Positions 1-64,000 of a stretch of DNA of 64,000 nucleotides are shown in pieces. Positions within the stretch are counted from its first letter, which is position 1. Every line of letters begins with the position of its first letter. Made by a program: the position numbers and the translations under genes. The notes below the pieces were generated by a model. It was not told the origin of the DNA and ran no database searches. It worked only from the letters and a program-made list of their open reading frames with translations. Source of the stretch: Peribolospora baueri (taxonomy: Eukaryota > Basidiomycota > Peribolosporomycetes > Peribolosporales > Peribolosporaceae); contig JAMDHS010000075.1 of NCBI GenBank assembly GCA_029717555.1, forward strand, positions 1 through 64,000, given 5' to 3'.

Positions 1-1150
1 AGGGAGTGAGCCTGGCGTAAGCAGTGGTGGGCGCGAGGCGTCGGCGGAGGCATTGCCACCGGGCGTGAAGTCTGCTGACCGTGGTCCTGAGCAGAACGGA
101 AGCAGAAGGTGCCGGGCTGAGATGTGGTGCGATGAACGCGACGGAAAGGGGAAGACAAGCGCTGCGGTGCAGAAAAGAAGAAAGGAGGTATTTTTTGTAT
201 AATACCAGTAAGGGTTTGATTATATCACCACAGCGCCTGGAACACTTATCTCGGCCGGGAAGCGCGGCTCGACGAGCGTTCCATCCGACTGCCGTTCGGC
301 CCGCAAGAACTTCATCCGCGTCTCCGTCATCCACAGTGGGGGGCTTAGTGGCGTCTTTCTATATGGCCAGGCGGGTACGGGAGTCAGAACCAGGCTGACG
401 GAAGTAAGCGCAACGCTAAGCTAGTGGGACGCCGTCGCCGCTCCACTCGATCCCGCTCGCCGCCGGCACCCGCGTCCGTAGTTCACAGAGAGAGAGACAC
501 TTGTAATTGCTTTCCCTTTCCAGGACTGGAATGTTATTGATGTTAAAGCCAGTCGACGAACGGTGACCATACAGACGAGATCACATGCATCCTCCTTCCA
601 TATTATATGCTGCAGTGGCCTCCCTATAGTCGATATGGCCTTCTTGGCCGCTCGGGTGATGATGGAGCTGCGCTCGGTCATACGGACTGGCCAGCGACGT
701 CGGACGGCGGGCCTCTTCCTCCTCCGCCTTCTTGCCGTCGTGCCCGGTCTCATCGGTACGTTTTGGTTACTCCACAACGCCGTCAAAGGCGTAGGCGGGG
801 AAGGGGAGCGCAGGCCAGGGAGAGCAGAGTTTGCCGTCGCAAGCGTATGGGTGAGCCCCTTGGTTTGTTCATTTGGCTTTGCGTTTTGGAGATGACACAG
901 CTCACGCGCGTTTCAATCCTTCCCTGGACCGCTCTATACCGCAGGCGATGGCGACAGCGCACTGGTGTTTCAACATGACGACGCTCCTCCTCCGTCGCTG
1001 GCTTTACCACTATTGGCTCCTACCTTCTCTCATCCGCCTTCTCTCCCTACAAGCAATCTATTGGCCTCTCACCCGGCTCACTCTTCTTGTCTTCGGGCCC
1101 AACGCCCCCCCTTGCGTCGTGGGTGCTCATTGCGACGACAAGTCTCGTGA
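1..1150. other. No gene recognised; flank of the retroelement
   Basis: Reading frames on both strands are short and show no recognisable domain. The stretch lies directly upstream of the Penelope-like reverse transcriptase frame and may be its 5' part or decayed flank. I cannot mark an element boundary because no terminal repeat or target duplication is visible. Confidence 0.3.
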
Positions 1151-2938
1151 GTGAGAATGTGGCCAGGTAGGTTACGAGCAACCTCGACCAGGGTGCGCAC
1201 GAGGGAACCGGCGTCCGATTCTGGCGCGTACGAGGGACAAGGTCGGCCTGATGCCACCGTCATCTCTGGCAGTGAGCCTGGAGCTGGGAGCGGCGGTGGT
1301 GCGCTGGGACTCTACGCCAGCGCCGTTATGGACACCGACGCCGACGCAGACGTCACCGCCACCGCCACCTCCACCTCCGTACGTTTTCGCAGTCACTTAT
1401 CCACATCCTCACCACACACGCTCTCTCGGACCCAATCCTTTAGACAACCACACACGGCTGCCTCGCGACGGCATGGATCCTATCCTGAGCGGCGGCGCGC
1501 AACCGAGCCGTCCTCTCGACCTCGGCCTCAACTCCAATACCTGCCGGACGGTCAACGAGAGCGGTCGGGGGAAGCACGATTCCGGGCAGCGTCCTCGACA
1601 CCTACACCCTCACCGCGTCGTCCCGGTCGACGGCGGCGACACCTCCCGTGGCCTGAGGTGGTCCGACGGAGCTTGGTGCCCATCTCCGTGTTGACCTATG
1701 CGAGCTTCTGGGTCGTGTTGATAGTTCAGACGTTGGAAAGGGGTGGGGGTTGGCTGGGGGAGATGGTCGAACGGCATCGAACGCCGACACAGCGGCTTTG
1801 CCTTGTATCTGGCGACGTTGAGGCAATGTATCCCTCCATTCCCACTCAGAAAGGGTTGCGAACACTACGCTCCGTCATCTCCAAGTCTGGGTACGATCAA
1901 GGCACAAAGGATCTCATCCTTTCCTTGCTCACCCAAGTCCTCTGGAACAACTACTTCACTTTCTCCGGGGTTACCTACAAGCAAATCCGAGGAACAGCCA
2001 TGGGGATTAGCTGCGCACCAGCGTACGCCAACCTCTTCATGGCTTGGCACGAGCAACAGCTCACCTCGGAACTGCTTCCCCAGGCAAACGTGTTGTACTA
2101 TGCCAGGTACATTGACGATATCCTCGCCGTGGTTGCACTCACAAGCAACCAGCGGAACGAAAATGACGTCCTCGACGTTCTTCGCCCGCTTCTGGCAAGT
2201 ATCCACCCGCAGCTTAAGATAAGCGTTAAAGCTTCCCTCACAAAGCTTGAATTCCTGGATGTGGAAGTGTTTGTGAAGGCCAACCCCTTCACCCACCTCT
2301 CCAACGATGGTCTCGGAACCCGAACCTTCCAGAAGAGTCTTAACGCTTATCAATACATCCCTTGGTCCTCCTACCATCCAGTAGCTGTCAAATCGGCCTT
2401 CATTAAGGCCGAACTGACGCGGTACATCCGTAATGCTTCAGAACTGGCGGACTACTTATCGGTACGTGATCTCTTCTTCCAGAGACTCCGAGCACGGGGT
2501 TATCCCCCTCGGTATCTCAGGAAGGTTTTCCTCAGTCTCAATTACTACGCTCTCCGCGAGCGAGCCCTTTCAGACGCACACCCGGCTGAAAGAGAGACGA
2601 GCGACGCTACGAAACCGCCACCACGACTCGTGCTCAAACCCTTCCCTAACCCCATCTGGGATGGAGTCGATTTGCATCCCGTCTGGGACCTTTACCTCTC
2701 CCAATGGGTTGATCTCGGGTTCGTCCTTCGGGGCATTCGGATCATCAATTGTAAAAGGAAAACACGTAGCCTCGGTGACCTCTTCAACGCGTCAAACAAG
2801 AGATCCATCCAGGGGCATCGCGTTAAACGCGTGCAGTTGGATTATGACCCTAATCCTAATGAACTAGCCACGCGACTCACCGCAGGTACGTCACCTAATC
2901 AATCAGGTGACACGGCGCTCACGTCTATCACGACGTGA
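1151..2938 (+). mobile_element. Penelope-like retroelement (fossil), reverse transcriptase region
   Basis: One frame carries a reverse transcriptase core from about 1780 to 2450. Visible are a palm segment near SGDVEAMYPSIP, the GTAMGISCAPAYANLFM block, the catalytic YIDDI box, a LEFLDVEV segment and an S-x-HP-containing thumb-like region. The GTAMG block and the HP-containing C-terminal part are typical of Penelope-like elements rather than LINEs or LTR elements. No GIY-YIG endonuclease was recognised after the RT, which recalls the endonuclease-lacking Athena/Coprina types known from chromosome ends of rotifers and basidiomycetes. The region upstream of the RT (1151-1780) is low complexity and may not be coding. 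A telomere-like CCCTAA tract lies about 180 bp downstream. Treated as an old copy: the RT core looks whole, but age and activity cannot be judged from one copy. Confidence 0.75.
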
Positions 2939-3120
2939 CCCGGTATTCCCACGGTGAAATTTTTCGCGATCACCACAAGGGAGGGAGCTGATCGTTGCTG
3001 CCTGACGAGCCCTCGGGCGAAACAGCAAAAGCTTTCTGTCGCAGCTTGCTCTTTCTTCTCGTGCGGCTTCGTTTTTTTTGTTCACAGCAACTTCATGGCC
3101 ACCCCCAGTTGACAACAAAA

Positions 3121-3134
3121 ACCCTAACCCTAAT
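3121..3134 (+). repeat. Interstitial telomere-like tract
   Basis: Two adjacent CCCTAA units, read on the plus strand, sit about 180 bp past the retroelement frame. A related tract at 5745-5766 shares the 13-mer CTAACCCTAATCG. TTAGGG/CCCTAA is the usual fungal telomere unit. Only two units are present, so this could be chance or a healed or captured telomere end. Confidence 0.45.
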
Positions 3135-3139
3135 CGCAC

Positions 3140-3980
3140 GGCCCCAGATCGCGGCCCAGCATCTCGGCCGGCCCGCCGGTCCAGGGCAGATGCCGGTTCA
3201 TCCGCACTAGTGGAAAGTCCATCAAATTCTACGTCCACGTTCCTGCTTGGCCTTCATGCCTGGCGAGATGCCAGGATCGCCGCCGGGGGAGCACGTGCAT
3301 GCTTCCTTGCTTGGTTCCTTCCACTCCTCTTTGCACCATCTTCCACATTGGTTCTCTTCTCTCACTCCGTCCAACGAACGGCCGCCAGCTTTTGCTTCAA
3401 ATTTATGATGCACAGTTTCCGCGAAAGCGTCACTCCGGTGTGTTCTTCGAAGCAGCCTGCGATTGGACCCGTATAAATATTGTATTTTCGATTCGGCCGA
3501 TAGATTCGGACGAAATGGATCCGCTGTAAGCTAAGGAAGGATTACAGCCAAGACAGAGTTTTATTCATCAAATCAGTTAAGCAAGAACGAGGACCTGGAA
3601 TTTGACGAGTCCGCGAAAGTATCCATGTGTCAATTGTCAAGCGTTGTGCGTCTGCGATTTGAGCACGTTTTCCAACGCGTTTTGGATTCTCCAAAGGTGT
3701 TTGCTCCGAGCTAAAGACCACAGACGAGTCTAATCAGATCATTTCATCCAGGAACGTGGACCTGGAATTCGATGAACTACGGAGAAGCAAAATCGTCTCG
3801 GCGAATCGCCTGTAGCCATGCAATTGCTACGAAAACGAAATCGCGCTACGACGACGCGGTGAGTCGGACACAAGTGGGCTGTTAAGTTCCCTGCAACGTG
3901 CGTGCTGTGCGCTCCAGCGGCGGCGAGAAGACAAATGGACGTGCGCTGAGGTGAGGGCGAGTGCGCGCAGAGGCACCAGC
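3140..3980. other. Intergenic; imperfect duplication, no gene
   Basis: No convincing gene. Two imperfect direct copies are visible, around 3585-3612 and 3753-3780. They share GACCTGGAATT and would both encode a DLEFDE-like peptide, which suggests decayed coding or repeat sequence. The rest holds nothing recognisable. Confidence 0.3.
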
Positions 3981-3987
3981 ATAAAAG
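3981..3987 (+). promoter_or_regulatory. TATA-like box of the acid phosphatase gene
   Basis: ATAAAAG lies about 75 bp upstream of the chosen ATG at 4059. The position suits a TATA element in a compact fungal promoter. Confidence 0.35.
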
Positions 3988-4058
3988 ACGCTGGCGTAAA
4001 AGGCACCATCTCTGTCGCCTTCAAACCACCCACCTCTCCGGTCCTCCTCGTGCTCAAC

Positions 4059-5309
4059 ATGCGAATCAACGACCGTTCGACCGTTGCGGCTGCCGCTGGG
4101 CTCGCAGCACTGATTGGCAGCACGTCAGGCCAAGGCATTCTTCCGGACAAGCAGGTGCCCAACATCGGTGGCGGCGTCTACAATGCCAGTGATCCCCGGC
4201 TGGCCAACTACACGTTGGAGTTTATTCCGCCGTTTGCAACTAATTACGGCGGGTACTACACGTGGGCGGCCAACAATAACACAGTGTCCATCATGAATGT
4301 CACCGAACTTGTAGCGCCGCTCGGGATCACGAACCTTGGTTCGAACAACACGATGTACTCGTTCTTCAGTATCAGCGAAGGCCAACCGAAGAAGATCACT
4401 CCACCCACGGCTGGACACGGCCACGGCACCGGCAAGTTCTCGAAGATCCTGCACATCATCTTCGAGAATGAGGTGTACGACTGGACGATGAACGATTCGT
4501 ACTGGCAGCTCCTGGCAAAACGCGGGAAGACGTTGACCAACAGCCACGGTGTGACGCATCCGTCGTTGCCTAACTACGCCAGCCTCGTCGCCGGTGACTT
4601 CTTCGGCATCGCGCACGAGGATTTTTACAACATCAATGCTACGACCATATATGACCTGCTCGACGCCAAAGCTCTTGACTATGCTACTTATGTGGAGCAG
4701 TACGTACCCGTCGCCACGGAACGTGGCCCCAACGACTGCAACAATGCGATGTTCCTAGGGCCTCTGGACAATACCAACCCGGATTGGAACAGTCCGGTGT
4801 ACCGCCGTTTGGACGTGCCTCCGCTGTTGTTCTCCACGTACACCAGCAACTACACTCGCTGCAGCAAGATCTACAACGCGACCGCGCAGTTTGATGCCGA
4901 CGTCGAGTCGCACAAGCTGCCGCCCTACTCGTTCTACGTGCCGGACATGCTTCACAACGGCCACGACCCCGAGTCGGACAGCGACTACGCGCACCAGCCG
5001 ACTACCTCTGGCATCTGGTTCAACGCCTTCCTGGACATGTACCTGCCCGCGTTGACAGCTCAGGGTACCCTGGTGGTGGCGACCTTTGACGAGGCTACGT
5101 GGCAAAACGACAGTGACTCTGTGCCAAACAACAACAACCACATCGCCACTCTGCTGTTCGGCCATGGCATCACTCCGGGCACCAAGGACGACACGTACAT
5201 TACCCACTACGGCACGATGCGGGGCACCATCACCAACTTTGGCCTTGGATCTCTCGGACGCAACGACACCAATGCCACCAACGGTGACTTGTCCTTGTTC
5301 GTTCACTAG
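4059..5309 (+). CDS. Secreted acid phosphatase, phosphoesterase family (PF04185-type)
   Basis: An intronless 416-aa protein of the fungal acid phosphatase/phosphoesterase family, which releases phosphate from organic monoesters outside the cell. The ATG at 4059 is chosen because it starts a signal peptide: MRIN, an Ala/Leu-rich core and a likely cut near TSGQG. The frame extends further upstream without an ATG. Family landmarks include the HIIFENEVYDW segment, the HPSLPNYASLVAGD block, a YVPDMLHNGHD segment and FDEATW near the C-terminus. There are many N-x-S/T sites, as expected of a glycosylated secreted enzyme. Homologues in moulds are phosphate-repressible; no regulatory site is claimed here. 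It stands alone between two gene-poor stretches, and its lack of introns contrasts with its neighbours. Family confident, exact substrate not. Confidence 0.88.
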   Translation: MRINDRSTVAAAAGLAALIGSTSGQGILPDKQVPNIGGGVYNASDPRLANYTLEFIPPFATNYGGYYTWAANNNTVSIMNVTELVAPLGITNLGSNNTMYSFFSISEGQPKKITPPTAGHGHGTGKFSKILHIIFENEVYDWTMNDSYWQLLAKRGKTLTNSHGVTHPSLPNYASLVAGDFFGIAHEDFYNINATTIYDLLDAKALDYATYVEQYVPVATERGPNDCNNAMFLGPLDNTNPDWNSPVYRRLDVPPLLFSTYTSNYTRCSKIYNATAQFDADVESHKLPPYSFYVPDMLHNGHDPESDSDYAHQPTTSGIWFNAFLDMYLPALTAQGTLVVATFDEATWQNDSDSVPNNNNHIATLLFGHGITPGTKDDTYITHYGTMRGTITNFGLGSLGRNDTNATNGDLSLFVH

Positions 5310-7240
5310 GAGGATGTACACGGTGTCAGCGGATGGACATCTTTCCGTTGACCGGCGCATAATATCTATCCACTCTCACTGACACGCCGTGGAAGTGGAT
5401 CATACCCCGTTGTTAGGAAAGGCTCCACACGACGCATCGCTCTACGCGAGCGTACGCGCAATATGTGTACCGTAGTTGGCCTGTTCGGCCATGTTGCGCG
5501 CAGCAGTCTCGGGCATGCGATGGTGAGGAATACCAGCCTTTACGTCGATCGTCCCTATCACATTAAGGCGAAGGGGGCCGAAGACATGGAGAGGGCCAAG
5601 GCCGCTGTCGCGGGCACCCTTGCGGGCAAAGGGGCAGAGAAAGGCGGCAGCGTGTTGGGAGGCAAGGACTACCTGAGCTTGTGGGAAAATGCCGGAGAAG
5701 AAGAACTGGAATGCGGCCTTCAGGAACGCACGGAGGCACCCTTTCCCCTAACTCTAACCCTAATCGTAAGCGGCCTAGACCTCTGTCCCGTCCAATCTTG
5801 ACTCCCGACAGATCTGCGGCCGACCCTCGACGCATCCGTCTCCTCGTCTTTGCGCTCGAGCGCGACGCCGGCTCGAACGCGCCCAAACCGTGGTCGAGCT
5901 TGCAGCGGTCCGAGAGGAGCCCCTCTTCTGTGCTTTGCGACCTGTCCCACTTGGCCCAGACCGGTCATCCTCGTCTCATGATCGCTTGGCACTTTGTAGG
6001 CTTGAGGTCATATAGAAAATATAGAGGTCATCAGCCATGCGGCGACGTCCATCGACGTGTAGGCGGCGGAGACACTTACTTCTCGCAGGGCTTGGGTTAG
6101 AGGGGGTTTAAGATTGTTATTCTTCTGTTCCCACTGAAGGGTTGCGTGTGTTAGTTACAGGACGAGAGGAGATCAAGCGAAGAGGAGTGGAGCGGGAGAG
6201 TTATGTCGGTAGAAGGTGAGTATGGAGAAGCGACGCGAAGTGTTATGTGACGCATCCAGGTCAAACTGGGCACGGCCATGTTACGGGAACACCAACGCCT
6301 ACACCGCACCAGCCGCAGCGATCGAGACATGGTTCGCGATGCACTCCCTCCTTTCCGTATGCGTTCTTCCTTTTCCCCCTCTCCCACATGAACTCCTTCA
6401 TCCATTCCCTAGGTCTCCTATCGTCGCTAGGACAGGCCCCAAACTCCTTCTTTTCCTCTTTCCCCTCGTCCTTTTCCCTTCATTCACACTCTCCTTCGGG
6501 TCGCCGCGCGCTGCCTTTCTACCACGTGCTGGCAGACCGATGTCACACGATGGCACTTAGAGTTAAGGTAGAGTTCAACATCGGAAGTGCCTAAGGTTGG
6601 CCGGAGGAAGCGGTAACTCTTCGCCCACGCGATCTATTCGCGTGACGTTTGATTTACGCGAGCATCTATGCGGACATGTGAGCGCTGGCGAGGAGTCCAT
6701 ATGTCAGAAACGGAGCTGAGGAGGACAGGGCAGGCGGCGCAGGAGCTACCCAAGGACGACGGACGGAAGAGGAGAAGGAAGATAGGCGTTGAGACAAGGA
6801 CAAGATTTGCAGGGACGAAACTAGGGGCTGGGTACAGGAAGGAGAAGCTAGGGGGTGAAACCGGGAAAGGAGAAAAAGGGGCTCGGCTTATATATACCTC
6901 ACAGGGGAAAGTCTGATGCGGTCCTCTTCTGCGGGGAACGCCCGAGGGGAGGCAGGGGAGAGCCGAGGGGGGAGACGGGAACAATGAAGGGTCACCAGAA
7001 CAATAGGGAATACGCCGCAGGCTAGTGGCCACTAAGTCGTGGGGGTTCCACGTGCAGCGCCTGCACCATGCTGCGGCCTAGCGATCATGCAGGGTCGTGA
7101 CAGTGAGCCACTGTCACCGGGAAGATTCACTTGTAGTGCTTAGTCAGCCGAGTGATCGGGACCGCGGGCATGCTCAGACCTCGTCTCTCCACCTCGAAGC
7201 GCCGACGAGGTGCTCGTGAGACAATTGAGAGCACCTGAAG
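5310..7240. other. Intergenic, no gene recognised
   Basis: About 1.9 kb with only short frames and no domain on either strand. It contains a second telomere-like tract (5745-5766) and a TATATATA stretch near 6889-6897. It may include the 3' end of the phosphatase transcript and the upstream region of the ligase gene. Confidence 0.3.
5745..5766 (+). repeat. Second telomere-like tract
   Basis: CCCCTAACTCTAACCCTAAT: three CTAA-type units, one imperfect, ending in the same CTAACCCTAATCG 13-mer found near 3123. Together with the retroelement it gives the left end a subtelomeric look. Confidence 0.35.
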
Positions 7241-10200
7241 ATGTCCCAGGCCACACAGCCAGGCCAATTGCAGCGCGAGGACTCGCTCATTCAGATCGAC
7301 CCGGTACGCGGCGATAACAAGTATGGCGATGCCGGTGGCGGTGGCGGCGGCAGAGACGGCGGCGACGGCTTTGGAGGCTTCGGTCTCGACGACCTCGACG
7401 GCGCTGGAGGGATCCGCCTGGAAGAGGAGATGGAGCGCCCCCCAGAGTGTGTTAACTTTAGTCCCACGCCGAACTTTCACGTCCTTGTTGACTTCCTCGA
7501 GGCGGTGATCAAGGACAAGCCTGAGAAGCAGAGAGTCAGGTTGGAAAGGTTGTTCGAGGTCAGTAGGAGATGAGCTCCTCGATGGCTGCTTTGGTAGATG
7601 GTGGCTCACCCTGAGTGTCCGTACATCTATGCACTCATTCTTTCTATGGCCTCGGCTTGCTGAACCTATGAATTTGACCTCCGGAAGAACTGGAGGGCAA
7701 AAGTCGGTCCGGATTTGTACCCTCTGGTTCGGCTGCTCATCCCGGAGGTGAGATAGCCTTCCGCTCAGCGTTGCACACTTTGCCTTAGCGTTCGCGCTGG
7801 CCAAGGTGCTCGTCAACGTGCTCGGGCTCGACCCGAAGAAGAGCGATGCGGCTCAGAGGCTCATTCATTGGAAACTGCCGGCGGTCAATAAGGACAAGGT
7901 GAGTTGTTTGAACGGTGCTTGGAGGCGTTTGTCGCGCTCGGGGACTCAGTCCCTCCTGGCGCGAACGGCTTCAGTTCAGCAACGTGGGCGACTTTACGGG
8001 GATAGCGTACGAGATTGTCAAGGAGCGCGTGCCGACAGTGGGCGAGGGTGAGCTGGATATCACCAGGGTCAACGAACTTTTGGATGAGCTCAGCTCTTAC
8101 AGCAAGTCGTGAGTGCGCGAAGGCATCGGCGTGATAAAGTACCCTTCACCGAGTCCTTCGATCTGCTCGCTCCTTCAGAAAAGAAAAGCAGGACGTTGTT
8201 CAAGAGTTCTGCAACAGGCGTACGGCAGAAGAGATCAAATGGATTCTCCCCATTGTTCTCAAAGTAAGCGGCGTAGGCAATTTGCCGGTCGCTTCTGACG
8301 GCGTACAGCCTGTGTCTGATCGAGGGCCGCCATAGCACCGGTCCGGCCGATATCAGACCTCCGGATCACTGTTAGGGAAAAGACCATTCTCCGCACGCTG
8401 CACCCGGACGCCAATGACTGCTTCAATGTGTGCTCCGATCTCAAAGTGGTATGCTGGAAGCTGTACGACCTGAACTATCGGATGCCTCACGAGGTGAGTG
8501 CCGCGCCATCTATCTTACTTCTCCCGGAGCGAGCCAAGTGATTGTACCGTATTACGCCCACCATGACGGTAGAAAAAAGCAGTCGAACTCGGCAAGTGCT
8601 TTCTTCCGATGCTCTGCAAACGCAACATGCGCGATTTCAACGACATCGCAACTCATGGTTGTGGGCACGGCCTGGGTGGCTCGAGAGACACGGCTGAGCA
8701 CGACGTCGTACCGCTCTGACCGGTCTGCCAGTTCAGGGAGTGGCTCGGGATGGGACGGGTTTTTTATCGAGGAGAAACTCGACGGAGAGAGAATACAGAT
8801 GCACAAGAATTGGCGGCAGTTCGATTTTTGGTCACGGTGAGCTCTCAAACAGCAGTTTGTAACCCTGAAACTTTGCGGCTGACCCTTCCTTTCTCCGCTT
8901 CGCAGGAAAGGCAAGCACTACACATATTTGTATGGACGGAACGGCAGGAGCGGGTCTCCAACACCTTATATCGAGGACAAGTTCAACAAAAACGTCGAGA
9001 GGTGAGATGAGGCATTGCCCCACCTTTCGCTTCTTGGCTAACAGGTTTTGGGGTGACACGACCATTGTAGCATCATCTTGGATGGAGAAATGCTCGTCTG
9101 GGATCCGCTTCGAGGAATGTTTCAGCCGATTGGCAACCTGAAGACCGCTGCTCTTTTTATGTCAGGCTCGCGCTTTGATGCGTTGATCGACCTACTGACT
9201 CTGACCTTCCTGGGTTTCTCTCGCTGTTGCAGACACGTCTGACGACTCTGACAAGCCAACACCGTGCTGTACGTCAGCGATCTCGCACTACTGTTATTTA
9301 TTTTTGCTGACACCTTGCCTCCTGCATCTCGTCCATCAGTCAAGGTATTTGACGTTCTCTACGTGAATGGAAAGACCCTCTTACATATGCCTCTTTCCGA
9401 GCGCAAGCGCATCCTTCCAAAGCTGGTGACCGAGGTGCCTCGAGCTCGTCCTGACGATGCGCGGGAGGTCGGGGGCGGACATTCGAGACGCTCTCGATAA
9501 GGTCATGGCTCAAAGGTAAGCCTTTCTGACGTCCTCTGCTGACGACGCCAGCACAGCTGACCTCATCTTCCGCCCGGTGAAAGAGTAATAGGAGAAAGGC
9601 TACCCTTTCGAGCCGGGGCCCTCTGCTCGTCAGACTCTTCGTCCGCCGAAGACCCACGATCGTAGCCAGGCTCCGCTTGTGTATCCTCCGTGGCAAACAC
9701 GAGATACCTGATCATGAACCTGCCTGTCAGTAAACGCGGCTATAGCGTCCGTTCCCACAGGAGGAGCCTACTTCTTTCTGAGAGGCAGCAGTCTGCCGCG
9801 CTCAATGGAGCCCAGGATCCAGTCCGGATGGATGATGTCATGCTCCCCCTTCTCTTTAATCTTTCGAGCTCGTAGCACTGTAAAATCGAAATAGGAAATG
9901 TCATGACCTGTCAAAATGCTTCAAACGGGGAGAACCGTCTCTACACGCACTGTTATCGCGAGGGCAGATGGCCCAGCAAGGCGGTACGTCCGCACCATTC
10001 TTCGCAGTAGGCAGTCGCTGAGTGAAATTGCCTCCATGCTGAACGATGAGACGTTCGAGCGTCTCCTTGTCGTGCTCGCGTGTCCCCTCGAGGACGCCTG
10101 TCAGAGGGACATGCCGAAGTCAGCCTCTCGGTCATTGTAGACAGGCGAGCCGCTTGAACGTACAGAAGAGCATGCTTTCCTCCTTCCCATCCTCCTCTTC

Positions 10201-12445
10201 CGCCTTGAACAGACTGGACGTCACTTCTACGTCGTCCACGCTAGCTCCGTGGAACTCGCTCGCGATCTTTGCCCTTTTCTGTAATGAGATTAGGAAATGT
10301 CTTGGATTAGGATTGCGAACGTGGTGCTCCTAGCTCCGACGACACTTGCCTTTTGCGGGCCACCCTTTGTGACTCGCTGCTTGAGCATGCGTTCCTCCAT
10401 GTCTTCTGTGACCTTCCGCTTTGGCGCACGCTGCAATTCAAAAAAATCTGCCACAACAGGAGAGAACCGTCAGTTCTGAGTGAGGGAATGTCCCGAGATG
10501 GGGCGGATGCGCGTACCGTTCACCGTCATACATGTGGAGATGTCCTTGTCCTCTCGGATGCGTATAGCGCGAGGGAAGCGCATGGTGTAACCCATGGCAA
10601 AGTCGGCACATCCGATGATCTCGGAAGATTTGACCTCGAGAACGAAGGAACTGAAAACGCAGAAAAGAGTCGTTCGGCAACTGTCTATGCAAATTTCAAA
10701 AGAAAATGCTCCTCACTCCTTAGGCGAGATCCACAAATCCGGACGATCTGCTGAATTGCCGCTGAACACCAGTCCGTTCGGGGGTTTGTTGGGATTGAAC
10801 TTCTTCCACTTGTCCGAGGTGAGCTCGCTGATCGGATAGAGTGAAAGGATGAGGCGGAATCTCGTGAGCAGATGAACAGGACAGTTTACCATAGCTTGAC
10901 AAGGAGGCTAACTTTATTCGATCATACTCCTCTACGCTAAGACCTCCGCCGACCTTGACGAGCGACATAAACCTGAAGGACAGGGGTGGGTGAGAACAGG
11001 TCTCCATGGAGCGTTGCCCTCACTGGGACGGCCTGAACTCACTCCGGCTCATCCAAGGAGGAGTTGTTCGTCCGGAGACCATCAATGAATGAAGACAGCC
11101 TGCCGCCTCGCTTGCCCGAGCCATACGTAGCGCCTTGAAAGGAAATCCAGACGGACGTCTTCAATAGGACCGTCGGCAACATATCGCAAAAACCTTACTG
11201 ACCGATAACCATAACATCCACGTTCTCGCCCAGCTCATCGATATACTCGGGCTTGACTTTGATCCAAGTGTTCTCGCGACCATTGAGAACGTATTGGCTC
11301 TTTGGATCTTTGACGATCAGCCCCTCTCCCCTTGCCACAGCAGAAATCGAGTCTGAGGAGCATCGGTCGTCGCCCTCTGACGATGACGAAAGCCGCGAGT
11401 GGATCCACGTCCGTCCTTCTGGCACTGCGGCGTCTCGCGAGGATGAAGCTACGGTCGGCGGTCCGGCCGCTAGAACACCCTTGTCTGACAGCGATACGGA
11501 AGATGGAGGGTCTGCAGGAGAATCGCATCCGAGAAGCCTCACGGTCTAGGGCGGAGAGGAGGATATGACGACGTTAGACGATGCAGAGCTTCGGGACTTC
11601 AATAATCAGCGACGCTCTTTACCGCCGCAGGCGGATGTGAGCATGCCATTGCTTTTTATTCACGTCAACCTTGAAAGGCTGATCGCGCCACCGTCTCTAT
11701 TGGCCATTCGACCACGTTCAGGAATTCCAGCCGCAGCGGGAAGGACAGCCAAAAGCATTGGTCGACGAGCCTCGTATGGGCGAATCTGCGCAGGCGCGAG
11801 AGTACGATGAGAACATGATCTTCCGGCATCTGTGAGCTGAACTTTGCATTAGGACCGGATCCCCGGCGATTATCGACTGGTTAAAACGTTATTTTCTTTC
11901 CTTTCTTCTTGTCTACTTTGCCTCAATTTTCTTATTTGCTCTCGTGCTGCTTTTCCTGCAGCGTCTTTTACATGGACTCTGCATATCGAGACGGAGGACG
12001 ATGGCGGGACTTTGAAAAGGTCAGTTATTCACGTACACCATGTGCCCTGTCAGCCTGCCTGGCCCAACGATGCCGATCGTCGTTCGTCTCTCCTTTTCCC
12101 AATAGCCTCTCCGAAGCAGCCGACCTCCTATCGAGAAACGGCGGGGTATTAACGAGCAACTTGAAGGAACCCAAGCTGACGCACATCGTCGTCAATGAAG
12201 ACAACACCGATCGAGTGTACGAGCTGGTGAAGCTCACGAGCTTGCCGAAGCGGAGGCATGTGGTGACGACCGACTGGGTGCATGGTGAGCTGCTGTGTGG
12301 GCCTTGCGTTCCTTCTCCGGTTCAGCGTCTGTCGTCCTCAGTCGCGCTTCACTCACTTCTTCTGTTGCTTTGCTTGGTACGTTCCGCAGATTGTCTCAGA
12401 GAGGGCATGCTTTTGGGAGAGAGATCATATGCACCAGAGTACTGA
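7241..12445 (+). pseudogene. LIG4: DNA ligase IV, rearranged by an internal inversion
   Basis: ATP-dependent DNA ligase of non-homologous end joining. Plus-strand exons 7241-7558, 7688-7747, 7806-7898 and onward encode the N-terminal DNA-binding part (NWRAKVGPDLYP; CNRRTAEEIKWILP), the active-site motif EEKLDGERIQMHK with the catalytic Lys, and the DGEMLVWDP motif, up to DALDKVMAQR at about 9515. The next part (motif GEGLIVKDP, YGSGKRGG, MRFPRAIRIREDKD, first BRCT domain) lies on the minus strand at 11330-9600. The linker and second BRCT return on the plus strand at 11341-12445, ending SYAPEY. The parts are collinear with normal Lig4 only if 9557-11330 is flipped back. In addition, splice phases do not close near 8.27-8.36, 9.15-9.24, 9.44-9.47, 10.82-10.90 and 11.14-11.20 kb. 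One intron in the flipped part is of GC-AG type. The gene is probably non-functional, but an assembly error cannot be excluded. Confidence 0.85.
9557..11330 (-). other. Inverted 1774-bp segment of the ligase IV gene
   Basis: Left edge: the plus-strand intron that follows DALDKVMAQR ends with a perfect acceptor (GCACAG, 9551-9556), but the next bases are the reverse complement of a different intron. Right edge: the first base of the GEGLIVKDP exon on the minus strand abuts CTTGCCACAG (11331-11340), a plus-strand acceptor for the acidic linker exon at 11341. Flipping the segment rejoins both introns with closed phases: MAQ-R-GEGL on one side and ARK-AEIESEEH on the other. The exons and splice sites inside are well kept, so the event is recent or artefactual. 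Confidence 0.8.
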
Positions 12446-12953
12446 GAGAGGTGGTTGGGAGCAAAGGAAGCGTCGGGGATTGGTGAGATATGGACGCCGA
12501 CGTTCACCACTTCCATCCTTTCATCCCACGTGCGTCAGAAGGCGAGCTAGCGATCGAGCGAGCAATTTAAAGTAGGGATGCAATGATGACGGCCGAACTC
12601 TCTCACCAGCCGGAGTGAGCAGAGATCCTCTGGGCAGCATAAGCTTAGTAAGGTCACCCGACCCGATGGACAGGTCAGTGTGAACACGGTAGACATCAGA
12701 TAACGTGCATGTTAGGGTTATGGCCTCCGCGCCAGTCGGCCTCGGTGATTTGGCTGAAGCGGGGAACCGACGACGACGACCGCCGTCTCCACAACCACTT
12801 CATTCCCTCGGCCTCCCCTTTTCGCACCCAAGGCGGTATTTCAGGGGCAAAAGGGCCATTTAGGGGTAGGACGATCATTGTATACGTACACCGTCGGCAG
12901 GCGAGATTCATACGCGCACCACCTCGCCCGCTTCCGGGTGACGGCTGGTCGTC
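12446..12953. other. Intergenic between LIG4 and the Zn2Cys6 gene
   Basis: No gene seen. It is the presumed 3' end of the ligase transcript and the promoter of the transcription factor. A long minus-strand frame that begins inside the next gene enters here, but it lacks any domain and is judged a shadow. Confidence 0.3.
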
Positions 12954-15900
12954 ATGCTCACCAACGCTGGCCGAGTCGGTCCGAGGCCGGGTTCGGCGTC
13001 GGTCCCCCCTCAGCATGAAGGGCCGAGCCATACATCTGATGACGCTCAATCCAACGGTCAAGACTCGGAGACCGGCAGCAGCAGCCGCGCTCCTCGGCCC
13101 GACACATCCTCGCCAGGGCCGGCCACGGTTGGCTCGTCTTCCGTAGACGTCGTCGACCTCGCCCTCGTTCAAAGACTGCTCGCCACGGAGGAGCGCGCCG
13201 TCAGCAGCGTGGGCCCCGACAGGAAGGTGAGCTGCCTCGCATGTAGGGAGTCCAAGGTCAAGTGCTCCGGCGCTACCGAGGGCACCTGCGCCAGGTGCAA
13301 GCGGACGGGCAGGGAGTGCGTGTTTGAGAAGCACAAGAGGGGCAGAAAACCGGACAGGTTGTGAGTCTATCTCAGAAAGCCCGCTCGCCTTGGTCCACCT
13401 GTGACGCGTGCTTGAAGACTGTTGGGAGCATACGTTTTCTGAACGTCTTTGCTCCTTGGCCACATCATTTCGCAGGAAAGTCCAACGCATCGAAAAATCG
13501 TTTGACACCATCGCCAAGGCTCTTGGCGAGCTACGAGAACTTTCGTCGTCCTCGTCTGCCGTTTCCTCCGGCATATCGGCGTTGGTCAATTCTCATAGAG
13601 ACAGCTTCGATGATGGAGCGAGGTCGAGCAAACAAGAATCAACGGGGGCCTCGTTCTTCCTCCAACGTCCGCCGTCACCCGAGTCGCTCGCCAGGCACGC
13701 CTCCGGGACAGGCCAATCCCCTCCAGGGCGTTCCGAGTCTGTTCAATATCCACCGGCGCCGTCCTCTTCTGCCTTCCCTCATGGTCAACGGCAAGAAGTC
13801 TGCTTCAGATCGCCTCAGCTGCCTTCACCTTCGAGCGCAAGGCGTACGTCAGCCGGCGCCCACGGCTTTGGACGTCCCGACCCCAATCACTCTCGAGAAG
13901 ACTATCATGCTTCCTCACACCATTACCATCGCTTGTCTATTTCGTCATCGTTCTTGGCTCGTCCACCTTTCCACTCGCCGACCCAACAAGCCATCTCTCC
14001 TCATCCGTCTGCCTCGTCCGGCCCATCTCCAGCATCGGCCACCTCGCTCTCGGGTAGCATGCCGTTTCCCTCGGCCATGTCAGCCTCGCCTGGCCCGGCA
14101 GCCCGCCGGTCGTATTCTCCGTCCCTGTCTCCGCCTCGTTGGGTCCGACACAAGCATCTCGTGGACGACGAAGGCGATTCCCATTCAGAGGATCAGACCT
14201 CGATGCAGACGCTGAGCAACCCTCTGCGATTGCTGGCCCAGGCGAGCGAGACGGAGCGGAGGGAAAAGGAGAGGACCCAGGACTGGTCAATGGGCCCCGA
14301 GGGCGACAGTCACGCTGAAGGCCCTTCGTCGATGGATATCGACCCTTCTCTCGGTGAAGGCAAGGGGCCCCCGTCTGACCGATCGGGAGCGCAGCCAAGT
14401 CGAGAAGATGCACAGCCCACCGTTGCTGCTCAGACACGGTCCGGTGCCGGCGTCGCGGGACAAGCGTACTTCAGGAAGAGCATCTTCCATCCCGTCCTCG
14501 ACAACGATGACCCGCGCTTGGACCCTATCGAGCGTGGTTTGCTGACCGAGGAGACGGCAGCAGAGTTATTCGATATGTGAGTTCAGCCTTCTTCTTTGAC
14601 GATTTTTCATTTATTCTCTTGGGATTCGTCTGATATTTCGTCATCCCACTAGTTTCTACGAGCATCACAATCCAATTCTCACCCTCCTAGACCCCTACCT
14701 CTCGACGCTTGCCTACGTCCGTTTCCACTCCTCTTTCCTCCTCTCCGTTATATGCTCCCTCGCTGCCCGCTACGACCCATCCCCTGACGCTCCCACTCTG
14801 TCCTCCTCCCTGGACGAGCACATCCGCCGCGAGCTCATGCCGCGCGTTCTATGCGACGGGTACAAAAGCGTGGAGATTGCTCAGGCTTTCGTCATCCTCG
14901 CTGCGTATCATCCGGTCGCTGATAGCGTCGTCGGAGATAGGACTTGGGCGTACTTAGGCAATGCAAGTGAGCGGTGCTGCTGTGGTCGTATGTCTCGCGG
15001 CCGGACAATTTATTGACGACGACGCCCTTCCTTCCGGTCTTCCGTCCGATTTTCTCTCTAGTTCGCATTGCCACTGAACTTGCGCTTAACTCAGGTATCC
15101 AATCTTACCTCGCGCCGAACGATGAGTTGTTGCAACGCCAGCTGAGGAACCAGGAACGACTGTGGATGAACCTTTTCCTATTCGAGAGAAGGTGAGCTCG
15201 TCGGATCGTGAGGAGTTGAAAGCGTGCGTTGCTGACTTTCCCGTCCATGAAATCAACTTGTGAATCGCCAATCGATGGTATCAGCCTCGCCTCCCAGAGC
15301 GGGCGACAGTGGACGCTCGGTGACGACGCGGTCATCAGGAGCTGTGCGCGGTGGCACAAGCGCGAGTTTGCGATCCCAGAAGACGAGGCGCTAGTCGCGA
15401 TAGTGGAGCTCAGAAGGATTATGGTGAGTCTTCCGATTAGCTGTCCGACGATGACGGGTTAAAGTGATGTCGCCATGTGAGGTCATATGCGAAGGATAAT
15501 ATCTGTGCTGTCTCTCCAGTCGCACCACCACGGCGCATTCAACACCTACGTCCTACCCACCCTCACCCCTCTCCGTCCAGGCTACGTGTCACGAAGGGTA
15601 TCTCCTCTGCCGTCGAACCATGACGCGGAAGGGTCGAGTGAGGTGGCGAAGCATTTCGAGAAGCAGTTCGTGTGTAGGTCGAAGCACGAGGATTTTCAAC
15701 TGGAGTTCTATCGTCGAGAGGTCAACGATGACCTCGAGCGATGGAAAAAGACTTGGTGCGAGCGGGGGGCGGCGACGCGTGAGTCTCGTTTCCATATTCC
15801 CACTCCCAGGCGACTTGCTCGTTTCCATATTCCCACTCCCAGGCGACTTGTTCGTGGGGTGTCTGTTGACTTGTCGCGGATCTTTCAGCAACCGCCTACC

Positions 15901-17408
15901 GCCTCGCTAGAACTGGCAAACTCTATCACGCCTATGCCCAGCTCATCACCCTCTCCCTCCCCCTACGCTCCAAGATCGATGACGAGGCGAAACATCTCGC
16001 GCCCTTCTACCGGGATTGCTACGCTGCCGCCGTCGGCTATCTCAGCCTCTTCTTGGACAAACTCGGACCAGATAAGCTGACTTACATGAGCAACTCGAGC
16101 GTCGTGACTGCCGTGTACTGCGCTATCTTTGCCTTGAGAGTGAGTTTCTCTTTGACGGCATCCTCTCGCCGACTGCTCCTGCGGCTCATGTCACCTCATT
16201 TCGCCCTGTCACAGCTCTCGTCCTTATCACCCCAAACATTCCGTATCATCTCTCCTACCCGCGTCAACGCTCTGGTGCGCTTGCTGGCCGAAGCTCTGGC
16301 CGTATCCGGCCGCACGCCGCCTCATCGAACGACTGCAGTGTCGTCGTCGTACGCCGACTTTCTGTTTGCTGTCTTGAAAAGATGGGAGAATCGAGACGAT
16401 GTGGTGAAGCGGGCGGCCGCTGCACCTGTCCGAAAGGCGACGAGCAAGGCGACTCTGTCCGGCAGCAGTCCGAGAATGGCCAAAATGGAGGACAGAGCTG
16501 GAGGGAGCTCATCGGCTCTGCAGGATACTGGTGACGATGTGCAGTCCGACGGCAATGTTCCGCGAGAGAGTTTGAGCGGTTCGGCCGACCTGCAGTCACA
16601 CTCGTTCGTGGACCCCGGCCCGGAATCGTACGGCCGAGAAAGGGCATCGGTTGGCACGCCTTTCCAGCCTCTCTCTTCTGCCGGCCACGCCAGTCTGCCC
16701 GGCTTCAAGCCTCCAGCTGGTGGCGCTTCCCAGGACGCGGCGGACGTGTCGAGGTCATCTAACGTCTCCTTCGGCACGCAGGCGGGCGCGGGAGCCCGAG
16801 GCGACTCTCAACTCTTCAACGCCCCCGTTTCCATGCCGCTCTCCTCGTTCAATGGCCTCGCTAACCCATTCTCCTCCGTTCCCTCCGCGCCTTCGACTGC
16901 GCCCGCTTCAACTGGCTGGCCACCGCCACCGCCCTTCCCAGGTGGCGGAGGAGGAGCGAGTCTGAATCTGGGCGAAGATCCGAACTTGTCGAGTGGTGTC
17001 ATGGCAGTGGGAGGCGCGGGAGGGGAGCCGCGGGACTGGCTCTGGGGGGTGGATCTGGCAGGACAGAGCAATGAGATGTTGGGTGAGTGCGATGTGCTTC
17101 CTCAGAGTCGTCAGGTGCGAGTGGCGTGTCCTGATCGTCCGCCTTCTCTTTCCTTCCTTTCGCTCCGCTCTTCGTATTCAGATCGTCTGGTCCGGGAATC
17201 GCTCTTTGGCGAAATGTCTGCCCTCTTCCCTTCGGCCCCCAGTTCACCCGGCCCAGGCTTCAGCGGCCTGCCACCAGGTACAACTATAAGTGGTCCGATG
17301 GGCGGTGGTGGCGGTGGGGCGCACGGACAGGCGACGATGGCGTACTTCGCTCCGTCGTTCCCACAGCACCAGCACGACCAGCAACAGCACCACCGACATC
17401 AGCCTTGA
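12954..17408 (+). CDS. Zn2Cys6 fungal transcription factor
   Basis: A nine-exon gene whose phases all close: 12954-13360, 13476-14576, 14653-14966, 15062-15191, 15285-15423, 15520-15778, 15889-16139, 16215-17082, 17182-17408; 1231 aa. Near residue 95 is a binuclear zinc cluster: CLACRESKVKC, a short loop, then CARCKRTGREC, followed by a basic KRGRK linker and a likely short coiled segment (VQRIEKSFDTI). A Ser/Pro-rich stretch follows. The central region, from FYEHHNPILTLLDPYL through TYVLPTLTPL to about residue 850, looks like the fungal-specific regulatory (fungal_trans-like) domain. The C-terminus is Gly- and His/Gln-rich, suggestive of an activation region. It should act in the nucleus. 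The target pathway cannot be read from sequence, and no neighbour suggests one. Intron 6 carries a tandem duplication. Confidence 0.85.
15784..15850 (+). repeat. Tandem duplication inside intron 6 of the Zn2Cys6 gene
   Basis: A unit of about 33 bp containing TTTCCATATTCCCACTCCCA occurs twice head to tail with almost no difference. It lies wholly inside the intron 15779-15888 and does not disturb donor or acceptor. Confidence 0.8.
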
Positions 17409-17984
17409 CCTGATCGAGGCGAAAGCACATGAATTGCCCGCGGGGGAGATGTGAGGCGAGACGGCGAGGGTCGAAGGGGCGAGAGCGCGACCATGTCCAC
17501 GGGCGTGGCCGCGGTCACCAGGAGATGGGTCAAGAGGAGCGAAGGACGTGCTCAGAGGCCATTGCGGCGTGTTGAAATCGTTCCTCGCCGGTCCACGCCC
17601 CGGTGAAATTCAAAGCAAAGAAAGAGACGATCACGTGTGCTGCAGTGCCGCTTCGTCGGCCCGATGGCGATAACCTGTCCAGGGACCGAGGTCACCTGAA
17701 CGGCAAGTGGTGGACGTCCTGTCGCCCTGGAGAACGCCGGGCTGCGGTCGGCTCGGCGAGTGATCGGCGGGCCGGACCGAGAGAGGAAATCGCCGAGGAC
17801 CGCAGTCGACCTCAGCGGCGGGGTGCGTTGGTTCCGGCCGGGGACGAGGCAGATGGAAGAGGGGAGAGGGGGTATATAAAGATATGGATGTGGACGTGAT
17901 TAGCTCCTCCTCACCACGCCGTTCCTTGTTCCCTTTCAGTTGTACTGTATCTTTACTGCCTTAGCATCCTTCCTCGTCCTCTCC
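17409..17984. other. Intergenic, promoter of the DUF1479 gene
   Basis: No gene recognised in about 575 bp. The only clear element is the TATA box at 17873, about 110 bp before the next ATG. Confidence 0.35.
17873..17881 (+). promoter_or_regulatory. TATA box of the DUF1479 gene
   Basis: TATATAAAG, a near-consensus TATA element, lies about 110 bp upstream of the ATG at 17985. Confidence 0.55.
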
Positions 17985-20193
17985 ATGCTCATCGCGTCCA
18001 CCCGCCTCCGCGTCGCCGCTAGGTGTCTCCCGCGGCAGCAGATCATCTCACTCCACGCTTCTCATCGCGCTTCTAATCCAGATGTCGTCCCACACGATGA
18101 ACCCCTCTTCCCCCGCTACGTGCCCCTCGCCTTCCACCGCGATCGCCAGCAGGGATCCATCGACGCCGTGTTTCCCAGCCTCAGCGGCGAGCCCACCGCC
18201 GAGCTGCCCGAGCGCTTTGCCGAGCTCAAGCGCGCGCTCGTAAATGGGGAGACGAGGCGGAGGCAGGTCAGGCAGATGTGGACAGATGTACTGGCGAGGG
18301 TTAAGGAGGACGTGAAAGAAGTCGTCGAGAAGGGGAACCAGGTGAGCTTCCGTTCGTCGGTCGAGCCACACCATCTTTCTTTCTTTCATGACACCCTCTT
18401 CCTCCTCTACTATAGATCATTCCCCAAATTCGCTTTTCCGAGCTTGCCCCCACCACCTCCTCCCCCTTTGGCTCTCTCTCCGACTCTGCCAAAGCAGAGA
18501 TTAAGCGCCGGGGATCGGTTATTATCCGCGGCGTCGTGGATCCGGAGGTCGCTCTGCGTTGGAAAGAGGACGTGCGGGAGTACGTGAGGAAGAACCCGGA
18601 GGTCAAGGGTGGGTGCCGCGATAGCGAGTCCGGCCCTGAAGTCATCTTTTTGGCCGTCCGTTTGCTCCGTTGTGACCTACCCAACCTTCCTCATCAATGA
18701 ACCCACGGCACAGGTTTCCCGGCCAACGATCCCCAGGTCTACGAGCTCTACTGGTCGACGGCGCAGTTGGCCGCTCGAGCGCATCCCAACGTCCTCCACG
18801 CCCACCGCTGGGCCCTCTCTCAGCTCTGGCACTCTTCCGACCCGCTCTCCGAGGTCAGCTTGGGAACGCCTATTTCCTATGCGGACAGAGTGAGGATTCG
18901 GACCCCCGGTGATGCCGTGTTCGCGTGAGTGGCGCCATCGGCCCTAGATTCCTGTTGAATCCTTCGGTTTTACTGTGCTCATCTTCCCTTCCCTCTCGCT
19001 CGCTCCAGCCTCGGGCCCCACATCGACGGCGGCTCCCTAGAGCGCTGGGAAGATCCAGGCTTCCGCGCTTGCTTCAGCTCCATCTTTCAAGAGGCATGGG
19101 CGGGCAGTGCAGACGGGCTCGACGAGCTGAAACCGGACGTCTGGACAAGGCACGACCCTTGGGATGCCACGCCGAGGTTGACGGCTCAGGTCGACCTGTA
19201 CGGTGGTGCGGGTGCTGTGAGTAGACAAGAACGGCCCTGGTCGATGGGCTGCTCATTCGAATAGGTAAGAGATGAGACTGACTCGTCTGGAATTTTAGTG
19301 CTCCATGTTCAGGCCGTTGCAGGGATGGCTATCGATGAGCAGCACCGGCCCGGGCGAGGTGTGTCCTTACCGTAACTTTCGGCCTGAGGCTGCGCAAACG
19401 CGCTGACCAACCGCTCTTGTGGCCACTTACTGTCATTGATCCGCACTCCAGGGAACTCTACGCCTGCTACCCTTCCTCGTCTCTTCCACAGCATACCTCC
19501 TTCTGCGCCCATTCTTTCGTCCGCTCCAACCGCTCCTCTCCCCCTCCTCCCCTTCCGCACGCTCTGACTTTCTGGCAGACTCCAATTGGGTCCTCGACCT
19601 CGACTCCACCTCGTTTCCCGGCAGCAACCCGGGATGTTCCCAGGAACTCAGCGACGAGACGCACCCGCATCTCGAGCTGGGCAAGAGCATGGTCAGCGTG
19701 CCTAAGGTGGAGCCTGGTGACGAGGTGCTGTGGCATTGCGATACGGTTCACGCTGTTGGTGAGTCGTCAATGTGATCGGGCTGCGCACGAGCCGGCAGCG
19801 ACGACGACAGACCATCTTTCAGCAGTGGTTCTCGGAAACGTCCAGGCTGATGCCGCGTCCCACTTCCTATCCCTTCCAGAACCCCATCACAACGGCAAAG
19901 GGGACTCTTCAGTGATCTACGTTGCCCCGATCCCCCTCACCATCCACAACGCTGACTACCTCGGCCGCCAGCGAGACGGCTTCTTCTCCGGACGCCCCGG
20001 CCCAGACTTCCCAGGCGGCGAGGGCGAGAGCGGATTCGTTGGGCGCGGCAGACACATGGACGTGAAGGGACAAGATGGGAGGAGGGCGATGGGGCTTGAG
20101 AAGTTTGTCGTCACGGGTGCGGAGGGAAAGATGATGGAGGGAGAGAAAAGGGTCGTCGAGGCGGCCAATAAAATGCTTTTTGGAAGTTCCTGA
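17985..20193 (+). CDS. DUF1479 family protein, 2-oxoglutarate-oxygenase-like
   Basis: Seven exons with closed phases: 17985-18341, 18416-18608, 18714-18924, 19009-19216, 19299-19358, 19452-19758, 19880-20193; 549 aa. It matches the DUF1479/YbiU-type family, whose members look like Fe(II)/2-oxoglutarate dioxygenases of unknown substrate. Supporting blocks are IKRRGSVIIRGV, HRWALSQLWH, LGPHIDGGSLERWEDP (candidate metal-binding H-x-D), the TLRLLPFL segment and DEVLWHCDTVHAVEP with later His residues. The first 30 residues are rich in Arg, Ala and Ser without acid residues (MLIASTRLRVAARCLPRQQ) and resemble a mitochondrial presequence. In some yeasts a family member is induced by galactose; nothing here shows that. 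The next gene, GCN20, converges on it. Enzymatic role is inference from fold family. Confidence 0.8.
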
Positions 20194-20599
20194 AGGACAG
20201 TTGGGAAGATCATAACGCAGGGCGCTCGTGGTTAGGATGCGCGCAGTTCGCCTGCGATCCGTACAATTTTTCTGTTTCGCCTTTGACATCTTTTTGCCAA
20301 TCTGAAACCGCATGGGGGTCGATTTCTCCAAACTGGACTTTATGCAAGACGGCAGTGGTACCAGGAGAAGGTTGCGTACGGTAACACAAGAGAAGATGGC
20401 GTGCGACAGGACGCGTCAGGTAGTGAGAGCGGATATTTGTCCTCGCCATCGATTTTATTGCTCTATTCTTCCAGTACAAAAGGACCCAAGTCTATCGAGG
20501 GGAGATAGTAGGCAACACATATTATGACTGCATCTGAATAGATTGAAACGAAGGCGCGGCGGAGGCGCTCCTTCATCTGAAGCGAACTCGGGCTCGCGC
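20194..20599. other. Convergent intergenic region
   Basis: About 400 bp between two converging genes. Presumably it holds both 3' ends. No gene or repeat seen. Confidence 0.4.
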
Positions 20600-23500
20600 T
20601 TAGGCGGTGACCTTGATATCATTCGTGTTCTGCTCCAGGATCATGCGCTTATACTCGCTGACGTCGCAATAGAGCTTCTTGACCGTGCCGTTGCCGGTCA
20701 TCCACTAGAGATGGAGAGAACGACGAGAATCCGGTTAGGAGCGAGGACGGTGGAAGTGAGAAAGACTGTTATAGAGTGAGCGAGCGGAACGACACGAAAG
20801 ACACTCACGAGCTCTTTGCAGCACCTGTTGATGAACGTCTGGTCGTGAGAAATGACGATCACGCCGCCATTCCACGCGTTGATCTGGTGTGTGCGGGTGC
20901 GCGGGACAGTGGCCGTGAACTCAGTCATGGAAGCATTAAACAAGACGAAAGGAAAATCTGGACAGGAGACTCACAGCTGCCATTAGGGCGTCGAGGCCTT
21001 CGATGTCGAGATGGTTGGTCGGCTGATCCAGCGAGGCGTCGCATCAAAGGCAGCTATATTCAGTCATCACGTTCATAGGAGCAGACGAGGGCCTAAAGAC
21101 TGGCAGGTTAAACGAGCGAGCCTCACCTCGTCTAGCAGGAGCACGTGCGGCTTTTGCAAGCTCAGTTGGGCAAACGCAACCCTGCTCTTTTGACCACCGG
21201 AGAGCGTAGCAATCTTCTGCAACCCCGTCATACCAGTAATGCCAAACGCGCCGAGATGAGCCCTGTACTCCTGCTCGGTCTTGCCGGGGAACTTGCTGGC
21301 GAGGAAAGCGACGGGGGACATGCTCAAGTCGAGCTGATCGATGTGGTGCTGGGTGAAGAAACCGATGCGGAGACGGCTGTTGCGCTTCACATCGCCTTTG
21401 AGCGGCGAAATTTGGCTTATGAGCAGCTTCATCCTGGGATGGCAAGAAGAAAATAGCGGACCGAAAAAGGTGGAAGGGTTATCCATGAACGACTACCCTT
21501 CCGAGAAGGAGGAATGTCAACTCACAATGTGGACTTTCCAGCCCCGTTTGGCCCGACAACAGCGACTCGACTGTCCATGCCCACATCAAAGTTGACTGTA
21601 ACCATGAAGGCGGCCGCAGTTAGCGCCGATACTTTACGAGAGCCTGAGCATGCGGAAAGGCTCACTATCGCGAAGAAGAATCCGATCCTTGTCGTAACCG
21701 AAGGTGACGTTATCCAGCTGAAGGAGCGGCGGAGGCACCTTCTCGGTTTCGGGGAGACTAGTAACCGAGGAGATGTGACGGTATTCAGTCACGGCTTGCA
21801 CCTCGTTGACGATCGTGGCCAGTGTCTGCTCCGTCGAGACTCACCTGAACTTGACGACATCATCCGCCTCAGGCGGTTCTAGGTCGGGCAACTTTTCAAG
21901 GATCTTGATTTTGCTCTGCGCCTGAGCGGCCCTATTCGCGTTGTACCTCCACCGGTCGATGAACGCCTGAAGGTGCTGACGGTACTGTAGCTGAGTCTCG
22001 TATTCGCGCTGCTGATTCTTGCGGCGTTCCTCGCGCGTCTCGTAGAACTGGTCAAAGTTGCCCTTGTAATAGTCGAGACGCTCGGAGTGCTGGTGGATGA
22101 TGTCCGTCGCGACCTGATTCAGGAAGGCTCGGTCGTGAGAGCTGTCGGCACGTACAGTGGTGGAGGTAACATTGTAAGAGAAGCGACGAAAGAAAATCAA
22201 GTCAGGTCCGTCAAACGATCACTCACACGACCAAGAGAGTGCCAGCCCAGGACTGCAGATAGTTTTCGAGCCAAGCGATGGCATTAAGATCAAGCATGTT
22301 GGACGGCTCGTCGAGCATGAGCAAGCTGGCAAGGCGCAAATGAAGTGGCGGGCGTGAGCGGTGGGAAAACGACGCCTGGGAGATGATCGTAAAACTCACT
22401 CGGGCTTGCAGAACAGCGCTCTGGCGAGCGCCAAACGCATTCTCCAACCTCCGGAGAAATTCTTGGTCGGCTTCTGCTGATCTGCCTGGCTGAAGCCGAG
22501 GCCTGCAAGGAGGCTCGCCGCCCTGGCGGGACCGGTTTCCGCCTCCATCTCGACGAGCTTGTTTTGCACCTCTCCCAGCCTCGCCTGCAGTTCCTCCCTC
22601 TCGTTCTCCTTCTGCCGCGTGGGAAGATCCAAAGCATTCGCCTGACCTTCAGCGGAGGACAGAGTTTGTTCGATCTCCGTGAGCCTGGCATTGAGGTCGC
22701 GCTCCTCGCTGAGTAGCTTTTCTCGCCAGACGTCTGCCCGCAGCACAGCTTCGAGAGCTGGAGTGTCGTCGCCCGCGATCTCCTGCTCAACGTAGAGAAG
22801 CGTAATGTGCATCGGGATGGGCACCTCGCGCAGAGCCATGTGGCGCAGAAGAGTTGACTTTCCGACACCGTTGCGACCTGCGGTGAAAAAACAAAACGTG
22901 ACGCTCGTTGTGAACGCCGTAGGCCAAGGACGGAAACCAGACGCCTGCTCACCGATGAGACCGTATCTCCTGCCATGTGCGAGGGTGAGGGACGCGTTGG
23001 AGAGGATGCGGTTCGAGCCAAAGTTGACGTCGATGCTGGGCAAATGGATGTCCTTGTTCTTGCCTTTGGAGGAAGCCATGTCAAGCGGGTTGACCTTGAG
23101 GAACATTTCCTCATAGCTCTGCTGCTTTTTGGCCGCCTCGACGAGCTTAGAGCTCTCGTACAGGTCGCGCTGAGCGCGCTTGGCGAGCTTTGCTCGAGTC
23201 TTGGCCTCTTGTTTTTCTGCTCAACCGCCGACTGTGAGCATTAGCACAAGCTAGCATTCGCGAGTCATTCTACGGCGGTGACTTACCGAGCTTTTTGACG
23301 TCGACTGTGGTCCTACTCGTGCCCGCCTTGCCACCGAGGCCGAGATCGACGGCGTCTCCAAAGCCCATCGTCTTGCTCAACTCGGTCTTTTTCATGTCCA
23401 CCACTTTGTCCAGCCTCATGAGCCCATTCTGGGCGCTATGGCCGCGCGAGCCGTTTTTCTCCTCGAGGATGATAGCGATTTGCTTGCAGACGTCGTCGAC

Positions 23501-23868
23501 AAGGTTGGTGGTGGAGGAGGAGGGGTCGGAGAGATAGAAGGACTCGAGCATCGGTCGAACGACGGTGGCGAGCACATCCTCTGACGGGTCTGCGTCCGGA
23601 TCACCAACGTAGCCATCCAAGTAAGAGATCTAAGGAGGCAGTACAAGCGAGCGCAAGCGTTAGAGGCAGGAACTTGCAATCAGAGACAGACACCGGCCAT
23701 GGAGACAGACAGCGATTGGAAAAAAAAATCGTTGTGCAACACTCACGATCGGGTCGTCGAGCCCTGGAAGATGCTGCCTCAGAATCTGCGGAGAAGCACA
23801 AGGTCGGATCAGACTCGAGGAAATAGGTATCGTAGACGCCACCCATCCTCTCTCACCTTGGCCGCCAT
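20600..23868 (-). CDS. GCN20: Gcn20/ABCF3-type ABC ATPase
   Basis: Soluble ABC-F ATPase that, in yeast, works with Gcn1 to activate the kinase Gcn2 on uncharged tRNA, and also touches ribosomes. The start is taken as MAAK (ATG at 23868), a tiny first exon that joins [13 protein letters not shown] in phase; then [18 protein letters not shown] follows. This N-terminal part is characteristic of Gcn20/ABCF3 rather than other ABCF proteins. A charged helical linker leads to ABC domain 1 ([55 protein letters not shown]). ABC domain 2 shows [14 protein letters not shown] and LLLDE, and the protein ends [13 protein letters not shown]. The D-loop of domain 1 reads EPSN where EPTN is usual. There are about ten short introns. 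It is divergent from CGI121 with only 186 bp between the ATGs, so the two likely share a promoter region. Confidence 0.88.
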
Positions 23869-24054
23869 TTTCCATGAGTCGAACCTATCTGCTCGTCGTT
23901 CGTTGTTGGTAGTCGGAGACGGAGAATGCGAAATGATACGGGCGCGGGCCTTGTCTGCCGCAGCCTTTACGAGCGCTGGCTGCCGATCACGACGGCCGCC
24001 GCTGGAAAGGCGACGACGGACGGCCCATTCCGATCAGTCCGAGGTCCGTTCACG

Positions 24055-25047
24055 ATGGAGACGCACACCTTGCCCCATTTTCCGCCCCCCCTTTCCGTCG
24101 TGCATCTTGCCCTCTTCACTGACGTGACCAATGCGGCTGCGCTACGGTCCCGGCTGATCGCCGCTTCTACGATGGAGGGCGAGGAGGGCGAGAGGGAGAG
24201 GGAGGTGGTCAATTTTGCGTTTGTGGATGCCAAATTGGTGCGTCAAATGGGCATATTCCACAGCGATGTATTTGTTTTCCGCTGAGCTCGAGCACCGGCC
24301 GTCCGTGGAGCTGATGGACGTTTCAAATACCAGATCACTTCGAGACAACACATTCTCACCGCCGTGTACCAAGCAGTCCTGGCGGCGTCGAAAGGAGCGA
24401 TGCGGACGAAGACGGTGCACTCGGAGATCCTCTTCGCTCTCAATCCGAATATGAACGTGAGCGGCGACTGTGTTTTCTTTTGGGGGGGAAAGGGGGTTGA
24501 CTGGATTGCCCTTGTTGCCGACGGATTCGTATTCTCGCTCATTGACATTCCAGATCTCCGATGCGATTCGCCGTTTCGGCGCGTCTTCGAGCACCACTTC
24601 TCTTCTTGTTGTCCGAGTATGCGGGCCGGTGGTGGCGGAGGAAGGCCTCAGGGAAGGAACGACGACGGTGGACTGGGACTGCTTCACTCCCGAAGAGATG
24701 TATCGGAGAATGGCTCAAGCGGTGCAGGGCAGGCTGACCTCACTCGACGCTCTCGGCGTCGAGGCCGGCGAAGGGGGGTGCGTGACGGATTGGAATGGAG
24801 TCGAGAAGGTGAGGAGGGCACTCGTTATCGACGACGTGCATCGTTCATGCTCACAGCGTCGTTCCTCGCTTTTCCATCCTGATGCTGCTCGTGCCTGCTC
24901 CCGCGTTCACAGTGCTACAAAGTCGGTTCAGATCCAGTGTTTCGATTGCCGTTGGCAAACGAAAAGGAGGAAAAGGAGCAAAGTCGGAGAAGGACGGTGG
25001 ATCGGATCGTGACGAGCATCGTGGCTATGAAGGTCGCCGCCGCCTGA
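24055..25047 (+). CDS. CGI121: KEOPS/EKC complex subunit Cgi121
   Basis: Four exons with closed phases: 24055-24237, 24334-24456, 24554-24808, 24913-25047; 231 aa. It resembles Cgi121/TPRKB, the small KEOPS subunit that binds Bud32 and the tRNA 3' end during N6-threonylcarbamoyl-adenosine synthesis; the yeast complex also affects telomeres. Visible family features are HLALFTDVTNAA near the start, FAFVDAKLITSRQHILTAVY, the conserved KTVHSEILFALNPN block (helix with HSEI..L.PN), ISDAIRRFGA and a C-terminal helix VDRIVTSIVAMKVAAA. Length is near the family norm, with an acidic insert after the first strand (EGEEGERERE). It is divergent from GCN20. Confidence 0.85.
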
Positions 25048-25158
25048 CGACGGTATGCGCGGGCCATCCGTCGGCGGACGGATGGACGGTCGGTCAGCAC
25101 GTCCGCTTGTGGAGCGACGGCATCACTCTTCCTGTTCGTCCTCCTCCTTCTTCCATGT

Positions 25159-25554
25159 CTATATGACATTCGGTTCTGGGAAGCCAACCCCACCTTGGCC
25201 CAAGACGCTCGTGATTTTCCTGTAGACAGACACATGATGTCTCTCGACAGGCCTGTGCGGACCTCGACATCGCCGTTAAGCGAGAGATTCTGTCTAGCCT
25301 GCGCCATATAAGAAACCAGGCCGGCCCCCGCCCGGTCTCGCCTCACTTCCTCTTGACAAAGTAGACGGTGAACGCAAACAGTGCCCGGATCTGCTCGCGC
25401 GCCGTCTTGTCTCCAGGCGGTGTCTGCCGCAGCCATGGGACGGCAAGGCAGCAGCGAGATGGGAGCGACGGAGAGCGGGTTAGGGAGGGAGGAAAGGACG
25501 AGATGGCAATTGAGTTACAGGTGATCTAGTGTAGCACAGGCGGCGGGCAGGCAT
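25159..25554 (-). CDS. Small hypothetical protein
   Basis: Two exons, 25347-25423 and 25159-25252, are bounded by good splice signals (GTGAGG donor, CACAG acceptor, CTTAAC branch). In phase they encode TPPGDKTAREQIRALF, AFTVYFVKRKPVERHH and a tail ending FPEPNVI, with one hydrophobic stretch that could be a short membrane segment. A possible first exon 25519-25554 (MPARRLCYTRSP) joins in phase, giving about 68 aa. I do not recognise the family. A 173-codon frame over the same bases runs into the last exon of CGI121 and is less protein-like. The model is tentative, especially the start. Confidence 0.3.
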
Positions 25555-25559
25555 GATTG

Positions 25560-25926
25560 GTGGTGAGCGCAAGGAAGGGAACTACGAGAGAACAGAGAAC
25601 AGAGCGAGGACGCGACAAGGTATGCGACGAAAGCGGACCCGGGTTTTGTCCGCCGCCACAGGAGTATGGGTAGCGACGGCCCGACGCGATGGGAGATATC
25701 AAAGCGACCTACGGCAGTTGGCCAATACGGATAGAGCGACCGGCGGGAGAGAGAAGAAAAAAAAAAAAAAGAAGTGCAAACTATACGGACCTGACCGTCG
25801 ACTCGCGACGAGGATGGGAAAAATCGAGAGATGAAACCGAAGGACATGGGAGCACAGACACAGCAATCGTCCAGAAACGCTTCCACCCTTTTCATGTCGG
25901 CCCGGCCCGTTAGGCGGCTCCCCACG
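25560..25926. other. Intergenic, low complexity
   Basis: About 370 bp with an A15-type homopolymer near 25756-25771 and purine-rich sequence. No gene seen. Confidence 0.3.
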
Positions 25927-28183
25927 CTACGCTGACGTCGTCCTTTCCCTCTCCTCCAACTCGGCCTTCTCAACGACGGCCATGATCTCCCTCTTCTCCG
26001 CTTCCTCCCTCATCACCCTCAGACAAATCCTGCACCGGCACTCGTATACTCGTTTCGTTGTCTCCTTCCACAACGCCACCAGCGCCAGCCGTGTCCCCGG
26101 TCCTACGTCGTCGATGCTCGCCGGGACGAGAGGGAGCCGAGACGTCCACGGTTGCACCGCTGCCGCCGCTCGTACCTCCGACTGGAGGACCTCTTGAGCG
26201 CCCATCTCTTTGTCGGACGCCATCTCTGGTGGTCCGCGCTCTGGCTCAACGCTTCGACCGTCCCCATTTGCTGATCCGCGCCGATCGGCGGCGTCCTTGC
26301 GGTCCCTGATGGCCCTCAGTCGAGGCAAATCAGCGGCAGTTCCGGGAGAGAGCCACCAACGAAGGTCTCTGAGTAGTTCGAGAAGATCCTCGTCGGTCAT
26401 CGCCTCTGCTGTAGCCACCGCCTCGTCTTGGGCTGAATCGAGCGTGGCGGCCACGTTGGCCAGTGTGGGTTTGATGACGCTCTCGAGCGCGCTCATAAAG
26501 GCAAATTCGATGTGCTTCACCGCCACCCAAGGAGGGAGCGGCGGTAGGGCAGGGCCCAAATGCGCTCCGGCGGCTGGCGAGGCGCCATTGACATCGACGT
26601 CAGGTATATTCGTTGCGGACGAAATGTCGATAGGCTGGGATCCGGGAGGGAGAGGGACGCGATGGAGATGGAGGCGGTCACGGAAGTGCAAAGTTTGCTC
26701 AGCCGCGTGGAACCAGTAACCTGCGTGGAATGGGAGGGAAAGATGTCAGAATGGGAAGGAGGACGGTGGGAAGAGAAGAACGCTAGCTAGCTAGCTCACC
26801 TTCTTTGATTCGGTTGACGCACCAATCCTCGAGGGCCATGGAGCGCACCGCCCTTTCTTCTTCGCCACCAGGTTCCAATTCATCGTCGCCGTCATCGTCG
26901 TCATCGTCGTCGTCGTCGTCTTCGTCGTCGTCGATGTAATCGTCCGTGTAACCGGCCAAATCCTCGTCCTCTTGCCCGTCGCCCTGCGGCGTCGTCCGCC
27001 TCGCCCATTTTCGCCCCTGAGCGGTGGCAGCCTTGGTGGCCTCCTTTTCGAGGCGCAACTGGACGCGGGCCTGCTCCTCGAATTCGTCGTACTTTGTGTT
27101 GCGCTGAAGCCAGAGCGTGAAGAGGAGGTCGGACACGACGTCCTGCGCCGTGCCCATGGCACACTGAATGTAGTACGCGTACGGCTGATGTGCCCTCAAG
27201 TCATGGCCGGTCAAGCCGCCGATCTGGCGGATGGTCGCGGTTTCCCTGGCGAGGAGGCCGCAGAACGTGTCCTCTCGGCATAGTGTGCACGTGATCCACG
27301 CCTCTGGCCAGGCGGGATCTTGCCAGGGCGCTTTGGAGAGCCCCTGCTCAGTGAGACAGATGGAGCTGGGCGAGGGGATGGGCACGTCAGCGTGGGAGGG
27401 TCGGCAAGGGGCCGCGGGGAAATGCCTAAGCAAGCAAGGACGCACCAATGGTCACGCCTTCCTTTAAAGTGCCTGACGCACATGGCCGTCGCACCCAGCG
27501 CCCTCGTCCTGCCCCAATACAGGCTGTCTCGGGCGGCGGGGGACGAGTCGCCATTGACGGCACAGATCCAACAAGACTGGCCGGCGATGATGGCGGCGTG
27601 ATGAAAATTGAAAACGACGCGAGGTTGTGTGGGCGGCGCGGGGTCCAAGGCGGTTGCGAGGTAATTCCAATACTGAAGTTGATCGGCTGTATGCGCATGC
27701 GCACGGGCCGCCGGTCAGGCAAGGATCTTGACGTGGACACGACACAGACAACTCACCGACGGACTTCCAGGCCTTGCAGACCCTTCGTAGGGACGCGACC
27801 CATCTGCGAATGAAGAGGAGGCGATAGATCCAAGCTCCGCGACGGGGCCAGGGGATGTAAGCGTCTGGGTGGGTGCGCTTTTGAACGATGCCGGGGAGGA
27901 AGCCGTAAGGGTCGGCGGGACGGGCAGCGTCGGGACCGGGTGCGGAGGGGAGCCATTCGAGAAGGTCTTCGTAGTAGATGTCGAAAATGCGTCGGAGGGT
28001 CTCGTGGGGCAAGGAGGCGGCGGGTTGGGCGCAAGTTGCCTTTCCGGCGGCATGAGAGGGGGCGACGTAGGAAGGGGTGGAGGAAGTGGAGCGGGGCTCG
28101 GAGCGGGCGACGGGGTCGGAGGAAACGGTGGAGGAGGGAGGTAGGGAGGCGGTTGGGACGGCGGTGGGGATGGGGTCCTCCAT
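25927..28183 (-). CDS. F-box-like protein with cysteine pairs, unassigned
   Basis: Start at 28183 (MEDPIPT); exon 1 ends at 27757 and exon 2 begins at 27672; at least four exons. After a Ser/Pro-rich leader comes LPHETLRRIFDIYYEDLLEW, then a RRVCKAW segment. This looks like an F-box (LP.E....IF...... VCK.W), which would dock the protein to Skp1 in an SCF ubiquitin ligase. Next is a set of cysteine pairs: CWIC, CVRH, CSIC and CTLC over about 85 residues, spaced like a zinc-binding cross-brace, then FCGLLARE. A run of Asp (about 10) and Glu follows, then a helical, charged C-terminal part ending with CRCRIC near the last 40 residues. F-box assignment is probable, zinc binding is inference, and the substrate is unknown. 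Confidence 0.6.
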
Positions 28184-29220
28184 GATGAAGATGTGAAAAG
28201 GCAAAAAGGAAGGGGGAGGTGGTCGACGTCGACGTCACGGCCGACGTGATCGACGGTCAACGCGCCTGACGGGCCTCGAGAAGTGATCGAAGCGACCGCG
28301 AGTGCGGCTGCGACTGCGGCTTGTCCCCACGGTCATTTGCACGGTGAGCGAGGGAGCGGAAGGAGATGGGGAAGATACGAGGTGGAGTGGAGGAGATAAG
28401 GAAAAGGTGGATCGGACTATGACGATCGGAATTGGATCCCGACGACGTCCGTCTGTCTGTATGTCGAGACTACCCTTCGGTTTTGCCTAACCATGGTTCA
28501 CCTCGTGTGAAAGACGGTGGTGACGGGACGAGCATGTACGGTCGAGTCGGCCGCGATGGCGTCTGACTACGGTTGCGAGGATGACGGAATACGGGATGGG
28601 CGGCAGAGTCGGGAAGGGTTAGGGTGCTCCTGCTCCGGTCGAGTCGACCAGGCTGAACTGGAACGCTGTTGCGGGTCGGAGGCCGGGCCGAGCCTACAAT
28701 TACGCTCGGGTGTGGCCACGTCGTCGAGGTCGGCGTGGGAGTTTGTCGGCGTGGACAAGGCCGAGGAGAAGGAGGGCTGACCTGGACTCGCACCGTCATT
28801 TCATTTCATTTCATTTCCCCTTATTGTTCCACCCCGCACTCGCTCCCGCTCCCGCGCAGCCGCAGTCCACCCGGCTTATCGGTTTCGGTTTTGGTTTTGG
28901 TTTTAGTTTCGGCGCGGGCCCGTGCTGTCTTGTCTGTCCATGTCCTGTGCGTTCGCCCTGAGCTGGTCTGTGCAGAGGCAAGGAGGTGTGGTGTGGTGTC
29001 ATGCTCTGGCACGCCATCATGGCACAATTGGCGCTCGCTGGTCACTGAGTCGCTCAACGTCGTCCACGTCGTTCTCATTCATCTCATCTCATCTTCCCTC
29101 GTTATCTCTCCTCTCCGCTCATCTCACCCCCGCCCCCTACTTATACCCTCCCCTCCTCTCTGCCACCGACTTGCCCTCCCATCCGCCCTTCCACATCACA
29201 TCGCCCAACAAAACACAAAT
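28184..29220. other. Intergenic with simple repeats, no gene
   Basis: About 1 kb between divergent genes. Simple repeats include a TTTCA-type run (28797-28816) and a GGTTTT-type run (about 28882-28908). A TTATACCC stretch near 29141 could be the TATA region of the next gene. No protein signature was found. Confidence 0.35.
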
Positions 29221-29725
29221 GGACCACGACGTCAGCCAGGTGCGTCCCCTCCATCCAATCTCCCCTCTTCTCCCCTCCCTCTAACCCTCCCGCTCGCCCA
29301 TCTCCCAGCTTTCCTGCTGCCGCCCCGCTACCCCGGCCCGAACGCCCCAGCCCGTCGAGGCGCCTCGCACGCCTCGCACCAACAAGGACCCTTGTCCCAA
29401 TAACAGGCTCGTCCCTCTCTCCTCCCTTGACCGCTATGCCCTCTACCGTCGGTCTAAGCAATACTCAATCCCTCTTTCTCCATCTTGCCCCTCCTCACAG
29501 GTGCCGGTGGTGCGTCGCTTTCCTCTTGCCTCTTCCTCACCCCCCACCGCGAGAGCGCCCTCACGCAGTCCTCACTCGTCCTCTCCCCCACCCTTCCTCC
29601 ACCACAGCAAGCCCAAGTACGGCCACGGGTGCACCTGCGAGCCCTGCAAGTGCGACTTTTCCGACTGGAAGACATCCGTCTTACCAGGCTGCGACACCGA
29701 GACGGCGCCTGCCCCACCTCGTTGA
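29221..29725 (+). CDS. Metallothionein-like cysteine-rich small protein
   Basis: The start MDHDVSQ is followed by a clean donor (GTGCGT) and a CAG acceptor at 29308. The next frame begins LSCCRPATP and stays open to a stop at 29723-29725. Its last part reads YGHGCTCEPCKCDF, then a final Gly-Cys before TETAPAPPR. The C-x-C-x2-C-x-C core is the classical copper/zinc metallothionein pattern, so a cytosolic metal-buffering role is likely but inferred. One or two further introns may remove the Ser/Pro-rich middle (29400-29600), so the exact protein is uncertain. Two other genes in this window (56.3 and 60.1 kb) have the same plan: short first exon, non-cysteine leader, cysteine tail. Confidence 0.5.
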
Positions 29726-29837
29726 TCTGTCCCAACGCTATTATAGCCATACCCCGCCGTCCTTACCTCTCTCCGTCTATCACCGTACCGTGTCCTGTCC
29801 TGTCCTGTCCTGTCGTATCGATCAGCCCCGTAGTGCC

Positions 29838-29971
29838 CATTTCTGCTCCATACAACCACTCACAGCAAAACAACACAACTCAACATACTGCACAATGTTG
29901 AGTTGTGTTGTTTTGCTGTGAGTGGCAGAAATGGGTGTAGGACGAGCAAGCTACCTCACGATATAAATCGC
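29838..29971. repeat. Inverted plus direct repeat unit A
   Basis: CCACTCACAGCAAAACAACA and following bases (29855-29894) pair with their reverse complement (ATGTTGAGTTGTGTTGTTTT and following, 29895-29930), forming a stem of about 35-40 bp with a short loop. The right arm continues into CAGAAATGGGTGTAGGACGA and then ATATAAATCGC. This tail recurs in unit B. Confidence 0.75.
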
Positions 29972-30016
29972 AAGTAAGCCCTCAGAAAAGTTGGTAATTT
30001 GTGTTGTGTGTTGTGG

Positions 30017-30092
30017 TGTTGTTTTGCTGTGAGTGGTTGTATGGAGCAGAAATGGGTGTAGGACGAGCAAGCTATCTCACGATATAAATCGC
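30017..30092 (+). repeat. Direct repeat unit B
   Basis: A second copy of the right half of unit A (TTGTTTTGCTGTGAGTGG, then GCAGAAATGGGTGTAGGACG, then ATATAAATCGC), 76 bp. It differs by one base and keeps a TTGTATGGAG stretch that unit A's right arm lacks. Confidence 0.8.
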
Positions 30093-30094
30093 CG

Positions 30095-30392
30095 CCATAG
30101 TAATTTTACCAACTTTTCTGAAAGAAGACCATTCCGCTCATGCAAGTCGCATCCGCTATGGTTAACTCTGAAGCTGCTATGGCGGTTGTTGGCGTGCACA
30201 ACAACCGCCAACAACCGCCATAGTTGTGCACAACCGCCAACAACCGCCATAATTGTGCACAACCGCCAACAACCGCCATAGCAGTGCACAACCGCCAACA
30301 ACCGCCATAGCAGCTTCAGAGTTAACCATAGCGGATGCGACTTGCATGAGCGGAATGGTCTTCTTTCAGAAAAGTTGGTAAAATTACTATGG
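30095..30392. repeat. Perfect 100-bp inverted repeat with 29-bp tandem core (foldback hairpin)
   Basis: Bases 30095-30194 are, as far as I can read, an exact reverse complement of 30293-30392. Between them lie about three to four tandem units of 29 bp built on CAACCGCCAACAACCGCCAT. The whole would fold into one long hairpin. Arm ends start CCATAGTAATTTTACCAAC; I see no clear target-site duplication. A piece of the arm end (AGAAAAGTTGGTAA) also occurs at 29984-29997. It lies between the 3' ends of the metallothionein-like gene and the U1A-like gene. It could be a foldback or MITE-like element, or a hairpin-RNA source. Confidence 0.88.
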
Positions 30393-30877
30393 GAGCTTCC
30401 ATGTATCTCATCCCGCTCCCTAACCCGAATCGAATCGAATCGAAGCGAATCAAAGCGAGCAAAGGTACGCTTCAGCGATCCCATTCGGGCAGAGAGACGG
30501 ACATGAGCAGTAGCACCAGCAGCAGAACGGGCCGCCCCAGCAACTCGACTACCGCGGAGCCGTGTCTTCCCTTTCCACGCTCTTCCATCCGTCCGTACGT
30601 CCACGCAGAGAACGAAAGGGAAACGAGAAAGTACGGAACGCATGTCTGGAGATGACTCGCGTTTGCGAGGCTGATGAACGAACAGACGGACAGAGCGAAA
30701 CGGACGTCGACGGACGGACCGGCTACACCGACCTTGCCATGCTTGCACCGTACTCGTACTCGTACACGCGCGACCACTCGCACTCCCCCCAAATCGTTCG
30801 AACCGAATGGCGATCGCCTCGCCTTTTTTTAATTTCTTTTCCTCCCCGCCTCCCTCCGCCGCATCGCATCCGCTACG
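30393..30877. other. Intergenic, no gene
   Basis: About 480 bp after the hairpin, with a short GAATC/GAAGC-type repeat near 30426-30452. It presumably includes the 3' end of the minus-strand RNA-binding protein gene. Confidence 0.35.
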
Positions 30878-32045
30878 CTACGCTTCAGCCACGGGCGCCC
30901 TAGCGGCAAAACGGACGACGAGCTTCTTGCCGTCCTTATCGAGCAAAAAGCCGTCCAGGGCCTCCTTGGCCACCGAAGCTTGCGAAGCGTTATCGAATTC
31001 GATAAACGCGTACGCAAATGGAGGTGTGCGTGCCCGCGACGCTGGGAACACAGTCACCGAACGGTAGCCCGGGTACTGTTGGAAGAGTACAGCCAGCATG
31101 TCGTCCGTCACCTCCGACGGCACGTTCGGCGAGAACAGCGTCGGCCCCTCCGCTTCTCCCGCCGACGGCAGTGGTGGTCCCACCGGCGCCGGTGCGACGG
31201 CTGCAGACGCCGCTGCCTCGGCCGGCCCGGGCCCGGGTGGTGGCGAGCCCGTGTCCGAGTCTTCCTCCATGGGCTCTGTGCGAAGAAAGCACGCATGTGA
31301 GCTAAACGTGCGTTCCCGATCGCTCCGCCCGTCGAGCAGCAAAGAGAATCCTCACCCTCCTCGTCGTCCCCGTTCTCCTCCGGCTTGATCTTCTTCACCT
31401 CCCTGCCCGCCTCTTCCTCTTCCTCTTCCTCCTCCTCCCCCTCCCCCGCCTCGTCGCGCATCCTCTTCCCCTTGGCATCCGCTTGTGCGCTGCTCATCGT
31501 CACCTTCTGCGTCACCTTGGGCGCGCCGCCTTTGAGCAACGTCGGGTCAAACGCCGCCTCGGGCCCCAGCTCTTCAATCAACGCCGCTTTGGACTTGGTT
31601 CGGGCGTAGTCGATTGACTGGGACGAGAAACGAGACGGACGGAGGGAGATGAGCCGCTCATTCGGGGCACACATCTCCCACATGCCCAACTGACGCCCAC
31701 AGCAATGCATAAGAAAAGAAAACTTACAAGAGGAGAATCGTAGAACTCAAACCCCTCTAAGCCGCGCATCGCGGCGGTGGCGCTCTGGAGATCTCGGAAG
31801 ACGACGAACGCTTGCCCCCTCATCCCGTCGGCTCTAGTGGCGACCACATCGAGCACCTTTCCATAGGTGGAGAAGAGAGAGTAGAGCTGCCGCCGAAGCT
31901 CTGCATGGACGCGGAGAGGCGGAGCCGTCAGCCTGCGCCGTCCCGTCGGCCGGGCAGAGAGAGGAGAGTGAAAACGTACCGGGCTTCTTGACCTTGGTGT
32001 TGATATTCTTGACGTACAACGACTGATTTGGTTGTGCCGTCGGCA
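30878..32045 (-). CDS. U1A/U2B''-type spliceosomal RNA-binding protein
   Basis: Start MPTAQPNQSLYVKNIN (ATG at 32045); stop at 30878. It is a two-RRM protein of the U1 snRNP A / U2 snRNP B'' family, binding snRNA hairpins during splicing. RRM1 is at about residues 9-90: RNP2 LYVKNI, then LRRQLYSLFSTYGKVLDVVA and RNP1 GQAFVVF, then SATAAMRGLEGFEFYDSPL. The pattern K..ELRR.LY.LFS.YG.V is typical of this family. The linker is unusually acidic (a run of nine Glu) followed by KKIKPEE, then a Pro/Ala-rich part. RRM2 starts at TLFSPNVPSEVTDDMLAVLF and ends with VVRFAARAPVAEA. Introns fall inside RRM1. Whether it serves U1 or U2 cannot be decided. Confidence 0.85.
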
Positions 32046-33028
32046 TGGTGGGAGGGGACGAGACGAGGCGTGAATGGGCGGGCGTGCGGCTGGCTGAGCT
32101 CCACCGACTCTCTTCTTCTTCTTCTTCTTCTACTTCTCCTTCTGCTGATGGGCTGGGGTGGGCGGTGGAGGAGGATGGCCGAACGGAGGAGGATGCGACA
32201 CCAAGTTCCTTCCAAATCCTACTCGGTCTGTCCGCCGCTCGCTCGCTCGGCGCGATCGCCGGAGAGGAATGGGAGGCGTGGGAGTCGGGCACGTGCGCGG
32301 AGACGACATGATCGAGCGAGCCCTCGCTGCTACTCTCCTCTCCTCTCCTCTCCTCGGGACGAATATCTTGCTTTCTCTCCGCTTCGTGTGCTCTTCGAGC
32401 GAGATGTGAGGATCAAAGGGCGGCTAGGCGAGGAGAGCAGAGTGATCTATGTGCCTGCTTCTGCTTGTGTGTTGTCAGTCGGCTGCCGTCCGTCTGTTGT
32501 CAGTCGTCTGCACCTGCGCGTCATTTACGCGCACACGCGACGTCGGCTGTTGGGACCGAACGACGAGCGCTGAGAAGAAGAGAGAAGGGAAGGATGTTTG
32601 CAAAGATGCCGAGCCGTGGCCAGCCCACTAACGTCATCCTCGCCCGCCCGAGCGTTGTCGACGACCCACCAGCGTCGACTCGGCCAACGTCCTCGTCGTC
32701 CTCCACCGTCCCTCCTCGCCATGCCCGCCATCGGCGCCTTCGTGTCTCTTTCCACTTGGCCATTTGCACCCTCCTCAGCGTCTTCCTAACCCTCATTCCC
32801 TCCCTCATTCTTTGCCTCCTTTTCCTTGCTTGTATCCGGCCCTTTTCCGCAAGCGAGCCTGACATCCTCTTTGTCGGATACTTTTCCTCTCACCTTCCCT
32901 CCTACTTTCTCCTCCGCACAGCTCAGGCGCGGTGCCCAATCTGGCCGCCCTTCCGCGCATCATTGATCTCGCTTCGACTCCCCCATTCTTTTGTCCTTCA
33001 CGTTTCGGCGGCGGTGCCGACGCCGAAC
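32046..33028. other. Divergent intergenic region
   Basis: About 980 bp between the U1A-like ATG and the next ATG. It contains CTT/TCC simple repeats (32110-32135; 32335-32355). The frame upstream of 33029 is open for a long way but reads as low-complexity sequence, so I start the next gene at 33029. Confidence 0.35.
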
Positions 33029-36017
33029 ATGGCCGCCGCCGCCGGCCAAGAAAAGCCTCCCGCGACCTTTGCCTCCATCGTCAAGCTCTTCGACCGCGTC
33101 CTCGCGGCGCCTTCTGTCGACAAGTGGCGCTTCCTCGACCTGCTCACGGCTCAGGCCGGCCCGATCGACGCTTCTGACACATTACATGCTAAAGTGGCCG
33201 ACAGCGACGCTTTCAGTGCTGTTTGTAATCTCGACGGACGCGAGCGCGTTGGTTTCAATATTCCGACCCAGCAGCCAGCTCCCGCGAACGAAGCACACCA
33301 AGGTCATCAGGTTGGCCCCTTACCAGCAGAGGCTAGTCTGGACGACGGGGGCGCTGTCGATTTTCCCCGCTCCGATCACAGGCCCCTCTCTATGAATGTC
33401 TCCCCGACCATTCCTCGCTCCTACCCGTTCTCTCAAGATCCTCCCCCTTCCCTGGGCATTTGCGTACCTGTGCTCCCTAGTTTCGCCCCTCTTCAGCGCT
33501 CGTCAGAGCGCACTAGCGGAGAGTGCCGGCCTGCGAGCCCAGAGCAAGTCCTTTCTCACGCATCAACGCCCTCGAATGTCACCGATGACGAGGAGAAGGG
33601 CGCATACAGCCACCCCGACTGCACTAAGACCATTGCGCCGACCCCCTCGATTTCGGTACGACCGGACGTGCTCATTCCGGAACCCTCCAGCCGCCCTGTC
33701 GACTCTGACAAGTTAACGCGCTCTCCCGGCCTGATGGGTGAAGACGGCTTATCTAGTGTGGGCGTTCGAACTCAAGATGAGAGTGAGTTTTATCGTCGAT
33801 GCCGCTTGTCTAAAGAGAGTGCGCCGACCGGTTGAAGTCTAAATACAACTTCGTCCATTCCTGCTAGGGTCTATCATCGACGCAACCACACCATCATCTT
33901 GCTCACTTCCTCCCATCCGGGAAGATGAGCCAGGATCAAGCGCGCCCGAATTGGACGACGCAAGCCATAATCGAGGCCATCCCGCGTCCATGGGCGGCCT
34001 TCTTCCGGCCGAGCGCGCCGCTTTCTCTTCTCTCGCCAAGCATACCACCGTCGAAGCACTTCGCCACCTCGTCTCACGCGCCGTGCGCGCCGACCGCTCC
34101 GGCGAGGCATTCAGGAAACTCAGGACAATATATGGCCCTTCAGTATGCGATAAGGGCAAGGGCCGCGCACGGCCGAGGAGCGCACAGACATTCATTGTGC
34201 CACCCGAGATCGGGTCTTACTGGTTAAAGGAGCTCGGCTCCCTCATCGCGTCTCTGACCGGCATCGAAGCCTTCCCCGCCGACGAGGTCACATTGCTAGA
34301 CGTCGGCGACTTATTTTTGGTGTACGGGGAAAGCGACAAGGCGTATGACACGCTGGTTCGCCTCGTCGGCCGCGGCATCCGCCGCCTTCTCGAAGGTTCC
34401 GATCCTGCTCCTCACCCGGACCTCCCGGCAAAAGTAAAGCCCTCTTCCAGCGACTATGACATCGCCGTCTTTCTCACTGGAAAGCTCTACTCCTTCGCCG
34501 CCCGCCATCCGTTACGATTTTGCCTCTCCGCCGATGAAATACTGGACGATATCTCCGAGCCGATGCAGCTGCTCGTGGCGGAAATTATCTCCATGCTTCC
34601 TGCAAATACCTCCAGATGTAAAACTGCCGCGGCTACCGTCCCCGTCGATCCACTGGCCATGAATCGACCCGAGGTTGCGGAGCTGACCAGGGGCACCGCA
34701 GACGACGTCGCTGCCCACGCACTGAGGCACCTCATAGGGGAGAACATTCTGCAGCTAGTCCCGGACCACATCCGGCCACAGAGGACGGAGTCAGCGCAGA
34801 AAGAAGACTCAGATCAGGGAAACGGATCAATGGTATCGCAGCTCCACGCCTCCATCCCACCCACACCTGCACCCGCCTTGGGCAATCCGCCATCGGGCGC
34901 CGAGCGCATCGCCGATCTCTCCCGTCTCCTCCTCGCTCCGGAGCCCGGGAGCGTGCACCGACCGCAGGCGCTCGAGAGCCTCTTCCACCTACCGCCCAAT
35001 TCCGGCGAGGCGGGACTGGACTACCAGTACTTGGTTTGGAAGGACTTTCGCCCGAGGAACGAGGGACAGGCCGAGTTGCGTGCTGGATATCGCGCTTGGG
35101 TGCAGCAGTGCGGCGCCACGGGGTGGGCTATCGTGGTTTTGGATAAGGACTGGAGGTGGACGTGGGACGATGCAAGCCGTGGCTGCGTTATAACGGAGAA
35201 AAAGGTCAAGGCGGGTGAGGTGGCGGTCGCAAAGTCGACCTCCGTCGAGGGTGGACAGAAAACGACACCGGGAAAGGTGTCTCCTCGACTCGACTATCTC
35301 TGGGCGCCCGTGCACTGTTTCGTCCACTACAAGAAGTACCTCAACACCGAGATCATGATGTGGATGCGCGAACACAAACCTCCCGTTGGCTGGTTCGGAA
35401 ATGCTCGCTACAAAGCCCCGGCGGAGTGGCATCCGCACTTGCCTCCTCGCATTCCGACGCTCGCAGAGCGCTTGAGTTGGCACATAAGAGCCGTCGATGT
35501 CAGCGCGCTTGGAGGGTTGTGGAAGTTTGCCCAGTTTGACCCGGTTTTCTTCCAGCCATACCCCCCTTGCCCGACGTCCAAGCCCAGACTCCGATCGGGC
35601 CTTGTCGAACCCACACCGCAGCCGTACTCCTACCCAACGGGTCCCCACCGCTTCTCGTCGAACAGCGCCACTATCACTGTGGCGGGAAACGTGCTCTGGA
35701 GCCATCGTGGCAGTTTCGCTTTCGTCCCTGCACAGCACTCTTTGCCGTCTGGATCGACTTGCAGGTCTCAGCTCGGACGCGTCGCCGTCCAAAAGACGCG
35801 GAAAAATAAAGGCAAAAAGGGTAGACGCAAGGCGACGGGCGGAGTGGGCACGCAAGGCTCCGTTGGCGCACGAAAGAAGGAGCGCAAAGAGGCTGACGAG
35901 GCCGAGGGCGAAGGCGACGCGGCGGCTTGCGGCGCAGGAAAAGATGAGCTGTTGGATGACCGAATGCTGTCGCGCTTGAGGGACTCTTTCGCCTCGCTCC
36001 TTCATGAGCTCTCGTAA
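33029..36017 (+). CDS. Unassigned 967-aa protein
   Basis: Two exons with closed phase (33029-33782, 33868-36017). ATG 33029 (MAAAAGQEKPPATFASIVKL) sits in a good context. The N-terminal 60 residues look folded (ASIVKLFDRVLAAPSVDKWRF). A Ser/Pro-rich disordered stretch spans about 75-270. Then comes a helical region (ALRHLVSRAVRADRSGEAFR; GSYWLKELGSLIASLTGIEAF) and a conserved-looking block rich in Trp and Tyr (LDYQYLVWKDFRP; WAIVVLDKDWRWTWDD; YLWAPVHCFVHYKKYLNTEI). The C-terminus is Lys/Arg-rich (KTRKNKGKKGRRKATGG), possibly nuclear. I do not recognise the family. An alternative is two genes, but the shared intron with matching phase argues for one. Confidence 0.65.
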
Positions 36018-36924
36018 CCGCCCGCGGTCCTCACTGCGCTGATCTCGCTCCGACTCGCAACGTACCCACGGCATCACTCTTCTCTCGTCTTTGTTCCTTC
36101 CGATCCGTCATGCACCAGCAACAGTCCCGCCTGCACAGGTCGTTTGACGCGCTCACAAATCTCGTTCTGTTTCCCATTTATCTCGGTTTCTCGTCTTCTC
36201 ACATGCATACCTCGAATCGGCACCTGTCCGTCTCGTCTACTTTTTTCTCATCCTGTGTCACCCCGTCGATCAGTCATTCCTCATCCGCCCGCCTCTCCGT
36301 AGAATTACCGATTCATCAGAACCGCCGTCCCATTCGCATTCAGCGAGTCTCCACCGAGACGTCAAAGGCGCAATATCGTTTGTAGACATTGTATCATACC
36401 CACTTTGGCATCCAGTCAAGTCCTACACAATTCCAATCCAATGCCGCATGATTCAATCATTGTAGATGTAGAGAGGGTGTGTAAGTAGAAGCACCCGTCC
36501 GAGGTTTGGCACGTCGGTGGGCAGGTGAGAATAGCATCTCGTACAGAGCTGGTCGTCTCTCGCGTCCCGCACGCGCAGAGGAGAGAGCTCTTTGCCCAGA
36601 AGCTGCCGTCCGTCTTCCCCAAGCCCCGTCCGCCATCTGGCCCTATATTCCTTTGCCCATCATCCCCTGTCCGACATTTAACGACCTGAAGAGACCTCGC
36701 GCCGAAATGGAGAGTGAGCCGAAACTCGAGGGACGGAAAGACAGAAGAGGGGATTTCGGGACGGAATTCGTCCGTGGGCTGCCATTCATCGTTCCTATCG
36801 TACACTCTTTCGCCCTTTAGCACTAAATCTGCGAGGCGAGTGCTGTCCCGCCGACAGCCCCATCTCTACCCCTTCCCTACCCCGTCATCCCCTGCCGTGG
36901 CGTGCTAGTTCATGCTCGCGTCCG
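36018..36924. other. Convergent intergenic region, no gene
   Basis: About 900 bp between two converging genes. Frames on both strands are short and domain-free. Confidence 0.4.
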
Positions 36925-38746
36925 TCAAGCCAGATTGATGTCATTGAGCGCGACAGCGACGGCGGCCTTGTGGTGGCCGTTGTATTGGCGCACCGTTTCC
37001 CCGCTGGACAGCTCCCATAGTCGAGCGACGTGGTCGGATGAGGCTGAGGGCGAGGAAGGGAGAGGCGAGCGGGAACCGGTAAGCCACGTGCGGAAACCAA
37101 AGCGCGGACAAATGATCTGGCCATGTTCGCCTCTCGATCGTCCAAAAGACCAGACCCACCAGTGACCAGATAGGCCGAATCGGCGCTGAACGCAGCATCC
37201 CACACCCATCGCTGGTGACCTTGAAGGAGCTTATCGAGCTTGAACTCGTAGTTGTCTGTGGACCAGATCTTGACGGTGGTATCTGCTGAGCAGGTCGCTA
37301 AGTATCTATACCAGCGTCGGGAGATAGCATGTCAAAGGCAGAGCAGAGGGGCAAGGAGGGACGAGCGAAGAGGTGGGAGAATAAATGTAAATGAGTGGTC
37401 TCAGCGGCGGAATTTGAAGACTGCGCATTTTTGAGAGAAGGGACAAAGAACAGCAAGGCTAGACGCACTTAACATCAGGACTAAGCAAAGCTTTGGTGAG
37501 ATAATTGGTGTGAGCCTGGAACTTGGTAATCGGTTGCAGATCCGTGAAGTCCTTGCCGTTCTGTATTCGCCAGACGTAGCAGTTGCCCTGATTGGTGCGG
37601 CAATGGCAAGGTGCAGGCCAGAAGAATAACGAGAAAAGAAAGGAAAGGACGGAAGGATGGGGTCGGACGGGTGAGCAAATCGAGCCTGCATAGATTGCTC
37701 TGCCAGGAATAGTGAAGATAGATGGAGGTCACCTTGTTGTTCCCTGCCACGAGGCAAGAGCCGTCTGAGGCGACGGTGACTGATCGAATCGGCACCTCTT
37801 CCTCCGGAACCTGAACAGAAACAGTGCAAGAAGAATCATGTCCCAAATTAGCGAGACAGAAACGTCTGTCATCAATTCGACGAACTCAAAAACGTACCAA
37901 CTCATGCGTACAGCTATTCTCTCCCAGATCCCAAATCTTGATGCTCCCACCCTGATCACACGAGACCAGCTCGCCCTGATTTGGATGGATGACTACGTCG
38001 TTGACGGGAGAACGGTGGTCATAATTTCGTTGCACTCGGGATGTCCTGGTCATACGATGAGTGAGATATTAGGCGGGTGAGGAATGAAAGGAGGAAACGG
38101 GGGGACGGAGGACAAGCGGAGATGTGCATCGACGCACCTCGTATCCCAAATCTTCAAAGTTCCATCCTCAGAGCCGGTGACGACCCATTTCCCATCGCAA
38201 TGAAAAGCCACAGAGGTCACGTTACCCTTGTGGCCTTCGAAGTTGGCTACCTGGCAAGGTGGGCAAGCGCAGGCCGACATGAGGTAGATGAGTGGATCGG
38301 CGGGAATTGGGCAAAATACGTTAGCCAGCCAGCGCAGTTTACAGCATCGAACTTCCGAAAGCTTCACCCACAGGATTAGAATTGCCGAAATTTATATCAA
38401 ACAGCCTGACGTGCTGATGCCCAGCGGCCGCGAGAAATCGCTTATCAGGGCTGATGGCCAATCGGTTAACCTGTGAGTCCGGGTGCTGGATCGTGCGAGA
38501 GCAAATGCCAGACCAGGCCTCCCAGAAACGAATCGTGTGGTCATACCCTGCCGTGACAAGGATGACCGACAGCGCCTCCTGATGCTGTGTTGGAGCCTGC
38601 TGCCCTTGTTGGCCCGGTTGAGCATGGGCCTGGGGCTGCTGGGCGGACGCGGCCATGGCGGCTGCGTGTTGACGCTGCTGCTGGGCGGCTGCTAATTGGG
38701 CCTGCGTCGGTGCCCCGGTGGCGGGGACTACGTTTGGTCGGGCCAT
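36925..38746 (-). CDS. LST8: Lst8 (WD40 subunit of TOR complexes)
   Basis: Seven-bladed WD40 protein that stabilises the TOR kinase domain in TORC1 and TORC2. The signature opening [20 protein letters not shown] is followed by [20 protein letters not shown], then [27 protein letters not shown], a [10 protein letters not shown]-type blade, [28 protein letters not shown] and [20 protein letters not shown], ending ALNDINLA. Introns separate most blades. Unlike yeast Lst8, which begins at SVIL, this one has about 58 extra residues: [13 protein letters not shown], then Gln/Ala-rich low complexity. The extension is in frame with a good ATG at 38746, though a shorter protein cannot be excluded. It is divergent from mL44, with 310 bp between start codons. 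Confidence 0.9.
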
Positions 38747-39056
38747 GCGGCGTTCAATTCCTGGGCGCAGAGCAGGATAAAGATCTGGCGAGCGCTTCTG
38801 ATGAGCAGGAGTTAGGACGTCACCGTCTCAGCAGGCATGAAGACCTCGAGCGCGCCGATCACTTGCCGCAGCTTGCACGGACTGCGGCAGTTCCCACGCG
38901 TTCCGTCCCTCAAGAAGAAATCCGGTCGGAGAGTTGGTCCATTAGACGGGCATTCACACGACGAGCGACGACGGCACGACTACGACGAGGCCCGGCTCGC
39001 ACTCTTTCTCCTCCCCCTCAACTCACAGCTGGCAGTAAAGCCTCGTTGTGGACCGA

Positions 39057-40402
39057 ATGGCCTGTTCGCGTTCTGCGTCCAACGCTCGCATGGCGGCGAG
39101 GTCTGCCGCTGCTTGCTGCAGCACCGGCCTACGACCGACGCCGGTCCCCTTCCATGCACCACGTCGTCGACTCCTCTCCACCACCTCCACCCGTAGTGCT
39201 TCCTCTTCCCCGCAAGGAAACCCTTCTCCTGTGCGAGGCCAAGCACAACTCGGCCATCCGCGACCAAATCTCGCCCTTCCAGACCTCGCCCGAGAAAACC
39301 CGGCTGAGTACTACCTCCGAAGACCGGTCGCGGACGCGGCGCTCGCTGCACTCGCAGCGAGGGTGGGCCTCATTGGACCTGGCGACGATGAAGGCACGAG
39401 AAGGAGACGGCTGCGTCTTCTTCGAAGTGCTGCGACTCATCCTTCCTATTGGCGTGGCCCTGGCGCGGCGGCATCTGGAGAGGAACAACTGCCCGTGACG
39501 GAAGACGATGACCGGTCGGATAACGCCGCCTTGGCCACGCTCGGCAACTCCCTCCTGGGTCTCTTTGCGACGGAGCACCTCCACATCAAGTATCCCCATC
39601 TTCCCACGCGAGTCCTTAAGGCAGCCGTGTCGGCGTTCGTGGGCCCCTTGACGTGTGCGGACGTGGCGAGAGAAGTGGGTGGACAGGCTGTGCTTAGGTG
39701 GAGGAGGGAGGCGGCGGGGGAGACGTTGGATTTGGGTGGAAGTAAGAAGGGAAAGCAGGCTAGGTTTCAGGACGCGATGGCTAGCGTCATTCGGGCTATT
39801 CTAGGGGCCGTGCATCAGGAAAAGGTCGGTGACTGTTCCCATCTCTGCTTCATCTAAGGGAGAATCGCCCTGACACCATTTTCTTTAATTCCCCCGTTTT
39901 GGAACAGGGTCTCGGCGCTTCTCGGCGCTTCGCCCATTCCTTCTTCCTCTCTCGCACCGTCGACCTCCCACCTCTGATAAAATTTGCAAACCCAAAACAC
40001 GTCCTTTCTACGACCGTCAAGAAATACAACAAGCCTGATGTCGTGTCCAGGCTGCTCAAGGAGACCGGCCGACTTTCCATCTCCCCCGTATTCGTTGTCG
40101 GGGTCTTCTCGGGACGGTTCAAGCTCGGCGAAGGGTATGGGAGCAGCATTAAGATGGCGGAGTTCAGGGCCGCCGAAGATGCGCTTAGGAGGCTTTACCT
40201 AGTTCAGAACGACTCGCTTGTCCTGCCTTCCTCCACGCTCGAGCTTGACTCGGGAGGTGTCGGCGTCGCTTCCACTGCGTCCCAGACGTCCACCCACTAT
40301 GTTCCTCCGCCGCTCGGCCACTCTGAGGTGGCGCCCGAGAGCGCGGGAAAGCGACCCAAAGGCTTTGGTTTAGTGCCAGGCCTCGGCGCCGCAGCATCAT
40401 AG
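39057..40402 (+). CDS. MRPL3: Mitochondrial large-subunit ribosomal protein mL44 (MRPL3 type)
   Basis: Two exons with closed phase (39057-39824, 39908-40402); 420 aa. The ATG at 39057 starts an Arg/Ser/Ala-rich mitochondrial presequence. An RNase III-like domain follows: SAATHPSYW, then NAALATLGNSLLGLFATEHL (the family signature region, lacking the catalytic acid pattern as expected of mL44) and FQDAMASVIRAILGAVHQEKG. A double-stranded-RNA-binding-type fold closes the protein: PVFVVGVFSGRFKLGEGYGS, then KMAEFRAAEDALRRLYL. In mitoribosomes it is a structural protein near the exit side. It is divergent from LST8 and convergent with EDE1. Confidence 0.9.
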
Positions 40403-41104
40403 TCGACAGCCGCGGTCGGTGGTACTTAGGTAGACCAACTGAGACGTTGACGACCGGATTTAGGAGAACAGAAGCTGCGGTGGATGGGCAAGGAGCTTGT
40501 TAGACGACATAATTGCATTGCACCTCATCCCACCTTTTTAGAACGTTCGTGCGTGGATTGTATCCACTGTTCGTCGTCTATGGAACAAAGCAGCTTTCCG
40601 TCCGATCGACCGGGGTGACACTAATTCAGTCACGTGGAGAGCGGGTTCTTCGATTCGGGAACGAAGCGGGCGAATGAAAGGACAGCGAGTGGAAGCTAGC
40701 GAAAAGCGAAAGTCGTTCACAGGGAAAGGAGGGAGCGAAAAGGAACGCGATGAGGCCTTGGGAAAGGAATGAAAAAATGAAAAAGGTGAGCGAGGAAGAA
40801 TGAAAAAAAGGAAAGGAGGGACAAGATAGACAGAAGCGACAAAAAAGCCCTACAAGACGGCGAAAAGATGAATGTAAAGAGCGGACGGCGTGTCTTTCCC
40901 TGTCTTCGGACAGAGGGTTAGCGCCAGAGATAAAGGAATGACCTTTGGCGGTGCTTTGATAGCAGCGGACCAAGCGCATCTTGCCCGCACAGGCGGTAAC
41001 GAGGTGGGCAAATGCCCAGTCGTTGGAGGGAGACGCGCTCTCTTTCCCTCACCTCTCCTCTTCTTCCCGCCCCATCTCCAATCATTCCACCTCCCGGTCA
41101 CCGA
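40403..41104. other. Convergent intergenic region, purine-rich
   Basis: About 700 bp between mL44 and EDE1 3' ends. A strongly purine-rich stretch covers 40660-40850. No gene. Confidence 0.4.
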
Positions 41105-44100
41105 TCACCCAAGCAGTTGATTTAGCGCCTTTTGCACGTTGTAGTTGGTCTTCTCCAGCGCGTCGATAGCCTGTTGCCTGCTGAAACCCATCCCGCAGAG
41201 CTGTCGGACCGGTCCAGCGTCGTCCTCTAGCGCTGGTGATGGAGCGGGCGATTGCGCCTTCGTCTCTTGCGGTGCTTGAGGTGCAGGTGCTACGGTCGAG
41301 GCGGGGCCAGTACCAGACGCGGAGGAAGAAGTGCCGGCGGTAGGACCGAAAGCGTCGTCGAACGATAAGGCCAAACTATCGGCGTTCGAGCCTCCCGTCG
41401 CACCAGCCACACGTCCTTCACCCACGCCCGCATTCGCGCCGGTGCCGGAGCTGTGCGATGTATCATGAGACGGTCGGAAGGCATCATCGAAGCCGTCAAA
41501 CGCCCCAGGCAAAGACGCTTCCGTGCCTGCACCGCTAGTACTAGTGTCGGCAGCCGCGGGGGCGGCGGACGGAGTATCGAAGGAGGGCACAAAGTTGAAG
41601 TCGTCGTCATTGAACGTCGCATCGTCGAAGTCATTCACGCCGGTCGCGCCAGTATCGGAGACGGAAGAGGTATGGGCGCCTTCGGTAGGTGCAACATCTG
41701 CGGCGCCGAGATCTTCGAAGGCAGAGTCGAAGTCGTCTTGGGACGGCGAGGCCGAGTCTCCAGGAGCGGGAACAGTTGCCGATTTCGGTGGAACGTTTGC
41801 AATTTCGCCTGTAGTGGGAAGAGGAGAAGCAGTAGAAGTCGGGCCGACGGGCGCAAAGCCCGTTCCGAACGGACTCTCGTCCCTGTTCGCAAGCGACACA
41901 GTCGCCGGCGGGGGACTCTGCGCCGTGCTGGCGCTGCTGCTACTCGCACCGCGTGGAGGAGGTACGGGCGGAGGAGCCCTCCTTTGCGGACCAGAGGACG
42001 AAGAGACGGCCGTCCCGGAACGATCTTGCGCGCCTCCGTCGGTGAAATGGGAATCAACGGGAGTGTCGCTAGAGGCATCGTGGAAAGTGGCCGTCGTAGC
42101 GGTGGAGGGCGCCACGGCCGAATGGGGGGCCGCACCGACGTCTTCCAACGGGGGAAATTTGGTCTCGATCTCCGACAGACTCTTGTGAGGGGCCAAAACG
42201 GTTGCACCGGACGATGAGGACGGTCCTGCCTCTGCTTGATCACCACCTCCCAACGAGTCCCTGGTCCCAGTGATGTCCTCTGGGCCCTCATCCTCGTCAT
42301 CACTGCTGGTGTCTGAGTCCTCGTCACCTTCGCTCTCTTCTCGCTTAGGGGCAGTGGCAGGAACAGCAGTGGCCTCAGTCGTAGCCCTCTGCGGCTCATC
42401 CAACTCCTTGAACGCATCGTCAAAAGCGCCTCCCTTCAGGGTGTCCTGAGAAATGCCAGCGCCCTCCTCCTGCTTTCCCTGCGAAGCAACAGGGGTGAAA
42501 GACGAGTCAAAGTCGTCATCAAAACCGGTGTGGTCGAAGTCGCTTCCGGCAGCACCCCCATCACCAGTAGTCGTCTTTGGTCCAAACGCGTCGCCGAATC
42601 CGCCACCCCCGGCGCCCACAGATTCCTCTTGCGGAGATGCCGTCAGAATAGGCGCCGGCGCAGCCGAAGACGCACTCGTATGCGGCACGAAAGCGTCGTC
42701 AAAAGCGGACGAGCCGGTGGCAGCCGGTACGATAGAGGCGGCAGAAGAAGACATACCGAAGGGATCCGCGAAATTGGACTGCCCTTCACCTGTCCCCTTT
42801 TCAGCGTGGGCGGTCGCGGACGCTGCGCCAAGGCCGATGGCCGCTCCACCAGCAGCGCCGAGAGCTGCGGCAGCATCGAGAGAAGGGTTAGATGAGGCGG
42901 TGGGGGCGGGAGAGGTGGAGTCGGAGTGAGTAGCAGTGAGCCGCTCAAAGGGATTGGTGCTCTTGCGGCTGGTGTCGCTGAGGGCGGGGCTCAACGCCCT
43001 TTCAGGAGCGCCTACGCCGCTCGCGGCACCGCCTGCGGGAGACTCTTGCTCCACATCGCCTCCCGCTGCGACGGCTGCCTGTGCCTCCGAGATAGCCGCC
43101 TTGGCCTTATCCTTCTCCGTCTCAGCCGTACTGAGCTGCTTTTTGGTGATGGCGACAAGACCCCTCTGCTGCCTAGCATCCTTCTTGATCTTCTCCAGGT
43201 TTACCCTTAGCGCCTTGGTCTCGTCTTCCACGCTCACCATCTTCCGCTTCATGTCCCTGATATCCTCCTTGTCCTTCAGCAGCCCCTGCTCGATCTCACT
43301 CTTCTCCAACCTCAAAGCCGAAAGCTCGCTCTCCGCACGAATGAGCTCCTCGCGCAACTTCCCGATCTCGGCAGAGTTCTGAGCGGCACGCTCCTGCAGG
43401 TCCTTGGCTGTCTTGCTCTCCGTGTCATATGCAGCCCGAGACTGCGAGAGCCTTACTTCGAGCTCGTGACGTTGAGCGGACCTAGCGGCGACGGTGCTCT
43501 CCAACTCGGTCCGCCTGTTACGGAGATCCGAGAGGGCTTTTTCCGTAGAGGCGAGTTGGTTCCGCTTGTTGCCGATCTCGGCACCGTCGTCGCTCAACGG
43601 AGCCTTGCTGGTCGCCCCGGCCACGCCCGCCTTCGGTGGTTCCTCTTCGTCATCGCTGAGCAGATCTTTGGTCCCCGTCGCCGGCATCGCGGAGGGAGCT
43701 GGACTGAAGTCAGAGCCGAAAGGGCTGGGACCCAGAGCGCTCGGTGCCGCCCGTGCAGCCGCGGCAGGTGAAGAGGAGGGCTGGAAGGCCGTAGACGAGG
43801 CCGCCGGGGTTGGACCAAAAGAGGAAGCGGACGCTGGAACCGACGACGGAGGGAGGTCATCGTCCATCAACGAGAAGAGATCCTGTTGAGTCTCCGAAGC
43901 TATCGAACGCAAAATTGGCAAGACGTAATCCAGTCAGTCTGTCGCCGAAACTGCCTTTGTTCCACATTGTCCATCCTGGAGCTTTGTTGACTCACGTTTG
44001 GGCGCATCAGGTTGGGCTCCCCTGAGGCTAGGCGGGACGAGACCCGCCGGGAGCGTGGCAGGGAGCTCCTTCCCAGAGAGCTTGTCATTAATGAGATGCA

Positions 44101-45705
44101 TCGCCACAGCAAATTCGTCTCGGGTGAGCTGGCCAGCTTGCCTGATGTCGGCTAAGTCCCTATAATGTGGAGGGTGATGTGCGGAAAGATGATCTGTCAG
44201 CGCCTCCCTCCTCTTAACTCTGGCATTGAAGTAACGTCCAGGCCAAAATAGGCCAATGGACTCTTTGACTCACCAAATCTGCGCCAATACCGCCTCCGGC
44301 AGTTTGCTCTGCAAGAGGAATGGCACGACGATCTGGCCTTCGAGAATGCCCCTCTTATCCTTATCAAGCATGTCGAAGAAACCGTCCGCCTTGGCCTTCT
44401 CCGCTGGGGCGATGTCCCACGTCTTGCCTCCCGTCGCCATTGCCGCCGCGGCTACTGGCCCGAGGGCAGAAGGAGAAAGAGGCGTTCCTGTTTGGCCCGG
44501 GACCCCTACACCAGTGAGGTTAGCCTGCAATGGCGAAGCGGGAGGGCGCATGCCGCCGGACGCGGAGCCACCAGTAAATTGGGTAGGGATTGGAGAGTGA
44601 GGACCAGATGAACTGCCAGAACGGCCGGCGGCAGCTTCGTAAAGGCCCGGAGGAAGGGTGGCAGGTATGGTAGAGTTCGTGCCCGACATTGTGCCTTGAA
44701 TGAAGTACATAGCTGAACGCGGGCAGAAAAGCGTTGCAATTCAGAGGAAACCATACAAGCGAGAGAACAGGCCGTGACGTGCTCAATGGGCAGACGCGCA
44801 GGAAGGCCAAGCTCACCGATGATGAAGTCAGTAAGGTCGAGAGCACCGCGCGTTTTGGTGTCGGCCAAGTTCCAGATGGCGCCGAGCTTCTCAAAGGGAA
44901 GCTTGGATTTGACGAAGATGTCCTTAGCCTTGTCACCTAAGAACGTCGGCCGCGAGAAGCCACGTCAGATCGCCTCCCAGCCTGCCAGCCGAACATGAAC
45001 ATATAAAGCACTTACCGTCCAGCAAACCGTTATGAGGCCCGCTGGTGGCAAAGATACGCGTGTACCTCGCTCTATCCTCGGGAGAGATGGAGATGGGGAC
45101 AGTGGCCCCAGGACGCGTATTGATGGAAGGCGCACCACCGCTGGGGAGGCCAGGTATCGTCACGCCCTCGAACGTGGGCAGAGGGCCGGCTGAAGGCGAA
45201 TAACAGTGTTGGTGACAGAGACGATAAGTGGCAAGGAAGTGAGAATGAGCATGCGCTATGTTATCAGACAGTACGTTGCCTACGCCATTAGATTGCGACT
45301 TACGTCGGCCTATCGTGTCCATGCCGATTGCCTCTCCTTTCTGGGCATGACCAATAAGCCTCAGAGCAACGCTAAAGCTCTGCTGGGTTAAAAATCCGTT
45401 GTTCTCTACGTCGGCGATGGCCCATATCTCGCCGAGGGTGTGCGGGGGCAGGCCTGAGCCGGCGAAGAACTTGACGGCGGCATCACCGGTGAGCACGCCG
45501 ACGTTGTCCTTGTCAGCAAGCTTGAAAAGGTAAGAGTATGCCGTGCGCTCAGTGGGAGTGAGCACAAGGGAAGAAGCTGCAAAAGAAAGCAGGCATGGCG
45601 GGGAGAGCGGGGGAGGCATCAGCATCACGCTGGCTGGTCGGCGGGATCGTCTCGTCGGTGCGACCGCGTCAACTTCTACTCACTCGTACTCGCACCGCCT
45701 GCCAT
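41105..45705 (-). CDS. EDE1: Ede1/Eps15-like endocytic scaffold
   Basis: Early endocytic scaffold. Start MAGGAST (ATG at 45705; exon 1 is 22 nt, 45684-45705, joining 45576 in phase). Three EH domains follow: [20 protein letters not shown] with [40 protein letters not shown] with [29 protein letters not shown] with [12 protein letters not shown] domains bind NPF motifs on adaptors. After them comes [14 protein letters not shown], then a coiled coil of about 190 residues (from [19 protein letters not shown] to [11 protein letters not shown]), then a disordered Ser/Ala/Thr-rich half with its own NPF and DPF sites and repeated FDDAF motifs. A C-terminal UBA domain ([20 protein letters not shown]) ends at NQLLG. 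This order EH-EH-EH-coil-UBA is that of yeast Ede1. It is divergent from PEX14. Confidence 0.92.
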
Positions 45706-46128
45706 GACTGGGTCTTCAGTTCTGGGAAAAATCAACCTCGGTCAATCTCACACAGTGCTCCCGTCGTCGCCGCCGTCGTTTACCGTCGTCGTGGAAGAAG
45801 GAGAGGGAAGGAAGGTCAAGGCGAGGCTGGGATGGAGAACACCTTGATGTCTCCACGTACCTCGCCGCCAACCCGGCCGTCCGGCATCCATGGAAACGAT
45901 CGCCGCCCATCGCCGTCCATCAGCGCAACCCTAACCAAGCCCGATCGCGAGCCGGCGCTGCGGCGAGAGCGCTCTCTATTGCTATCACGAGCCAAGTCGT
46001 GCCCACTAACGGACGACGAGGAGTGCTGGCTCGGGCAGACCCTCATCTTCTTGGTATCGCCTGCTGCTCGCTTGCTTGAGCTGCCCAGCGCAGTGCAGGG
46101 CGACCCTTATTTTGTAGCACCAGCCGCC

Positions 46129-48296
46129 ATGTCCGACGCCCAGCAATCACCATCATCAAGCTCGCCGCTCTTCTTCGGGGCCCCGCGACCAGAGGACTTC
46201 CTACCTACGCCTGGCGGCTTTCATCACGCCTCCTCGCACTCCCTTCAAGAGCAAGAGAAGCGCCAACAGCTCCTGGAACATGCAGTTCGCTTTCTGTCCA
46301 ACACCCCTTCTACCTCTTCGCCTTTTCGAGCTCCAACAGCGAACCCGAGTTCGCCTTCCCCGACAGCGACTATATGGACCGACGACGAGCGCAAACGCGA
46401 GTTTCTCAGGCGCAAGGGTCTTACGGAGTCAGATATAGACGAGGCTTTTAGGAGGAGCGCCAGTGGGACTTCCCTTAGGAGATCCGCTGCCGAGAGCTCT
46501 TCCAGTGCTGCCAGAGAGGACGAGGTTTGGCCGACATGGGAAGGGGTAGCAGGTGCGGTGGAGGTTCAGCCGTCACCGGTGAGACCTTCGTATCGCTTTT
46601 TCCTACTTGAACCGACGAGAGCGCGAATGACACGGCTGGCGCCAGGCTGACCTCGTCAACTCGAAATTACTTTTGCCTTCAGGCCCCGGCCTCCGCACCC
46701 CCTGTCCCATATCGCACCTATTCTCGCTCCCCTCTTGCTCTCTACGCTCCTCCTCCGCCGCCGCCGCCGCCGCCGCCTTCGCGCTATCAGACGTTGCTGA
46801 GCTTCTTCAGGCGCCTCTGCTTCACTCTTGTCCTTCTAGGTGGATTCAGTATGATGGGCACTCTCGGGTGGAAGGTGAGCTACCTCTTTCGATTGCGCAT
46901 GCTTTCGCGCACTCAGCGGGGCAGCAATATAAGCGATCTCTTGCATAAGGTCCTGAATTCTTGAATCTCGGTTTTCTGCATCTTTCCTTCCCACCTTCGC
47001 CCGTCGTCGATTCCAATTCTCAAGGCCCTCTTCCTCCCTTTCCTGGACAAGTCCCTCCTTGCCCGGCTCTCCCTGCTCACCCACCATTCCTCTCTCTACA
47101 ACCGCATCCTCAGCACGATCCGCGACCTTCGCTACAGTGGTCTGTCTTCCCTTTCCCCTGAGGCGACAGCGGCGGCAGCCGCGGCCGCGGCAGCCAAAAA
47201 ATCCGAAGAAGAGGAACGGGCTTTGCGGAAACCTCACGACGGTGCCCGTCCGCGTCTCGGCTGCCTTGCCAAACCAGGCGGACTGAGCGGTACTCAAAAC
47301 GCCTTTGGCGGTTCGACGAAGCCAATGAAGCGCGTCCGCTGGCGGTTAGGCGACGAAGAGGAGGAAGATGAGTGGGTCACGGACGAGGAGGCTTCGGAGC
47401 CTGGGACACCTAGAGGAAATCTGGGGATGACGCCTCTGGACGTGGCCAAGGAGGTTGAGAAAGCTTACGAGAGGGTGGAGACGGAGGCGGGGAGTGTCGA
47501 GCAGGAGGAGCGGGGGCAAGAGCGCGACGAGAGTAAGACGGCTGAAGTGAAAGCGAAAGCAGGTGCGTCTGAGGGTGAGGAGGAGAGGGAAGTGGATGCA
47601 CGAGATGCGGATGGGAAAGACGGAGGGCAGGCTTCCGAGACAGACGTAATCGATCCCGGAACGACGGAGAGGGCGCCGATCGACATCCTCCATAGCTGGC
47701 GCGCCTCGCTTTCCGGCCTCGTTGCCGCACTGCGTCAAGGCAGCCCCGAAGGCCATGCTTCTCGACAACAAGAAGATGAGGGAGAGGAGAGGAGGAGAAG
47801 GGAAGGTCTAGATGAATTCGGCTTCCCTCTCGCCGCCTCCTCTTCCTCCCCCTCATTGGAACCGAAGACGAAGCTTTTCGACTCTCTTGTCAACCTCGAA
47901 AGCTACATCTCATCCCAACACTTCCTCGCCTCCGACACCCTCGCCTCCTCCCTCCGCGACGCTGCGGGCGCCGGCGGTGTCAGCGCATTCCACAATCCCT
48001 GGGCCGCTCCTTCCGCTCCTTCCGCTGGCAAGGCTTCAGGCGATGGCGAGGGGGAGATCGTTTCGACAGCCAAGATCAGAGCAGAGATCAGGGCCCTGAA
48101 GGGGCTCTTGCTCAATCGGAGGAATTTCCCCGCCTTCGGGAGGGGCATCACCAGCGATTCAGGTGGCGCTGCCGGCGCGGCCGGCGCGGAGGCGAATGGA
48201 AGGGGGACGCTGAGGCCTGGAGCGGAGATTGCGAGACAAAGAATGCCGGGCATGAGGGGTGGACAGCCCGGCGGCGGAGAGGCAGCCGGGCGGTAG
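46129..48296 (+). CDS. PEX14: Peroxin Pex14
   Basis: Peroxisomal membrane docking protein for the Pex5 import receptor. Three exons with closed phases (46129-46578, 46683-46874, 47025-48296); 637 aa, longer than most Pex14. The N-terminal conserved domain reads QQLLEHAVRFLSNTP, then RKREFLRRKGLTESDIDEAF, which binds WxxxF/Y motifs of Pex5. A proline run precedes one hydrophobic segment (RLCFTLVLLGGFSMMGTLGW) that should cross the peroxisomal membrane. After it come FLPFLDKSLLARLSLL and a basic/acidic region, and the C-terminus contains a conserved-looking EIRALKGLLLNRRNFP. The acidic Glu/Asp-rich middle (residues about 330-450) is an expansion. The start is the first ATG giving the domain. 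Upstream sequence to 45706 is shared with EDE1. Confidence 0.88.
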
Positions 48297-48534
48297 AGCG
48301 GGTGCGTGTGGAGAGGCACAGCTGTAGGTAACTTTTGCATGGCGTTGAAAGTTCTTGCTGGCTGACTGACCTGCCTGGGTGGATGAATGACTCCGTCGTT
48401 TGTCACCAAGGCCGAAATCCGGCGGGAAAATAGAACGAGACTACCAGTCGGAGTGGAAAGATAGAGGACCCTGCTTCTGACATGGAAACATTGTTGAAGA
48501 CCCTTTTCTTCTCGCTGCTTTATCTTCCCTCTCC
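48297..48534. other. Intergenic, start of repeat cluster
   Basis: The end of this stretch (from about 48490) already contains GTTGAAGACCC units that continue into the inverted-repeat structure. No gene. Confidence 0.4.
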
Positions 48535-48596
48535 GTTGAAGACCCGTTGCTTTCTTGTTGAAGGCCCTTTTTTCCTTGTTTTTCATCTCGCTAATC
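48535..48596 (+). repeat. Left inverted repeat around the GH79 fragment
   Basis: About 62 bp, starting GTTGAAGACCCGTTGCTTTC and ending CATCTCGCTAATC. It matches, in reverse complement, 49131-49190 with about nine differences. The motif GTTGAAG-A/G-CC repeats within it and just outside. Confidence 0.75.
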
Positions 48597-48994
48597 TTCC
48601 TCCACTGATTCGAGGAGGTGGGCGGAGAGGGCGTAGAAGTCGGGGCCGCGGGTGGTGTCATTGGTGGCCTCTGGGAAGGGCGTGACGGCTGTGGACGGGG
48701 GGAAGAGGCCCACCTCCGGGCCATCCGTCGTGGGCAGGTTGGGATCGATGAGCGTGCGGTCGTCCGAGTCGGCGCCGACGCGGATGTGAGGCGGCTTGCC
48801 GGTGAGCTGGGCGAGGTTGGTGAGGGCTTGGGTGGTGAAGTTGTTCCTGCCGGACGCCGAGTTGCCGACCCAGTCGGGCCAGCGGTCGTTCTCGATGGAG
48901 AAGGAGACGAGGTCGGGGCGGAGCTGTTCGGCCCAAACGGGGCCGTCGACGGGGACGGCGACGACGACGCTCTCGGTGACGTTGGTGGTGGTGC
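48591..48994 (-). pseudogene. Fragment of a GH79-type beta-glucuronidase
   Basis: The minus-strand frame encodes SVVVAVPVDGPVWAEQLRPD, then LVSFSIENDRWPDWVGN, the KPPHIRVGADSDDRT segment and FYALSAHLLESVEED before a stop. This is the N-terminal quarter (about 130 residues) of GH79 glycosidases (fungal beta-glucuronidase type), which usually run to about 450-550 residues. The catalytic acid/base and nucleophile region is absent. Upstream of 48994 the sequence switches to repeat DNA, and the stop codon lies inside the left inverted repeat. No signal peptide can be joined. The fragment is therefore a captured or residual piece, not a working enzyme. Sequence drift inside is low, with the frame open throughout. 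Confidence 0.7.
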
Positions 48995-49130
48995 GGGGAG
49001 GGAAGATGAAGCAGCAAGAAAAAACAAGGAAGTAGGGAGGGAGGAGAAAACGGCGGGGAGAAACGATTTTCCACAAATGTCGTGCCACGAGGCAAAATGG
49101 AAAGGCATGGACGGAGAATGAGTGAAGGTA

Positions 49131-49190
49131 GATTAACGAGATGAAAAACAAGGAGAAAGTGTCTTCAACAAGAAAGAAAAGGTCTTCAAC
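49131..49190 (-). repeat. Right inverted repeat around the GH79 fragment
   Basis: GATTAACGAGATGAAAAACA onward is the reverse complement of 48535-48596. Beyond it (49190-49345) lie further units related to the inner flank at 48990-49085: a GCCGTTTTTTCCTCCCTCCC block and a TTGTTTTTTCTTGCTG block. Confidence 0.75.
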
Positions 49191-49606
49191 GACATTGCTG
49201 AAAACCGTTTCTTCCTGCCGTTTTTTCCTCCCTCCCTGTTGAATGCCCGTTTCTTTCTTGTTTTTTCTTGCTGTTTTATCTTCCCTCCCTGTCGAAGACG
49301 GTCTCTTTCTTGTTGAAGTCCCGTTTCTTCTCGCTTCTTTAACAGCTCGCTCCGATTGCTCAGGTCCTTCGTGCATCACGGAGCCTCTTCGCAGCCCGAA
49401 AAGCGTGCCACCAGATCCCACAGGAAATGCACCTCTTGCGGCGAGGCTGTAGCGTTTCCGCACGCGAAGTGGAATATGTATAGAGTAAGCATCACCATTG
49501 CCATTGCAGTGTGCACGTGTATACTCGTCCGAGAGAATCTTCATCGACAAAGATGAAGAGAGAAGGGCCACGAGAATCAAATCTCAAACCCATTCCCGGG
49601 GCCCGT
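49191..49606. other. Repeat-rich intergenic region
   Basis: The first 150 bp are direct and inverted copies of the GTTGAAG/TTTCTTGTT repeat family. The rest is presumably the 3' side of the phosphatase gene. Open frames here have no domain. Confidence 0.4.
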
Positions 49607-51393
49607 TTATCTATTTCCACCACACCTCAATCCACGGATGGGAATACCGGCCATCCGCAAAGCCCGTCGTCCCTCCAGCGCCCAATCCCTCCCGTGCGCC
49701 TCCTCCCTCCCGAACTTGGCCTCCTCATCCGGCCCGAGCTGGATAGCTCGCAGCTCTTCTGCTCTTGTCTCCTCCATCTCCCTACCGCCGAACCCTTCGA
49801 GCCCGCCCGCGCGCATCCACGCCGCGACGTTGCTCTGCGAGCGGAGGGAATCGAGCACGCCGATCACCTGGAGGAGCACGTCATCCCCGTGGTCGGCGTC
49901 CCTGTCCATGTCGTCCGGTTCGGTTGCACTACCAAGGTGGGTAGAAGCAGGAGGTGAAGACGCACGCCACCTCTCCGCCCAATACTTCTCGCTCTCCCGC
50001 GCCTTCTTCGCATCATACTCCGGCACGCAGATATGGTTGAAAGGCTGCAAATGAGCCTTATCGGGAGAATCGTCCAACAGGATGGTGTTAAAGAGCGAGA
50101 ACTGCGCTGATTCCGGGTTTGAGGCGGGATCGGGCTTGACAGGGTGGTGTTCTCGGTCAGGTCGGGAGAACGAGGAAGAAACGCGGGCGTCGGCGAAGAT
50201 AGAGGAAAGGTTTTCAGTGTTGAGCGCATTCCAGATTATTTGAAGGTCTTTGACGGATTGCGTTTTGCGGTCTGTATCGTTGCGCAGGACGACACAAGTC
50301 TCCAATGAGCATGAGAAGAGAGAAGAGAGTGGGAAAAGGTCCGAGTCGACCGACCAACGACGACCGACTCACAAAACAACTCCTTCCTCACCAACGTATC
50401 CCGACTCCAAACGGCAACCAACCTCTCACGTTGTTCCGCGCTCATGATGGCGCGCAGCATGAGCTCGACGTTGTGCGGCTGTGCGCTGCTCCACACGATC
50501 ACGTGAAAGCGCTGTCTGTCGGCCCCCGAACCGCGCAAAGTAAGATTCAATCCTTTGTCCGTTGACGAGGGTAGTACGTCAAGATCCGATGTATTCATCT
50601 CCTTCTCCTCCGAACTCGGACCCTCGGCCTCGCTATCCACCTCCGCCTGCGTTCGACCGTTCACTGAAAAGAGGTATTGAAGAAACTCTTCCAGGTACGG
50701 GCGCTTCTGTGGACGCATGCTCCGTGAACGGCCCGATGACTTTGGGCGGTGGAGCAAAGTACCGTTGAGGTCTAAGACAACGAGTTTAGGTCGGGCGTCG
50801 ACTTGGCACGGGGAGAGACAGGCGGAGGACGTGAGGGAGAGGTACTCGTGAGAGGGCATGTTGCGGACGAATGCGGGCGCTGAAGTCGGCGAGTACCGGT
50901 TTCCCCACGTCGGTTGGACGTCGTCGAAAGTGAGCGAGGGCGACGAGCGACGCTGAGATTGTCTCTCATCCCTGCTTATATAATCGGAGCGACCGTCTGC
51001 GTGCTTTGGTCTGTCGTCTTCGTAGTCCGGGTAGTCGCGGTGGCCATCTGAGTGCAGCGATCTCCAGGAGTACCGACCATTTGCATGGCTTGTTCGATCA
51101 TTCCACGAGCCGGCATTACCTGCGCGTCGCTCCCAGTAGCCCGGGGAATTCGACTGTCTGTCCCTATGGCCTGGCGAGCGCCAGGAGGAATGATCGTCGG
51201 CGTAGCCTGATAGATCCCGCCACCCTCTCATCTGCGAGAGCGAAGTGCAGGTCGCAGGAAGAGGTGGCAATAGCAATGGCGGTGGTGGGAGGTTGTGGAC
51301 TTTCGCGGGCTGCGATTGCGAGAAGGGTTCTTGTCTTCGGCGTACCCGATGGCTGCAGGGCGGAATGGGAGGACGGGAGCTGAGGCAAGGCAT
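49607..51393 (-). CDS. FCP1/NIF-type HAD phosphatase
   Basis: NLI-interacting-factor-like phosphatase of the HAD superfamily. The catalytic block is KLVVLDLNGTLLHR: nucleophile Asp present, second position Asn instead of the usual Asp or Glu, as in a group of fungal relatives. RPYLEEFLQYLF and FHVIVWSSAQPHNVELML (motif II Ser) follow. The next exon joins in phase as FYRKTQSVKDLQIIWNAL (motif III-like Lys), then TILLDDSPDKAHLQPFNHIC (motif IV acidic pair). The N-terminal 130 residues are disordered and rich in Ser, Arg, Asp and Tyr (WRSPGHRDRQSNSPGYW), reminiscent of RNA-linked low-complexity segments. The start is uncertain: ATG 51393 (MPCLSSRP) or a later MRGWRD near 51235. The substrate is unknown; CTD-like phosphatase activity is possible but unproven. 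Confidence 0.8.
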
Positions 51394-52202
51394 CGTGTTG
51401 AGGAGCACGGCAAGCCATATAGCCGGAGCTGCATTTCATTTACTTTGCATTTCTACTCACAACGAAAGGGTGCAAACGTGGATGACGCCACCACGTAGGC
51501 GCATCGAGCAGCGGCGAAGGATGAGGGAGAGATAGAAAGTCACCGCCATCCGACCGCCAAGGACGGACGATTTAGATCGGGATGTCCCGGTCGGTCGCCC
51601 GTTCTCGTCCGCTCATCGCCGCTCGGTTTTGATAGCCTCGACGCGGTCACCGCTTTGATCGACACGGTGCCTGACCTGACGGACGACCATCGACGACGGT
51701 CGACTGCCTGTTCCTTCTGCTCCATTCGACCCACGAGCATTCGGTCGTCCTGCTTTCCATCGACGGTGCTAATCCAGGCGGACGCGTACAGGAAAGCCGT
51801 GTCACCCAGTACGCCCGATGGACGAGCCGGAGGGGTCAAGCTGATGACCGGCCTATAGGTGGCTTCTTGACACTCGTTCTCATCTGTCTTCGTAATTTTT
51901 TTATTCCTTTCCTTTGGAAGTTTGACCGCTAGACTCACTTTCAGGCACGCATCTGGCCATGCTTGGACCTCGGAAGGGGCGACCGCGACAGGCACCCGTT
52001 AACCCGACGGACGCTCACCTCCCGGCCTCTACTTTTCTCGTCCCCTGACCAGCTCCGCCCTTTCCTTCCCTTTTCCATCCCCGACAACTTACATTTTCAT
52101 TTGCTTTTCTCCGCCCAGTTTGCACCTTCCTCGTCTTTGCTTGCTTTGCCGACGCGGCAGGAAGCCGCGTCTTGCTTCTTCCTCCTCTTCCTCGAATACG
52201 AG
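51394..52202. other. Divergent intergenic region
   Basis: About 800 bp between two divergent ATGs. No gene recognised. Frames present are shadows without domain. Confidence 0.35.
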
Positions 52203-55200
52203 ATGGCTTCAGCCTCTCGTCCTTCGCTCGAGGCCCCCCCGGTCAGTTTTCGTGTTCGCAGTTGCCTTGGTACGCCTCCAGCTGCCAACGCAGCCATGTT
52301 CATGTCTTTGCTTTACCTCTAGGCTAACCTTCGGGCCGACGTCGCTAGCCCGGTCACCAACGCGAGCATCCTCCACTCTCATTCGACCTCCATGGCCGAC
52401 CGTGTGGGAGAACGTTCGGACACAGCGACAGTCAACCGTCCAGGCTTCCGACACACCCTCAAAACTATATCTCCCCGCCCTCGCCCCTCTACCACAGCAC
52501 CCCTCGCTCTTTTCGGCTTTTCCCCCACCCCGCCTGACACTGTTGATTCCTCGAAAAATGTGTTCGATCCCGCCCAGGCGGCTCAGACTCCGCTCTCTGC
52601 CGGCTCTCATACTCGGACGGGACGCACGGCTTGTCGCTCTGCTCGTCCTCTGCAGGGAGGAAAATCGGGTGTGGAGTCAAGGCGCCGGGAAGCAGTCGAC
52701 TCGCGCAAGCAGCATATATGCTGCCTAGTCGGCATTGGGCGCTGTCTTTGGTCCGTCGAGGTAAATGCCATTGACATCAGCGACCGTCAGAGCATAGGTC
52801 TCGACAAGAACAGCGAGTGCCAGAACGCTCGGTCGGCGGTGAATCTTTCGTCGTCAGTCCTTGTCCTTTGTTCGCGATAGGATTGCACGTCGAGTTCAGC
52901 GACCTGGCGTCTCCCGGCTCATCCACGTCTGTCCGTTCCACTTTTACTCCATATTTTCAGCGAAAGCTTATTTCCGGCTACGCTCAACGAGAGCTCGACG
53001 ACTATGGCTGAGCAACCGGTCGTTGGCGGCGCGCTGTTGGTCTTTGGGACGCTGCCCGTTACATGGACGAAGCTGTCAGGCTCGGCGCACCGATGCGCTC
53101 GCTCCCTAAGTGGCATGTGCTTTCCATCCTCGTCAGCTCTACCTCCGCGGCCGGCCGCTCGATCTAGGAAGTGCGACAAGAGCACTCAAACGGGCACCCA
53201 GACCGAGGTGGACGTGAAGGGACCCAGATTGACCTCAGGCTCGGCCTTACGAACCAAGGTCGCCATTCTGGAGGATGCTAGAGACATTGCAAACCGCGAG
53301 CTGGACCCAGTTGGCGGAGACCAGGCTCGATACGGTCGCGATTTTCCGCCTAGGCCAGAACAGCAGCAAACTCCGAATGCCCCGTTCGCGGTTTCAGGAA
53401 AGTCGAGGTCGCTCCCTATCGAAAGCGATGTACGCACCCGGAGTCGAGGCCGAGGCCGCAGGTCCAATAGCGAAGGTGGAGGGGGTGTCGTGCCTCCTCC
53501 CCAACGCTCTCCATCCGCACCTGCACCTTGCCCTCCGCAATATTTTCCAGCCGCACCCGGTTGCACACCCGCTTTCACTTTCCCACCCCGCACTCCGCAG
53601 CAGAACTTGAACTACCATCCTTCTGGCGTCAATGATTTCCAATATTGGGCACAATCCCAGACTGCCGGCACAGGCATTGGCGCTCACGCTGGCGTGCAAA
53701 TCGGGCCGGGACAGGTCATCCCGTGGCAAGCACAACATGTCACCCCCACCGTCCCCGGCACCGGCTATCCTCCGGGGCTCGTACAGGCACACCTCTGGCA
53801 AGCTCAGAACTTTCACATTCCCCCCAGCCCTGGTTACCACCCGAGCTTCGCGCAAGCGCACCAGCACCAGTGGCAAGCTCAGAACTTTGCCATGCTTCCC
53901 GGCGCCTGCTATCCGCCGAGGCCCGCGCAGGCGCACACGTGGCATGCTCAAAGCATCCCTATCGCCTCCGGCGCCGACCGCTTCCCTTATCCTGCCCCGC
54001 CCGCAACCCTTTCTCATCAAGCCGGCAGCAGCGGCCCCGACGCACGGCAAGCGGCCCAGCAGGGCGCACACGCGGTACAGGTAGCCCATGCGGCACAGGC
54101 GGCACAAGCGGGCATGGCGCACAATCAGGCGGCCGTCCAGATGCGTTTCGGGGCCACTCGGTCGCGTCCCGGCGTACTGTCGGCGTTGGCACCGGCGTTC
54201 GAAGGAACCAAGACCGAGCCGCTTCGTACGCCGTCTCTCCCTTTGGTTGGTAACGAGGTCAAGCACTCTGCGTCTGGCGCGGGGTACGGCAACGCGCCTC
54301 CGTCATCGGCCGGGTCTCTCGTGGAGACCGATTGGTACACAAAAAATGCACTTGAACCGCCCTCAGGGTACGCCCCCCCGGTGCAGAACGACTGGTACAA
54401 GCGAACCGTGCTCAAGCAGCCCCAGGCGCCGTCGGTCACCTCGGCCAGGGACGCTGGACAGGCTGCCTCTGGTACGGAGCACGCCAACAGGTCGCCTCCA
54501 GCCGGAGCCCGTGCTGTGCAGGGCGAGTACGTATGCAGCGAGACGTCACAGGTGCCATCCATCTCTTTGACCGATGAAGCTGGACATACCCCTCCTGTGA
54601 AGATCGATTGGTACACGCGAACTAATCTCCTGCCGCCCTCGGCGGAGAATCCGTGTCCTTTGCAAAGGATCTGGTACACATCGCCGGCCCCGTGCCTGCC
54701 CTCGATTTTCGACCGCCGCTCTGGTTCCCACCATGCTCCTCCGCGCCCTCTCGTCCGACCCGTATTCCACTTTGGAGTGGTCGGAGGAGAACGACGCCAA
54801 GCGCACGAAATGGGCCCTCCACCGGGTCTCGAGGGCTACGCGACGGCGGTGTCTGTCGGAGCCGATGCCAGCGTTCCGTGCCTTTGGCCCGTTGGATGGG
54901 AACGCGCACTGGCGGCCTTGCGACGCGTTCTGTTACAGAGCTTCCCGTTTCCTACGGGCAGGAACGAGGTGGAGGCAATTGCGGGAACGGTGGTAGAATG
55001 GCCTTGCGGCGACTGGACCTTTTGTCCCGACGTGGAGGACAGGCCCGTTTGGGCAGACGTCCCGGCCACCGTCCCGTCTGTCCATGTGCCCACGCTCACC
55101 GCCAAAGTGACGATCCTGCCGACCATTCCGGAAGGATCCAACGTCGGGTCTACGATAGGCAGCATGACCGCCGCCGCCGCTGGGTCATGGGGCCATCCGG

Positions 55201-55904
55201 AGCGCGCGCCTCGGCCCCAATGTCCGCCGTCGTCATTGGCGGCGGTGGCAGAGGGCAGCGACGGGTCGACTACATCGAGTATGATCGCGGCTGCCAACGA
55301 CTGTGGCCACTCTGAGTGCGCCGCATCGTTCACGTCCGCCTTGGCCCCGCGCGTTGTCCGGCCCATCCAGCTCGGCGCCGTTGTGGCGAACGCGACGAGC
55401 AGCGGGAGCAGCGGGAGCAGCAGCAGCTGCGGCTCGATCACGTCATCGCTGCTGAACGCGATGGACGAGGCGGTGAGAGAGGACCCGGTGGCGGTGAGGC
55501 TGGTGGAGGAGCATAGGCAGCCGGACACGAGGTTGAGGAGGAGCTTGATCGGGCTTGCTTTGAGCGCTGGTAGGGAGGAGATGGAGGGCGACGGGGACGG
55601 CGGAACTCATTTTGGCGAGGGAGACGGTAAAGGCGTAGACGAGTCGGCGTCGAACGTTTCCGTATCCGAGTACGACCTGGCAGAGCTTCTGCGGAGCGGA
55701 GGGCGAGAAGGTGAGAACGAGCGTCCGGCTTCGTCCTCGCTTCGGGGTCCGTCTCCGCCGGGGCGGCCTCGGTCTGTCTCTTGGAGCCGCGGTCGTGGGC
55801 GGGGCCTGTCTCGGAGTGAGGCTGACGTTCCGTCTCGGGGCCAGCCTCGGCAGCACTTTCGGCAGTATACTTCGAACGGGGTTATGTTTCGGGGAGGGGA
55901 GTGA
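52203..55904 (+). CDS. Unassigned 1170-aa Pro/Gln/Ala-rich protein with short repeats
   Basis: Three exons with closed phases (52203-52241, 52323-52852, 52961-55904). It is mostly disordered. A repeat region around 53700-53960 has about four copies of a unit like AHxWQAQNF-x-PGxxYPPxxAQ. Later come four W-Y repeats: DWYTKNALEPPSG, DWYKRTVLKQPQ, DWYTRTNLLPPS and IWYTSPAPCLPS. A short folded-looking block, ALRRVLLQSFPFPTGRNEVE, is followed by an acidic tail and Arg/Ser-rich C-terminus (SWSRGRGRGLSRSEAD). The composition suggests a scaffold or RNA-granule-type protein, but no family is recognised and this is speculation. The ATG at 52203 is chosen because its short exon splices in phase; an internal ATG at 53004 is the alternative. 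Confidence 0.6.
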
Positions 55905-56320
55905 AAGGTGGGGCGCTAAGAGGGTCGGTGAGCAGGGAAAGATGATGGAGTAGAGCTAGGAATAAAGAAAAGGAGGGAGGAGGAAGCAGCAGACGTATGG
56001 CACATAGGCTGTCTCTAGCTTGCGAAGCAGAATGCAAAGTGGATAGGCTAGCGAAGGGCAACAAGAATGGGGGGGAGGAGAGAGAAAAGCGATTCTTATC
56101 TGTATACGGGACGGCTACTTTGTCTTTTTCACTCAAGGGAGCAATGGATGGGGTGTGAAAAGCAGTCAAGTTCAATTTGTGTACTGTACACTGCGCCAGC
56201 GCTCCTTGCCCTTTGGTCAGCGCTCGCAAACGAACGAACAAACGACGCCATCCAGTCGTCCATCCAGTCGTCCATCCAGTCGTCCATCCAGTCGTCCATC
56301 TACCCCTCATCTGCCGCCTC
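55905..56320. other. Intergenic with minisatellite
   Basis: About 415 bp, no gene. It contains the 12-bp minisatellite at 56248-56297, which lies just beyond the 3' end of the minus-strand cysteine-rich gene. Confidence 0.4.
56248..56297 (+). repeat. 12-bp minisatellite
   Basis: CCATCCAGTCGT is repeated four times without visible change, then a partial unit. Confidence 0.9.
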
Positions 56321-56675
56321 TCATCTGCGACAGGCACAGGTGACGGCGCACCGCTGGCAGTAGCATATGGTGCACGGACACCGTTTGTACTCGTCCTGTC
56401 CGTCCTGTCCGTCTGTGGGCTTAGGTGGGGTACAGCCGTTGGGAGATGCGGGTCCTCCTTGGCCGTCACGGGCCTTTGGAAGGCGTGCTGGGCGGTGGGC
56501 CGTGTCGCTGTTGCCGTCGCTGTCGCTGTCGCCGTCGTGGGGGACGGAAGAGCCGTAGTTGGAGGGCTTGTCTGGGTTCATCTGCGGTCGGGCGATACAT
56601 GTCCAGGTCCGTCAGCTCATCTGCTGCCGTCTTGTCTTGTCTTGGCTACCGGGCGGTGGGCGATGGGCTCACCAT
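56321..56675 (-). CDS. Metallothionein-like cysteine-tail protein
   Basis: The frame 56321-56581 (MNPDKPSNYGSS...) encodes 86 aa. The leader is acidic (DGDSDSDGNSD) and Gly/Pro-rich; the tail is CPCTICYCQRCAVTCACRR at the very C-terminus, with eight Cys in all counting an upstream NGC. The C-x-C-x2-C-x-C-x2-C-x3-C-x-C spacing fits a metal-thiolate cluster. The ATG at 56581 follows directly on an acceptor (GACCGCAG). An upstream ATG at 56673-56675 is followed at once by GTGAGC, so a spliced version would start Met-Met with a first coding exon consisting only of the start codon. The function (copper or zinc buffering) is inferred from cysteine spacing. It shares its plan with the gene at 59962-60285. 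Confidence 0.55.
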
Positions 56676-57439
56676 AGTACTATCAGCAGGGTTCGGTGGA
56701 GGCGTGATGATGGGCGAGGTGGGCGGACGACGGGCGGACTGTGGTTGTTTAATACCGGGGAGGGGTCACAACGTTTCCTTTATTCCTTTCTTTTTCTTTT
56801 TCGGTATTCCACCGGTCCCCGCGTTTCTCATTCCCCTCCCGACCGCACTCGAGAGCGATGTCGACGCGGAGGGGCGGAGAATGTCCCGCTCGCCGAGCGG
56901 GCAGAGTGAGGACGGCCAACGTAAACGAGGCGGAGAGGGCCATGCTGTGCACCGCTCCGATACGTGCCGTCGCCGGGGCCCCGCACCGGCAGTGTGCCCG
57001 GTAATGGCCATGTTACAGTTCAGTGTGGATGGAAAACCGAAATGAATGTCAAAAACGGTGAGCCGGGCGTGCAGACGAGGCGGTGGCGGTGACGGTGACG
57101 GCGTGGCTTATGCCTGTCCAAGGTCGGGCAAACTCAACTCTCTCCGTCATAACTCCTGCCGTCAACTCACCTCCTAACCCTTTGTTCCCCACCCATCGCC
57201 CCGCCCTCACTTAGCCGCGCCTCTGTCAGCGAGCGACGTTCATAGTTCGGCGGCAACAGCACACACCACCCTCGATCCACTGCATGCCGAGTGCGGGGTG
57301 GCACTTCGGCATCGTCGTCTCTCTCATCCTTGTTTCTATTATCTCGAGGTGGCCCGTGCGCTCACCACCTGCCGCAGCCGATCACACGTTCGCTTCCTCG
57401 CCCGGCCCGCCGGCCTTCCACCTTCGTCCACCGACCGTC
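56676..57439. other. Divergent intergenic region
   Basis: About 760 bp between the cysteine-tail gene and TTI2. An in-frame ATG at 57284 would add 52 residues with a hydrophobic stretch to Tti2; I prefer the ATG at 57440. Nothing else seen. Confidence 0.35.
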
Positions 57440-59840
57440 ATGTCCTTCTCGCTCAGCCTTCCGGCCATCACCGACAATCGCCCGGACGGCGACGACGCGC
57501 TCCAGATTCGCGGTCTTCCGCCGCTTACAGAGCTCGTGCCTCTCCAGGGAGAGCATGCGTCTACGGGCCAGCCGGAACGGGACTCGGGCGAGGGTCGGCC
57601 ACCTCCGGCCGATCGGGGGGAAGATGGAGAGGACTCGCTTCAGGCCGCCGTCGGCGACGCCGACGGCGGCGGCGACGACTCCAGGTTTGCGCACTTGCAA
57701 GACTTAATCCGCCAAATAGAGGTGCCGCCTGCATTTGCAGGCGAGAGCTGGCAAGCTGGTGAGTCGGCGCATGCCTAGGACACCTCGAGCGCACTCCGGG
57801 GCCGACCTTGAACAATCTTTGTTCTACCCCATTACCCAGACTCTGAGACGCTATCGACGCTACAGGCCTGGAAAACGACACTTCCCTCTTGCCTGCGTGC
57901 TTTCTCTTCGGCCCTCCCTCACCCTTCCGGTGAGATGTCGCCAGACCTTCAAACCCTCTTCGTCTTCCACCTCGCCCGCCTTTACCAAGGTCCCCACATC
58001 GCCCCGAGGCCGTCGTCGCAGGACGATCTAGATATGGACGAATGGACGCGAGAGGAAGACCAGAGATGGAGCGCTGACCACGACGTCATCCTCCGCACCA
58101 CCGTCCGTGACGAATGGGCTGCTGACGATGTTCCCGAGCTTGCAGGCGGTGAGCTACGGCATGCTCTCTTTTTCGTTCTGTTCCAATCTTGCGTCTCACA
58201 CAGCCCAACGTTCTACCACGTTCTTCGCAGCCGTGTTGGACCGCCTCGTTCCCTCCTCCGACTTGATCCGGCGTCTCCTCCAAAGCCGTATACGACCCCT
58301 CTTTGCACCTCATGCTTCCATAAACCCGGAGACTGGCAGGGCACGTCTCATCGCGGCGGGCTCCTCCGACCGGGCCGGCGCGGTGGACGTGCGTTCGTAC
58401 GAGGATGAGGTGCCGTGGAAGGACGTCGTACCCGGGGCGGCCAACGTCGTCTGGTGGATCGTGGATCATGTGGAGGTGGGTGAGCTGGACGGATGCCCGG
58501 GCGGGCGGCGTTGCTCACTGAGTCTGCTCGTATCGCCGGCAGCCGTCAACGCTCCCAGATCTTATTCCCCTCCTCCTTCCCCCGCTGCTCACCATCCTCG
58601 ACGACGTCTCGTCGCGTAACAAGTTGATCGGCGCAGACGCCGTTCGCACCTTTGTCCTCCACGTCGAACAAGCCGATCCTGGTTGGCTGCGAAGGAGCGG
58701 CGTTGGCTCTGTGATCGCCGAGGTGCGTCCCGCGGAGTCCGTCCACATTGCGCCCAATTGCTCAACCGTTTTTTTGAACTCCAACGTCGTCTCAGTCGCT
58801 TTCATTGGCCCTGATGCGAATAACCACACCCGAGTCCCCCGCCGTGCTCCACCACACCCTCCAATCCCTCCGCACGCTCATCCTTTGCACCACCTCTCCC
58901 GAATCCTTCTCCATCTCCCCAACCCATCGCTTCCCCTCCACCTCCACCTCCGCCGGCGCCCGCGCTCCAGCTGGTGTGGATTGGTCGACAGAACGAGCGC
59001 GAAGTGAAGAACGCTTCCGACGGCTCTGCAGCGCGTTCGAGGACGGGCCCGTTCAGGCTTGGACGTACGGTGGCGATCGGGTCGAGTTGGGTCGGATTAG
59101 CGCGCGGTGGGCTCGGCGCCTTGTTGCGGATCTTGGTGTGGGATGCGTGAGGTACCTGAAGGTTTGTTTTGGGTTCTCCTCGCTTTTTTTTTGTTTGTTT
59201 GACAGCGGTCTTTCGCTCATCGCCACGTCCTTCTCTCTCTGCTACTAGGCGGTCCTCCCCCACCTCTCCAACCTCATCTCCCACCCCCTCTCCCCCTCTC
59301 CCACTCTCCTACCCCTAAGCCTCGCGGCGTCCGAAGCACTCGCGACGATGATCCGCGTAGCGGCGCCGACGGGCCGTGTGAACCGCTGGCATGGGCGTGT
59401 GTTGGACGGTGTGGGGAGGGCGTGGGTGCGGTTGATGGGCGACGGGAAAAGGAGGGGAGGGACCTGGGAGGCGAGGAGAGCTTGGGAGCAGGATCGCCAA
59501 GGTGGGCCGTCTCCTTCACTTCTGTTTTTCTTCTATTCACGTAGCCTTGTCTTACCCCGTTCGCTCACTTCGTGTGATCGATCGATGGTGGACAGGATGC
59601 GAAGCGTTTGCGCGCATGTTGCAAGAAGTGGTGCGAGCGCTGGCGGAGGCGTGCGATGATGACGATATTCGAGAGGTGAGCCACGCCTCCTCTCTTTACG
59701 TGACGGACGGTCGGTTGACTGGAGTCGACTGGTGTTTTACATAGGACTTTGACAGGCTCCGCGGCGTCCGACACGGTATCTTTTCTGATCTTCTTCCTCC
59801 CTCGTCCGAGCGCACGCGCACGGAGATCAGCGCGGCGTGA
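57440..59840 (+). CDS. TTI2: Tti2 (TELO2-interacting protein 2), TTT complex
   Basis: Eight exons, all phases closed: 57440-57758, 57840-58148, 58231-58475, 58543-58722, 58796-59161, 59249-59501, 59596-59675, 59745-59840; 615 aa. It is an alpha-helical repeat protein resembling Tti2, partner of Tel2 and Tti1 in the co-chaperone that matures PIK-related kinases (TOR, ATM/Tel1, ATR/Mec1). Supporting blocks: the mid-protein segment VPWKDVVPGAANVVWWIVDH (a Pro-Trp-Lys/NVVWW signature of the family), LIPLLLPPLLTILDDVSSRNK followed by a GADAVRTFV stretch, and helical C-terminal repeats with WHGRVLDGVGRAWVRL. It ends DLLPPSSERTRTEISAA. Assignment is by pattern recognition, without alignment. It converges with the second cysteine-tail gene at 59962. 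Confidence 0.75.
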
Positions 59841-59961
59841 AGGAGGAACGAGTGGGAGAAGGAGAGGTTCCATAACGACGCGACACGCGACGATGATGGT
59901 ACATAGACGAAACGATAGATTGCTCGTGCTCGTACGCGGGCTTCCGACCCGGTCCGGTCCT

Positions 59962-60285
59962 TCAATAGCAGCACTTGCGAGTACAAGGCCAGGCGCACAA
60001 GCACGTCGGTCTGCACCGGCATCGCTGGTTTCCGCACGGGTGCGGGTCTGTCTTGTTGTCGTTGTCGACGTCGCTGGGCGTGGGCATGCCTACGCCCACG
60101 GCCGGCCTCGTCTTGTGGCTCGTCGTCACGCGCCCGTCGTCATCGTCGTCGTCGGTCCGACGGAGATCGAGGCGCTGCAAGGGAGAAGGGAGGGTGAAGG
60201 ACCGACGTCGGCGGGCGGACCAGCCGGAGACGGACGGGGACGGGCGCGTCTCGCTCACCGTTCTCGAGTTGGTCGTGGTGGCCAT
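59962..60285 (-). CDS. Metallothionein-like cysteine-tail protein
   Basis: Two exons with closed phase: 60259-60285 (MATTTNSRT, donor GTGAGC) and 59962-60174 (acceptor CCTTGCAG); 79 aa. The leader includes six consecutive Asp (RRTDDDDDDGR) and a Thr/Pro/Gly stretch. The protein ends CGNQRCRCRPTCLC, then AWPCTRKCCY: eight Cys in the last 25 residues, spaced C-x4-C-x-C-x3-C-x-C-x3-C-x3-C-C. This is a metallothionein-like pattern; cytosolic binding of Cu(I) or Zn is inferred. A TATA-like ATACATTATA lies about 145 bp upstream on this strand. It has the same layout as the 56.3-kb gene on the other side of TTI2, also on the minus strand, so the two may be diverged duplicates. Confidence 0.55.
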   Translation of the reverse strand: MATTTNSRTVSETRPSPSVSGWSARRRRSFTLPSPLQRLDLRRTDDDDDDGRVTTSHKTRPAVGVGMPTPSDVDNDNKTDPHPCGNQRCRCRPTCLCAWPCTRKCCY

Positions 60286-62093
60286 GGTGGGGGTTGGTTT
60301 GGACGCCTTGAAGATGGGTCTGGAAAGAGGAGGTGCTTGATGGGGACGAGCTGGAGTGGGGGACGAGGGAGAGGGAGGAGGAAAGGTAGGACGAGGTGGG
60401 TCGGCGGGCGTCTGTCTGTTATGTGTGTGTGTATAATGTATCGAGTGAGCCACCATCGGCCTTCGAGTGAGTGCGAGTGTACATATCATCGGACGTCGAC
60501 CGGTCGGCCGTCAGGGGTCGGTCGGGTTGGCCATGACGACGTCAGAGACCCAACGATATACATATACGGGCCGAAGTAGGAGCAGGTGACCGGAAGGGGA
60601 GGTGGTGGCAGGTGGAAAGCGTGGCGCCAAGGTTCAGCTGAGTCGCCACGTCGTCACGATAGAACGCCGAGGTTTAGTCGGCGACGAAACAAAGGAGACG
60701 CCGACGTCGATGACGATGACGACGACAGAGACGTTGGTCGCCTCTGAACACTTTTATCGACTCGACAACCACGACGAGCGTGCTCCTTCCGGGACGGTCG
60801 GCCGTCGATGGTGTTCACGAACGGCGGCTTCACTTCCACCTCGAGCGCGACGCAGTCGATGGCCGTTGTGAGATCGGGCATTGGAGCGATGCCGACGACG
60901 ACGACCACCTGTCCCGAACGCCGGCGGCCACGACAAGCCCAACCGACGATCCGTCGAGCTCGTCCAGGGACGATATATGCTTGGTACATGGCCGTTGCGT
61001 CCGGGTCACGACCAGGATCGTGTCGACAGAGTTGCGCGCAGCCGTAGGGAGCAATTGCACCCGTCCATCTATCTCTTTCTCTCTATCTATTCTCGTTCTG
61101 GTTTATTTAAGCCGTCTTGCCGCGCCACCTTGCTTGCCGGCCGAACCCAGACCGGCCAGACGTCGCGCAGGCACGGACGAGACGAGACGAGCGATTCCAT
61201 CGACGCTCGTGCACCGGCTGATGAGATTTCGCCGACCCCACGGGGACGGGGACGGGGACGTTTGGGACAGCAGCACAGCGGCTGCGCATCGCATGTCCTT
61301 TTGCACCAAGCTGCGTTCTGTCATGTAGGAACACGACTCGAGACACGCTTAGTGGGACACACAAAGGTTACGCTGACTTAACACTTTACACCTCGCCGTG
61401 GGCTAAGCTGGCCGGCCGGAGAGAGTTAGTGTCGGCAGCCCGGGCCGCGGGTGGCACACGACCTCGTCGCTTATCACTTCTCTTTACCCCCACCGACCAT
61501 GTCTCTCCTCCTTGCCTCTCCGCACTCCGCACTGCCACTCACGAAGCGAGCGAGAGAACGGCGGCAAGGCGACGCAAAGCAAACCAAAGCAAAGCAAAAC
61601 AAGGTAAGACGTCGTATATACGCGCTTGCCTCCCTCGGGACATGAGTCTAATCACCTCCACCGCACTCGTATCCCCGTCGCCGACGCTGCGCTTTTATTC
61701 GAACCGGCGCCGTCCGTTCCACGGACAAGGCCACTTCTGTATTCGGACGTCCCACAGCTACGGGCTCCACTCCGTCGTCGCACCACCGCTCGCCGGTGAA
61801 TTCTGAATTCCCTTGCCGGCGGCTGTTTCTAATGGCCGATGGTACAGAACCCTGGGCGAGCTGAGCCGTGCTGAGCGAGGACCGAAGGGGGGGGCGACGC
61901 TCTCCCCCGAATCGGCTACAGTCGATATATCCCACTGTCCCACTGACCCGACCCGCCCTCCTCTTCCCTCATTGCGCGCTCCAATCTTTTTGCCTCACAA
62001 CGAGGCGATCTTTGAGAACGCTGCGCCTCGAACTCATCTAACCTCTTTGCCACCCACTCCAACCTCGCAAAGAGCAAGCCTTCGCCTCGAATC
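60286..62093. other. Intergenic, no gene recognised
   Basis: About 1.8 kb. Simple repeats: GGGGAC three times (61241-61258) and an AAAGC/AAACC run near 61575-61602. Candidate minus-strand frames (for example 60654-60989) have no domain. TATA-like CGATATATC lies near 61923-61931, about 165 bp before the oxalate decarboxylase ATG. Confidence 0.3.
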
Positions 62094-64000
62094 ATGCACG
62101 CCAGTCTTCTCTGTCTTGCCGGCTTCACGCTGGCCTCCCTGCTCGCGCGTCCCGTTCACCCCCTTCCCTTCACTGGCTGGCGCCAGCCGTCGGAGAGAGA
62201 AGGCCTCGAACTACTGGCCAACCGTCGCTCCGGCTCGTCCAGCACGTCCTCCGCCGCCGCCCAGTCGACTACCAACCCGGACTATTCCTATTACGATCAG
62301 TTCCAGCACGAGGTGAGCGCACGTACCGTGCCGTCGCGTGAATCGGGGCTGAGGGCCGCCTCGTCGTCGTCGTCCACAGGTTCCCGAGGCCATCAGGGGT
62401 CCCCTCGGCGCTACCGAGACCGGTCCGAAAAACACCGAGCTGGACAGGCAGAATCCGGTGAGTCGTGTCGCCCGACGACGCTCTTCGACGGGACCGCTCA
62501 TTCTCCTATGTCTTGGATCGCGTCGCCCGCCTCTAGGACATGCTCGCACCCCCGTCGACCGACTCAGGGTCCAGTGAGCGTCTTCTCGACTTTGACTTGG
62601 CTCTCTCTCTCTCCGCACCTCTAATGCCGATCCATCGCTTGCATCCTCTGACCAGTCCCAAACGCAAAGTGGCCCTTCGCACTCTCCCACAACAGGCTCA
62701 CAGACGCCGGCTGGGCACGGTGGGTTGCCAGCGTTCGAAGCGACGAGTCGTGTCGTCGAATCAAAACGAACGCGTCCCGACCCACCGTCCGTCCGTCCGT
62801 CTTTGTCTTTTGTCCCGTTTGTTTGTTTAGCCAGCAGAACGTTCAAGTCATGCCCGTCGCCACGGAGCTCGCTGGCGTCAACATGCGCCTCGAGGAGGGG
62901 GCCATCAGGTAAGCAGCCGCGGTCGCCGCCCGTCTGTTCTGACAGAGCGTCCTTGTGCTTCTCGCAATGACCCGTTTCATCCCCCTGCGAACAGAGAAAT
63001 GCATTGGCACAGTGAGCGCCTCCGCCCGTCACGTCACGTCATGCTTTATTTTCCCTCTTCTTCTAAGCCTTCTCGCCCTTTTTTTCTTCTTTTTAGCGGC
63101 CGCCGAATGGTCGTATATGCTCAACGGCTCGGCCAGGGTCAGCGGGGTGAGCGACCGAGCCGCGGTCGTGCACTCAAAGGAAACGAGCCTGAACTGACTC
63201 CCCGTGCGGCGCCGTACGTTCGTAGATCGACTATGACGGTCGCAACTACATTGCCGACGTCAACCCCGGCGGTGCGTTGCGTTGCGTTGCGCTTTTGACT
63301 CTCCCACCGGACCACCGGCACCGGCACGCTCTAACTTTTTTTTTTTTCTTTCCTTTCACCCACCGGATACCAGACACTTGGTATTTCCCTGCCGGCATTC
63401 CGCACGTCATCCAAGCCTTGAAAGGCGGCTGCGAATTCCTCCTCGTATTCGACGACGGCGCGTTCTCAGGTGAGTCGTCCGTCTCGCCGGGCTCCTCGGT
63501 GCGAATTTCTTTTTAAATCATACTTTTTTTCTCGGCCTGGGGTGTGTCTCAGAGGACGCGACGCTGCTGCTGACCGACTGGACGGCACACACGCCGAAAG
63601 AGGTGCTGGCGAAGAACTTTGGACTGCCAATGTCCGCCTTTGCGCACATTCCGTCCAGCGGAAACACAAAGTACATCTTCCCCGCCGCGCTCCCGCAGGG
63701 CAGTGCGGCGGATCAGGCGGTGTCGGATCCAAACGGGACGGTGCCGAACCCGTTCACGTTCCCATGGAGCAAGGTCGACGTTGCCAGGGCTCCCGGAGGC
63801 GGAGGGGGCGTCAAAGTGTTGGACTCTACCACCTTTCATGCCAGCAAGACCATTGCCGCCGCCCTCGTCGAGGTCGAGCCGAACGTGAGCGCACCCGACG
63901 ATGTGACGGCGATGGCAACGGGACGCACGCCAAATCGTTTCCCCACTTGGGCGTGGTCGAGAGCTGAACAGCGGTTTCCTTTTCTTTTCTTTTGTTTTTG
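62094..64000 (+). CDS. Secreted oxalate decarboxylase (bicupin), 5' part
   Basis: Mn-dependent enzyme converting oxalate to formate and CO2; cut off by the window end (last coding base seen 63884, then an intron). Signal peptide [20 protein letters not shown] from the ATG at 62094. About ten small exons, phases closing where checked (62094-62312, 62380-62457, 62537-62573, 62656-62719 and onward). Family blocks are [12 protein letters not shown], the [16 protein letters not shown] segment and [20 protein letters not shown]. Cupin 1 carries [16 protein letters not shown] (metal ligands His, His, Glu) and [17 protein letters not shown] (fourth His). Then come the characteristic [20 protein letters not shown] segment and LAKNFGLP. 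The second cupin begins beyond the window. Wood- and plant-associated fungi use such enzymes against oxalate at low pH. Confidence 0.9.

Follow-up and report, generated by a model that had tools for sequence, protein, structure and literature searches.

The DNA ligase IV gene (LIG4) in the window, by which we mean the whole 64,000-nucleotide stretch of Peribolospora baueri DNA analysed here, contains an inversion that is present in the assembled sequence. The gene is very probably a duplicated and decayed copy that lies in a subtelomere-like mosaic and was flipped by break-and-rejoin, while LIG4 function would reside in a separate copy, either the one on contig C84 or a full gene of which C84 carries the 5' part. 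As such, the earlier inference of a loss of end joining gives way to a model of a multicopy gene whose flipped copy is debris. The window covers the 64 kb at the start of contig C151 (95,711 bp), which belongs to an assembly of 22.14 Mb in 178 contigs, and its features are listed in the table.

Features of the left part of the window and the evidence on which their placement rests
Feature	Position in window	Strand	Basis
Reverse-transcriptase element, also present elsewhere as dispersed copies and fragments	1783..3131	+	RVT_1 at 1e-7
Segment duplicated on contig C126 at 97-98%	4442..5752	+	DNA matches in assembly
Probable LIG4 pseudogene, exons 1 to 11 with the N-terminal and adenylation domains	7241..9515	+	aligned exon by exon with the open copy on C84
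Deletion site, exon-3 acceptor and first 39 nt of exon 3 removed (~0.1 kb)	7789..7794	+	comparison with C84 and C53
Segment inverted in place, from exon 12 through the last of the BRCT1-side exons	9574..11338	-	alignment to C84 and C53
Catalytic C-terminal piece and BRCT1 pieces	about 9600..10650	-	Pfam below curated cut-offs; PDB DNA ligase 4 at 8e-6
Exon 14, as far as it is present at the ends of C84 and C53; a few more bases can be read in the window	10894..10972	-	alignment
Exon 13	11043..11133	-	alignment to C84
Exon 12 (EGLIVKDP, TWIKVKPEY)	11203..11330	-	PDB match, alignment to C84
Linker and BRCT2 piece, probable in-frame stop near 11547	11339..about 12440	+	reading frames, weak Pfam

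The original prediction had named the gene as DNA ligase IV, and comparison with solved structures agrees with this assignment. The protein encoded on C84, which carries the ligase N-terminal and adenylation domains in Pfam, matched DNA ligase 4 in the PDB at 3e-86, as opposed to 5e-43 for ligase 3 and 9e-29 for ligase 1. In the window itself, DNA ligase 4 was the best PDB match of exon 12 (43 aa, 9e-6) and was also matched by the catalytic C-terminal piece inside the inverted segment, which is 44 aa long. Matches of the BRCT1 and BRCT2 pieces to BRCT models had values between 8.5e-4 and 0.014 and in no case reached the curated cut-offs of Pfam, and the 178-aa open reading frame that holds the BRCT2 piece matched no Pfam family at 0.001. 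Like eukaryotic LIG4, the window copy, once flipped, gives the order ligase N-terminal, adenylation, C-terminal, putative BRCT1, linker and putative BRCT2, and DNA ligase 4 proteins are the best solved relatives of both the window and the C84 copies. Unlike eukaryotic LIG4, the window copy is split across two strands and broken at several further places.

When the inverted segment and the 5' half were used as DNA queries against the assembly, further LIG4 copies were found on C84 and C53, whose pieces are 92-96% identical. In both of these, exon 11 leads into exon 12 in one orientation across a short intron, which measures 67 bp on C84. In the window, exons 1-11 are on the forward strand, exons 12-14 and the BRCT1 pieces on the reverse strand and BRCT2 on the forward strand again, which is the arrangement that had been predicted for the exons from GEGLIVKDP to BRCT1. 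According to the alignment with C84 and C53, the window sequence breaks at about 9573|9574 on the left and near 11338|11339 on the right. The inverted segment of about 1.77 kb thus stands as predicted, while its ends, first given as 9557 and 11330, are shifted by 8-17 bases. Both ends had been expected to fall in introns; this is seen against the other copies for the left breakpoint and is presumably also the case for the right one. At the inversion junction of the window, a few intron bases are absent in comparison with C84 and C53. Flipping the segment had further been predicted to close the splice phase at both junctions, and the uninverted exon 11-12 junction of C84 and C53 has precisely the phase that was proposed. 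The second junction (ARK-AEIESEEH) is consistent with the prediction on paper, with a GT donor, an AG acceptor and phase 1, and searches at both the DNA and the protein level found no copy in the assembly that spans the uninverted order at this point.

The inversion is only one of the lesions of the window copy. Compared with C84, it has a 2-nt indel in exon 7 and an 8-nt indel in exon 11, both of which shift the frame, and the splice donors that would follow exons 5 and 9 are lost. Against an open copy, such lesions are inactivating, which makes the window copy a probable pseudogene. Small indels of this kind could in part be sequencing errors. In the C53 copy, four indels shift the frame and a fifth preserves it, and the alignment of its exon 13 stops at 71 of 91 nt. 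No in-frame stops were counted in exons 1-14 of either the window or the C53 copy when read in the C84 frame. The C84 copy is open over 14 exons and 615 codons, with AG/GT at all 13 introns, up to the contig end that cuts it within exon 14. Its exon ends were set by hand to hold the frame after a first model had contained stops, so that this openness is partly built in; the gene model gains independent support from the match to DNA ligase 4 and from the two ligase domains described above.

Against C84, the window copy has 34 synonymous and 34 non-synonymous differences over 587 codons and the C53 copy 25 and 16, respectively, over 592 codons. Among the codons aligned in all three copies (573 of 606), the ratio of non-synonymous to synonymous changes unique to one copy was 21:16 for the window, 5:5 for C53 and 11:20 for C84, with one further codon site that differs in all three. 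With a neutral expectation of 2.6-3.4, the window-unique ratio of 1.3 lies between constrained and neutral, and since it falls below the neutral range, part of the branch leading to the window copy appears to have been under constraint. Judged by these substitutions, the window copy would have lost constraint, though not from the outset of its branch.

DNA and protein searches found no complete LIG4 in the assembly, and the linker and BRCT2 part only in the window copy. The first 127 bases of C84 and C53 are exactly the same and the sequences diverge thereafter, which we take as a shared node of a short-read assembly graph; this would account for the common LIG4 position at which the two contigs stop, and the remainder of the gene may have stayed out of the assembly.

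Given these data, the most likely account is that LIG4 was duplicated into rearranging, subtelomere-like DNA, where the duplicate would have lost constraint and gathered frameshifts, splice-site losses and a deletion. Two double-strand breaks were most likely followed by religation of the middle ~1.77 kb in reversed orientation between two introns, with the loss of a few bases. The function of the gene would be supplied by the C84 copy, or by a complete gene whose 5' part C84 represents.

That the window inversion is instead an artefact of amplification or assembly, with a small piece misoriented or chimeric molecules sequenced, seems improbable to us, although the assembly is fragmented, C84 and C53 begin with the same bases as would be expected at a graph break, and chimeras formed during whole-genome amplification are often inverted. 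A single chimera, however, would be expected to fold back rather than to replace a segment in place. The inner piece also shows about the same divergence from the other copies as its flanks, which suggests that it belongs to the window locus. The original prediction had allowed for a second intact LIG4 copy whose reads might explain the locus; the other copies that were found differ by about 4-8% both inside and outside the flip, so reads of another copy were rejected as the source of the arrangement. A repeat-mediated misjoin was likewise rejected, as the longest exact repeats spanning the two window junctions were 11 and 10 bp in the fetched letters (a scope narrower than the whole genome), and so was a scaffolding gap error, as neither the window nor the fetched stretches contain an N. 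On balance, a real rearrangement seems a likelier source of the window flip than a misassembly.

A real rearrangement could have had consequences for the organism if the window copy were its own LIG4, in which case the inversion would have abolished classical end joining. The linker and BRCT2, which the window copy alone has among the copies found, speak for this reading, which we nevertheless consider very unlikely, as the copy is broken in ways other than the flip and the uninverted C84 copy is open to exon 14. The predicted disabling of LIG4 and end joining by the flip is therefore not supported. Less likely still is a programmed or recurrent switch that turns exons on and off by flipping the segment. 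Such a switch might be suggested by the occurrence of different intron-to-intron flips in two LIG4 copies, with all four breakpoints in introns (the fourth of them presumably so). However, the two flips have no breakpoint in common, and both copies carry other inactivating lesions. In addition, the longest exact inverted match between the ends of a flip did not exceed that of shuffled controls in any of the four flips tested, and a site-specific switch acting on inverted repeats between the ends was rejected on these grounds. We thus favour a duplicated copy that decayed and was flipped by break-and-rejoin.

The second of these LIG4 flips is among those recovered by a scan of the fetched letters for three successive blocks of which the middle one is reversed, which covered 34 sequence pairs and 39,947 pairwise aligned bases. 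Three complete in-place flips were found, in 3 of the 34 pairs, and the window flip adds a fourth through one comparator junction; as the pairs were selected around the finding and overlap in what they contain, a genome-wide rate is not derivable from these counts. Relative to C84, the LIG4 copy on C53 is flipped over about 664 bp (C53:1890-2554), from intron 1 to intron 4, and the longest exact repeats spanning its two junctions were 10 and 10 bp in the fetched letters. A flip of 970 bp on C12 distinguishes C12 from C77 within the reverse-transcriptase element, and one of 389 bp on C84 distinguishes C84 from C88. In the former pair, C77 represents the derived state, since at one end of the flip C12 has the same order as the window and C109, and at the other end the same order as C37; in the latter, C84 is probably derived, since C144 agrees with C88 at one end. 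The junctions of the flips are joins with the loss of a few bases. The C77 flip is weaker evidence for break-and-rejoin, because twin priming during retrotransposition offers an alternative origin.

Of the four LIG4 breakpoints, three are seen against other copies to be intronic and the fourth presumably is as well, where about 1.5 would be expected with introns making up 37% of the C84 gene part. The corresponding chance is about 2% for four breakpoints and 5% for three, for a pattern that was noticed after the fact. It is conceivable, albeit rather doubtful, that in-place micro-inversions of 0.4-1.8 kb, which lose few bases and lack flanking repeats, arise at an unusually high rate in duplicated, partly subtelomeric DNA of this fungus, with copies of the end-joining ligase gene among their substrates. 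If this were true, sets of paralogues would document break-and-flip repair in a fungus at base resolution, and if the rate were general, they would provide many base-precise junctions for studying how breaks are rejoined.

Small inversions are reportedly a common form of rearrangement in yeast gene order, where they are said to be short and to involve whole genes; the inversions described here are also short, at 0.4-1.8 kb, and unlike those lie within genes or elements. Among open-licence papers, we found none on micro-inversions in fungal subtelomeres, and the matches listed for a LIG4 or DNA ligase IV pseudogene or a subtelomeric duplication included no relevant title. A search of the same literature for microinversion with end joining turned up an inversion in a fly and a plant mitochondrial insertion. 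A further parallel comes from a survey of yeasts (Hemiascomycetes), in which pseudogenes cluster in subtelomeres and those found there stem mostly from species-specific duplications (PMC2876123). The window resembles these cases in its decayed duplicate, which probably also lies near a chromosome end, and differs in that an in-place inversion is visible in its decay, the word 'inversion' not being found in the main text of that survey (PMC2876123).

The left 11 kb of the window is a mosaic of dispersed duplicates that includes the reverse-transcriptase element. Window positions 1-7239 gave 35 matches in the assembly, one of them the region itself, and several abut to the base; the contigs matched include C12, C109, C77, C172, C37, C123, C55 and C167. 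Within the inverted segment, positions 10415-10030 are copied at 99% by the first 386 bases of C126. Relatives of the reverse-transcriptase element, which may be Penelope-like by its motifs, occur on C12, C37, C77, C109 and others. The reverse transcriptase copy on C12 had no PDB match at 0.01, and no Pfam matches were obtained for the C12 stretches or for three open reading frames of C126 and C84. Penelope families are counted in a part of PMC7473861.

Several of these relatives are close to chromosome ends. The pieces on C37 that are related to the element lie 1.4-4 kb from telomere repeats, and a relative of window 712-1783 lies about 6-7 kb from the telomere repeats of C172. C53 ends in TTAGGG repeats, with its LIG4 copy about 22 kb inside. 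Telomeres of this type, the intron density and a putative Zn2Cys6-like stretch near 13.2 kb of the window, read by eye, are the features that suggest a fungal genome. Other relatives of the left part of the window are found far inside contigs (e.g. C123, C77, C55), and the initial 400 bases of C151 showed no telomere repeat. Based on this subtelomere-like content, the window's end of C151 is probably subtelomeric. As a control, window positions 13000-32900 gave at least 38 matches, of which at least 4 exceeded 100 bp (94% for the two on C142, and two more at 73% and 68%) and most others were one short repeat of about 50 bp; the control is a weak one and may have missed long matches, as the self-match of the window was absent from its results and 36 of 37 candidates were scored.

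Besides the LIG4 copy of the window, a second LIG4 pseudogene, on contig C53 of the same assembly, carries an in-place inversion of its own, with one end in intron 1 and the other in intron 4; this copy lies some 22 kb from a telomere. The fragment that opens contig C126 comes from the BRCT1 side of the gene, with 99% identity to window positions 10415-10030 and a break inside BRCT1; after it comes a copy of window positions 4442-5752 at 97-98% identity. C146 has the LIG4 5' end together with upstream sequence in a copy of 85% identity, which is truncated within exon 2 and makes a fifth LIG4 locus.

Middle segments reversed between collinear flanks were also seen in other duplicates, on C77 and C84. 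The flip within a reverse-transcriptase element on C77 (970 bp on C12) was called relative to the element copies on C12, C37, C109 and in the window, and a fold-back lies on the same contig. On C84, which also bears a LIG4 copy, a 389-bp segment is flipped relative to C88, whose arrangement is matched by C144 at one end. Two adjoining pieces are 99-100% identical between C172 and C119, one being reversed on C119. The window itself begins with dispersed duplicates that are pieced together and abut to the exact base; these include a reverse-transcriptase element, pieces of which lie near a telomere on C37.

Coordinates of duplicates, flips and repeats
Feature	Position	Identity
LIG4 inversion	C53:1890-2554	
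LIG4 fragment and following copy	C126:1-2871	
LIG4 5' end	C146:29902-30458	
Flipped element	C77:110452-111431	
Fold-back	C77:112016	
Flip	C84:8498-8886	
Adjoining pieces	C172:70579-70825; C119:150663-150900	
Patchwork	window 1-3133	
Imperfect palindrome	C84:4370-4581	88%
Imperfect palindrome	C146:27021-27397	85%
Shared short repeats, both orientations	window 48505-49326; C146:25995-26230
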